Shown here one piece after another: positions 1 to 64,000 of a DNA stretch of 64,000 nt. Within the stretch, counting starts at the first letter, position 1; the number at the start of each line of letters is the position of its first letter. The stretch comes from Phascolomyces articulosus. Taxonomy: Eukaryota; Mucoromycota; Mucoromycetes; Mucorales; Lichtheimiaceae. The position numbers and the translations under genes were made by a program. The notes under the pieces were generated by a model, which saw only the letters and a list, made by a program, of their open reading frames with translations, did not search any database and was not told the DNA's origin. The stretch is taken from contig JAIXMP010000023.1 in NCBI GenBank assembly GCA_025677815.1, positions 678,846-742,845 of the forward strand, read 5' to 3'.

Positions 1-992
1 ATATACTTACAAGACCACCAGTGTTGCCTTCGTTGTTGCTTCCACCAACAGCAGTGTTGGATGAGTGACCATAGCCGTGGTGACCATGGTGATGGTGTTC
101 ATCTTCATCGTCGTCCCATCCACGTTTGCCGACATTAACGGTGGAATCTTCCTCATTGTTATTAAGAAGACCTTGCTGGAGAACTTTGTTAAGCTACAAA
201 AAAAAAACATTGAAATAAATCATGGATGAATAATTGGTTTAATAAGAGCAAAGTGATTGCAGATCAGAATGGTATATATATACTTACAGCGCCACCAGTA
301 TTGCCTTGGTTGTTGCTTCCACCAACAGCAGTGGATGAGTGACCGTAGCCGTGGTGACCATGGTGGTGATGGTGTTCATCTTCATCGTCGTCCCATCCAC
401 GTTTGCCGACATTAACGGTGGAATCTTCCTCATTGTTATTGAGAGCACCCTTTTCGAGAAGACGGTTAAGCTACAAAACATTGAAATAAATCATGGATGA
501 ATAATTGGTTTAATAAGAGCAAAGTGATTGGAGATCAGAATGGTATATATATACTTACAAGACCACCAGTGCTACCTTCGTTGTTGCTTCCACCAACAGC
601 AGTGGAGGATGAGTGACCGTAGCCGTGGTGACCATGGTGATGGTGTTCATCTTCATCATCATCATAAGAGCGGCGGTGGTGACCATTGATACTGGATGAC
701 TTTTCATTGTTATTAAGAAGACCTTGTTGGAGTACCTTGTTCAACTAATATTTAAAAAATAAATGCATCCATAGGGTTTCATAAATTAATAAAAGATGTA
801 CAAATCAAATGTAGTAGGACAAAAAAAAAAAAAAGAAATTCTTACAGCGCCACCAGTATTGCCTTGGTTGTTACTGCCACCAGCACTGAAGGAGGAGTAG
901 GAATGATCATGATGACCATGATGACCATGAGGAAGAGCAGAAGCTGTAACAGCCAAAAGAGTAATAGCAGCGGTAATGGTAGAGAACTTCAT
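1..992 (-). CDS. Secreted His-rich exon-repeat protein, probable Kex2-processed repeat precursor (3' end outside window)
   Basis: The ATG at 992 opens a clear signal peptide (MKFSTITAAITLLAVTASA) followed by a His/Gly-rich segment. Exons read 992-846, 744-559, 470-288 and 193-11; the gene continues beyond base 1. All introns are phase 0 and the repeat exons are 186, 183 and 183 bp, so each exon is one complete module of 61-62 residues: L-N-(K/R)-x-L-x-x-G-x-L-N-N-N-E, then a dibasic site (VGKRGW in two modules, HHRRSY in one), an acidic DDDEDE run, a His/Gly cluster (HHGHHGYGHS) and a close ending in GGSNN(E/Q)G(N/S)TGG. The signal peptide plus one KR/RR site per repeat is the layout of fungal Kex2-processed repeat precursors; the His clusters suggest metal binding. 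No database family is recognised. The two introns between modules are nearly identical, which shows recent tandem duplication. The reading frame is well supported; the processing is inference. Confidence 0.8.
194..558 (-). repeat. Tandem exon-plus-intron duplication unit (about 280 bp)
   Basis: The introns at 194-287 and 471-558 match almost base for base (both contain AAATAAATCATGGATGAATA and end in a GGTATATATATACTTAC stretch on the plus strand), and the exons beside them are also near-identical. The duplicated unit is therefore one exon and one intron. This implies growth by unequal exchange of a phase-0 unit, which adds a module without breaking the frame. The main length difference between the introns is a poly-A run. 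Confidence 0.8.
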
Positions 993-2957
993 TTTTTTTC
1001 AAAAAAGTGATTAAGTTGTTGTTATTAAAAGTGTACGAAAAGAAGAGTACGGTAGATGGAGTAGTAGTAAGAGGAAGTAGTAATTGGTTGATAAGAATAT
1101 CGAAAAAAAAAATTGAAAAGATTTTGCCTTTTTATATGTTTTTGAAATGATATGAAAAGTAATAACTATCATAGGCCTGCAAAGTCGTTCATATAATGTT
1201 AATGGGATCATTTTGGAGTTCATTAAAAAATAAGTTTTTCAAACGTGCAAGAAGGATATCAATTTAGAAAGAGCGATCTTTTTTTTTCTACATGCGTATA
1301 TTATGATAGAGTGTCATTTTAGTTGTGTGCGTGTTACATAGTTAATATTGCTGTGAAAGTTAATTAAACCCAGTTATGAAAAAAAAATCAGGGGTAAGAT
1401 GAAATTCCCTCATTCTGGTCTCATATACTTCTTGTATATTAAAAAAAAACAGGCGGGTGCTCTTTTCCTTTTTTAATGTATAGAATGTGACTTGGCTGTA
1501 TGCTGTCAAATACCAATGTTTTGTATATACAACAATATCAACCTATTGTATCACTTGTTTGTTTGTTTTTTTTCTAAACCAAAGTGACACCCCCTTTTTC
1601 TTCTACGTATTTTAACAATTTTGGCTTCAACTACTTTCACGATTACCTTTTCACTCCCTTTTTTTATTATCTATTTCCTTCTTTCTTTCTTATCTTACGT
1701 TAGTAAATATATAAAGTCTCAAGAATATGAAAAAGAAATTCAATATATGCATTTAGTGGTATAGAAAAAAAAAGGAGTAAAAAAAAAAATTAATTCTCCA
1801 AAGCCAAGGATAAACCCCAGGAATCGTTTGATTTTTTTTTTGCCACCTATCCCATATTTTGACTATTTATTTGATAAGATGTCATTCTACTATTATTCAA
1901 CCAAATAAGTAGGATCCTTGGTTGTTACGTAAGGACTCTTGCTGCATTAAGGAAATTTAAATAGGCATGTATAATTGAACAATTCTTAGTTTACACAAAA
2001 TGGTGGTATCCATTCCATGTATTGTAAATCATTATTTATTTGATGGTCAAATAAATATATATACATATATGATAATATTATGAAATTATTTTTTGGTATC
2101 TAAATAAAAAATAGAGTTCGTGGTATTCAATTAAGGTTTCCGACTTTTTAATAAAGAAAAGAATGAATTTGTATACTAGCTATTATAACTTTGTTTATTG
2201 AGAGAATTGGATGAGCATGAGAGTGATGTACGATGGATAATCATATTTTAATATATGATGGTTATTATAGTCGTTTCCCATTAATCCTTTTCTTCTCCGT
2301 ACAGCAGTCCCACAGTAAATGGATGTTGAATTGTGTGATTTTAGTTCTAGATTATCGACATTGAATTTTATTTTTATTAAAAATGCGCACAATAATGCAT
2401 TTAGTTACAAATAAAAACTCATTATTGTTATATAATATATATACTACTATTTGAAAGAACACAGTGCATCTATCATCGTACAAAAGAAAGAAAGTTGCTA
2501 CGTATACCATTCTTCTTTCATTCGTACACGTATTATTATTATGTACGATGATCCATATTATATTGGAAGTACCTAAATATTTTACATAGAATTTGAAGGA
2601 GGGAATAAAAATCAACCGACTAAAAAATGAAGAATTGCCCCTGATTTTATTATTTACACTTATCCACATCATCTTCTTGATCACCCATTGATCAGAAAAA
2701 AAAACAATATATGTATATCCAGACTTTCCTATTTATGTAACATATTCTACGGGTCATTATTATAAGAGACTTTTTTTTAGTGGATAGATATATAATATAT
2801 ATATTTACTAAATATACATTAAACAAGAATATAAATAATATGAAAGGATCGATATAATATAAACTACTACGTGTAATCATAAAATAATAAAGAAAATAAT
2901 TGTTTACTACTTTAACAAAAATAATAAAGACGTGTTATAATAATATGTAACTAATGT
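993..2957. other. Intergenic, no gene seen
   Basis: This is AT-rich sequence with many poly-A/T runs. It should contain the promoter of the repeat-protein gene (start at 992, minus) and the 3' flank of the P450 gene (stop at 2958, minus). The short ORFs on either strand lack codon bias, splice signals and any recognisable motif. Confidence 0.6.
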
Positions 2958-3658
2958 TTAACGTCTTTCGATAAAAACTTGCATACCATCCCTCATTGGA
3001 TGTGTTAAAGATACACCATAAGTGACAGACTGGTTAGGAACAAGTGAGAATTTGTATCGTTTTAATAACATGACGATAGCAATTAAAGCTTCAAGAGTTG
3101 CCAAATTTTGACCAAGACCTGAATAATTTTTTAATTTCATTAGTTTATCCTCAATTATTCTGTATCATTTTATAAGATGTGAGATACATTCTTCAAAATA
3201 AATAAATAAAAACTGTAACTTACAAACACGAGGACCAGCATGGAAAGCTGGCCATTGACCTGCAGATTCACGCTTAAGTTCACCATCTTCAGATAACCAA
3301 CGTTCGGGTTTAAAGCTACGAGCATCGGGACCCCATATTTTATCCGATCTACCCATAGAAAAGCTTGACCAAGTGACACTATACATCATAATAATAATAA
3401 TAATATATTATTATTATTATATATCTCAAAAAAAAACACCATTTTTAATTTAATTACCTATCTCCTTTGTGAATTTGAGTTCCATCAGGTAAAACATCAT
3501 CATCCAATGCCACTTTGACGTTGGTAGGGACTGAAGGATAAAGTCGAAGAACTTCATAGAAGCTATTTTTAGATATATATATAGATATGTTTAGTGTGTC
3601 ATAAAAAATTTTTTTGTTTGTTTATCTATCGTGCGTTGTTTATCATATTCATGTATAA

Positions 3659-3717
<59 letters not shown>

Positions 3718-5460
3718 AAAAACACTTACACAGCATGTGCATATTTCATTTGCTTGATCACTTCATAAAATGCAGGTGCATCCAAAGAGGATGCATCCTC
3801 TGGGATAAATTGATTAATTTCTTCTACAAGCTTGGCTTCAATACGAGGATGTAACATCAAATTATAGAAACACCATGATAAAGCTTGAGCAGTTGTATCA
3901 CGACCGGCTAAAGATTATATATAATTTTTAAGATTATATATACCAATCCTTGTTTGAATGATAATTTTTATAAAAAAAAAGTCATAATAATAACATTTAC
4001 CAATGATAAAGTTCAAGACGGTGTCACGTAATTCTTCATTCGAAAGTGGCTCATCATTTTCATTCTTTGCATTCATAAAACGAGATAATAAATCCTTATA
4101 TTCACCCCCACTTTTAAGTTGTTCACGTCGATCGTTGACCAAACCATAAGCAAATTCATTGACCACTTTGAGATGATCCTTGATAGTCTTGGTACCTGGC
4201 TTAAAGATAGGTTTCAATGATTCACGAAGATTGGTGAATGGATCGACAAAACGTTCAAAACAAGCATGTTGACAGATATCAAAGGATTCCGCAAATGGCA
4301 CCTTTTCTTTACTCATGAGTGAATTCAATTGTTTACCAAAACCAAGACTGGATAATTATAAATTATTATTATAAGTAATAATTCCTTTGACAAGTGATTA
4401 TTATTATGAATAACATAAATATATATATAAAAACTTACTAGACAAATGAATCCAACGTGAATTTATAAATGACATCATGAAAATCAATAGGTTTGCCATT
4501 TTCAGCTTTCTTGTCAAAAATATCCTTTGATAAGATTTCCAACTCCTTGATAAACACTTCACTGAAATGATCTCGAAAGTTAACCACATTAAAGATTAAA
4601 CTGGCAGCCTTACGTTGCCTACAAAAATATTATATATATATATATATATATGATTCGTATATTAAAAGGTGAACATCTTTGATTCCATGATATTTTTTTT
4701 TTTACACATACCAACGCCATTGAGATCCATTGGCAACAAAAATACCATGTCCAAAGAGATCACCCATAGCGTACCTAATAAATATTTGTTTCGTGTGATT
4801 AGTTTCAATTTTTGAATCGGAGCTGAAGAAGAAAAATGGGAGCGGAAACTAAAAAAGGAGATGATTAACAAGCGTACATCATTTGTGGTCCCTTCACATA
4901 GTTGGAAAAGTTGGCTGTATAATAAAAAAAAAATTTAACAAGTTTTAGTTTATGTTATGAATACAAGAAGCAACTATAAATTTACTTTTCAAAACATGTT
5001 CCACATTATTAGGATCGATGGTCTATAAAGAAAAATAGATCAATTAAAAGATGGTTTTTTTTTTTCATCATATTTGAAAGGATTATTTATTTACCATAAT
5101 TTGAGGAGGAAGTCCAAGGACAGTTTGTCCACTATATAAAAAAGAAAAAACAAGGTTTCCAACACGTGAATTTTATATTATAGGTTATTACGTTCCCCCA
5201 CACCATCTATAAACTTACAAAGTGAGAGTATCATGTTTATTCATTAAATAATCGGCATGGTCCAAAATTCGATCTTTATTTTTAATTTGTTCAAAAAGAG
5301 AACCGAAAAGTGGAGCACCAGGACTGAAAATAGCTGTATTGGGACGCTCAGAAAATACAGCACGATCATTATATTTAAGTGAGAGATAACCAAGTACTGC
5401 AGCACCGGAAGCTACAACAGCACTTGCAAGTGCATCTGGTGTGATTGTTGTTGCTGACAT
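2958..5460 (-). CDS. Microsomal cytochrome P450 monooxygenase
   Basis: Eleven exons on minus give 513 residues: 5460-5219, 5131-5095, 5022-4986, 4914-4878, 4774-4712, 4618-4439, 4347-4001, 3907-3730, 3562-3458, 3378-3224, 3118-2958. The frame is continuous through every junction. The N-terminus has a hydrophobic anchor (about residues 10-30) for ER membrane insertion. The I-helix oxygen-binding motif is AGRDTT (315-320), the K-helix ExxR is EVLR (377-380), the PERW motif reads FKPERW, and the haem loop is FHAGPRVCLG with the haem-ligating Cys at about 461. Its codon is split by the last intron (T|GT). The FHAGPR-C-LGQNLA form is typical of the CYP52/CYP86-like group that includes Mucoromycota CYP509-type enzymes, so fatty-acid, alkane or xenobiotic oxidation is plausible; the substrate cannot be read from the sequence. 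All key residues are present, so the gene looks functional. Introns hold an ATT microsatellite. Confidence 0.9.
3659..3715. repeat. (ATT)n microsatellite inside a P450 intron
   Basis: About 19 uninterrupted ATT units lie in the intron between the I-helix exon and the ExxR exon (intron 3563-3729). The poly-Leu reading on plus is a by-product of this repeat, not a gene. Confidence 0.95.
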
Positions 5461-5473
5461 CTTGTTGTGTTTT

Positions 5474-5507
<34 letters not shown>

Positions 5508-6974
5508 AAAAGAAAAGAAGAAAGGAAAAGGTGGCTGTTGTTTGCAATTCTTAATTGAAAGGAATTATATAACTGATCGTGTGTATCTCACTTCCCCACT
5601 GCCACGTTTATTTGGTAAGCTTGTATTAACCTATTATGGAATATACAAGTTCATACAAGTAAAAGACCATCCTTTCGATGCTATCTATTACAATAAAATA
5701 TCATTATTACCCATCCATCATTCTTATATTATTACATCAGATGTATTTTACTGTAATAATAATAAATTTAATGGTTTGTAGCTTATTTCCAAGCAACTGG
5801 TTAACAAAAAAAAGATCGTTGTACGGAAATTATTTGTTCACAGTTACACAAATGATTCCTTTAATTATTAACTACCTTTCAGTTTTCACCTGTTAGCTGG
5901 TGAGAAAGGAAACGTCTTTCATTCTTTATATGACTTTGTAACTTATGATTTACTATGACGTATTCTAAATCACTCTATATACAAAAAAAAATTATCGATC
6001 GTCTATATATTATTTTCTGTTGTATATGTAACGATATATATTATAATGAAAATAATAATAAGGAATAATCCCACTAATAGATGGATAATAAATTGCCTTG
6101 AACGTATTTCTACGTATGTACCGTAGTAAACAATAATAAGAACCATCAAATTAACAAAAAAAAAAAAAACGACAAGTCTCTTTATAAAAATATTGATATT
6201 TCAATATATACCAATTATATATCTTTATAGTAGAGAGGCTGTAATATGCATATTTGACAATGAGTTGTATATGTTTTGACAAATCATGATTTAATAATCA
6301 TCAGCAGAGATACGTAACAGTTGTCTTTGAGTGTTTTGCATTTTATTTGTAAGAACTCCATTCAACAGTATTCGTCAACTACGTATGAATACATTTTGGA
6401 AAAAGTTAACGCCATGAAAGAAAGAGTGTTACTAACTACACCCGCTCGCTATTACGATAAAACTTTGATATAGAAATACAATTTGGACTATGAGACAAAA
6501 TAGAAGGGAAAATATAGTTATATCGAGCGAATCAACAGTAAGATTATTTAGCAATTCATTTACTTATTTTCATATTTTTTGACACTAATACAGCTGCTAA
6601 TATTTTTGCTCTTTTCCTCCAAGCACGTTTTTCTTCGACTTACTACCATTTTTTATTTAATTTACTATCCAGATAATATAAAAACCTTAATCACCTAGTA
6701 GTATATTTTATTCTTTTCATTATATAGGTACATGATTTTGTGGTAAGATTACTCAATAAAAAAGTTAGTTAGTAGAGATAAGATTTTAACCGACAATTAT
6801 TAGCCTGAACACTAATTCGATATATTTCGATATAACGATACATTTTCAGTTCCACGGGTAGTGTCGTTGGTTATAGCGAGCAGGTACAGTATTTTTTTCT
6901 GTTCAAGTGAAAAAAAGAAGAAGAAAGTAAAGCATGTGGTATAATATATATATATACGATACCATTATTAATAA
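5461..6974. other. Intergenic, no gene seen
   Basis: AT-rich upstream flank of the P450 gene. An AAT-type tract lies just upstream of its start (about 5475-5500). Pyrimidine- and AT-rich stretches follow with no ORF showing domain or splice support. Confidence 0.6.
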
Positions 6975-9344
6975 GACCTTCATCATTAATTAGTTCCTCC
7001 AACTTTTACTATACCACCATCATTATCCATCGACGATCATGTTCATGAACAATGTCACTATAATCAGTTTCGGGATTGTTGGTGAGAATATCATCCTTGA
7101 TTGCGTTGGTAATAAGCTATCATATATAAATTATAATGTAGAAATAATGTTTACAATCTTTTAAATTTTTAGTACGTATATATAAAAAACTCGTTTAGTA
7201 TATTATATTGCACTTACAAATCCATTGACTGAACCTTCTCCATTACTATTACCATCAGCTCCTGTATGAACGCCTTCACCACGACGGTCAAAAGAGCGTT
7301 CATAACATTTGTACTAGTAGCATATTCTGGATTATTGGCAAATACACCATCTTTGGCTACATTGGTCAACTTTTTTTTAATATTTGAAAATAACGGATTA
7401 GCATTTAGATAATATTTTCGTATTATGTTTATTTAAAATAATCTAAACTTTAAAAGAAAAAAGTATTTACAATAATAATACCTTCGTTATTATTATCACC
7501 TACATAGGTGTAATCTCTATCATCAGGATGACTCCAACCGCAACATTCATTCACATTAACAACAGGTGATTTTGCAGTTTTATCATTGTATGTGAGAATA
7601 CCTTCTTTAAGGAGATTGGATATATAGCAAAAAACAGTATATATAGTACGATATATATATATTAATAGACAGAAAAGAAGATATATCTTTCATTTAAAAT
7701 TGAAAAATACTTATAATAATACCAGCTGCAACACCCTCGTTGTTACTTCCAACAAAAGATAATTTGTTACTATCACCGTCATAACCATAATGACCACCTT
7801 GGCCATAGCAACCATAATGATAACCAGCATAATATCCCTCCTGGACATAATGATCACCACGTCCCAATCCTCGATGACCATGGACGTGAACAGCAGTAGA
7901 TTCGGCAGACTTGGGATTATTAGTGAGTACACCATCCTTTGCAGTTTTGGTAAACTATATCATCTGAAAATAACTCAGTCAGTAAAAAGCACCCTTGTAT
8001 AGGACATGCTATCTAATGGAATAAACAAGTATTGTATTATTTACTTACAATATCAACCACTTAGCCTTTATTGTTATTCCCACCAAAAAAAAATAGAATC
8101 ATCATTATTATTATGTCCCCAACTAAAACGTTCAATACGAGCGTAAATATTGTGAGTGGTCTACAGTTCGAAGGAAGAATATCGTTTTTGAGTACATTTG
8201 TCAACAATTTGTATATAATGGTAAAAAAAATACATGACATTAGATCAATAGCACCGATTCTGTTTTTTTTTATAGTCATATCTTTTAACAAAATACTATT
8301 TACAAAACTGGCTACTACTCCTTCATTATTGCTACTTCCAAAAGAACACATATTATGATCTCGAAGATCATGGAAATTATAAATAGTATCATAGGAATTC
8401 TTATTGTTGTAGCTATAAACATTGTGCAGTTTTTTGTTACATACGTAATATGATTTTAGTATAAATTGGCATTAATAAAATGTACAGGTATATATGTATA
8501 ATACTTTTACTAGTTGATAATTTTTTAAACATCATGATAACACATACAAAACCACCGACTCGGCCTTTATTATTGCTACCAACAACGAATGCAAAATTAC
8601 CATATTAGTTATTATCCCAACGACAATCATATCCACTAATAACAACATGAGTACGAGAAGTTTTATCGTTATGAGTGAGAGAACTTTCTTCGATTATGTT
8701 TGTAAGCTAAATTTGATAACTAATAAATCCGACTTGTCAAATCAAACTTTTGTTGTTTGCCTTTAACTATATAAATTATACTCACAGCGCCATTTATTAC
8801 AGAACCTCCATATTGTTATTCCTCCCCCAATGAAAGTACTACTACTTCCATCGTCTCCTCCACCTCTGTAACCATTGTAGCATCTCATTTTATTATTATT
8901 GTCTCATATTAAAGTATCTTTATTATCATCCGCAGTATTTTCACATGATCCAGATCATAGTACAATAGAGATAGATAGAAACAGTTATTATTGGTCCATG
9001 ATTTGCTAATTTTTCTGGCAAAGCTTAGCCAAATTTTTGACAAAGCGAATTGGTATCCATGGACAGACAAATTAATTTTAGTTCATCTTTTCTCTCATCT
9101 TATTACACTTTTAAAAAATAATAGCCTTCTTTCTTAGCTTTTCTCTTTTAAATAAGTGATTTAAGTATCACTTTTCTATTAAAAATAAGACTCAATTTCT
9201 TTTGTAACATTCTTGAATATTTGAACTCCCACATATCCCTTCATAATTTATGCTATCGCTATTTTGATCTATCATATTTTTATGATTCATTACAGTACCA
9301 AAGAAAATAAGAGCGAAAACAGCAGTGACCGAAAAGATTTTCAT
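6975..9344 (-). pseudogene. Decayed paralogue of the His-rich exon-repeat secreted protein
   Basis: An ATG at 9344 opens a signal-peptide-like sequence (MKIFSVTAVFALIFFGTV). Downstream on minus are at least seven module-like segments spaced about 200-260 bp apart, each opening like LTNxxKxGxLTNN and closing like GSNNEGxxGG: about 8930-8780, 8710-8555, 8430-8300, 8200-8060, 7955-7715, 7612-7480, 7370-7215 and 7110-6975. The segment at 7955-7715 is the best preserved (LTNNPKSAEST near its start, VGSNNEGVAAG at its end). Others carry stops (after WDNN near 8610; after NNNKG near 8065), a frameshift (about 7300 and 8815) or lost splice sites. It is clearly the same family as the gene at 1-992 but with His clusters partly lost and several Cys gained. 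A partly functional, alternatively spliced gene cannot be fully excluded. Confidence 0.65.
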
Positions 9345-12300
9345 TGCATTGATTAAAAAGTAGATTTACTTATCTTAATGATATAGAAAATATCCAGTAT
9401 TTCAAACCGAATCATCTTTTTTTAAAAAAAAAGATTATTTTATACACGCATACGTAGCAATGGCTTTTTTCTCAAATCATCTATTGCGTGCTTATCAGGC
9501 ATCCAATTTCATCACTTCTTTTACAAAGGATTAATTTACTTTGGTTCATATCCGTTACTCAAAAGCGGGGTTATATCATATCGGCACTATTATTATTGGT
9601 CGTGTGCTTTAGAAACTAGTTATTATTATCTTTAGTATTGGAAAATATTCAGAGCCGTATCATGAATGTTTTCTTGTAGTTAAAAAAACCACTATCATTA
9701 TTGGTAATATACAGCCCCAACGTACGTACATCTACTCAGTTTCTTATATTCCTCCCCTTGCATATGGAGGAAGTCACTTTCGTTTTAATCCCCCCATCCT
9801 ATGCTTTATCCCCTAAAATTTTTCTCCTTAATGCATTATAAAAAATCAATATATGCCTTTTCATGTAGATGGAATGATCTCTCATTTCAAATTGTCGTGT
9901 GGGTAGCACCCACTTTTCATATACAAGATTCTGTTGATGAAATGACACTCATCGTTCATCCTCTTTATAACCGAATGTGATTGAATCGAAGAAGATATTA
10001 TATTTATTATCATAATAGAAAATCATAGAAGAGAAAAGTTCCATATATAATATAGATATTTTTCCTATATTTTTTTTATTATATAATTGCACAACACCAC
10101 CACAATAAAAAATTGTATCATGAATAATTTATCAAAAGTGTGGTACATCAATAAAAAATTAAAAGGATACATGCAGGGCGGAGACAAAGGAAAAAAAATG
10201 CAATTTCAAAAATATATGTTTTCATATATCCTTCTGTTTTGATAGCAGAAGTTATATTTAATAGCAGCCATATATATTATATTATTTGATTACTACAACA
10301 ATATAATAATATTACATTTGAGCGAACGAACAGTAATAATAGTGAAAGTGATTATAATGATATTTATCTTTTATTAGATCAAGTTTGATACTTTGATATT
10401 TCACTTGACTAGAATAATTATCTACCCTCTGTTTTTTTTTCTTTCTTAAAGTAGAACAGCGGGAAACTCATCAAATTAATGAAAAAAAAAAGAATTTTAT
10501 TGATAGTTCTTCAGGCTTACCTGGTTGTTTTTAAGGTTTTACGATATTCAAAACACAATCTTTAATTATGTTTTTTTTTGAGATTTAGTATGTAACACAC
10601 CCTATTGCTATATGTAGATATCAACAAATGTAGATAGAAGGAGCAATCTTCTATCGCTGTTATTATCTTACAGCCATTGTATATAGATGTATTTTCTAAA
10701 TAAAAGAGTTACGTAATGCCATCGTTCATCTGTTTTTATAATATCTAATACTATTCTTTTACTTATATATTCTATTAATTTATATAGGATTGCAACTTGT
10801 TATTATTGAAAAATAATTTATTTTTATAATTGATAACAACACACTTATACTCAATTTTAGTTAAGTTTGTTCTTCTACTCTTGATAATACTAAATATAAT
10901 ACGTATGTAATACATATCACACTATCAATTATTACTTCTTTGTCTCATTACCATGATAATAAATTGAACATCGTAATACTTCTTACATCCGCGTTCTGTA
11001 AACTGACATTACTATTGAAATAGTAGTTTTAAATAGAAATTGCATAAATAGTAAATATGATATGTAAAAGAGGATGGCATCATCAGCTTACCTGTTCTAT
11101 ATGTATAAATTATCTATATCCTAATGTACTGAAGAAGCTGTTGCTTTCTTAAAGAATATAAAGGGAGTAGTATCGTAATATATAAAAGAATGTCAGTATA
11201 AAAAAAATAATTATAGCCTATGCATACAACATCAAAAAACAACAACAACAACAGAACGAGGGAGAGAGAGAAAGAGAAAGAAAAGGATTTATCCATTTTT
11301 TCTGACAATTCATATATTAACCAGATGTTGATATTCAACTGTGTTTAGCTTCAATTTGCAGTTTGCAATTTATTAAAAGTGTTTTGTGACATTTCTTTGA
11401 AAAAAGTTGGAGTCGATTATATATTCAAACATTATTTCTTACTCTTTCAAAATAATGTTCGTACGTAATTCTGAATAAAATGTCCAAAAGAATTACGAAG
11501 CGTCAGTAAAGGTAGTAGTTTCTGTAGCATTTTTACCAGAAGCCCCAGTTTTCTAATTGGGATATTCTAAAAGAAAATTCAAATGTGCTACCTACTTATG
11601 TATTTTACTGATATCATTTCAGTCGATTCTAACGTTGCTAGCAACATATCCTAATAAACCTTTTGGAAGTATCGCCCAATTCCGTTTAAAGTATTTTGTT
11701 TGTTGGGTATGTACTCTTCCCATCATTTTCTTAGCAAATATAGGAGTATAATATTATATTAAGTTCATTGTTTCCTTCCCTTATTTTTCTTTTACCTACC
11801 ATTGATAATATTGTCGAATACGTTGGTTTCTTTAGATAAACCACATAACGATGGTACTCGAGTATCTTGAGCGGATTTAAGTTGTGTGTACCTAGGTATA
11901 AGATTTGAGAGAAATAGCAACAATCTTTGCCTGTTTCCACTTACATGCCGCTCTAGTCGAAAACTTGATCAATGGAGTCAGATTAGAACAGCATCACTGA
12001 TAATAAGCACAAGGCAACGTGATTATCTTCCTTTTTTAATTTATTATACTTTTTTTTGAATACTAATTTTCATAATAACTAATACCTGTTTCATTGAATA
12101 ATTTAATGCCAAGTATCACAAATTATCGTTAAACGACAAATTAAAATTTTTACATCATCATCCAACTCGTCAGTACCATTGGTCTATAAACCATAACAAA
12201 AGTCAAGATACATAGCAAAATAATGATATCAGATGTTCTGATATTGTATATAGCGCTTACGAATTGGACGAAATTTTATATACTAAAGTTCACTATCTTA

Positions 12301-13773
12301 GATAATTGATTGCCATTGTCATCGAAAAATATACCTTGCTTATTATTTATAGTATGCTGAGCGTCTACACAAGCATATTATGATTGTCTTTGGTAGCATC
12401 TTCTTCAGTACTACTTCAACCATCAATATTGTAGTTCGTATGTGGTTTTTTGTTGAAGAACCACCATTATATAAAAACTCTCTTCACCAGCGACGCGTGC
12501 TAAACAGTGCAAATCTTGGATGTGGCATGTTTGTGTTATGCTTCACCGCAATATATAAATAAGAAAACTTAAAAGTACTTAGTTAAGAAATAAGTAAAAG
12601 AAAAAGAGTTATTACAGATTCTTCAAGCTCATTGTAGTTTAGTTCCTAAGTCTTCTGAATGGATTTATTCTGTTAGTCTATCATGAAACGAGCAAATTTA
12701 TAATATTTCGAGTCAACCTCATTACTGTTTCTTATTTCAAAATACATGCTTCACATCTGATCCTGGTCTTAAACGATAGGTCAAATAATTGAATCTATCA
12801 ATCCAATACATCATAATATCTTTACGCATTACAAACGTCAGTACACATATTTGTGTTTGTTGTGTTCACATTATAACTCTTTTTTTGAGTCTCCGACCAT
12901 TCAAATAATAACAAAATTAAGCAAACTTGGATAAATGCACACCTTTTTTTTTTTTTTTTACAGTAAACATCTTCTGCTATAACTCAGAGTCATTATATCA
13001 GCTGTAAGAATATAATATTTATTAATTAGTATATTTAATGTATGCATTGATATATATATATATCTATATACTATCAATATGTACAAAATATAAAAATAAA
13101 AACTCATCAATTACTACTGGTAACGCTCCTAAGTGTATCAAATATGAAATAATGCAATGGCAGTTCAATATATGATGTCTATGCATTATAATTATGTTTG
13201 ATCAATGTTTATTTTTATATACGAATATCTAGACCTAATAAGATCAAACTGGTTACGAACAAAACTATTTCTGGTAACCACTATTATTCAAGGCAGTAAA
13301 TGTAATGTTTTTACTTACATACACGACACATGATATTATGTCACATGACTGTTCGATAAGTAATGTCTTTTATCAAATTCAAAGGGTTTTTAGTCCTAGT
13401 AAGATATTATACTAAAAATTCTACAAATTTAATGCCCTTTTGATTATAGCAACAGCTGTTATTGTTCAAGAAATATTTCTTCATAATAAAATTCTATTGG
13501 GCTTTCTGGGTACACTTTACAAATTTCCAACTTATTCCAAGTACGTGCATAATAACCTGTTAACCTGTTTGGTATGAAAGTTACACGAAAATTTCAACAA
13601 GCCACAAAAAAATAAAAATTCCTGCCGCTCCAAAGTTAGAAATACAGCCCAAAAAGAAACTTTTTTTTTTTGTGTGCTGTTTCTTCTCTGTCCCTCAAAT
13701 CCTTTTTTTTTTCGATCAGTAACAACTACAACAACTTATACACTTATAGAGCAAATAAACAGGATAAACAAAA
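9345..13773. other. 4.4-kb gene desert
   Basis: AT-rich, poly-A/T-rich sequence. Short ORFs at 11557-11751 (+) and 12380-12562 (+) have no motif, and flanking splice sites do not extend them. A segment near 13435-13520 resembles one near 46080-46170 (see repeat entry). The last 100 bases before 13774 are pyrimidine-rich and are the likely promoter or 5' UTR of NOG1. Confidence 0.6.
13435..13520. repeat. Dispersed repeat, copy 1
   Basis: This shares TTATTGTTCAAGAAA, then TTC..TAATAAAA, then TTCTGGGTA in the same order and spacing with 46080-46170. Similarity seems to continue more weakly on both sides. No coding sense was recognised, so it is probably the remnant of a dispersed element. Confidence 0.5.
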
Positions 13774-16227
13774 ATGTCATCGCTTTACAACTTTAAAAAG
13801 ATCGAACCGGTACCCACGGCTTCTGACTTTATTGATATTATCCTTTCAAAGACTCAACGAAAGACACCTACTGTGATTCGCAAGAACTATAACATTGGCC
13901 GTATTCGTCAGTTTTATATGCGCAAGGTCAAATTCACTCAAGATAGTTTTGAAGAGAAATTTAAGAATATTTTGGACGAATTCCCCAAGTTAGATGTAGG
14001 TTTTTTTTTTTACCGGGATCTACCAATTTGACTTTTACTTACCTACATATATTTTCTTACAGGACGTCCATCCATTCTATGCTGATCTTATGAATGTTTT
14101 ATACGACAAGGATCACTACAAGTTGGCTCTGGGCCAAATCAATACTGCACGTCATTTGATTGATCAAGTTGCAAAAGATTACGTTCGTTTGCTTAAATTT
14201 GGTGATTCTTTGTATCGTTGTAAACAACTGAAACGAGCTGCTTTGGGAAGGTAAACTGAGACAGTAAATAAAATAGAAGAGAAAAGTGGACAAGAGAAAG
14301 ATATCAATCAATGGAAATACCAATACGTGGTTTTCTTTATATTAGAATGGCCACGATTATGAAGCGTCAAAAGGATAGTTTAGCATACTTGGAACAAGTT
14401 CGACAACATTTATCCCGTCTTCCATCAATTGATCCCAATACTCGTACATTGTTGATTTGTGGTTATCCCAATGTGGGCAAGTCTAGTTTCATTAACAAAA
14501 TTACTCGGGCCGATGTCGATGTTCAACCTTATGCATTTACCACGAAATCTTTATTTGTTGGTCATATGGATTACAAGTATATGCGATGGCAAGTAATTGA
14601 TACACCTGGTATATTGGATCATCCTTTGGAAGAACGTAATACCATTGAAATGCAATCAATTACTGCTATGGCTCATTTGCGATCATGTATCATGTATTTT
14701 ATGGATTTGTCTGAACAGTGTGGTTATAGCATTGAAGACCAGGTAAAAAAAAGGCTATTTGATAAAATATTAGAGAATTACTGTAATAAGAAAATGTAAA
14801 CTAATGGTATAAATGTATATTTTTTTAGATCAAACTTTTCCATAATATCAAGCCACTCTTTGCCAATAAACCCATTATTCTTGTAATTAACAAGATTGAT
14901 CAAGTCAAGCCTGAAGATCTTCCTGCTGAACAACGTGCTTGGATTGAAGAAATCATGAACCAAGATAATGCTACAGTATTGACCATGTCATGTTATAATG
15001 AAGAAGGTGTAATGAATGTTCGAAATAGTGCATGTGACAAGTTATTGGCTGCTCGTGTTGAAATGAAGATGGCTGGTAATAAAATTAATGATGTTATCAA
15101 CAAGATCCATCTCGCTACACCTACTGCTAGAGATGGCATCGTAAGTTTTATATTTCATAATCGAAGGAATCGTCCAGTATATATATATATTTAAAAGATA
15201 CTTATCGTGTTTGCATTTAATATAATCATTTAGGCTCGATTGCCAAACATTCCTGATGGAGCATTGAGTAAGACCAAGTATGATCCTAACGATCCTAACC
15301 GACCTAAATTGGAGAAGGATCTTGAAGTAGAAGCTGGAGGTGCTGGTGTTTATAGCGTGGATGTCAAGAAGAAATACTTACTTGCTGATGAAGATTGGAA
15401 GTATGATACCATCCCTGAACTTTGGGAGGGCCACAATGTTGCAGACTTTATTGATCCTGAGATTGAAGAGAAATTGGAAGCTCTTGAACGTGAAGAAGAG
15501 CGTCTTGAGAAGGAAGGATTTTATGATAACAATGAACCTATTGTAAGTTGTATAGAGGTGACATTTTGAAAGATTGTTAGATTGGAGAAAAATGGAGTCC
15601 AGTGTATATAGTAACCATTTATTATTTTTATCATTATTAGATGGATTCAGATGAAGAAGAACTTCGAAGCACAGCAGATGCTATTCGTGAACGCAAGAAA
15701 CTTATTGTTCAAGCCCATCGTCTTGCACGTGGTTCCAAGACAGCCATCGTTCCTAAGAAGGTTCTTGCTAAGGTAAAAAAAAAATGTTTCCACTTTTTTC
15801 TGGGGGGTTTTTTTTAAAAAAAAATTCATTGCACATACTAAAAAAATGGATGTAAAAATATTAGAACGCTACCGTGGATGAAATGAATGAACATTTGAGT
15901 AAAATGGGTATTGATGCAGATGCTGCTGTGGAACGTACACGTGCCAGTGCTGCAGGTCGTAAACGTACTCGACAAGAAGCAATTCCTGATGAAGCTGTCA
16001 AGGAAGCTGATGCGGCTATTCGAGACGAAGTTGTTACTCGTGAAATGAGCAACCTTGGTTTCCGCAACGTCAAACAAAAGAAGGAAGCTGATAAGCAAAA
16101 GAAATTGGTCCAAGTTCAAAACAATAAGTTTGGTAAGCGAGGCGAATCAGATCGCTCTATCCAAACCAAGATGCCAAAACATTTATTCAGTGGCAAGACT
16201 TCAATGGGTTCTCGCGATCGCCGATAA
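13774..16227 (+). CDS. NOG1: Nucleolar GTP-binding protein 1 (60S ribosome biogenesis GTPase)
   Basis: Seven exons (13774-13995, 14063-14250, 14346-14742, 14829-15140, 15234-15542, 15641-15772, 15865-16227) join to 640 residues, close to yeast Nog1 (about 647). Nog1 is an Obg/TrmE-class GTPase that joins pre-60S particles in the nucleolus and inserts its C-terminal tail in the polypeptide exit tunnel. Visible here: N-terminal helical bundle (opens [19 protein letters not shown]), G1 GYPNVGKSS (176-184), the [15 protein letters not shown]3 segment, G4 NKID, the acidic/coiled middle with long [10 protein letters not shown] runs, and the basic C-terminus ending [16 protein letters not shown]. 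The start is supported by conservation of the first residues and a pyrimidine-rich leader. All motifs are intact and single-copy housekeeping status is expected. It converges with HMG-CoA synthase (gap about 520 bp). Confidence 0.96.
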
Positions 16228-16749
16228 ACACATGCCAAAAAACCAAAACCAAAAACTCCATCCATTTTCTTTTTCTTGTTATCTCATTCCCTTTATCCAT
16301 CTTCAAAAAACTAATTGCTTCCTTTCTGTATTGATTTACTTTTTTCTTATCGTGTTTCTTTTTTTCCCTTTATTTTAACTTGCATCCATGATACAAATAT
16401 ATATATATATCGCATCTCTATTTTCTGTTACAAAAAAACATACATATACTAAAAAAATTCATCGTATTTTCGATTATAATATTATTAAAGAGTTTTTACT
16501 AAATGAAAGTTAAATTAAGAAAACGAAACAAAAGATAAATTATGGGATGCAGCCAAAACGTTTTGCATATGTTGTATGTTATATATGTTAATATGTGCAT
16601 TTACGTAAAAATGTCATGGATGTTGTTGCAAGTGTGGTAGTATTTGTGCGTTAATGGATAAAATAAAATAAAACAAAAAAGCTCAACAATAAAGTGGAAC
16701 ATTAGACAAGTTGGAAAAGACAAGGGACAAAAAAAGGGGATTAATTAAA
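16228..16749. other. Convergent 3' intergenic region
   Basis: This lies between the stops of NOG1 (+) and HMG-CoA synthase (-). It is T-rich then A-rich, as expected for two opposed 3' UTRs; no ORF or RNA gene is seen. Confidence 0.6.
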
Positions 16750-18771
16750 TTAGTCCTTGCGCTTATAGAAACGTCTCCACTTGTCATCAATCTTTTCAAT
16801 ATAGTAAACACCAGAAGCGATATGATCCAAGCTACCAACAGGTGTATAGTCACAAGCATTATGAGTGGATTCACGAATCTTCATAGCCTAAATGCCCCGT
16901 TAAGATGATTAATTGGTGTGAGTAAAATCCGTGAATAATTGAGTGAAATTTTCCTTTCATTTTTTAAATTAAAATGTTACACATACTTCAGCAAACTCTT
17001 CTGGCTTGGAATGAGTACGAGCAGCCAAACGTTCACGCAAGTTCAATTTTTCCTTGATATCTGAAGTGTCACTGTTGATACGGAATGAAACCATGGAAGC
17101 AGCTAAACCAGAACCATAGGAATACAACAAGACTCGCTTTCCTTGAAGAGTTTCAGAGTCAACTTCAGAAACAAGGGATGCAAGGCCGGCCCAAACAGCA
17201 GCAGTATACATGTTACCAATCTGCTTGGGAACAAAGGCTGCAGGACCGACCTTTTGTGCATAACCAGCCTTTGTAAAACCAACACAAGCCTTTTCTAAAT
17301 CACGATTTTCCAATGATTGACCATAGGTCAATTCACCAAATTGTTGGATAGGGGCGTATTTTTCATTTTCACGATCACGTAAATAATCATTATATGACTA
17401 GAAATATGCATAAATATATCATTTGAGATATGTCAGTTATTACATGAAATATTTAAAGTGTATCATCCTTTTTTTCCTCTTCATTTCTCGACAAAGATAA
17501 CGTCTTTCACGCATACACACGCCCCCTGACACTCATTATTTCTCTTGAACCAAATTACTTACAGCACGAGCAAATGATTTGTTAACAAGCTTGGCATAGG
17601 GTGAATGGCAAACAACATAGTCAATATCATCCATACAAGTATGTTCCTTGTTCAATTGCTTGCCAAGACGAGTCATATAACGGTTGTAACAGGTATCAAA
17701 GGCACGAAGATAACAAACGTTAGAGAATTTGCCATCAACAACAGGATATTCAGAATGCATATCAGGTTTATAAAAGTCATAAGCATGTTCCATATGTGTA
17801 CTACGGAGACCTATTAAAATAAAGTTTTGTGTTATGTTAATAATTCACCTCCTCGAAGAAAACAACTCTTTACGCACAGCCAACCAGACCATCCTTCCTC
17901 CTTCTCTATCCCCTCCTTAAGTTCATTTCCTATTCTAACGAATCAGTATAAATAAAAAGAATATTGTTGACTCTCTTATTTTACCTCGTTCCAATACGAC
18001 AGGAGCATTGGGACCAATTACCATAGCAACAACACCAGCACCCGAAGTAGGACGGGCGGCTCCTGAAGCATATAAAGCTAAATCACCAGCAATGACAATG
18101 GCCTTACGACCATCCCAAGAAGAAGATTCAATCCAGTTCACAGCATTGGAAAAAGCACTAAAACCACCATAGCATGCATTGGTAGTATCAATACCTTCAA
18201 TTTCAGTGTTACCATGTTCGGCAAACAAAGTCATCAAAGTGGTTTTGACTGATTTGGACTTGTCAATAATTGTTTCAGTACCCACTTCCAAACGGCCAAT
18301 ATCACTATAAGAATAGTTGTACTTTTCCATCAAAGATTGGACAGCTAATATACAATAAATAGAGTGTGAGACCAACACATGTGATTAATTAATAACAACA
18401 CGACAGAGAGCAAAGAAAAGATATATTCGCTTGATGAACATATAAATGAACTTTACCAGTCAAACATATAGATTGAATATCTTCACGGTCATCAATGAAG
18501 GCCATCTTTTCTTGACCTAAACCAATCGTGTATTTTCCCGAGCTAACACCATCAAAGGTTTCCATCTCGGATTGTTCAACACACTATTCCATGGGTTGAT
18601 AAGCAAATGGGGTTTTTGTATTTTCATTTCGTGATGAGAAAGAAAAGTGGAGATAGAATAGTTGTGAAAAAAGAACAAGAAACTAGTAATACATACTCTT
18701 GAAGGGAAATACATATCCATGGCCAAGATGCCAACATTTTGAGGAAAATGTTCAAAGTTAGATTGAGTCAT
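16750..18771 (-). CDS. ERG13: Hydroxymethylglutaryl-CoA synthase
   Basis: Six exons on minus (18771-18697, 18583-18457, 18344-17985, 17810-17563, 17397-16987, 16887-16750) give 452 residues, the size of fungal cytosolic HMGS. The enzyme condenses acetyl-CoA with acetoacetyl-CoA to HMG-CoA, the second step of the mevalonate/ergosterol pathway. Catalytic residues are readable: the general-base Glu in [12 protein letters not shown] (E91), the nucleophile Cys in [12 protein letters not shown] (C125), and His in [11 protein letters not shown] (H256). The N-terminus [14 protein letters not shown] and the C-terminal [16 protein letters not shown] are standard for the family. No transit peptide precedes the domain, so it is cytosolic. 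No break or odd codon was found. The symbol follows yeast usage. Confidence 0.96.
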
Positions 18772-19307
18772 TGTGAGATGAAAGTGAAGTAAAGAAGAAA
18801 AAGAATTTTTTTTTTTACGAGTTTAAAAAAAGGGGAGAAAAGGGTAGAGGGATCGTTTTGCGCGGTGAGAAGATAAACACCAAAAAAAGAATTCGCGTCG
18901 TATCATCACAACAGATTTTATGTAGGACAAGCCAAAAAGGCTTTTTTTTTTAAATCGGAGCTTAAGATTTGACTTTTGGAACGGAAACCATTCGGCTGCC
19001 TGTCTGTCCGCATTTTTTTAATAGAATTCAAAATGATGCAACAAAATATCAACCAATCCAATTCATTTGTTTGATTCGGTGAGCAAGACCGAAGATTTAT
19101 TATTATTAGTTGTTTGTAACATGGAGATAAAATTCTCAAGTAAAAAAAGAAGTGGAGGATTGGGTTGGATGGGTATATTGTATAATGCTTGTTATTATAG
19201 TATTTTGTTTTCGTATTTTTTAATAATCATAACTTAACAACGATACTATTGATGGGTCGATTGATTAGGAAAAAAAAACTCCGTTAATATAATAATAATG
19301 TCTTATT

Positions 19308-20448
19308 TTATAATATTAATACATACCAATCATGATCTGTTCCTTCGGCTTGACGCGCTTGATCAAAATCTTCCATGGTGATAGTACAATAATCATTCAC
19401 ATTAGCAGGATCTCGATAAATAAATATATCTTGAGTGGGATCATACCCTATTAATATCACATAATGTCCTGATTTTATATATACACATTTTGTCATAAGT
19501 AACCACCTTATCTTTGCGAACAGCCATATACACATACCAATATAATCATCATTCGATATTTTATAAAAGAATTGACCACATACTGATGCCATACATCCTC
19601 GGCCTGCCTTTTATTAAAAAAAAAGTATCTATGAGCCGTTACCCATCATTTTCACCTTTTCAGTATATGATCATTATCATTACCTCACATCGCTCACAGC
19701 GTAATAGTCTCGCATTGACAAGTACAATGATTGCAAACTGTCGGTTGAATAAAAACCGTTTAAAATCTTTCATAGGTAGTTTCCTACGTTGGATATTTTT
19801 CCATTTCTTATGTTATCAATGTATAGTTTTGAGAATGCTATAAGGAAATTAAATTATCAACACAACTTACATGCGTACAATATGTACAGAACAGCTTTTT
19901 GCACTAGCAAATAACTTATTCACTCTTTTTTGATCTTCATCAAAAGTTGCTTCATAGAACTTAACATCTTTGTATTCTTCTCGTGTACCAAAAACACTTG
20001 TATAAAACGTAAAATCAAATTCATATTTCCGTAGTAAAAATGCAAGATCGATCGTCCAGATACTCGTTAAGCCTATCTCCTCCGCTAATTGTTCAATATT
20101 CGATTCAATCCCTAATCCTTTTAGCATCATAGCTATACATGCTAACCTATTCATCGTTGATTATCAAATATATTTTTTTTAATATCGGATATACTTCTCT
20201 CCTTTTGGATCGTTTTTTTTTCCTTTCCTTCATCATCTACTGTATATTAATCCTGCAATGAATAAACCATATATGTTTATTCTCCTTACCCACAATCCCA
20301 GTCATAATGCTACTTTATTATTAATGAGAATCATGAAATGTTTATTGTAATAATCTTTGAAAAGCGACATGTTTGGTACCTGCATAATATGAGGAATAGA
20401 ATGATGTTCAAAATTATTATAGTTGACTAACTCTTGACTATTGGACAT
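19308..20448 (-). CDS. GUCD1-like protein (guanylyl cyclase domain-containing 1 family, papain-like fold)
   Basis: Six exons on minus: 20448-20380, 20309-20290 (a 20-nt microexon), 20146-19871, 19783-19684, 19607-19538, 19468-19308, giving 231 residues against about 240 in animal GUCD1. Alignment from memory is collinear: HYDWDCGLACIAM, SIWTIDLAFLL, VKFYEATFDEDQKRVN, KDFKRFL..FAIIVLVN, GHYVILIGYD, RDPANVNDYCT, ARQAEGTDHD. The Cys at about 29 in WDCG and the later GHY/RDPA region resemble the Cys and His/Asp arrangement of C39/papain-like proteases. The cyclase name of the family is historical and no cyclase chemistry is evident. Physiological role is unknown. The last exon must read through an apparent GTATGT donor to the stop at 19308, matching the family's C-terminus. 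The gene lies tandem to and downstream of HMG-CoA synthase's promoter side, about 540 bp away. Confidence 0.88.
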
Positions 20449-20702
20449 GGCACCACTTATACTTTTGCTGATGGTAAATTAATAAACGAACGGCTGATTT
20501 ATCCTTGAAAAGAGCACGTATGCATTTTTTTTTGTACAACACCCCTATCCATTGGCACGACTATGGTGTGTATGGAAGACCCAGCGAATAAAATTCTCAT
20601 GTTAAAGTGCGGAATTATATTTTTTGGCCAATGTTAAGACCAAGTATCCAGACTAAGTTAAGGTGTGCTGGGTGTAAATCCTTTTGTACCCTCGTCAACC
20701 TA
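20449..20702. other. Short intergenic stretch upstream of the GUCD1-like gene
   Basis: This carries the GUCD1-like promoter (minus) and ends at the left terminal repeat of the MULE. No ORF was found. Confidence 0.5.
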
Positions 20703-20750
20703 GCCATTTCCCAAAATTTCATGGAAATTCATACCAGATAAATTAATCCT
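20703..20750 (+). repeat. Putative left terminal inverted repeat of MULE
   Basis: The stretch around TTTCCCAAAATTTCATGG at 20707 matches, with a few gaps and changes, the reverse complement of 23908-23955 (TTTCCAAAATTTTAAGG). The match runs about 40 bases and sits just outside the MULE coding remnants on both sides. No clean 8-11 bp target duplication is visible. Confidence 0.5.
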
Positions 20751-20798
20751 CGTAGAGATTTTTTTCTTTTTATAAAATTTAAATTTCAACATTACGAA

Positions 20799-23394
20799 AT
20801 GGACAATACGAATCTTCGCAGATGTACTGGCTGTAAAGGCAATCGCCCACTTGAAATGTTTGTAGCTAATCAAGAAACTTATAACACCTGCCAAAGGCGC
20901 CGTAATCGTCAAAGTGATGTTGGCAAACCATTGCCAAAGAATTTCCCTGTACGATCGACGAAGCAATGGAAATGATTCCTTCTTGTAACGACGACAACGA
21001 TCATGTCGCATATTCTCTCAATGTTTATATTCGTCTTGATGATGATATGTTACAACTAGAGCATGACGAACTTCTGACAGATATTCGTACACGCATCGAA
21101 GCTATTGATGGGTATCATTACTACCAAGAATTCACACCCAATCCAAGGAAGAAGCTTGATCGCACATTTTCTTGTCGTTGTTCCCAAGATTAGGATATAC
21201 AGCAACAAGTAGAAGGGGCAAATCGTAGACAGCTTGATCCCCCCCTTAGAAACCTTTTACTGTGGAGGTCGGATTAATGGACTGATCGATAAACCCAATG
21301 CCTATGTTCATCTCAAAATCAAACATTCTATTGGACATATTGCACGGCCTCCCATCGATATCTATAATGTTGATGATGAAATACGTTTACATATTGAAGA
21401 AACTGCATCACAATGTCTGCTACAACATTATACTAAGATATATTGACTCGGTATCCTGAACAACAAGCACTTGGTGTACTTACGCAACCGCAGGTGTATT
21501 ATTGGTGGAATTGTGCATTTGAAAGGCAATACAAGCTTGATCGTGTCCAATTCATATCTACAGAAATGTCGATAGATAGGGCTATTACACAAGGTGTTCA
21601 AAAGGTAAGTTAATATTAAATTAGTTTATAAAATATAATTTGCTTTGTATATGCATTTTAGGGAGCAATACATAACGGAACGATATATAAAATTCAAGAA
21701 TATGTAGAAGTTTGATAATAGTTACTTAAGTAAAAAATAAATAAAATATAAAATAGAACAGGTTTTTACACAAGTTACCAGTCAATACTCTGGTTTGGGT
21801 TTTGTTATGCCATTGTTTTGTACTATACTTCAATTATCGCAAATGGGAGAAGTGGAAGAGGTTCATGTTGACTCTACTTTTAAAACAAATCGTACTGGAC
21901 ATGAACACTTTGGGATTGTTGCAACAGTAAATGGAGTTGGCGTTCCATTTGCTTATTTTTTGCTAAAAATGACAACTACTACTACTCCTCTTAATAATGC
22001 TCATTGAATTACCAAATCAGATGTCATTGCTTTTTTTTTTTTTACAAAATTGAATGAAATGAGTTTACACCCTAGATTCATGTTTACCGACAAAGATGAG
22101 GATCAGGTAGATGCTATCATGAGAGTATGGGGTGATGCTGCTGTACGACTATGCTTGTGGCATTTGCAACGTGCTCTACACCAACAACTCGCTAAAAACA
22201 AGCTAGTGCATCCCCAGTACAATGTTGATGAAGCTGTTTATCGTTTTTCGTTTATTGATCCGTCGTTCCTCCCTGACGGAAACCAGAACGGAAGAAGATG
22301 TGAAAATGCCAACAATAGAGAAGCTATTGCTGCAATGATGAAAAGGCATTATAATATGCATGCCAGTATTCCGATCGAAGGAGGTATGTACATGATGCTA
22401 TGTAGAAATAGATAATACGTTGATAAATAAATATTAATAAATGTACGTGTTTTATGTTTGTATGTAATTGCTTGAAAAGTCGGTAGTATTTCAAATGATT
22501 GGATTTACGAGTATTGTGTGGAAGAGATGTACAATTTTTGTGTAAGCAAAAATATTGCAGTTGCTTGGGCCCATCTGTATACTGTAGATGGTATACAAGA
22601 TCATGGTGGGATAAATGGGCACATAGTAGTACAGCTGCTATTCCACTTGGCAAAACTACTATGATGATAGAAACGCAGTGGAGAATTCTCAAAAGAAATT
22701 ATCTCGTCAACAACCCCCGACCAAGATTGGATTTACTTGTGTGGATTATTATTCACAAACAATCAACTATTATCAATCATCAATTTTTATTAAAGATTGT
22801 ACATAGAAGACAGCCTCATGACTGGGAAAAATATTTTGTCCTTGAATGGGATGAAAAATCTGGCCGCATTCCTCCTTCACAACCCAATCGTCGTAAACGC
22901 AACCAACAACGACCAGAGAATCCCAATTCAGAGGAGTTATATCGCCCCTCTCTGGAAGATTGGACATGTGGTTGTCCTTTATTTTTTGAAAGTTGCTTCA
23001 TGCTTTGCAAGCATCTAATATCTCGTTACCGTGCAAGCAGAAACCGATCATTGCGCGAAACATCTGGTGCACACGACTATTATATTTGCCGTAATTCCCT
23101 TCCGCCTTACATACAACTTAAAGATGTATGTTTACTAGTATACAAACTGTTGATTTTTATATAGTAATTATTACTCATTGCATTTCTGAACAAAATTTAT
23201 AGAAAAATGAATACCTTTTTCCCTTGATAACCCTTCCACGTGAAGTATTTGCACTTGCACGATCATCAACACCTCGACCACGTCTTCCTACTACTTCTGC
23301 TACCCATCAAGATACATCATCACTTAGAAAAACAACGCCAACACCAACAACATCCCCTATTCGTATTCTTGATTCTGACGAAGAAGATCAAGAA

Positions 23395-23442
<48 letters not shown>

Positions 23443-23697
23443 AATGACGATGACGATGGCGATTCTTGGGCTATGCAGCAAGCTACAGAACGGGAAGTTG
23501 TTGCGGCACGACAAGCTTTAGTTATTGCATACAACAACTACCGTAATACATTAGATTAACGTCAGCATTTGATATGGCACGATGTCGTGGAAAATGACCG
23601 TGTTGATGAATACATGGCTATAGTTGAACAATATCGTAGAAGACGAAGAAGAGATCTTACTTGGGTTGATGATCACCCATATACGCGCTACATCTAA
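20799..23697 (+). pseudogene. Mutator-like (MULE) transposase with N-terminal Cys-rich motif and SWIM zinc finger, broken
   Basis: Cut-and-paste DNA transposase of the MULE family. The start at 20799 (MDNTNLRRCTGCKGNRPLEM) has a C-x2-C...C Cys motif. A frameshift near 20935 leads into the next segment, and another near 21240. DDE parts are visible: first Asp in EVHVDSTFKTNRTGHEH (about 21858), second Asp in FMFTDKDEDQVDAI (about 22078) followed by the C-x-x-H helix CLWHLQRAL, and a candidate Glu in IETQWRILKRNYL (about 22669). A SWIM finger follows (TCGCPLFFESCFMLCKH, 22966-23016), the usual C-terminal mark of MULE proteins. The tail has a poly-Asn run coded by an AAT repeat and ends RYI at 23697. 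In-frame stops lie near 21193, 21446 and 23559. The copy is dead. Confidence 0.85.
23394..23439. repeat. (AAT)n microsatellite coding poly-Asn
   Basis: About 15 AAT units lie in frame within the MULE tail, between an acidic segment and an NKNDDDDGD stretch. Confidence 0.9.
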
Positions 23698-23907
23698 ACC
23701 GTACCATTCGTATTAGTTTTGAACTTTCATATACTTCTTTTTCTTTATACTCTTTCTTTATTCATTATTTTATACGTTATCATTATATTATTATTTTTTA
23801 AATTATCATTAAAACCTATTATGTCTTTATATTAATCACAATATCAAAAAAAAAGCAGTTTTTTATGACACTTAAGTTTTTTAGGGGATTGAAATGGAAA
23901 AATTATT

Positions 23908-23955
23908 TCCCCATAATTTCAGGTTGTAATTCCTTAAAATTTTGGAAACAGCTTC
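23908..23955 (-). repeat. Putative right terminal inverted repeat of MULE
   Basis: Reverse complement partner of 20703-20750; see that entry. Outside it the sequence at once becomes coding-like (23959-24144). Confidence 0.5.
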
Positions 23956-23958
23956 AGG

Positions 23959-24145
23959 TTATCTCCTCCTACTTCTACCACTACTAATCAACAATCAAGC
24001 GACCATCAGGACCGCTCACTCGGCAAACGTAATGACCGCTTACTCGTTCATGAGGATGAATCCCAGTCTGTTTTTATCACTACTGAAAGATCGCCATTGC
24101 GTACGCCCATGAAACGTATGCAATCATACATGAATGATCCAGGGG
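23959..24145 (+). other. Orphan coding-like fragment (Ser/Pro/Thr-rich)
   Basis: One open frame reads LSPPTSTTTNQQSSDHQDRS and ends near SYMNDPG before a GTGCGT donor-like site. It is low-complexity and polar, and may be the N-terminal exon of the next transposase or part of a gene cut by the MULE. No function is recognised. Confidence 0.35.
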
Positions 24146-24304
24146 TGCGTGTTTTTTTATGTAAAGTCGGATTTCTTAGATCTTCAATTTCAGTAATTTT
24201 TGCAAAGGAAAAGCAGTCAACTTTTGCATAAAAATATAAAATAAAAATCGTTAAGCTTTCTAGATAAAGTCAATCACTGTCAACCTTAATATTTATCTTA
24301 AAAC

Positions 24305-26345
24305 ATGTCGTTCAAAGATTTTCCTGATGGTGACATACGAGAAGAAATTAATCTTGTCCTTAAAAAAGGAGAAAATGGTAAAAATGACGAGTATGTTTAT
24401 GATACGTTCGTTGGGTGGCAATGTCAGCAGATCAGCGACAAAAGCGAAGGTGTAAACAGGACATTACAAAAAATGTTTAGGTGGTGTCAAATTTATGACA
24501 TGCAACACATGGATTCGACCAAAGTCTTCCCAGAAGCGTATTGATCAACAAATAGTACAAAACTGTGCCACATGTAACACTTCTTCGTTGGAACATGTTG
24601 GTTGTGATTGTAGAATTACTATATATATTCGTGGAAGTAAAGGTAATGTATAATTTGTGTATAATCTAAATAATGGGTGTAGGTTTATGTGTGAAAGAGA
24701 GTAGGCCGAGAAATAGTTGTAAGAGAGAGCATGTAAGATGAATATTATGTAGATACACAAGTTATTGATTATATAGTATTGCGCTGGAATTATAACAGGA
24801 GATTTAGTACATAGAGGAACACATACACACGGCAGATTCGTTCCGCTTCATTTCACCATGAAGACATTGGATGAAGTTGAACAGCGTATATTGGAATTTC
24901 CTCAAGAAAAGCCGCAAGCATTAAAGATTGGAACAAGTCATTCTCGTGTACAGATGCCAGCAAGACCGATGAATTTAATCGACGAGAACCTACAAAATCT
25001 TGGCACTATCAAGAGGCTTCAACGCAATTATCTCATCAAAAACGATAAACTGCCATCAGCACAACCAGCATTTGAACGGGCACATATGGAATTAGCTGAT
25101 CTGACGATGGAATTTCCTGGATATTTGCAAGATGCAAATATCATGCCTGGTCAAATGTGCTTTACATTTTGTGCACCTGGTATTGCAGGAAATGCTGATT
25201 TCAAAAAGCACCCAATGCTCACCGATGTAACTTATGATTGTTTCACGAAAGGATATTATTTATGTACTACTAATATTTTTTTCGAAGAATTGAATAAGTT
25301 TGCAGTGGTCTTTCAAGGTGTTCTGGATGGATTATCTACGTCTCATTTTAAATCATATTTTCTCTCTTTTTTCAAGACTTTTGATTTTGTCTTTGGACTT
25401 AATGGCGATACTATTGATATGAATTTCTCAGGCCTGGTAAGTTTATATTTCTGGTTGGTATATTTTGGATATTTAGAAGGGGTAGAATGAATAGAGTGGG
25501 GACGACATAACTGTATATCAAACCCATGGGCTTTGGACGAGTGTTATTACCAGTGAGTATAGTACATATACAAATTTGTATCGATGGATTGGAAAACTAT
25601 ACGCATGCAACTAGTGCATAGGGAGCAGAGATGGATGGTGTATATAGAAAATATATTATCATAAATTAGCAAAAAGTATTACAAATAAATGGATGAAACT
25701 ATTTATCTATCGACTTGTTATTGTTATGTTAATTAGACCTGTGTTAGTGATAGACCTGTGTTAGTGATGCTCGTATGATGAACTAATTTAAAGATAAAAT
25801 TGTATAGGTCATGGACTTCTCGCAAGCACAACGTGAAGGATTTTTGATGGCATATAGAGAAGCATTTCCTTACATCAACATATCTCCCGAGTCATTGTTA
25901 AAAGGATGTTATCATCACTTTAAACAAAGTGTGCAAAGAATCATTAGCAATCATGCCATTGTACCAGCAGGTAGTGATGTTGATTTTCGTGATCTAACTA
26001 ATGCTATGTACAATGCTGAATCTGAAAAAGCATATGACCGGACTGTGAGAAACATCCGGGATGATTATCCAAATGCAAAGAAATGGCTTGATTGGTGGAC
26101 TAGAGATGAAATTGCTGGGATGATATTCAAATGTAAGAGAGGCTTACAGATGAACTGCAGAATCATCCAACTCGTACAACCAATGGTTGTGAAAGCTTCA
26201 ATCGAGACCTGTATCGAATCGTCCAACGAAAAAAACCAATGATTGAAACCCTTTATCAGATATTTACTTATCTTCGTTCTTCGGAAAAAGATTTGGAATT
26301 TGTTGGAAGAGGGGGAAGAGCAGATTATAACAGAAAAAAAACAAG
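24305..26345 (+). pseudogene. Second MULE-type DDE transposase (OTU-associated element), broken
   Basis: Segments at 24305-24541, 24858-25437 and 25808-26345 form one broken transposase. It opens MSFKDFPDGDIREE. The DDE core shows the first Asp in MLTDVTYDCFTKGYYLC (about 25220), the second Asp in MDFSQAQREGF (25811) with a following GCYHHFKQSVQRI helix (the family's C/H position), and a late NGCESFNRDL segment (about 26187) that holds a candidate Glu. An intron (about 25436-25807) is plausible between NFSGL and VMDFSQAQ. A one-base frameshift near 26145 separates KCKRG from the NHPTRTTNGCESFN frame. A stop at 24542 and the gap to 24858 suggest further damage or an intron. Family assignment is by the spacing of D, D, C/H and E. 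A K/R-rich stretch and an OTU domain follow. Confidence 0.65.
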
Positions 26346-26595
26346 GTATATAACCATTAGGTTGTAAACTGTTTCCACATGTATATGTGAGGACACCCGT
26401 ATCAATTCAGTTCCTCCTTATATCTACATAATATAGTAAACCGCGCAAGATAACAGAGTTTGTAAATGACGGTCGCGCTCCAGACACAACAAAAACACTA
26501 CTGGATCTTGGTGACGTATACATCTATATACCGACTTATAAGCATATGAGTCTTATACAAGCCAAAGGCTCTAAGAGGATATACATTGTATTAAT

Positions 26596-26868
26596 TTGGG
26601 TATGTACGTACTAGTAGGTTTTGAAAAGAAGATAGAAAAGGTTAAGATGAAGAAGAAGGAAGAAGAAAAGAAGAAGGACGAAAAAAAAGACGAAGAAAAA
26701 AAAACAATGCAACAGAAGAAAGGCGTAGAAGAGCTGAAAAGCATGCAGAGCGGATCAAGGAAAACAAGCGCAAGCTCAAGCAAGACATGTCAGAAGAAGA
26801 TAGGAAGAAAAGACGGCTTTGTAATGATGGCCCTGATAGGTGAGGCGACACGGCTATGAAAGATAATA
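26596..26868 (+). pseudogene. Lys/Arg-rich linker between transposase and OTU domain
   Basis: An extremely Lys/Glu/Arg-rich segment (KMKKKEEEKKKDEKKDEEKK, then in another frame KHAERIKENKRKLKQDM and EEDRKKRRL). It could form a charged helix and a nuclear localisation signal. It ends at a donor-like site (ACT|GTAAGTG, 26870) whose acceptor (ATATAG, 26923) leads into the OTU exon. Two frames are used, so a frameshift is likely. Confidence 0.45.
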
Positions 26869-26929
26869 CTGTAAGTGTTTATTTAATGTTACTAATACAA
26901 AAAAATTATGCGAACAATATAGGTGGAGG

Positions 26930-27568
26930 ATGAATAGTATCCAGTTATTCAGCCATTTAAAACTTTCAACGGTATCCACTGAACTTCTTATGAAATGTGG
27001 ATTGTATTCGGATGATGTACATGGGATATATAATCCTCGCTCCGACGGTAACTGTGGTTGGAGAGCTGCATCTGCGATTTTGAATGGTGATGAAGATCAT
27101 TATCAAGTTGTAAAAATGTGCATGCTCGAAACCATGCGAAACGAAAAAGACCTCTTTATACATTTATTTACTCGAGGCGAATATCATCGTATCATTGAAA
27201 TGCTTGACCAGCCTACTGGACCTGTTTCTTTTGAAAATTGGTTTGAAGTCATAGACTGTCCTCGCATTTTAGCCCATACATACAACCAACCTGTGGTTTT
27301 GTATAGTATCAATGGTAGTGAAGTTGGTGGTACTACATTTTTACCATTCAAAAAACCTGAATGTGGTTCTGATGGCTATATGATTGATGTGTCGCCTATA
27401 ATCTTGGTCTTACAAGGTGCCCACATTAAATTGATAGTACTCAAAGATAATGCAGTAGATAGAGTTACGTTCCCAAAGTTATTTCCTGGTTATGCAAATC
27501 TCATTTTAAACAACCAACTCCCTTCTTCGTGGTTAAATTTGTACCAATCTAGATGCCAGGCAGATTAA
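26930..27568 (+). CDS. OTU-family cysteine protease ORF carried by the transposon
   Basis: An open frame of 212 residues. The OTU signature is SDGNCGWRAAS (Asp and nucleophile Cys of the D-G-N-C-x-x-R box, about residues 39-48), preceded by DDVHGIYNP. A conserved-looking segment RILAHTYNQPVVLYS (about 110-124) and a late GAHIKLIVL segment (about 166-174) sit where OTU proteins place the catalytic His. OTU proteases cleave ubiquitin-like linkages; in transposons they occur with MULE-type transposases. Whether this is a separate gene or the C-terminus of a fusion with the upstream transposase is unclear, because the splice at 26870/26923 would join them. The frame itself is intact, unlike the transposase. 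Confidence 0.7.
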   Translation: MNSIQLFSHLKLSTVSTELLMKCGLYSDDVHGIYNPRSDGNCGWRAASAILNGDEDHYQVVKMCMLETMRNEKDLFIHLFTRGEYHRIIEMLDQPTGPVSFENWFEVIDCPRILAHTYNQPVVLYSINGSEVGGTTFLPFKKPECGSDGYMIDVSPIILVLQGAHIKLIVLKDNAVDRVTFPKLFPGYANLILNNQLPSSWLNLYQSRCQAD

Positions 27569-27890
27569 CTTGCTATGCACCATCTTTTTTCTTTTTCCTT
27601 ATATTATGTAATAGAATCAATAGATTTATAGTTATCAATTTTTACTTATAAAAAAACATAAATATGATTTCAGTGAATATAGAAATGATGACGTTTGATA
27701 GGAAGCATGGCAGGTGAGTAATATATTTATTTTTGGTAAGTCAACCTTCATTTGGTTGTTTTTATGTAAAGAGACATGGAGAACAAAAAAGATATGTGAG
27801 TGCAGCCACAGTACTTTTTTTTTAGCATAACCATGAATAAAGCTAAGTCGGCATTATCTATTTTTTACTTAAAAACCCGTAAATCAATAA
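27569..27890. other. 3' flank of the OTU ORF, no gene seen
   Basis: AT-rich; it leads straight into the repeat array at 27893. Confidence 0.5.
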
Positions 27891-27892
27891 AA

Positions 27893-28097
27893 GTACCTAA
27901 AAAATAATTGTGATGTTGCATAAAAAAAAACTGCATGCCCAAGGTACATAAAAAAAAGTACATAAAAAAAAACTTTGAGAAATATTTTATAATACAAATA
28001 TACAAGCGGAGTCTGTGGTTAAATAAATCTGTGGCTTGATACATAAAAAATATGGAAAAGTACATAAAAAATCGCCAATTGTACATAAAAAAAAACT
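27893..28097. repeat. Array of seven GTACATAAAAAA-type motifs
   Basis: Copies start near 27893, 27917, 27944, 27958, 28040, 28060 and 28081, with core (G)(T/A)ACATAAAAAA and variable A-tails; all are in the same direction. Spacing is irregular. Such subterminal motif clusters often bind a transposase near a DNA-transposon end; which element owns it is not clear. Confidence 0.65.
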
Positions 28098-28102
28098 GTA
28101 CC

Positions 28103-29327
28103 CAGTTGATAACGGTACGCAAACAATTATAAATGATGTTTTTTTTGTGGATTGTTATGCGCTTGCATTGGAATTTGAAGCTGCTGCAAAAGAAAAGTTT
28201 GCCAAAGCAGAAGAATATAATGGGTTAGCAAATTCTTATCAAGGTAAAGCTCAAAAAAGCCGAGCCAAGCCATCAATGTTTGAAGCAGAGGGTTTAATTT
28301 TAAAGGCAAAAGCTATGAAGGAACGGGCAAGCATGAAGGAAAAAGAAAAGAACCCGTCATATACCCCTTTGCCTGAAAAAGAAACATTCAGTCTATGGAT
28401 CATCCAGTATAAGCTGAAGAACAGTATCCACAACATCCTGAAGGTCACCAAGTGAAAGAACATCAAGAACAGGAATCAAATCCTATGGATCATGATGCTT
28501 CTGTTAAAAACAAAAAGTGTGATAATGGTAATAATACTGATGATGATAATGATAATGACGATAAAAAAATGAAAACGAGCATTTCTGAACCAGAGTTCCG
28601 AAAAGATTGTTTGATAAGGCAGTGGCTATAGCTACACCGGAAACTGGTGAAGATGTGAACATTAATATGTTACTTGAACGATTATTTCTTTTGAGAGATA
28701 ATAATGAAGCTCAGTGCTTGTATGATAAGATCTGTAGAAAATGTAATGATCTTCATGGAAATTATAATAATGATGAGAACGTTGATAAAAAATTTGTAGT
28801 TCTGAACCAGACACCCGTAAGGTATTGATTGATACTGCACTTGAAGCAGTTTCCTCTACCAAAAGAGGAGATGTTCCTGAAATTGATAATTTAATAATTT
28901 CATTGATGGATCCTACTGTTAGTGATGGTGATTTTGAATATCTGTTCAACGAAATCATGGGCATTTGTGCGGGACCACAGTTCAATATCTCTAAAGAAAC
29001 GTTCACGCTTCCCCCAAGATTATACCATAACTCCGGTAATGATGCTCTCCATATTACATTGCTTGAACGTGTGGTGAAAAATATTCCTGAAGGATGTTAT
29101 AATGATGAGAGCCTTTCGAAAAACGCTCTGTGACTAGTGATAATAATAATAACAATAATAATGTTGATCATGGTTATGACTCTAGATCATCTTCAACAAA
29201 TCCAAAGGATGACGATAGTGATGATATGGATGATGATCATCATAAAGCTAAGCCCAAACCCATTCCTACTCCTGCCCAAGCAGAAGAAACATCGGTGAAA
29301 CACAGAAAGGTTGGTTAGAATAAGCTA
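28103..29327 (+). pseudogene. Broken unrecognised gene, possibly the 5' part of the Fanzor gene cut off by the Plavaka insertion
   Basis: Coding-like segments on plus in several frames: 28127-28455 (coiled, Ala/Lys/Glu-rich), 28607-28825, 28825-29130 and 29130-29318 (Asn/Asp-rich, ending VKHRKVG). Stops and frameshifts separate them. Codon use and acidic, low-complexity character resemble the start of the ORF at 36405 on the far side of the Plavaka element. No domain is recognised. The link to Fanzor rests only on position and composition. Confidence 0.35.
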
Positions 29328-29690
29328 CACTTAGAAAAACTTAAAAAGGCTAAAAAGGACAGAAAGGAAACCCTTATTGCTAGGTAGATTCGGAAATCCT
29401 TTCTAAGCCTTTTTAGACAGCATAGTAGGCTTTTTAATTCTGCAAAGCTACCTGTAATATGTGGGCATTTGTAGCATTTATTTTGCTTTTTGAATGTCAT
29501 TAAACTCGATAATAATAAAATATACTTTTTTAGTACAAAATCACAATAGAAGGTAGAGGTAAAGAGACAAGCAAAATACAGTATTACGATCATTTTCAAT
29601 GGCGCATTTTGTGCTTGAGTTTATTTCAGTTTAATTGTTACTGTAACTAATCATAATAATTATTCTTTCAAACTTAAGCTACAGTATGCT

Positions 29691-31834
29691 TTAATATTCA
29701 CCTGATATACGCATGGGGCTCCAACCACCATCACTAATATCCTCTGCCATTTCCCTTCGTACCATATCTTGAATTTGTAACCAATTAACACGTCGTGAAG
29801 CTGGTGTGTTCTCGTCAACTAAAGTCTCGAACAAATTGTGATATAATGAATTTTCTTTAAAGTTTATGGCATTGGTGTTCTCGACATAGAGTGCGCATTT
29901 GGAAAACTTGGCTAATTTGTATAATATCTAATAATAACATATAATAATAATTCTTAAAATACAACTCAAGAGCATTAATGGTATATAGGTACAACTTACA
30001 GTGACGTAAATAAGGACAATAAGATGTTTAGGAACTGGATCTGGTATCATTGATATACGACGGTCCATGTGACCTCCATCATTAAGGTAAATATACCTCA
30101 TACAATCAACTAACATGGGATTCTGCAAAAGTGAACCGGTTGAGAGATAATGTTTCCGTGCAAATCTTTAATATAAAGTCAAATTGAAAGTTACTATACC
30201 ATCCAAATTCAAAACTGTAACAAGTGTTATTAAGGGAATTATGAGCGAAACAAACCGAGAATCCTCTGCCAAAAACTCAAACTTTTTGGGCTTGCTATTA
30301 AAAATCTCTTGCGAGGGAAAGATATCCATTGGAGGATCATAAAAATGATGAAGCCACTTTTCAACTTGTTGATGTAATGTTGTACGACGAGACTTTATGT
30401 GCTGTGAATACTTTAAAAGGTGAAAGCAGTAGTTAATATAGAAGTAAAATATAATAATATAAAAAATAACCAAAGTATCTCCCAAGGCTATCCATACCAA
30501 ATGTACAGTTTCCGGCGTAACTGTTGCAAGGTTGCTTTTCTCATTATGGAGTCTTTTAAGTAAATCCAAACAGGCTGCACGTGCACCATTTCCATTTGGC
30601 CATGGATGCACAAAATAGGTGTCCAGTGCGGCTGTTTCGTAAAACGAGTCTTCTCCCCCAGGAACATCGTTTATCTTGAGTTCACTAATACATGTGTAAG
30701 TCATATAATTTTTAAATATATATAGCACTTATGATAATTTAATTACTTACATTGGCTTATCTTGTTCCATTGTTTGAGCATTACTAAAAAAAAATTAGTA
30801 ACATTTTACAGTTAAGCAATTATAATTAAACATTGAATTATTGACAGCAGATAAAATAACACTTACGGACTGGCAAAATTCTCAAGACGGTCTAGTTGCA
30901 TTTAATAAAGTATAACCAATTAGTCACAGTTCTCAGTAGAGCGTGAAACTCTCAAACATGTATGAACTTACCTGTTTCTCCATCTTCCTCCTCATCACTA
31001 GGACTACAATATCTGCTGGAAACTTGTCGTATTTTATTTGGATGTTTCTGGTTGAGCTTGTTTAGAAAGTGATCCAATTTACCACTATCCAATAGTTGTC
31101 GAAGTAGTATTTGTATTCCACTATCACTTTCATCTTCTTCGTTTAATAATTCTGTTTCTTCGGGGTATTTTATATTTTCTTCATCACTTTCATCTAAAAT
31201 ACAAAACAAAACAAGAAGAAAATATGAAAAATATGAAGTTATATTCTTGGCAAAAAATATTCAGTTAGGTTCATACCTGACGCAATATCTTGAAATTCTT
31301 CAAGACTTACATCAAACTCCTCATCATTATCATCATCCGATCCTAAATAATATTGATAAAGTTCCTTAGTAACTAATGATTTTGATACAATAATTGACAT
31401 AGAATTAATAAAAACTATACCAACCAAGTAAGCTGCCAGAGTCAATGGAATCAGAGTTTATGCCTAAGTACATCAATAGTTTCAATATGTATACTTTGCA
31501 AAATGGGACGTTCTTGGGCTTAACTGTGGTTCATGAATATTTTTTGGATAGGTGTTATTTCCAGATTTATTTTTCGTTACTCTATCTGGTTGTTGTTCGG
31601 GAGTGGTTGGCTTTTTTTTATTAGACGTAATAGGACTCTGCTGATGTTGAGAAACAGTATGTCTCTTGGGCTGGGATCGCAATCGTTTAGCTAATGTGAA
31701 CCAGTGAATCGCAATTAGAATTATAGTAGTAATGAATGAAAGGGATGTCAAGATTTACCAAGTGACATGGAGTGCTCATTTTCAAGTGGACCAAGTGGTC
31801 TCTTAGGCTTTTCTGATGTACGTTTAGGTGGCAT
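29691..31834 (-). CDS. Fic-domain-like protein carried in the Plavaka element
   Basis: A multi-exon gene on minus, start ATG at 31834 (MPPKRTSEKPKRPLGPLENE), stop at 29691. Exon 1 is 31834-31759 and exon 2 starts at 31690; both are Lys/Arg/Pro-rich, NLS-like. Middle exons are strongly acidic (DDDNDEEFDVSLEEF; SDEENIKYPEETE; PSDEEEDGE). The core exon (about 30690-30480) carries VHPWPNGNGARAACLDLL, which matches the Fic motif HPFxxGNGRxxR in the His and GNG but lacks both Arg. C-terminal exons include IPDPVPKHLIVLIYVT (30129-30000) and 29927-29691. Fic proteins transfer AMP or related groups to hydroxyl side chains; loss of the phosphate-binding Arg makes canonical AMPylation doubtful. Frame continuity is good over several splices, but not every exon was resolved. 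It is not a usual transposon gene, so it is probably cargo or an accessory factor. Confidence 0.6.
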
Positions 31835-32118
31835 AGTGTATATTAATAAAAAAAAAGGATGTTGGTTGAAAGATCAAGTTTGATTACTGCGTAAAAAAGA
31901 ATAACTACATGATTATATATGTCGCATATAAATTTGGTAACGTCTACTGCTGCGTAAATCTGCAGTCATTTTTTACTGTTTTTAGGCTTTCGTTGCCATG
32001 GCAACCATTGCTTAAATAGGCGGAATAAAAATTCAGAGCACGCCAATAATGCAATAATGCTGGATTCAGTTACACGAGTTTCTCAACTTTTTCTTTTTTT
32101 TTTTTTCAAACTGTCAAA

Positions 32119-35100
32119 ATGCCTAAATGTCCATACTCTGCATGTAGGAATCGTAGATTTCGAACTGAAAATGCAGTGAATGCCCATTTAAAATCACATA
32201 CCGAGCCATTACCCTTTACTTCATTTATTGTCCCGAATCAAACTAATGCATGTAGACAACAAGACGGAATTGAGACAGCCCATTTCGACGAACAGAATGA
32301 GCACGACAATGTGAGTCTTTTTATTTCTAAATTTATAGTTTTTTATAGTCAGCTAACGTGAAAAGTAAAGGGTGATTTTGTATACGACATGAGCGATGAT
32401 GATCATTCACTTTTTATAGAACAAAATAGTAGTAGTGACAAGAACGGTCTGGATAAAGGTAAGTATATTTTAGCTGATGACGATTTATTCTATTCTAATA
32501 AACTAAATAATGTAAATTAGCCACGATTATATCTAAAGTAGATATGCAGGATAGCATCAATGACAAGAGCAGTACTGGAAGTGGTCTAAAGCTGAATGAT
32601 ATCGAACTACGTTTTGCTCGAGCTTCTTTATCGGCGGGGCTGTCCAAAGCCAAGCATACTGAGTAAGCTTAATGTCAATAAACAACAGTATCGAGAGATG
32701 GATAGCTTACAAAAAAATATAGATTTGCAAATATTTTACAGGATGCTGCTGATTTGGTCCATAACACAGGTAATTCTTTGAAGATATCAAACCATACTCT
32801 CGATGGTCTCTTTACAAAAATTGATATAGAATGTGAAAGTGAATCAGTGGTAAGGAACGCAAATTTAATTTGATTGTTGTTGGGCTTAATTATTATTATA
32901 TCAAAAAACTAATCATCTCCATTATTAGCCTTTTTGTGAGCACGAGTTTGATATATCTGCAGTTCATGGCATACCTATCGATTGTATTCAACATTTTCGT
33001 GAATCGTATGGAACCATTAAAATCGTCTATCGCGATATCAAGAAACTCTGTGAGCTTTTGTTTAGTTATGAAGATATTTTGGAAAGATACAATATTATTA
33101 CCTGAAATTTGGAAAAGAGATGGTAAGCGGGTGGTTCAAGATTTGTTCACAGCGAAATGGTGGCATGAACTACAAGTAAGTATAAGTCTGTTTTTGGTAT
33201 AATTTTTACAACATCCTAAAAGAACTCCTATCCTAATAAAATTTTCTACGATAGGCTAAACTCCCTGTTGGGGCTATAGTATTGGCTTTGCTTTTGTCAT
33301 CCGATGAAACAGTAATAAGCGGTAATAACAGAGCCTTTGCTCATCCACTATATATTAAACTTGGTAATGTTTCATTTTATACGAAAGATAAAAAGATCTT
33401 TCACTATATTTATTTACATATTTTTGGCTGGCTAATAAAAAACATCTTATCGTTCACCAGGGAACACACCGAAAGAAATCCGAAACAAAGGAACAAATCG
33501 TGCCAGTCGTGTATTAGCATATTTTCCTATCTTGCACTGTCCAAACAACAATAATAAACTGAGATTATGGTGGTCAAGTATCAAGTGCTGTATTATTCAT
33601 TATTGTTTACGGATAATTCTTGCACCATTTGCCAATAGGCCTCCCTACAGGTACTATAAACTATGATTTTCGTAATATCATTAAGGTGGCACTAACACGG
33701 TTTCTTGAATCTTTAGTACCATTCCAATGAAAGGACCTTACAACAAAATTTATCAAGTAGTACCGGCTTTAGCTGCTTATATTGCGGATCTACCAGAACA
33801 GTAAGCAATCATAATATAACTTGTCAATATGGATAACAATGTACTAACAAATTCTATAATTCTTTAGACGATTAATGGCTGGAGTGAAAAGTGGCATGTC
33901 AATGTATTCATGTCCTCGTTGTTGGACCCTTACCACAAAGTTCCATTTACCCTTTTATAACACAAAGCTACGAAAAAAAGGCACCATGGAAAAAATCTGT
34001 TAATGCGGATTGAATCTTATCAAAAATGAAAAGAATGGCTTAGCAAAAAGCCTTGCAAAAAAATATTCAGCACATTTCGTGGATGTGAGTTTGATTAGTT
34101 TATGCACGTTTTTTTTATGTTTGTTACTTATTTTACTTATTTAATGTTTATGTTATTTTAGAATGCATTTGATTCAGTTCCTCATTTTTCAATATATGAT
34201 TCTCTACTGGTGGTCACTCTTCATCAGATCGGCGGTTGTTATACACATCTTTTAGAATGCGTGCAGAGAAAGCTAACTGATGATGAAATAGATGAAATTA
34301 ATTCAAGGTAGAGGGTAGATCGCGGTTGTTATGATATATTTTACCCAGCGTTTACAATTTTTTTTAATATTATAGAGCGAAGGTTTTATCACATTTTCGA
34401 GGACAAAGAACCTTTCCCTCAAATTATATGCTATCTAGTATAACGAATCCTACTTACTTGGAATTAAACCACCACCGCGCAGTAAGTGGTGCCTATATAC
34501 ATTATACATGAAGACCGATCAAGAAACTGATGAATAATTACAACTTTATGTCTTATAGATATTATTGTCTCTGATTCACGATAAAGTATCACCTCAAATT
34601 GTGCTCTGCTTGCGTCACTTTATTGACTTTGTATATCAAGCCACGTCGAAGGAGCACTCTGCTGATACAATACAGCAAATGCAGGAATCTCTCATATTGT
34701 ATAATAAGTATAGTCCGGCCATTGCTTTAAAATCTAAGGTATATCTATTTATTTTCTATTTATCATCTTTTGTACATATTTTACCCAGCCATTTTCCCAT
34801 GAAGTTAACATCAAGTATTTAGTCGAAAATGCGCTTTCCAAAAAACCATTCACTCTGGAAATACGCCAATGATATCGAAATGCGTGGCGTTGTATCGTCT
34901 TACTCCACTGAAGCTTCTGAAAATCAACATAAACAAGATGCTAAGGAACCTGTTAATAGGACAAACTTCAATAGAACAGTTTATACTGGCCAGGTAATAT
35001 TTATTTTTCGCTCTTATACTACAGTTTAGCATAAAACAATAAGTATACCAATAAATGATAACATCTGCTATTGAGTAATGGTGTACCAACATTGATCTTT

Positions 35101-36077
35101 GCTCATTTTTCTTTACGTAATAATTGAGAATCATGAATATTGATCAATTTCTATAATATATTAATAATGGTAATTCAACTTTAGATAGGAAAATTTAAAA
35201 CTCGTTTTGATGCCCTATTTGATACGTACCCTTTGCACCAAAAGAATGTGAACAGAAAAAAGGTATATGACGATCCAGCTTCCTTACATTCAACAAGAAT
35301 CCTGAGTGCACCATTAAACAAGGGAAGAGCCATTCCTATTGCAACAATACAAAACCAAGAAAAATTATTTAAAGCGCTAGGAATAAAAATTCGTGAATAT
35401 CTTGATACAGAAATTATGGAACGGATTCACAGACGACGCGTGAAAAATTATCCTAAGCTTACAAGTAATTCAGTGAGTGCTTTAGTTATAATGATACGAA
35501 TCTCTTATCAGCATAAAACTAATATATTTTAAAGATCAACGTTTATACTGTATTAAAACTTCAAAAAAGGTCGGCTGATGATGGAGAGCCTTATACAGAG
35601 CAATTTCGAGCTAGCAGCAACTACAGAAATAGGGAATGGAGAGATTTTGCACAGATTGAAGGGGGATACTATGGTCGCTTGCTATTATTTTTCGAAATGA
35701 AATTCATCAAAAGAGACGAGGTTAAAAATGACAAGACTGAAATGAACCTGCAATTGTGTTTAATCGAAACTTATACCCCAGTGAAGGACAGAAGGAATCT
35801 TCATATACCACATATAACCGGAATGGAAGTATTGGAAACATTACCTGGTCGAATACACGACAAAGTAAAGGTTATTCCTATTGAGAAAATAATAAGACAA
35901 GTCCATATTGTTCCTGAATTTTCTACTGACAAAGATAAATATGGATATTATGATCAATATTTGCTGAACCATGATATTAACGCATATAGCTGGTCTGAAA
36001 ACGAAGGTGTGCTCTTAAATCCAGATGAGAACCTCATAACATGGAATGATGTGTTTAATAGTGAAACTTTAGGCTAA
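32119..36077 (+). pseudogene. Plavaka transposase, broken
   Basis: The start at 32119 gives a C2H2 finger (CPYSAC...HLKSH). Later segments match Plavaka transposases: FDISAVHGIPIDCIQHF (32945-32995), VQDLFTAKWWHELQ, PVGAIVLALLLSSDETV (33262-33310) and HPLYIKLGN, then ASRVLAYFPILHCP (33505-33545), SCPRCWTLTTKFH (33912-33950), SVPHFSIYDSLLVV with HQIGGCYTHLLE (34169-34257), and a long C-terminus to 36077. Many short introns interrupt it. A second copy at the right edge of the window shows where this one is damaged: an extra A near 33076 (GAT-A-TTTTGG) shifts the frame, and a TAA near 33998 interrupts KIC-CGLNL. Another frame change lies near 32640-32700. The transposase uses an RNase-H-fold DDE core; the exact catalytic residues were not assigned. 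Confidence 0.75.
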
Positions 36078-36104
36078 TAAACAGACAGTCATTACATTTT
36101 TTCA

Positions 36105-36388
36105 TCTAAATAGCAATATAATTAGAAATTTATTCTTTAAATGACATGTTGACTTATTCAAAACTTTTATATACATTATAATATATTGTGATATTTGTAG
36201 TCTTTATTGGATAAGAAAATATATAGCCTAATGACAAAGGCTACCTATGTAAGATTATTTGAGTCTATCTGAGCATTTTTTAACCTTTCTATCATATTAT
36301 CAGTCTTAGCTAAGCTATCTGGCCCTTTCTATTCTGGGAATTCCTTTTTAGGATACAGTTGCTCCTTTCTAAGCCTTTTTAAGCAGTG
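36105..36388. repeat. Right subterminal region of Plavaka with repeated CCTTTCT / CCTTTTTA motifs
   Basis: Motifs AACCTTTCTAT, GGCCCTTTCTATT, ATTCCTTTTTAGG and CTCCTTTCTAAGCCTTTTTA repeat here, and the last recurs at 29398-29416 in the left end. They probably mark transposase binding sites. Confidence 0.55.
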
Positions 36389-36389
36389 G

Positions 36390-39300
36390 ACATTTCATCG
36401 ATGAATGATAAAGGAAAGTATGAAGGAGTTGGCAGATAATTTGGATAGTATACCACGACACCTAACTGTTACTCCAGATGAAATGAATCTTGGTAATCAT
36501 AGTGACGATGAATTCTTTGATTCTTTTACTGATGAATTAGCTGCTACTGCTGATTATGAAATGGAAGATCGTAATCGAACAGAAGATTCACATCATAAAG
36601 AAGCTCCACAGGTTCCTGAATCATCACCACCTCTTGACATTGAAAGTCTCAACCTCTCTGAAGATTTGGTCGAGTCATTTGGCGTTGAAAGAATCTCAGT
36701 TATTAAAAGATATATGAACGCTTGGACTAAAGCACAATCTGGAAATGAAGTATTTGAACAATCTTCTGAACCTAGTGAAAATATAAATCATATTAACCAA
36801 CTCATTCCTCGAGGTGTTTTAAATGAATATTATGATGAACATGGAAATATGCATTTAAATCCTATTTTGAAAATGATTCCTATATCCGCAAGAGACTCTA
36901 GCACTGAAATTGAACTTTTATGGAGTATACTTGAAAAAGTTTTGATCGAACGTGAAAAAGAAGCTGCTAGTAAACTTTTACTTAAGAAAAGAAGAATTAA
37001 GAAAGTTCAGTTGGATAATAAAACTAACAAAAAAGAAACAAAAAAGCAAAAGCGAGACAAAGAAAAGAAAGAACGTGGAAGTGGCCGAAAAGGAAAAGTC
37101 GCTGATATTACAAAAAATGACATTAAAATACAATGCCAATATTGCGTACAAAGAGGAGTGCGTGATCCTCTTCGACCACATGCAAACAGAAAAAGTAAAC
37201 TTTGTTCTTCTCCTATAGAACAAAAGAAAGAAAAGATGCAAAAAGCCCTTGGATCCAATAGATGTACGTTTACACGCAAGATTGGTCTTCGCAGTGTTAT
37301 TAAAACAGATCATCTTGAAAAAAAATCCGAAAAAGAAAAGTATATCGATGATTTCCAAAATATAGTTACACAAGATGTTGAAAAATGGCGAGAGATTGCT
37401 ATTAAATCGTTGCTTTTTGCAAATTACTTTATTCTTCGACGAATAAACGATAAAAAAGAAGGTTGCCTTGAAGGAGAAGCAGTACTGCAGATTTTCTTTG
37501 ATCAAAAATTCTTTACAGCCATTTATCAGTTGTTGATTGGTAAAAGTATCACCAATAAGACTGCAGCTACGTTACCAAGAGAACAAATAGTTGCATAATT
37601 TACGAATTTCGTGAATACATTTCCCAATGTACGTGTTGAAGGTGTAGCATTTGCTACCACAATGGGGTACCTTGCTAGACAATCAGCAAGTATTTTTCAA
37701 AACTCTGTTACAGAAGGTTTTGAAAAAGCTGCCTTGAGATTCTTCAAGGTCATACTGAGACGAATTGTTAATCCAGAGGAACAAGGTCAAGAATCAAAAA
37801 CTACTAATCCTAATTTGGATGTTAATACGGAACAACCTGCTGAACAAGCTACTTAAGCTGCAGGTGTTATTACTGATCAAATTGTATCTGATAATGAAAA
37901 TCTAAACATCCTTTCTAAATATGTTGCTCCTCTTGCAAAATATTGCGATGAAGTATTTATCATGGGTGAAAATACGGGTGGTGAAGAACTACTAGAATGG
38001 CCAAAAGCTGTTCCAAACCATACGTCACTTTAATTGTATGTTGAATTTTTGGTTAATTTTTTTGTTGATATTGATATCCCAGTACCGATCACAGAGGAAA
38101 ATCTTTCAAGATACCCTAACAAATATCTTCTTGTTATGCAAAGTATGCTGGAAGAAATTGAGAAATTTAACACTGAACAGCGAGCACAAGGAGGTGTTCC
38201 TCAAGTTGAGGTCAATAGTCGGTGGTCTCAGTCTGTGATCACTAGTTTATCAGGGTCTGAAGCGCTTAATAAGCGTAGTCGAAGTCGATTTGCATCAAAA
38301 ATCACTAAGTCTGTTAATAACAAAGACACACAATCAGATACGACTGTCAATGTACCAAGTTCTTTATCATCAGAATCAGCAAAGCACTTGGCAGACATTA
38401 TTACACAAGCACGTGAACAAATCATAAACTCGATTCAATATCTTCAAGAAGAAGAAGGAAATCGAACTGTTTCCATTGATGATTGCTTTGTACCGGAATT
38501 GAGTACATTTGCACAGTTGCAACGACTTTTTTCATTGATTCCATTATACACTTTCAAGCGACAATATGTAACAATCGATCCAGGTTGTTTGAAATTTTTG
38601 ATTCGACGTACCGAAGAAATCAAGAAAAACATTGATGCAAGAGGAAGTGTAGATATCAATGATATCTACAAGAAACTCTTTGGTTTTAAAAAGCTAGTCT
38701 TTGACTTTGAAGCCTCTTTACGTTTTCATTCCAATACCAACAATCATACGGATGAAGATGGTAGATCACCTGAAATATTTTCTTATATTAACAAGACCGT
38801 TGGACACGCAATTGACTTTGTTATCGAGCGAAAAGTCGAAGAAATTGATATTCTCCCTCAGTTGGAAGTATGCGATTTTACTAATCATGAACTTCAACGA
38901 TTCTTCCATGTTTGGGGTGCAGATCCTGGTCTCACGCATGTCTACGTTGCTTGCGATGGTTTTGGTGCTGATCCATATCAAGAACGACGTTTCTCGGTTG
39001 CTGAATACTACACCATCATGGGTGACAATAAAACCGTGGCAAAATTACGCCGTATGAAAACAGTACCTATTACAGGAACAGATCAAACAATAGAACAGAT
39101 TGAAAATGCATTACCAAGCCATTGAACAGTAAGCAGCATTTTATTTGCAGAATATGTAACTGCGGTTTTGAATTCATTAACCACGCTTACAAACTTTTAT
39201 GATGGGAATACAACATCGCTTCGTTTCCTCAACTATCGTGGTCGACAGCGCGCATGTGCTGAAATGATCAATATTCTTATCGATGGTGGTAAGAAATATA

Positions 39301-40038
39301 ATCGTCATCCTATCCATGTTAAACGACGTAAGTTTAATCGTTCTGCAACCAGTTTTAAAGGACGTCGATATGTTCAACGTCGCATGACTGGAAAAGTCAA
39401 AGGACAAGCTATTTGTTTGAATCGAACAAAGCAAAAGAAAGGCATGCCTAAATGTATTGTCAAAAAGAAGGATGCAAAATGGAGAAAGGCGCCGCACAAG
39501 CAAGGTAACAAACTTCCTTTGGTTATTCTTGGTAGTGCATCATTTGGCAGCCAAAAAGGTAAAACTCTTTTGGCAGAGTTATTACGAGCACTTCTTTTAG
39601 AAGCACAAAGAGATGGCAAATTAGCATTTGTAAATATGTGGGAGCATAATACATCTAAGGTAAGAAAATTTTTATTTATTGTTTGCTTATTTATTTTTAG
39701 CTTATTAATGTTTTTCTTCTTTTTAGATTTGTTCGAAATGCCGATTAAATGCCACAAAACTTGCTTAAATCAACACTCCTGATGGTAAAGTGAAATTATG
39801 GAAGGTATTATATTGTGAAAGCTGTGGTCTTATGATTCAACGTGATCGCAATGCAGCCCGAAACATGCTTTATATCGGTACAGAGATGACCGATAGTCGT
39901 GATCGTCCATTAGTCTTCTGCACTCGGAGGCAACAAGAGGAAGCTGCTTCTGGAAATGCAGAAGAAGGTCAGCGACAACAACCATCTGATGATGAAGAAG
40001 ATATGATAGAAGATAATAGAATGGATGAAGGAGAGTAA
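36390..40038 (+). pseudogene. Fanzor (eukaryotic TnpB-like RNA-guided nuclease), inactivated by nonsense codons
   Basis: One continuous frame of about 1190 codons from 36405, with one 67-bp intron (39660-39726), is interrupted only by single stops: TAA 37596, TAA 37854, TAA 38031, TGA 39123 and TAA 39766; a TGA also sits at 36402 just upstream. The N-terminus is acidic, then very Lys-rich, with a Cys motif (CQYCVQRG...KLCSS, about 37131-37215). The RuvC core is clear: RuvC-I GADPGLTHVYVA (Asp codon 38922), RuvC-II region LPLVILGSASFG (about 39508), the WEHNTSKIC segment with Glu at 39642, a split zinc ribbon (ICSKC just after the intron; YCESCG about 39811-39828) and RuvC-III QRDRNAARNML (Asp codon 39844). 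This order is that of TnpB/Fanzor proteins. The C-terminus is acidic (DDEEDMIEDN). As it stands it cannot make full-length protein. Confidence 0.85.
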
Positions 40039-40445
40039 AAGATTTTTACTTTGGAAGAACAAATATTATTAAGGAATATATACAAGTCGGATAGGAACAT
40101 GCCTGTTGAAAATGCATTTACAACCCAAAAGTCGTGGTAGGGTGGAAGGGTTTGGGATTGGGACCTGAACAAGAATGTAACTAAAGAGAAAATAAAAAAG
40201 ATTTTGTCAGCAAACACACATTCAACAACACAATACAACACATGCACACACACACACACACATGCATCATATACGAAAAATATTTTACATATGGTACATA
40301 CAGCATCACATACAACACATGGCACACATCAAAAATAGCAAGCAAAAAAAGGAAAAAAAACGCTACAGCAAAAAGAAAAACAACATCTATAAAACCTCTA
40401 TTTTCTCTTTGGGTACCGTACACGAGTATAGAAACAGTATTCATC
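39960..40445 (+). ncRNA. Fanzor 3' region, candidate guide-RNA (fRNA/omegaRNA) locus, copy A
   Basis: In TnpB and Fanzor loci the guide RNA scaffold overlaps or follows the 3' end of the nuclease gene and runs to the element's right end. Here the ORF tail and the next roughly 400 bases recur as a degenerate tandem copy at 40467-41000. Shared blocks include GTTGAAAATGCATT, AAAAGTCG followed by a G-rich stretch, CAATACAACACA and GGGTACCG near the end. That supports a functional unit but not its transcription. Ends, fold and guide are not determined. Confidence 0.4.
40246..40261. repeat. (CA)n dinucleotide tract
   Basis: A short CA run in copy A; the corresponding place in copy B has a CT run (40821-40850). 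Confidence 0.8.
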
Positions 40446-40466
40446 TCAATATACTTTGCAAGAAGT

Positions 40467-40818
40467 AAAAGAGGATCAACAAAATCAACTGCAACAACAG
40501 AAATGATCTGATGATGAAGATTGAATGGTTAAGAGAGGATAAAAATGTTACTTTGGGAGATTCCAGTTTGAAGAAAGACAGGTATCATAGCGACGTGTAA
40601 TAATGGTGGGAGTTATCATTATAACATATGAGGATATGTTGTTGCGCGATTAGGAATAGCACGTCGCGAGCACGTTCGGTTGAAAATGCATTGACGACTG
40701 AAAAGTCGGGGAAGGATGGTTGGCTTTTTGGGGATGAAGTTGGATCCAAATGTATGCAGCCTCAAAGGGAAATAGATACAATTTGTCACTTATTCATATA
40801 CAATACAACACACACATG

Positions 40819-40854
<36 letters not shown>

Positions 40855-41000
40855 ATTCACACACTCATGATTCATTACAAAAACATACACTGACACAAAG
40901 ACACATTATATTTGTATCCATCAATACATTCCACAAAAAATCAAAAAAAGAACAAACAAACAAGACAAATTATCTATTTCCCATTGGGGTACCGGACGTG
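40467..41000 (+). repeat. Fanzor 3' region, degenerate tandem copy B
   Basis: It begins with a remnant of the ORF tail (GAGGATCAACAAAATC, then TCTGATGATGAAGAT) and repeats the blocks of copy A in order: TTACTTTGG, GTTGAAAATGCATT, AAAAGTCG with a G-rich run, CAATACAACACA and GGGTACCG (about 40986). Copy B is longer because of an insertion (about 40570-40665) and microsatellite change. Confidence 0.65.
40821..40850. repeat. (TC)n dinucleotide tract
   Basis: Fifteen TC units in copy B of the Fanzor 3' region. Confidence 0.95.
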
Positions 41001-44000
41001 CTAATTTTTATTTGTATTTTTTAGGCACCGGATCAATTGCCACATTTGTCCTCCTGCCGCGAAGAATCTGTCATTTTCAGTTGGGATCGAGAGTTAAATT
41101 ATACTATATTATATACAACAACAACAACAAATTATATCCTATGTTATCGGTTACATACTCAAACAACATGATTATCCTTCAAGATCCAAATCCAAACAAA
41201 CAAAACATCTCTTTTTGATCCCATCAACTCTTTGGAACTATCATCATCACTTTGCAATTATTTATTTTTCAAAATAATCACCAATTAAACTATCAAGATA
41301 CTAACGTAAAAAAAGGAATGGTTATGTGGATATGGCATTTTCTTAACTAGATTGTTATTATGGAACAATTTTTATTAATTTACTGGTACCTTTTTCTTTT
41401 AATAGTTGTAAACAAGAGAAAAAAGCAAATTTTGCTGGATCTTATTAATTCTGACAGGAGGTAAGATGACAACTATTGGTTTATTTTTATGATTATCAAG
41501 TGTAAAAATAATGGGTTCATGTGTTTCTGATATATGCGTGAAAAGGACTATATTTCAGTGTACATATTCTATTATACCCAAAAAGTTTGATATCAACAAT
41601 TCAATATATATTTATATCGTCATCTGTTATCATATATACTCCAAAAACATTATCAACAACAAAACATCTATATCCATATCTCAAATACCATAACAACACA
41701 AACCGGGTGCCATCAAGAATCTATTCTCTTATTTACTGCTATTCAACTTGACACGTAACACAATGAAGATGTATCACCACCATGGCGATTGAACTCTTTG
41801 TTTCATGACTACAACATATCCTAAAAGAAAAACAAGTTTGGTATCAGCTTTTTACATACACTGAATTTCAAGTCGGTTATCATCATCTATGCGTAGCACA
41901 TACTTTATGTCGTTATTATCATTTTTATAATATAGCAAATCTGGCGTCCACCAAATTCATTTCAACACACGATTATTCAATCCATCATCATTTATCATAA
42001 AAGCGGATTATCCCAACAAATCTATACGTTTTGGTGCTACGCAAACAATCTATTCAAATTCAAAACGACTGTTGTTACATATCTGGCGCGTATAACAAAC
42101 ATATATATCGTCAAGACCCTTTATTTTATTCAAGGCGAATGATCGATCGATAACCGGCTTGTTCTACATTCAGCTCTTGTTTCATGCAAAAAGATACCTG
42201 CAAATGGAATCTCCCAACCACAGTGACACAAATTCACTCCCAGCTGTTGCACTTGTGTTACACTCCCACCTTTTGCATGAATCGAGTGTTGGTTGTATTA
42301 TTGTTGCAAATCGATCCGGGTGAATGGCATGAATGGACAAAGACAACATATTATTATAACTACTTTATGTTAAAACGAATCGAGGTATATAAAAAAAATT
42401 TGATTTAAATGGAATATATTAATTATGGATTAAAACGATGAGAAATAGTAAACTAATAAGCTAAATTTTTATTATATATCATTAGAAGCATCTTTTCTTT
42501 CAAATCAGTTTTATATATACTAAAAAAAATACACATATATTCTCTATTATATACATAGTTTATTCTTCCCTCAAGTTTACATCGGATGTGGTAATAGTAA
42601 ATAAGAGCAACGGATGAAACTATGAAAGATTTTTGGAGATCTTTTTTATTATTATTTTCCCAATGAATCCTTTTCTTTTTCCCTTTACAAATCTGCATTC
42701 GTCTTCCAACTTTTACACATACACACACAATCTTCCATTATCATCCCTATGAAATTATTGCACAATTTTTTTCTTGGATGTCATTTATTATCTACTCTTT
42801 TCCATTGAGTACTTTTGGTATTGGTATATTTGGATCATGTCAAGATACAAATCATGGCTCTTCAAGACTCAACATTTCTATCATGGTCTTGATTTTACTA
42901 TTCGGTTCTATTTCCGTTATTCTACAAGTCTTTTTTTTTGATCCACCGCTTTCAATATTTTGTTTCGAACCATGTTTATCCATTCCATCATCAATTTTTC
43001 CTATGCTGTAGGAAACCCTAATTTATATCTATCATCAAGTCAACCAACAAATCCTTCTTGAAAAATTTTATCCACTATACAAATCTACATATTAAACTCA
43101 ACGACAAATTCATCCATATTCTATACATTGTGTATTTTGATGAACAAACGAGATTTAATACCATATTCAAATCGTAAGTCATGAATAAGGTTAAAAAAGT
43201 GTTTTTATACATGAGTTTGATGGATATCCAATAAAATCATACGTTAATAATATCCTTTTATATATAACTAGTTAAAGATCCACATCTACAATACAATGTC
43301 AATACGTACCAGCAATAATGATTTCATTTAACTGAAGCTCATTCATTATACTCAACGACACATTCTCTCAATGCATCCAATATTATAAACGGCTTAATCA
43401 ACAAATGATACACCACTCACACATGCTTCATAATATATATATATATATTTAAAAGGATTATTCCCCATTATTATCTCCCATCTTCCATATGTAATCATTT
43501 CTCCTATTTCCTTAAAATTCTTTGTAGTTCTCTCAGCTGTCTTATACTATTATCCATTCTTCCTTTTTTAATAACATGAATATCATTGGTTCTTCTCTTT
43601 TTTATAAAAACGCATCATTTTAAATAAACACCACTCAGCCACTTATTTTTCTTTTAAAAGAAGAAGGCATTCATTATTAAACGGATAGAATATGCTTTTA
43701 TATGTTATTATAAAAAAAATTGTAAAAAAGAGTTTGTAGAAAAAGGATAAGATGAAAGGGAGATGACTATCTTGTATTTTTCTTTTGGCTATTTGGTTTT
43801 TCTTGTGGTTTTTTTTACTTCTTGCTTTTCTTGTTTTTCTTGTTGTTTTTCTTGTTGTTTACGCTTATAATTATTATTCATGCGTTGGTACGACCCCCTT
43901 CCTATAAAAGTAGAAATAATATATATACTACATGAATAAACTAAGAATAGTTTGTTGTTGCTTCCATTATCATCGCTAATATAACATTTATACTGTGTCG

Positions 44001-46680
44001 GTTTCTTCTATGATTATTAAAGGGCTTTTTCTGATTGTTGACGTGTACCACCTTCGTCATTTTGAGGTTATTAATATTGATTGTCGACATGTTGATATTT
44101 GAAAGAAAGAAAGGAAGAAAGAAAGAGAAAAAGGACTGATCCATGATTTTAAATTCTACCAGGCACTCTGTCAATCATTACTACTTTTTTTTAAGAAATT
44201 TCATGCAAGTAGAGAGTAATTCCCAATTTTGTAAACACGCGACTCGTGTTATTGACGCGCGTCCTTTTCTTTTTTTCTACTTCAAAAAACACACTTTTAA
44301 TCATTAGGCCATCATACATAACCGCAAAACGTAAGTTATATTATAAATTAAAAGAAACTTGATGTTATCAAAGTAATACATGATGGAAGGGATATTCTTT
44401 ATTATAAGTTTGAGAGTTATAAAGAGAATCTTTCTTAAATCTATTTAGATGGTTTCGCTCGTCCAATAAAGAATCTATTGTTTGATACGTAATAAGTTTC
44501 TTTCTGCTTATGACAAGGTAAGCAAGAATAGGATGCTGGTAATAAATAGATATTTCTTTCTTCCCTATTGATAACGAAAGATAGGTATAGTTTTATTAGG
44601 GAAGGAGTGGCGATAAATACTCTATTATGTTTGTTTTTCTCTTTGACCCCTTCAATTTTTATATTCGCGTTTTTTTTCTACAAGATCCATTCCACTCATG
44701 ATCGTTGTTCTTTTATGGTATTTTTTTTTCTTCAAATGACATGACCATTAATTCAAGCAAGATCAAACAACTCTATATTATTAAATCTTTTTAAAGGTAT
44801 TCATGATTCATCCAATTGTCAAGATCATTGTTTCTTTTTGGTAGTAGCACATGCTTTTCACTGGTAAGCAATAATTTCTGTTGCTTTATCTTGTTCTGAT
44901 CACTATAAATTCTTCTCACAAATGATAAAGTCAATCTACTCAGCTTGATTCTGGTTTCTTCTCCTTCAGATAAAAAAGCACACGCTTTGGGTAAGTTTGT
45001 ACATTCCTTTGTTGCAATATTTTCTTCTTTCCCTTTAATAAAAAATACTTTTCATTGTATTCAACAAATTCACTGGTCAATAAATGATTATCAAATATAT
45101 AGATGTGGAACTTCTGCAATGAATTTTCTTGATGCTTATGGTTAATGTCTTTTTGTTCTTGGTTTGTATAATATTCGTTTGGATGTGGGGATTAAATGTA
45201 GACACTCTGTTTTGTTTTTACTCATCCATCATGCTACACTGGATCATTCTCTCCTCTTTGTTTTGTTTTATATAAAATCTATATATAGATTTTAATGGCA
45301 TGATGGATTAAGGATAAAAAGCAGAATAAATGTTGGTTTCGATTGACAGATTTTTTTCCTTTGACCCAGGTGCAGGTCAATAAAGGTACGTTTATTCTTG
45401 TTTTTATTTGGTTGAACAAGTGAGAGGATTCAGGAAGGGAGCTTTCCGATATGCTTCATTAAATTATCTTGTTAATAGTAGAAAAGATAAAAATGTATCT
45501 GGTAAGGACCTGTCATGTTTATTTGTGTGTGATGGATGAATAGATGAAACTATTAGGCATATTGCACTTAATATTCTTTTTTATATTTTTATTAGTCTTC
45601 TCGAGGCGCTCTTTTTTGTCTGGTACAGTTAAACTAAAGTGTCGCTTCTTGCTTTGGTTCATCTTCTTTCCTTGTTCTGTTTTTACAACAGTTCATCTGC
45701 ATATCTTACCTTTGTGCGTGATATCACCGCCCAGTTTCTTTCTCGTGTTGTATGTAAGACGTGATTGCGCATCACGCCACTATTCCGATGTTTGGTTCTG
45801 TTGAATAGTGTGCCATCTTGCGTGTGCCATATTTTTGGCCGTAATGTTGGCCTATTCTTTAGCTTAGTCATGGAAAGAAGTGTTCTACTGCTTTTTGTGT
45901 GTTCCCATTTCTTTTTCTCTGTTTCGTGTAAGTTGATTTGTTTTTCACTCTTATCATTGCCATTTATTATTTTGCAATAGTCTCATATGATATTATTTTT
46001 TTCTATTTGCTTTTATTAGGCCCAAGGTTAATTGTAGTATGTGGGAGGTAGACATGCTTAAGAATGGCCCCTGTCGCTCGTGAGGATCCTATGATTGCAC
46101 CCAGACATTGATTATTGTTCAAGAAACGTTTCCCCGTAATAAAAACGGGTTGAGGATTCTGGGTAAGCAAAAAGAGATCCACTGACAACAACCTGCAAAC
46201 TTTTAATTGATTGGCTAACTGAATATTATTTTAAATTACCGCTCAGGTGCATAACCTGGAAGAAACTTTACAATTTGACCAAATTTCGGATTTTGAATTT
46301 TGAATTTTCTATAGAGGAGTCCAAAATTCCTGTACAAGGACAGAAGTATATTGCTGGTTGAATGTGGATTGGATTGCTTAAGAATCGTCACGAATAATAT
46401 ATTAGACCATAATCCGTATATTTGTATTTATCAATTTGATCCCCATCTTCCATCCTCATATCATTTATATATTATCTAATCTATTTGGCCACCATAATCG
46501 AGATTCATTTTTCATGATGAATATTTCCCCCTTAGTGTTTTCTCTTAGTTGATCACTCCTACTACCAACAATCCTTCTCTTGTTACTCTACATTTCGCAA
46601 CCCCCATAATTTATTTTGAATGCGTTATATTTTAGAATGACTAGTAACTAAGAAATCAAACAATAAATGTTTTTTATAAG
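41001..46680. other. 5.7-kb gene desert
   Basis: AT-rich sequence without a supportable gene. The ORFs at 44945 and 45544 (+) are hydrophobic readings of T-rich DNA without conserved motif. It contains a dispersed repeat copy (46080-46170) and the 3' flank of the kinase gene. Confidence 0.6.
46080..46170. repeat. Dispersed repeat, copy 2
   Basis: Partner of 13435-13520 (shared TTATTGTTCAAGAAA, GTAATAAAA, ATTCTGGGTA). Its left flank holds CCTGTCGCTCG (46064), an 11-mer also present at 50470. Confidence 0.5.
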
Positions 46681-49470
46681 TTATTTTGATTCGGTTGATC
46701 CCAGTGCTGTGGCAGCAGCTACAGGAAGTTGTTTATATAATTCTTCAATTGAAGGGAATTTTGTTTCAAAGTCTGTTACATCCATTGTTGTGCTTTTGGA
46801 AGGTTTTAGCGGTGGTGGTGCTCCGCCGGCTGATGGTGATACTGTTGTTGCATTTTGAGCGATACGAAAACGTGCTGGTTTCGGTGGTGGAGCTGGTTTA
46901 CCAGAAGAACGTGAAGGTTTTAACGGTGGAAGTTGCGAATTATTGCTCATAGTAAGCGTAGTGGAATGATCTTTTGCTGTGGGGGAAGTTGATATGGATG
47001 ATGTTCCTTCAACGCTCATTTTGAGAGCACTCAAACGAGCTTCAATGCTTGATGATACGTTGTTTCGTAATGTGGGAAGTTCGTCAGCCTTGGTGGTTCT
47101 TGTTACGACTATCGGCTGATGAACATCATTGTTTTTATCAGAAGACGAAGACGACGATAGTTGGGACCGAACAACTTGTAATTGATTATTCTTCTTGGTA
47201 TTATTGCTAATAGTAGAGGCTTTTGATTTTATCGGCATCTGTTGTTGCCATACTGGTAATTCATTATTTTCACCCGTGAGCTGTTCCGATAAGTGATGTT
47301 CTGACGAATTTATGACATTAATTCTACCACTAGAATGATTAGATAAAGGTTGATAACTATTGCTCTTGCTAATATCAGGTGATGACGGAGCAGGTGTATT
47401 ATCAGATGGTTGAGGTCGCTGAATCGGGTGGAAATCAGAGTCAAATGTCATACTGCTCCGTACTTCTTGATTGTCATCCACAACAGCTTTTGAGTTTAGT
47501 TCATTTAGTGCAAATGCATCATCAATGTCGGCAGAGCCTTGCTGATGATTGCACTCTGATATTCCAGGTGTAGAACTGTTTGTAACAGTAGAACCAGCCA
47601 CTTGCGAGGGATCGAATGGATCAAATGTTTTAATGTGCTGCCGTTCAGACTGTGAGTCAGTCTTTGCATGCCGAATGGGACGTCCACGTCTCATCGGAAC
47701 AATGTCTAAAACTTGTTGCGGCGGTGTTGGTAATCTTTCAAAAATTGATGATGGACTTTCCATTTGTGGATTTGATCTATGTGTGAGTTCAGCATGAGGT
47801 TGATTGTCAGGGTAAATCTACAGTATATGTCATGTTCAGATCTCAGATTTAGTATAATCTCCTTTCGCCTACTTTGTTCTTCATTCATTTTTTTAAGACG
47901 GCTACTACATATAAAATAAACTTACATTTCTTATTGGGCATTCGACATTTCGTAATTGACACACAGCTTTCAAAACTTGGTACACATTAGGTCGCTGATA
48001 CTGATTTTCTTGCAATAATGAAATTATAAGTCGCTTCAGTCCGTCTGAGAAATGAGGTTGATTTGGGATCGAGTATCGAGCATTCAGTATTGCTAATTGA
48101 CCCTGTTCTTCGAAGGGGGTGGTATAGTAACATAGTTTGTACAAGAGAACACCAAGTGCCTAGTATATTAAATCAAATCTATACATCAACAAACGGCTTT
48201 TCTTCATCTTTTACATTATTGTTTTCCTCCCACGTTACTCTCCATATGAAAATACACCAAATAAAACCAACATATCAAAATATATAGAACCTACCCAAAT
48301 ATCACCTTTTTCATTGATTGGTTTTCTTTGGTATATATCAATCATTTCAGGTGCCCGATATTGAAGTGTCGTGTGCCGCTGAATATCATCCTCAATTTTT
48401 TGAATTTCTTGTAAATTAGTTGGGACAAAATCGCCTTTTGATAAGGCAGCTGACCCAAAATCGCAAAGTTTGTAATGATCTTGTGACAAGATTAAAATGT
48501 TTTCCACCTAAGTTTTTAAGCAATACCCATAAATATCATCATCCAGAACATTTTATTCATATATTCTCATCCCATATCAATGCAAATATTTACCTTTAAA
48601 TCTCTATGTAAAACTGGTGGATTGCAATAATGCATATATGCCAATGCCTAGTAAAATATAAAGTGTACCGGTTAAAAAAAACACAACATAATGGGATGTA
48701 GATAAACGTTTGCTTTCACATACTTCGCAAACGTCGCTGAATATTTTTAAAACTTCAGGTTCCGTTAATCGCTGCTGTAGTCGCCTGTTCATAAGATCAA
48801 TTACACCACCACCTACATATCACAAACCAACAAATCAGCATAAGAGTAATACAGCAATATATAAGTGTAAATTTAATATTCGATATAAAATTAATTATCC
48901 AAATACCTGGACAGTATTCCATCAAAATCAGTGCTTCAAATCCACCGGATGAAAGTGGATCAATCCGCGAAGCATAATATCTTGTAATATTTTTATGGTC
49001 CCCCAATCGCCTCTATAGTTCAGACTTAGTACAATATTGTAATTTTACCAATAGAAATGGAATACAATTTATAATCGAGTATTTTACCATAAATGCGATT
49101 TCTTTTTCAACTGTCTTAAGCCGTTCGTTATCGGGTACTGCAACTCTTTTCAAAACAACATATCCTGATTTGCCTTCTATTCTTGCCAGATAAACATGAG
49201 CAAAACCACCTAGTTGTTCCATATGCAAAGAAAAAAAAAATTAGAACATTTCACTTCCATAATCCACTATTGTAAAAGCATACCTTCAGCAATAAAATTA
49301 TGTACAATGACTTGATATTTTTGTACTTGAACACGGGTCCCATTTTGCATGGCACCTAGAGGTAATTGAGGTGTGTTATTTGTATCAATTCCAACAGGTA
49401 CCGGTGGCAACGTTTGTCCAATCGATTGTTGTTCTGGTATACGAGGATGACGTTGCGGTGATTGATGCAT
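46681..49470 (-). CDS. NAK-family serine/threonine protein kinase (Ark1/Prk1/AAK1-like)
   Basis: Eight exons on minus: 49470-49284, 49209-49088, 49012-48907, 48812-48724, 48647-48594, 48507-48295, 48159-47926, 47817-46681; 713 residues. An intact kinase domain covers about 50-330: glycine loop AEGGFAHV (61-68), ATP Lys in VVLKRV (K83), HRDLK (Asp 184), DFGSA (Asp 202), a YRAPEM motif and GDIWALGVLLYKLCY. The glycine loop AEGGFAHVYLAR and HRDLKVEN are marks of the NAK family, which phosphorylates adaptor and actin-patch proteins to control clathrin endocytosis. The long C-terminal tail is Ser/Asn/Gln-rich with two proline motifs (PPLKPSRSSGKPAPPPKPAR; PPPLKPSK), as in yeast Ark/Prk proteins that bind SH3 partners. 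The start at 49470 is the first in-frame ATG; an upstream exon is not excluded. No damage was seen. Confidence 0.93.
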
Positions 49471-50741
49471 TATTATTCTCGACAAATGATGTGATTTGAA
49501 GGATTTTTAGAAAGTGTAAAATGAAAGAGTGAGAGTGACGAGATTGGAAGATGACGGAATAGTAGAGACGTAACAGGACGCTAGAATTCGGTTGGACAAA
49601 CTCTAAAAAAAAAAAAGAGCGGGATTTATTGTCTCTACTATGTGCTCCACTACTTACAATCCATAATACAACTTCCGTAAGTTTCAAAGCTTTTTACTGA
49701 ATTTAACCACTTATATTGACTGATGTCTACAAACGGATAAAAGGAACTTAGAGATATATTAGTATCTTTATTAAAATTGCACGAAGGAATGCTACCAAGC
49801 TTTTCCATTGCTTCATGGTGACAAACGAAAAAAGAGTTATACTCTTGTTACAAAGTGTTACAAGACAATCATTATTATATAATAATTAAGATAAAGAAAC
49901 CATTCTAACTTGCCTTCCGATCTATTATATATGATTTAAGAACTGATTGGAGCTCTCAAATACTTTATTTCACATTGATTTAACTTTTACATGTCTATTG
50001 CAAGTATTCCCTGAAGTTTTTTATAGATCTTGTATAATAAACGATCCTGTTAGCTCACGGTAAAAAGCGATGAAAATTACCAAACACATATTTATTTTGA
50101 TGGAAAAAATACCGTTTAATTGATAATAGAGCACTGGAGTTTCATACACGATTAGCAAACAATATAGATAATACAATAATACTGCTGTTGAATTATCATA
50201 CCCGCGCACTTTAGAAAAAAAATATTCAGAACATACTCAAATCTTTATATGTGCAAAATATCGCATATTCGAGTTGAAATTTTTTTGAACATGTAAATAT
50301 TTTATGAATTTAGAAATATGTTTGAATATTTTTTTTCTAAGGTGTGTAAGAATCTCTGTATTAGAAAAATAGTAGCAGTTTTTTATACAAATGGTATTAG
50401 TTGCCATATTCTGTCCTTCAGTGAAACATATAATAGAGCATGAGTTCTAGAATAGACCGACATAAATGCCTGTCGCTCGCACCACTATAAAACACCTCCA
50501 GGTTATCACCGTTGGCACCTGAGATTTTTACCATATTTGGATGCTAGGATAAACTCATTTGAATGACCAAATCATGATTACAGCCTCACGCCATCTGGTT
50601 TGCAATCCTCCGTGGGATGCGCCGCGGTGCACCGCCGGTTTTTATATGATACGCCTAGTCCTCCCCCCTTTATTTTTCTTCCTCTTTTTAGCTTTTATTT
50701 TTCTTTTAATACTTTTAACTCATCAATAATTATTTTTTTCA
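49471..50741. other. Intergenic, no gene seen
   Basis: Contains the kinase promoter and, at about 50460-50660, a locally GC-richer stretch with no ORF of note. A T/C-rich leader (50640-50740) precedes the ATG at 50742. Confidence 0.55.
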
Positions 50742-51985
50742 ATGAATACTCAATCTACTACTCAAAATCAAAAGCCTAATGGTGTTTGAAAGGTTTCGCG
50801 TTGGAACGCATTAATTTTTTTGGTGTTTAAAGGAACGTCTGAAGAGAAAACTTGTGTGTAGAATATTTAATATGATACGTTATATTATTATGAAGGAGCA
50901 AAATTTCATTATGTAAAATTATATTGTAATAGGTTGGAATGGAAAAATTGATATGGTAGATTCTGTAGCTGGTCCAACCATGAGTGAACTTGCAGATGCC
51001 TATCGCGATATGACCAATGAAGATATGGAAGCGCTTAAGCAAAAAGCGTTGGCCATGGATCAAGAAAAACACGAAACTGTTGAAAAAGACCACGAACGTA
51101 TACCAACTGCACAGAATCTATGACGTTCTACTCGTTCACTTTTAACGAGAATGGCAGATCAATTAGGTTGGAACGTCACACTTATCATCTCTTCACCGAG
51201 CAAAAACGATGGTTTGGATGTAACTAAGACATTGACAACTCCTGGTATGTATAATAAAACAATAATGAAATAACAAATCTAACCATACCAATAGACGTTG
51301 CTTTTAAAGCGAATATGACAGGAGGATTGAACAAAAGTTTGAAGACAGACGCCACGGTATATATTGTAAAATTGTAATTTTGAATGTATAAAAAAATGGA
51401 CGATCTAACGGTTACGTATTGATTTCTATAGAAATTTGTAACAAAGGATGTATGATGATTTTGTGTTTATGGATTATGAATCTATATAACCGGAGCTTCT
51501 ACATTAATAATAATTTATTTCATGCAACTTTCTTTAGTGAAGCGAGGTCCTTCATTATCAAGAGAATCCATTAAGAAAAAGTCAAAGCAGAGGGATGCCC
51601 TTCTTAGTCGCTATTGTGGTATGTATTTTGGTTATGGATTGTTATATCGTATTGTTTGATGTAACATTTTGGTAAAATAGCCGCGGCGGATAATGACGAT
51701 ATACAAATGATTGATTGGAGTAATTTTTCTCGGGTTGAGGTGGATGGAAAGGTTGTTTATCGTCATTCGAAAAGAAGTGTTGAGATTCATGGATATGATT
51801 TTGGGACCCTTACAACATTGAATCTATCAAACATTAGAGGTTTTGAGAGGGAAAAATTGGTTAAATATGTAGAATTTAAACATATTAGTTTGAATTCTAG
51901 CAGCAATGTTAGTGCTGATGCTGGAGAGAGAAATGCAACTAATGATGGTGAAAGTAATGGTACAAACGATCCAAATACTGATTAA
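50742..51985 (+). pseudogene. HMG-box-like lineage-specific gene, broken
   Basis: The ATG at 50742 follows a pyrimidine-rich leader. The reading goes MNTQSTTQNQKPNGV, stop (TGA), KVSRWNA; then, after a probable intron or damage to about 50945, GPTMSELADAYRDMTNEDME with KALAMDQEKHETVEKDHE, a second TGA near 51122, RSTRSLLTRMADQ. Further exons follow plausible introns (51246-51294; 51620-51680): SLSRESIKKKSKQRD and a final part to 51985. The WNA...helix...YRDMT pattern resembles an HMG-box-like DNA-binding fold seen in fungal proteins of unknown role. Both stops read TGA where Arg would fit. Family assignment is weak. Confidence 0.45.
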
Positions 51986-52109
51986 TAAGTTTCACATAAT
52001 GGAAATAAAGATATATTCATTGATAGGGTTAGAAATCTGTATGTTAATAGGGATTATAAGGAGTAAACTGGACACTATTGAACATAAATATAGTGGACCA
52101 TCCATCAAA

Positions 52110-52556
52110 TGTGAGATATTTTGACATATCTACACTTCTTCTCATATAATAATACTAAAATCACTAATGATCGGTTGCTCCCCTATATTACATTCCAAAA
52201 TCATCACATTCTTTATCTTACAAAGAATAACATAATATGACACCACATTCTTATTTTATACGATGCTCATCATCATATCTAACATTCTTACCGATATACC
52301 TTTATAATGAATATACTTTAACATTCTCTCTATGAATACTTATATCATATCGACATTCCAAACAAACTTTAATAATAACAAACTACCATGATCAACTATC
52401 AAGTTGCATAGATAAGAAAACATATAAATACTGTACTTGTAAAACTAGAAATAATGACCATCTTTATTATTATAATAAATTTACATTGATTCTCACAAGA
52501 CTTTTTTTGTCTCTTTTCACTGGTCATTACTCTACTCATTTCTTATCCATACCACA
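52110..52556 (+). mobile_element. Solo LTR of a Ty3/Gypsy family related to the element at 56466
   Basis: It starts TGTGAGATATTTTGACATAT and ends TTCTTATCCATACCACA. In between it shares, in order, CTACACTTCTTCTCATAT, AACAAACTACCATGATCAA, AAATACTGTACTTGTAAAAC and GATTCTCACAAGACTT with the LTRs at 56466 and 62803. It is more diverged and about 140 bp shorter. No internal element remains beside it. Confidence 0.85.
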
Positions 52557-52732
52557 AAATGAATTATATTTAACAATAAACTTTTACTCATTGATCACGA
52601 GTTGATATGCTATATTTGACATTATACACGCCTAAACATTACTGTATGTCTATTAAAAATTGTTTTTGTATTTAATGTGCATTTCTCTTCTTATATATAC
52701 AATTAAATTACCAATCTTTATTATTTTCAAAA

Positions 52733-53818
52733 ATGCCTAAAACCTCTTCAAAAAAACAAAAAACATACGTTTACAACCATAATCCTCAAACTGATGTAGA
52801 GGAAATAAAGGGTCGGTATGACAAGCTTGGTAGACTCTACAACACCAAAACTAAAAGAAATTCAGCATCATTGGAACCTACAACGAATGATGAAGGTGGT
52901 TCTGGAAGTTCTGCCATTGCAAAACGCTCACGGTTGGAAAACAGTTCCTTTTCAGAAGTAAATAATAGCGGTAATAATTCATTTATATGTTTTACATATT
53001 GGTAGTACTCGAAATATTAAATACAAATATACTTGCATATATAAATTATCTGGGTTTACGTTATCATATATTCAGAAGACGTGGATGGTACAATGAACCC
53101 ACCATCTGATAATGAATCCATAGATGATTTCATAGATCCATAAGATGATGATAATGGATCCATGGGTGATTTTATAGATCCGTCGGATGATTATGAATAT
53201 GTGGGTAACATTATAATGGATCCACCAAATGATAATTCTGAAAGCAGGAATTATCAGGAAAATATCAATGTGTCCAGGGCAAACGACAGTAATCGTAATA
53301 AAAAAACATACCAGCAAAGGCAAGAGGAAGTTGAAAAAGGCTGGTCAGACGAATTAAGCGGTATGGCTAGTGCACTAATTTCTTCTTATAGAGAAGATGG
53401 TGGACCTAATCTAAAGGAAACTTTTCCATACATTGGAGGAAAATGCAAAGAGTGCGATGTTCATTTTGAAGATTACTGAGAGGCTCTCTGTGTTTTCATT
53501 TCAGGTACATAGATGAAACACTCGATACTAATTATTCAATACAAATGCTCCATTAATATAGTATTCATCAAATATGTATTAATCCTGAATACATAGAAAT
53601 ACAGACGCATTATATTCCATTTTGTAAATGTAGAAAAAATTATGAAACACTGATCCATCACCATCTTTTCCCTTCTTCGCCATCAAAACCCATAATTGCT
53701 TTTCATATATCATTACTCGAATTTTATGAATGTTTGAATGTGGAAGGTCAGCTTCCAATTTTGGCATTTGCTAATGCGTGTGCTGATATGAATAGATTCG
53801 AGGTAAATCCATAAAATA
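52733..53818 (+). pseudogene. N-terminal part of a KDZ (Kyakuja-Dileera-Zisupton) transposase, truncated
   Basis: The start at 52733 gives a polar N-terminus (MPKTSSKKQKTYVYNHNPQT). After an intron, acidic repeats (SIDDFIDP, SMGDFIDPSDD) lead to KTYQQRQEEVEKGWSDELSG, KCKECDVHFEDY and, after a second probable intron (about 53480-53514), the Cys motif FCKCRKNYETL with HHHLFPSSPSKPIIAFHISL. That C-x-C...LFP-x-x-P..P..AF pattern is typical of Cys clusters fused to KDZ transposases. Stops at about 53141 and 53551 (the latter in LH-stop-YSIHQ) and absence of the catalytic domain downstream make it a dead 5' fragment. Confidence 0.6.
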
Positions 53819-53978
53819 GATAATATTTAAGGAGTATTCTTCGTTGTCACTCAGAAGCAAATGTTGTTATCGGCTGCTTGTGCGTGCCACAGAACCGTTA
53901 TTTATATAAACAAAAATATAATATTTAAACTAAAACTAATACTAATCCTATCTCTTCTCTCTTTAGCCGTTTGAAAGC

Positions 53979-54305
53979 ATGGCAGAACCGCCGATGTACA
54001 TGAACACTGAACCAAATATCGAAGCAGTTCAGTTGCAATCTCAAACTCAACAACATTATCAATCACCAGAACCTCATTCACAAATTTCATTGCCTAGTTC
54101 TGAATCAGCTACTTTTAACACCACTGAACTAGTATCTGCACTTTTAAAACCAGAAAATGAGGTATCTTTTCTTATACCTCTTGTTTCAGCAAGAGAAAAA
54201 CATAATGCTGGTCGAATCCCAATCGCTGACACAGTCAAAGAAACAGTTGGATACCCTCGCATCGACAATCGACTTGCAACAGAATCCATCAAATCATTGT
54301 TATGA
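53979..54305 (+). pseudogene. Retroelement Gag-like fragment, part 1
   Basis: Open frame (MAEPPMYMNTEPNIEAVQLQ, then Ser/Gln-rich) ending at a TGA followed in the same frame by QNPEPTGGLLQTP. It is compatible with the N-terminus of a Gag-like protein such as those of DIRS elements, but no decisive motif is present. Confidence 0.3.
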
Positions 54306-54907
54306 CAGAATCCCGAACCAACAGGTGGACTTCTGCAAACACCCTGAGATGAAATGGTAATAAAATCGAATGTAAAAATAAAGAGACGGATAAGAATATA
54401 GTTGAGAATCTTTTTATTGTTCAAATTTGCTCATATTTATATGTTTTGTCTATCTAATGTAATGATGTTGTTCACTAGATCATTCTAGTACTATGTTTCA
54501 CTGACTTTGATTAAAGGGCGATTGATATCCAATTATTCAAGTGTGTATGCATACTTGGTTCTAGATATTTCTTTATGTACCTAGCAATAGGTATATTGTC
54601 CTGTTTAGTAATCATTCTTCATCTTTCTTCTGTATTCCAGATTATTAGTAATGAGGAACGAATCAAGAGTGATATAGTGCGTTATTGGTTATATCATGTT
54701 TTATTATGGAATGATGTTTAACCGGTTATTTATGAATGAGTGAATCTATCATGTATTAGTGTGGTTCACCACACACCCGAAATTGACTAAGAATTATAGT
54801 CTTTCTTCCCTTATGAAGCAAGAACTAGAGACAAACAGCTCGAAAAAATTTAAAAAGAAGTTTTTCAAAGCCTCAGGCCAATATGCTACACACTTCACTT
54901 CCTAGAA

Positions 54908-55260
54908 ATGAATGATATCGAACAACATATCAACAGCACCTTCTTGGCAGCCTTGGTGCAAAAATTCCAACAAGTCCTTGCACTTGGATTCCATACAGCA
55001 GAAGGTATCTGTATTGAATGAAGAACAGCACTTGCCAAAGCTGCTAACTGGAGCCCTGCACTCATTCAAGCCTGTGAAGTTGTTGAAAGCTCAGCCGAAT
55101 TTGATGCTAAACTTTTTGGGCCAGAATACAGACAAAGATTCCATGATGAAGCGAAAAATTGGAAACATCATAGAAACATCACAATAGTAAAAAAAGAACA
55201 AGGAAACAAGACAAACAGCCGCAGTCGAGGGCGCAGTTATGGAAGACAATTATTTATTTC
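54908..55260 (+). pseudogene. Retroelement Gag-like fragment, part 2
   Basis: The frame from 54908 reads MNDIEQHINSTFLAALVQKF, one TGA (near 55018), then RTALAKAANWSPALIQACEV, a FGPEYRQRFHDE segment and an Arg/Ser-rich tail (NSRSRGRSYGRQ). The basic tail suits a nucleic-acid-binding Gag. It may belong with 53979-54305, the two parts being separated by about 600 bp of unrelated sequence. Confidence 0.35.
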
Positions 55261-56465
55261 CAACAACAATGACAACTTTTAAGGTAGAAAGTCATTCAGA
55301 GTGTTGTATCCAACATACAATGGCTTCACAATAAATAATAATTCTTCATTATTATTATTATTATTACTGTCATTCACCCTATATCCCACTTGTGCGGTAA
55401 TTCTATTTGGATAATTACTTATGTTACATACAGTATTGCACCATTCTCTTTTACATATTGTTAATTATGCTGGATCATGCAATCCTTCTAACGATATCAT
55501 TTATGATCCACTTAAATATACTGTCCTCATAACATATAATCCAAATGATGCAATCTATATTCTAATATTACACCATAATGTGCAAGTTGTGATAGTCCAT
55601 CTATGATAAGCACTTTCTTATAAATAGAGAGATTATTTTTTATCTTAATAAACTTCAGTTCTTCATTATTTTCGGGTCTCGTTGACTTATCTCGTCTCCT
55701 TTTATTCTTTTTATTGATTGATTTCTCTCTGATACAACAGTATCCATAATTTTTATCATGAAAATTATAATATAAGATTGGAAAGTGAATACTACCTAGC
55801 TAGTATATACTGTCCTATTAAAGTTTGTTCTCTTTGCAGGTTGCTTTGCATCCTGTTTATGTTGATTTTCAGAAGCTTCAGTAGAGTATGAGGATAGAAC
55901 ACCATGCATTTCAATATCCTTTGCGTATTTCCAGAGTGAATGATTTTTCAGAAAACATAATTTTGACTAAACATAATGTTAACGTCACAGAAAAACACAA
56001 AGGAACATATTTATATATACCTTAATAAAAAAATACCTTTGAACATAAAGCAATTGCTGGAGTATACAAATTATACAACCTGAGTGATTCTTATATTTGT
56101 TATATAGTATCGGTGGAATGTTCTTTTACTGTAGCTTGATAAAAAAAATCAATGAAATGCCATAAGCAGAGAACCGTTTGTGATGATACTTTATTATGAA
56201 TCAAGCATAGAAAAATCTATATAAAACAAAAAATTTTAATTACTTATCCATTTCTCATCCAATTTCTAATTATAATATATAGTAGTAGGTAATGCATACT
56301 GATAAATGATGGTTCAATTCCATGTAAGTAGGATTTGTAATACTACAAACCATATAGCCAGATAAGAAGGTCCTCTTTCCTCAGAAATGTGGTAGATGCT
56401 TTGCTCTGTAGATTTAAAAAGAGATGCATTATAAACATTATTAGGTATAAGAATGTAATAACAAT
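55261..56465. other. Intergenic, no gene seen
   Basis: AT-rich with short ATT tracts near 55350; it ends at the 5' LTR. Confidence 0.6.
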
Positions 56466-57056
56466 TGTGGCATATTTACATATCCATACTTCTTCTCATA
56501 TATATTATCACCGATTCTACTACATCGTGTTATCACAAATAATAAATAATAATATAAATAAATAATATCGGTTGCCTCACTTAATCATCATTCTAATAAT
56601 AATACAATAATAATATAATAATAATGATCCTGGTATAATAATATCCTATATATAATTAATAATTATCAAATAATATACAAATACTACCATACCTTCTCAT
56701 TGTATGAGTAAGGGTGTAAAAGTAATAATAATCATCCAATGACTAATGGTTAACAAATATATATATGTACAACAAATATAATTATATCTCCTCATGTTGT
56801 GTTATATTACTATGAACACTACCTATAATATATATCCGTTATATCAAACAAATGCAATATTAACAAACTACCATGATCAATGATTAAGTGGCATGGATAA
56901 GAAAATATATAAATACTGCACTTGTAAAACTAGAATATAATTATCTTTATTATCATCTTTATCATTATAATAAATCTATATCGATTCTCACAAGACTTCT
57001 TCTGTCTCCATCTCTCTTTGTCATTAATTCTATTGTTAATTCTTATCCATACCACA
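56466..57056 (+). repeat. 5' LTR
   Basis: 591 bp, TGTGGCATATTTACAT ... CTTATCCATACCACA, with short inverted ends TGTGG/CCACA. A TATAAATAC-like promoter box lies near 56908 and a polyadenylation-like AATAAA near 56968. Confidence 0.92.
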
Positions 57057-57186
57057 TTTTTTTCTTGTGAACTATCACTCTTTATACATCTATAAACCAA
57101 CTCTCGATACATGCATTCATTCTTTTATTTTTGATCTATCTACACTTTCTTTATATTCTTGATCCATTACTTATTCTTATTTTACT

Positions 57187-60100
57187 ATATCTAACTTACC
57201 TGCTTCCCAAATTTCCAATTCCAACCAACCCACTGATAACAATAATATTTCTGATAACAATCAAAATCAAACTCCAATTCAAACTGAACAACCTGATGCT
57301 ACGATGGGTGAAGCACCCTGGGTTCCTGACCAGCAAGACGGATCAAACCCAATTACTGCCGATCAACTTGGTCCCAATGCTGATCCCATCATAGTAATCT
57401 AATTTCTCTGCCAAGACATCAATTAGCTGGCCCGATTGATATTCCAAGCATCCATTCATAACAATTTAGACCAGTTCCATCAACTCGTGGCTCAACATAC
57501 CGATTGTAAGGAACATCTTGCCGTTTTGGAGGAATTAATCAAGCAACAGCAACCAACAATTAACAATCAAATAAGGCAAGATTCTTTTGTCCCCAAGGAC
57601 TTGCCTCAATTCCAACTCAAGGGTCGCCATCGTCATAATAAGGCCAAAGAGTGTTATGACTCGGCAGAAACATTTCTTGATGATTTCAAGATTTGTTTGG
57701 GAGCATATGGGCTTGATATAGAATAGCATTAGTGTCGTTTAATTCCATTGTTGGTAGACCCCAACCATTGTGCTTGGCTGGATACCATCTTGGAAAAAAC
57801 TAAAGTGACTGACTAGCAATCTTTCCATCTGGTAATTGAGAAGCAATTTTCTTCGCCATATACCATTTTCTATCATCGCCATCGTCTCCACAGCATGAAG
57901 CAAGGCAAGTCCGAGCCTCTGCATGAGTACTCTCACAAACTTCAAGAGTACGCGTTCAAATCCGCCATTCCAAACAATCAAGATCTGGTATTCCATTACC
58001 TCTGCTCTCTCAACAAAAAATATTGTAAGCCAGCCTGGACGTTGGTGGCTAATCATCATGGTGATAAAGTACTGGAGGATCTTGATGCAGTGGTACAGAT
58101 TGTACTTACTCTGCTCGCTTCTGAGGTGGAAGGCGAAAGCCATGGGTTATTAGATACTAGCAATAATGATGACTCAGATTCTGATTCGAGTGACGAGGAG
58201 GATAGCCGTCCTGCTAAACGTCGCCGTCATTCTCGCTCAAAAAATAACAAGAAGGGCAAAGGGCCTGGTGCTGGCAACAAGAACGCCTATCCTTTGCACC
58301 TGAAGTCTAATCATCGTAAATAGGAGTGCTCCAAGTTGAAGAGTCTCTCTGGCAACAATAACAACAAAAATAATAATAGTGGTGGTAACTTTGCTGCTGT
58401 CTCTGGTGGTGCCAATGGTGCCTAGGTAAGCATTCATGCTCCTAGGTACAACAATTTATTCTGTGGTGCTGGCAGTTCAGGTTCTGCTGCTGGTTCCTCT
58501 GGTACCAACTGGTGCCGTTATTGCTGCCGTGTCCCATTCGTTCGTGGCCATGAGTGTTCTGAACTACTTCATGCTCGTCGTGCGAATGGTCAAAACAACA
58601 ACAATAATAACAATGCTCCTGTGCGAAGTCGCACTTTACACTTGTCTCCACAAGTAGACGACTTAATCGATATGGATGATGATGATATGAACACATCATC
58701 ACCTCACAAAGGTATGAGTCAAAACAATACTTTTCAGTATTCCACAAAAATAAAGCAATACATGTCACAACACAATCATAATATTATAAATAAAACTGAC
58801 GTACCTTCTACTATTCTTGTTCCTATTATTTTATAGGGTAAACGGATTTTGGCTTTATTAGACACTGGTTGTGATAGATCCTCGCTCAGTATTAATTATA
58901 TTAATAAAAATAATTTGACCATTACACCTTTGAAAACACACGCACCTGTTATTACCTCATTAGAAGGATTGGTTGGGAAAAGAGAAGGGGTTGTAAAAAA
59001 TCTATAATTAAAATATGGGAATAAAAACGCCACACATACGTTTGAGGCTTTACTGCTTTCAGAAAACACTATTATGACAATTGGTCTGGATCTTATGCCT
59101 AAACTTGGTATTGCTATCACAGGACTCTTACAGTCTTAGGATGATCAACAACCTAATAAAATAAGCAATGAAACTGTATTAGACATTGATCCCCCTAATA
59201 AATCACCTGCAGGAACAAAAGATGAACAGGAATATTTTCATAAAAAGATAAAACCTTTTTTGGATCAAAATTCAAACATTCCTCCTACATCATACTGTCC
59301 TATTCCTGAAGCTATGATTCGCTTAGACACACCACCCAATGTTACAGTGTATAAACCACAATATCCATTGCCACATGCTTTGATTCCAGAATTAAAAAAT
59401 ATAATCAAACAATGGCTTGAGGATGGTGTTATTATACCAGCTCCTACCAATACTGAATTTAATTCACCACTTACTGTCATACCTAAACGTGATGCACATG
59501 GTAATATTACAAAACATTGACTATGCTTAGATACATGTGGATTAAATAACATCCTCATATCTCATGATCAATATCCACTTGCTTCTATAAATGACATTTT
59601 TCATAAATTGAAAGGAAACTCTGTTTTTTCCATGCTTGATCTAACATCAGCATTTCAAAGATTTCCTATACTACCTGAACATCAACATAAACTAAGTTTT
59701 ACCTTCCTTGGCAAAAAAATACTGTCATGTGAAAGGTTGTTTCGGCTTAAAAACATTGAGTAGTGCTTTTCAACGTGTGATCCACATCATCCTACATGAT
59801 CTTCTATACGCTCATTCATTTATAGATGACATTATTATAGCATCTAAATCAATACATGATCACATTAACTATGTCAATATGGTTATCCAAAAATTAAATG
59901 AAAACATGTTAATTTTAAACCAAGAAAAATGTAACTTTGCACAATCATCTACTACACTACTGGGATTTTGTGTCTCAAATAAGGGTATCACAGTTGATAT
60001 TCGAAAAGTAACAACTGTATTAGATTATCTACAGTTACACACTGGTCGTGATTGTATGAAATTTCTTGGATTAGTAAATTACTTCAGATCGTACATTCCT

Positions 60101-62677
60101 TCATGCTCTACCTTGACCGCGCCTTTAGATGCTCTACATCATGAAAAAGATATTTATAACAAATGGACAGAAAAACATCAAAAAGCCTTTAATACTTTAT
60201 GCATCATTTTAACGAAATCTCTGATTTTATCATATCCAAATTTCAGCTATCCTTTTTACATAGCTACAGATGCATCAAATATAGGAATAAGTGCCATCCT
60301 TTATCAAATCATTAATAAAGAGGTCAAACATATCGCTTTTAAATCACGAGCGCTCTCGCGTTCAGAAAGACGATATAGCGTTACGTGCAAAGAACTTTGT
60401 GCAATTGTATATTCCTTGGATTCCTTTCATCCATACATATACTTACAGCCAGAAGTAATCCTTCAAACAGACCATCGCAGTCTTTGTTGGATCATGACAC
60501 AAAATATCACTAATAGAATGATCATTAGCTGGTTTGAAACGATATTGAATTATCTAAACCTCAAAATACAGCATCTGCCTGGTTTACAGAACACCTTGCC
60601 AGATCTTCTCAGTCATTTATACAAGGACATAGAGGACATCGATTCTTTAGAAAGGGGTAATGCTCCAGTTCCTACACATCCTAAATATTTACTTCTATAA
60701 TTAAAACAAAAATATGAAAATATGAAATATGATTATAACAAACAATTAAAAGAAAAGACAAAAGAAAAAGAAAAAGATCAAAATGCAATCCACCTTAACA
60801 ACTTACATGCTGATAATCCATTTATAGACATGATCACGCCCCCTGTGGAAGATCGACATAAATTATTAATTGACTAGCATAACTTTGGTCACTTCGGTGC
60901 TGAAGCAATGACAAATGGCTTAAGAAGTCAAGGCTTTAATTAGAACGGATTATTTAATAAAGCTTTAAATGTTGTATGCTCATGCAATACATATGCAAAA
61001 CACAATATAGTTAAACAAGGATATCATCCTTTAAAACCTATATAAGCTTACCTACCTGCAGATCACTGGGCTATTGACTTAGCTAGACCACTTCGTGTTA
61101 CTGATCTTGGTAATACTTATTTACTTGTTATGGTAGACATCTGTACAAGATTTGTTATCTTAAGAGCAATACCTAACAAACAATCTAATACTATTGCAAG
61201 AACATTAATACAAGTCTTTTCAGACTTTGGATTTCCTCAATACTTACAAAGTAATCATGGATCCGAATTTTCCAACTCAATCATGACCAAACTTACTAAA
61301 GCCGCAGGCATATTTACAAGATTCTCTATGCCTTATCATGCAAGGTCAAACCCTAGTGAACGTTTTGTACAAACAGCCATAAGAGCAATTAAAAAATGTA
61401 TCAATGGTGCAATTAAATCTTGGGACATATTCATTCCTAGTGTATAATTGTCTATAAATGCAAAAATTGCAAAACGTATGGACACAGCTCCTTACACCTT
61501 AATGTTTGCTAGAAAAATGAATCAATTCCAAGATTTCAGAAAAGAAACAGGTCAAGAACTGTTTTCTATTGAAGGTCTTAAGGAAAGTGTGGAATTTGGT
61601 TAATTTTTAGATTAGAATAAAAGATAAAAATGGACGATATAAATCCTTTGAGACTTTGTTATAGGTTTTTTAATAGAGAGAAAGATTTTAAATAAAAGTT
61701 GAATTACTTTTCTACAATTACATTTATAATGGCTTATTTATACTTTTTCTATTCTATGAAAGATGTGGGCTTAGTTACTTGTTTTATACTATTCTATATT
61801 CTGGATGGATGAATTGGGACCTTTGGGATATAATAATTATTATCGTTTATAAGAGTAGTTATAAGGATAGGTCTAAGGCTGTGCCTTTTATCTTTGATAT
61901 CTTCTTTGACATTTTCTTTTTATAGAGTTATATGAAGGTAGTACATCATTATGCGATTATACTAATTTCCTTTTTTACACAAGGATTATTTAAGTTTCCT
62001 TATTTGTATATGTGCTCAGGCTGTGCCTTTTGTGTAATATCGGTGTTTATTATAGAGTATAGTGTCAGAATATGATAGAAAGAATTAAGAAAATGGAACA
62101 AATTGTATTTCCTGCTATCAATGAACATGTTAAAGCTATAATTGAAGCATAAACACAGAAATTTAACAAAAAGCATATCATTGTTGATTTTCCACCAAAC
62201 AGTCATGTCATGGTTAGAGTAAAACAGAAAGGAAGTAAATTAGAACCAGAATATCATGGTCCATACACAGTGGTTTGAAAGAATCGTGGTGGCTTATACA
62301 TTCTGAAAGATGAAATGGGAAATTTAAAACCTTCAAATTATCTACCCAATTGACTTAAATTAATCTCACAAGATGAAGTAATCCCTTGTGACGAGTTATA
62401 TGAAGTAAAAGCAATTATAGCACACTGTGAAATTAAACCTGGTGTTTATACATATAAAGTTAGATGGGCAGGATATAAAGAAGAAGATGATACTTGGGAA
62501 AAAGCAGAAAACTTCTCTTAACAACAAACTATTATTAACTATTGGAAAAGACTTAGCTCTGAACCCAATAAAAATAAAAATGCACAAGCTCCTATTTCAA
62601 ATAATAAACGCAAATGCTCTATGCAGCCAGATGCATCATTGGAACAACTCCATAAATCCACTCAATCACGTAAATGA
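57187..62677 (+). pseudogene. Ty3/Gypsy gag-pol polyprotein with chromodomain, multiple stops
   Basis: The reading begins at 57187 with ATA where ATG would be expected (SNLPASQ follows). Gag includes YDSAETFLDDFKICL and an unusual zinc knuckle (CRYCC...RGHEC, about 58510-58560). Pol: protease LLDTGCD (58858), RT palm MLDLTSAF (about 59632) and FIDDII (59818), RNase H ATDASN (60264) with CKELCAI and QTDHRS, integrase HHCC finger (HNFGHFG...CSCNTYAKHN), AIDLA (61069), SNHGSEF (61250; the usual catalytic Asp is Asn here), and SERFVQT. The C-terminal chromodomain is YEVKAIIAH...YKVRWAGYKEEDDTWE (62400-62505). About 18 stops interrupt it, plus one frameshift in an A7 run at 59713-59719 and an insertion at about 61602-62071. 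Chromodomains steer integration to marked chromatin. Confidence 0.92.
61602..62071. mobile_element. About 470-bp insertion within the integrase C-terminal region
   Basis: The pol reading stops after LKESVEFG and resumes with MIERIKKMEQIVFPAI, which are adjacent in related chromoviruses. The sequence between is non-coding, AT-rich, and contains AGGCTGTGCCTTTT twice (61877 and 62016). No terminal inverted repeat was identified with confidence; an unrelated filler by repair is an alternative. Confidence 0.5.
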
Positions 62678-62802
62678 TCATTTACAAATAAATACCTTGC
62701 AATAACATTGTAAAAACTAAATTAAATTATAAATATAAAGAATATAAAATAACAAATATAAAAACAATACAAAATATAAGTTCGCAACCTAGAAGGGGGT
62801 AA

Positions 62803-63355
62803 TGTGGCATATTTACATATCCACACTTCCTCTCATATATATTATTACTGATTCTACTACATCGTGTTATCACAAATAATAAATAATAATATAAATAAAT
62901 AATATCGGTTGCCTCACATAATCCTCATTCCAATAATAATACAATAATAATGATCCTAGTATAATATCCTATACACAATAATTATCAAATAATATGCAAA
63001 TACTACCATACCTTCTCATTGTATGAGTAAGAGCATAAAAGTAATAATAATCATCCAATGACTAATGGTCAACAAATATAATTATATCTCCTCATGTTGT
63101 GTTATATCACTATGAACACCACCTATAATATATATTTGTTATATCAAACAAATGCAATATTAATAAACTACCATGATCAATGATTAAGTAGCATGGATAA
63201 GAAAATATATAAATACTGTACTTATAAAACTAGAATATAATTATCTTTATTATCATCTTTATCATTATAATAAATCTATATCGATTCTCACAAGACTTCT
63301 TCTGTCTCCATCTCTCTTTGTCATTAATTCTATTGTTAATTCTTATCCATACCAC
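62803..63355 (+). repeat. 3' LTR
   Basis: About 553 bp, TGTGGCATATTTACAT ... CTTATCCATACCAC. It differs from the 5' LTR by scattered substitutions and by loss of two AT-rich blocks (near ATAATATAATAATA and TATATGTACAACAA), so the insertion is not very recent. Confidence 0.92.
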
Positions 63356-63399
63356 CATTGCCTAAGTTTGTTATTGTTATTTGGGCAGTGGAGGAATTA

Positions 63400-64000
63400 G
63401 AAAGTATGCTAACACATGGCTAGCCCTGTTCATCCCCTTATTTTGTATATCTTTTAGTGTGTTCCCTAGTAAATGATATATAATTTTAGTTAAGCAAGAA
63501 AAAAGAATAAAAATTACTTTATCTTTTGTACAAATGAATAATTACCAAGCTTAATGTATAGTGGATATGCAAAGGATCTGCTATTACCAGTAACTACAGT
63601 TTCATCTGATGATAGCATTAGGGCCAAGACAATTATACCTACTGGAATTTTTACCTATAGCAGAAAGTAATGTTAAGATACTAATACTGGGATGCAATAA
63701 AAGTTATTGCACAAACATTCTTACCTGTAAGTCATTCCACTATTTTGCTGTGAAGATATCTTGTTCTACCTGCTTCCCATTTCTTTCCCAGGTTTTAGGC
63801 AAAAGTATAGTATTATCCCAAAACTCTTTATAGTTGAACAGAAGCTCACAAAGGTTTTTGATATCATAGTAAACAAGTTTAATGGTCCTATATGAGTCAT
63901 GAAAATCTTAAATACAACTGCTTGGAATACCATGAACATCAGTTATATCAAAGTCATATTTATAAAAAGGCTATATAGTAATAATAACAAGTTGTTACTT
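63400..64000 (-). pseudogene. Second Plavaka transposase copy, 3' end unseen (runs off both the reading and the window)
   Basis: Read on minus from 64000: FDITDVHGIPSSCI, a TAA, DFHDSYRTIKLVYYDIKNLC, ILLPKTWERNGKQ, FTAK, a TAG, WNDLQ, an intron (about 63725-63650), IPVGIIVLALMLSSDETVV and YPLYIKLGN, followed by a donor. It aligns throughout with 32940-33370 of the first copy. The two stops replace Gln (CAA) and Trp (TGG) of copy 1. This copy keeps the frame where copy 1 has an extra base. Confidence 0.8.

Follow-up and report, generated by a model that had tools for sequence, protein, structure and literature searches.

A probable Fanzor pseudogene in a dispersed DNA element of Phascolomyces articulosus

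The window, a 64,000-nucleotide stretch of Phascolomyces articulosus DNA (C27:678846-742845 in the 47.4-Mb, 110-contig assembly that we searched), very probably contains the pseudogene of a Fanzor, a eukaryotic homologue of TnpB that is borne by transposons and related to CRISPR nucleases, residing in a dispersed DNA element without clear TIRs. This reading of the sequence is based on homology at the C-terminus, the catalytic residues and their spacing, an intron-like interruption, the lesions in the gene, two broken relatives in the same genome, a neutral-looking divergence and a carrier present in many copies. Judged by homology, the intact protein would have been an RNA-guided RuvC nuclease cutting DNA that matches a guide RNA encoded by its own element, and such cleavage would have helped the carrier element to persist. 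Elsewhere in the window, an exon of a NOG1-type GTPase gene (14311-14799) and the remnant of a retrotransposon polymerase with RVT_1 and RNase H domains (59708-60700) are present. Both, like the predicted intron and the size of the genome, indicate a eukaryote, and the published distribution of comparable Fanzor families would suit an early-diverging fungus. The features of the Fanzor gene proper are as follows:

36405..39659, + strand: Fanzor frame up to the intron, with RuvC-I and the displaced glutamate; four in-frame stops (37596, 37854, 38031 and 39123)
38922..38924, + strand: codon of the RuvC-I aspartate of GADPG, residue 840 of the spliced read-through
39642..39644, + strand: codon of the displaced RuvC-II glutamate (WEHNTSK), residue 1080, six residues before the first CxxC; the first ribbon cysteine is residue 1087
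39660..39726, + strand: predicted 67-nt GT-AG intron (gtaaga ... tttttag) at the WEHNTSK / ICSKC boundary
39727..40038, + strand: last exon, encoding the zinc ribbon and RuvC-III (QRDRNAARNM); interrupted in frame by a stop at 39766 and terminated at 40036
39844..39846, + strand: codon of the RuvC-III aspartate (RD), residue 1125, with five residues between the last ribbon cysteine and RD

The motifs GADPGLTHV, WEHNTSK, ICSKC, YCESCG and QRDRNAARNM, listed in this order by a preceding sequence-only reading of the locus, were all found in the sequence as given there. The single frame of about 1190 codons described in that reading proved to be two frames joined by the predicted intron, behind which the final 103 codons lie in a different frame; once spliced, the read-through from ATG 36405 to 40038 does comprise 1188 codons. 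It contains exactly five internal stops, as had been counted, with both TAA and TGA represented. When 500 first-order Markov sequences with the composition of the region were generated, the best of the three forward frames contained at least 55 stops in every one of them (mean 73), and none had an open stretch of more than 208 codons, compared with up to 397 codons at the Fanzor locus. The predicted intron is supported by the score for the zinc ribbon family PF07282 (TNB / OrfB), which rises from 21.7 bits for the last piece alone, unspliced and below the Pfam cut-off of 26.3 bits, to 40.3 bits (E = 3.5e-10) for the spliced C-terminus. The zinc-ribbon profile match proposed as a check on the earlier reading was thus obtained above the cut-off.

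The spacing of the catalytic residues conforms to that of published Fanzors. According to excerpts from PMC3627910, these proteins follow the motif D-X(125,275)-[TS][TS]-XX-C4-X(5,50)-RD; in the window protein, 242 residues separate D840 from TS, within the published range of 125 to 275, and five residues lie between the last ribbon cysteine and RD. In the portions of PMC10711439 drawn on here, Fanzors are set apart from typical TnpBs by a DPG motif and by a glutamate placed six residues before the first CxxC. Both features are present (GADPG; E1080 ahead of C1087), which bears out the suggestion that the RuvC-II glutamate had been displaced into WEHNTSK beside the zinc ribbon. Two regular expressions for the Fanzor motif both matched the spliced protein, and neither matched in any of 60 Markov windows; the expression for the D-to-RD motif had a ribbon spacing of our own choosing that is looser than the published one, and its first match began at D 815. 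The six unspliced frames of the window were not matched by either expression, so that the motif becomes recognizable only through splicing. The expression would equally accept another DPG, at residue 725, and the preference for GADPG is a judgement based on its surroundings. From its length, we infer that the gene belongs to Fanzor1 rather than Fanzor2.

Searches of sequence and structure databases gave matches of graded strength. With the C-terminal sequence alone as query, phmmer against the PDB (E up to 10) returned a TnpB-like chain, L79, as its sole match (E 0.0031), and in NCBIfam the spliced C-terminus matched only IS607_TnpB, guided_TnpB and IS200_TnpB, all far below cut-off. The zinc-ribbon end matched two transposase families and one family of unknown function in PHROGs. 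With a shorter C-terminal query, one independent database relative carrying a TNB domain was recovered among 724 candidates (E 6.9e-9). It is identical to the window C-terminus in 59 of 204 aligned columns and has ILIDGGKKYNR and the ending RD-x-NAARNML in common with it. Region 800-1188 of the complete frame, used as query, yielded no hit among 4318 candidates at E <= 0.001, and the nine stretches of viral contigs that matched a pattern included no relative. The RuvC-I piece alone did not match any family above cut-off in Pfam or NCBIfam, which we counted against the Fanzor reading; three beta-mannanase chains that this piece matched in the PDB were taken as chance.

A four-row profile was built from the window protein, P0001 and the C23 and C33 proteins, half of its rows thus coming from other Fanzor-like genes of the same genome. 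It drew 48 PDB chains at E <= 1. At the top stood TranC (E 1.8e-6) and Cas12g (4.3e-5), above the Fanzor chains SpuFz1 (2.1e-4), GtFz1 (2.1e-4) and PpFz1 (8.8e-4), and this ranking was likewise counted against the Fanzor reading. TnpB and Cas12f/m chains followed further down; prion chains appearing at E 0.044 and above were regarded as chance matches. The three Fanzors, whose structures have been solved (PMC11423790, PMC10432273, both in part), were reached by this profile and not by single-sequence phmmer at E up to 10. A single-sequence structure model of the window protein was unusable, with a mean pLDDT of 36, another point on the negative side. On balance, the fossil Fanzor proposed by the sequence-only reading was upheld by the PF07282 score above cut-off, by DPG and the displaced glutamate as characterized in the cited portions of PMC10711439, and by the independent database relative.

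The gene once extended further upstream. Three places in the genome carry it according to three protein searches, i.e., the window and the contigs C29 and C100, and comparison of these copies revealed the following features:

23964..24142, + strand: probable further upstream remnant, 81% identical to C29:540450-540604
24143..28103, + strand: 4.0-kb stretch, probably an insertion; C29, the one other copy available here, has 154 bases instead
28104..29285, + strand: remnant of a more upstream coding part of this gene, with changes of frame; identity 88% with C29:539154-540295 and 74-76% with C100
29286..36402, + strand: insertion of 7.1 kb that separates the upstream remnant from the Fanzor frame and is present in neither C29 nor C100

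In both C29 and C100, the match to 28104..29285 continues directly at 36403/36410, and in C29 the upstream frame runs, as judged by eye, across this junction into the Fanzor frame. Because the equivalents of 29285 and 36403 are adjacent in both copies and the C29 frame crosses the junction, ATG 36405 is not the ancestral start of the gene. The ends of the 7.1-kb insertion bear an imperfect 11-nt inverted CATCGRTGAAA (by eye), and positions 33000-36052 within it are 72% identical to a stretch of C17. In C29, the equivalent of 23964..24142 lies 154 bases from the next matching piece and the frame continues through these bases (by eye); C100 gave no match to 23964..24142. A weak OTU-protease-like frame (26930-27568; 20.7 bits, cut-off 23.3) is located inside the 4.0-kb stretch. 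With several hundred residues added upstream, the ancestral protein was perhaps 1,500-1,700 residues long, as we infer from the alignments. The lesions exceed the five stops, since three or more changes of frame were seen by eye within the upstream part (28104-29285). The window copy is dead: it has five stops, shifts frame upstream and is broken up by stretches of about 7.1 and 4.0 kb.

Neither of the other copies is intact. The C29 copy is 88.5% identical over 36403-38370 and lacks 38371-40776, hence also the RuvC-I, ribbon and RuvC-III motifs. It also changes frame in the upstream part. Its protein matches lie in more than one frame; one match of 351 residues (54% identity, in part out of frame) contains 13 stops and another of 181 residues (75% identity) contains seven, and TAA, TAG and TGA all occur within the C29 matches, which are partly out of frame. 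In C100, the Fanzor gene exists as fragments. For 632 codons compared between the window and C29, a simple count gave 34 synonymous and 133 nonsynonymous differences (dS 0.090, dN 0.095, dN/dS 1.06), values that refer to the part common to C29 only, the RuvC half being present as a single copy in the genome. Divergence between the two sequences thus looks like neutral drift. None of the three protein searches uncovered an open copy of this Fanzor family in the genome, so that the stop-free copies which the earlier reading had suggested looking for were not found within the window's own family.

The gene is associated with a dispersed element, and the window contains the following features on the 3' side of the stop codon:

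40105..40153, + strand: noncoding 49-nt segment, repeated at 40679-40727, 574 nt apart
43935..46257, + strand: right part of the carrier up to and including its right end (ending in CCGCTCAGGTGCATAACCT), dispersed in the genome

For the last 1.25 kb before 46300, at least 78 aligned pieces were collected from 40 scored candidates, the window counted. When 11 right ends were compared, nine ended in CATAACCT, the exceptions being L042 and C100. About 4 kb to the right of this right end, a left-end-like segment (50507-50964) forms the start of another member of the carrier family; 30 pieces from 26 candidates, again with the window counted, correspond to it. Pieces of both end segments occur in the same orientation and about 2.7 to 7.3 kb apart on C25, C56, C2, C13, C16, C74, C78 and C100. 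On C100, the left-end-like segment, the upstream part, the Fanzor fragments and the right end follow each other in this order within 3.8 kb, and the gene copies on C27, C29 and C100 all continue to the carrier right end. A dispersed right end, a left-end-like segment and the conserved order in C100 all speak for carriage by a mobile element. The left end of the window's own carrier copy was not found, nor was an inverted copy of the carrier right end elsewhere within the window; all that the two carrier ends have in common is the 9-nt inverted motif GCACCTGAG (by eye), and a transposase was not identified among the subset of frames searched. On C30, the carrier 3' part recurs with an identity of 87-94%, depending on the piece; this match begins at 40344, past the gene. 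Position 40344 was considered as an element end on this account, but since the C30 DNA beyond it looks like unrelated reverse-strand coding sequence (by eye), the C30 copy is tentatively read as truncated. The 49-nt segment occurs once each also in C30 and C16.

No sign of a guide RNA emerged from the 3' region. The alignment of the 11 right ends (mean column identity 78%; two are a near-identical pair on C27; L027, L035, L037, L042 and C100 were left out) gave a consensus fold with a covariation term of +0.33 and double changes in three of 38 pairs, which does not support a guide RNA. The window right end folded no better than its shuffles (z 0.37, with 126 of 200 as good), and the same applied to the stretch after the Fanzor stop containing the 49-nt repeat (z 1.42, 187 of 200). 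Rfam returned no match at gathering score. As right end, post-stop stretch and consensus were all without support, the absence of a guide-RNA signal was counted against the Fanzor reading.

Three other explanations of the locus have to be weighed against a Fanzor pseudogene in a dispersed element. According to the sequence-only reading, the gene was otherwise collinear and therefore died recently, and a living sister copy could exist in the same genome. Five stops only in 1188 codons and the retention of the catalytic residues would fit a recent death, and the closely similar carrier 3' part on C30 would fit a living sister. However, frameshifts and interruptions affect the upstream coding part and dN/dS relative to C29 is about 1, so the argument from collinearity is not supported. 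The match on C30 starts only after the gene, and what the protein searches did return is C29, devoid of the RuvC part and burdened with stops and frame changes, and the fragments on C100. We therefore consider this scenario improbable. Even less can be said for a functional gene whose stops are read through or recoded, although the frame stays collinear across them over all 1188 codons: TAA and TGA occur together inside the window gene, joined by TAG in the partly out-of-frame C29 matches, and recoding would not remedy the upstream frame changes and the 7.1-kb insertion. Mixed stop types, frame changes and this insertion led us to reject an alternative code or read-through, and we regard a working gene of this kind as scarcely credible.

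The gene could also have been a domesticated host gene, built from a Fanzor and later lost, instead of transposon cargo. Its occurrence in as few as three places and its long upstream extension are in accordance with this idea. On the other hand, the copies on C27, C29 and C100 all reach the carrier right end, and purifying selection was not seen between the window and C29, which makes domestication very unlikely, if somewhat less far-fetched than recoding. The identification as a dead Fanzor carried by a dispersed element stands; neither a recent death nor a living sister copy within its family is upheld.

The suggestion that active relatives exist in the same genome is not supported for the window family, for which only the broken C29 and C100 copies were found, and may hold for other families with stop-free nuclease frames. 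A genome search with PF07282 led to four places, of which C23, C45 and the window lie above cut-off and C33 just under. A third Fanzor-like gene (L048; G000:C23:1327913-1329007) has an open stretch of 376 codons, the DPG motif, the displaced glutamate and a PF07282 score of 33.6 bits; its family includes a partial copy on C25 that is 91% identical and has one stop, as well as decayed pieces on C45. A second Fanzor-like family comprises two stop-free frames that are 90% identical (L051, G000:C33:524351-525295, and G000:C31:255067-255996), found among 29 matching pieces of which many match weakly or contain stops. The open stretch on C33 spans 323 codons, and the C33 protein has a PF07282 score of 23.0 bits, below the cut-off of 26.3. 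In the four-row alignment, the window C-terminus shows 21% identity with the C23 protein and 20% with the C33 protein. By their sequences, the Fanzors of other families on C23, C33 and C31 may be intact.

Fanzor1 families were described from Mucor, Rhizopus and Phycomyces in 2013 (PMC3627910, in the parts used here). Compared by description only, the Fanzor1 proteins of Mucor circinelloides, Rhizopus oryzae and Phycomyces blakesleeanus share with the window gene the D...[TS][TS]xx-C4 ribbon-RD spacing and mobile carriage. As excerpted from that source, MCi-2 and MCi-5 of M. circinelloides are, like the window carrier, without recognizable TIRs, and the MCi-2 copies have a common 3' part, a differing 5' end and no TIRs, an arrangement similar to that of the window carrier. 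The window family differs from these Fanzor1 families in that all three of its places are broken, a target-site duplication or transposase was not identified and the ancestral frame was seemingly much longer. With prokaryotic TnpB, including IS607 TnpB, the gene shares the TNB zinc ribbon, RuvC-III and weak NCBIfam matches; it is set apart by the displaced glutamate, DPG, the predicted intron, its location in a eukaryotic genome and NCBIfam scores far under the cut-offs.

Fanzors are already known from such genomes, and the locus is fairly ordinary except for its apparent length. Most Fz1 proteins have 600-700 residues (PMC11423790, in part) and some Fanzors about 800, the upper length given in the consulted portions of PMC10711439; the window frame has 1188 codons, to which the upstream remnants have to be added. 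It is conceivable, though we put this forward tentatively and hold it for somewhat less probable than its opposite, that the gene descends from an intact giant Fanzor, perhaps 1,500-1,700 residues in length and extended upstream by several hundred residues, in a carrier family without clear TIRs, most copies of which have no nuclease gene and were presumably mobilized in trans. If true, its length would be about twice the upper figure of about 800 residues in the cited text of PMC10711439. The picture of what Fanzors are is unchanged by the locus. What it contributes is a decayed and apparently long Fanzor lineage, tied to a dispersed carrier, in a genome with other open-frame Fanzor families; should the length prove ancestral, Fanzors would cover a wider span of sizes and the role of the extra part would become a question.
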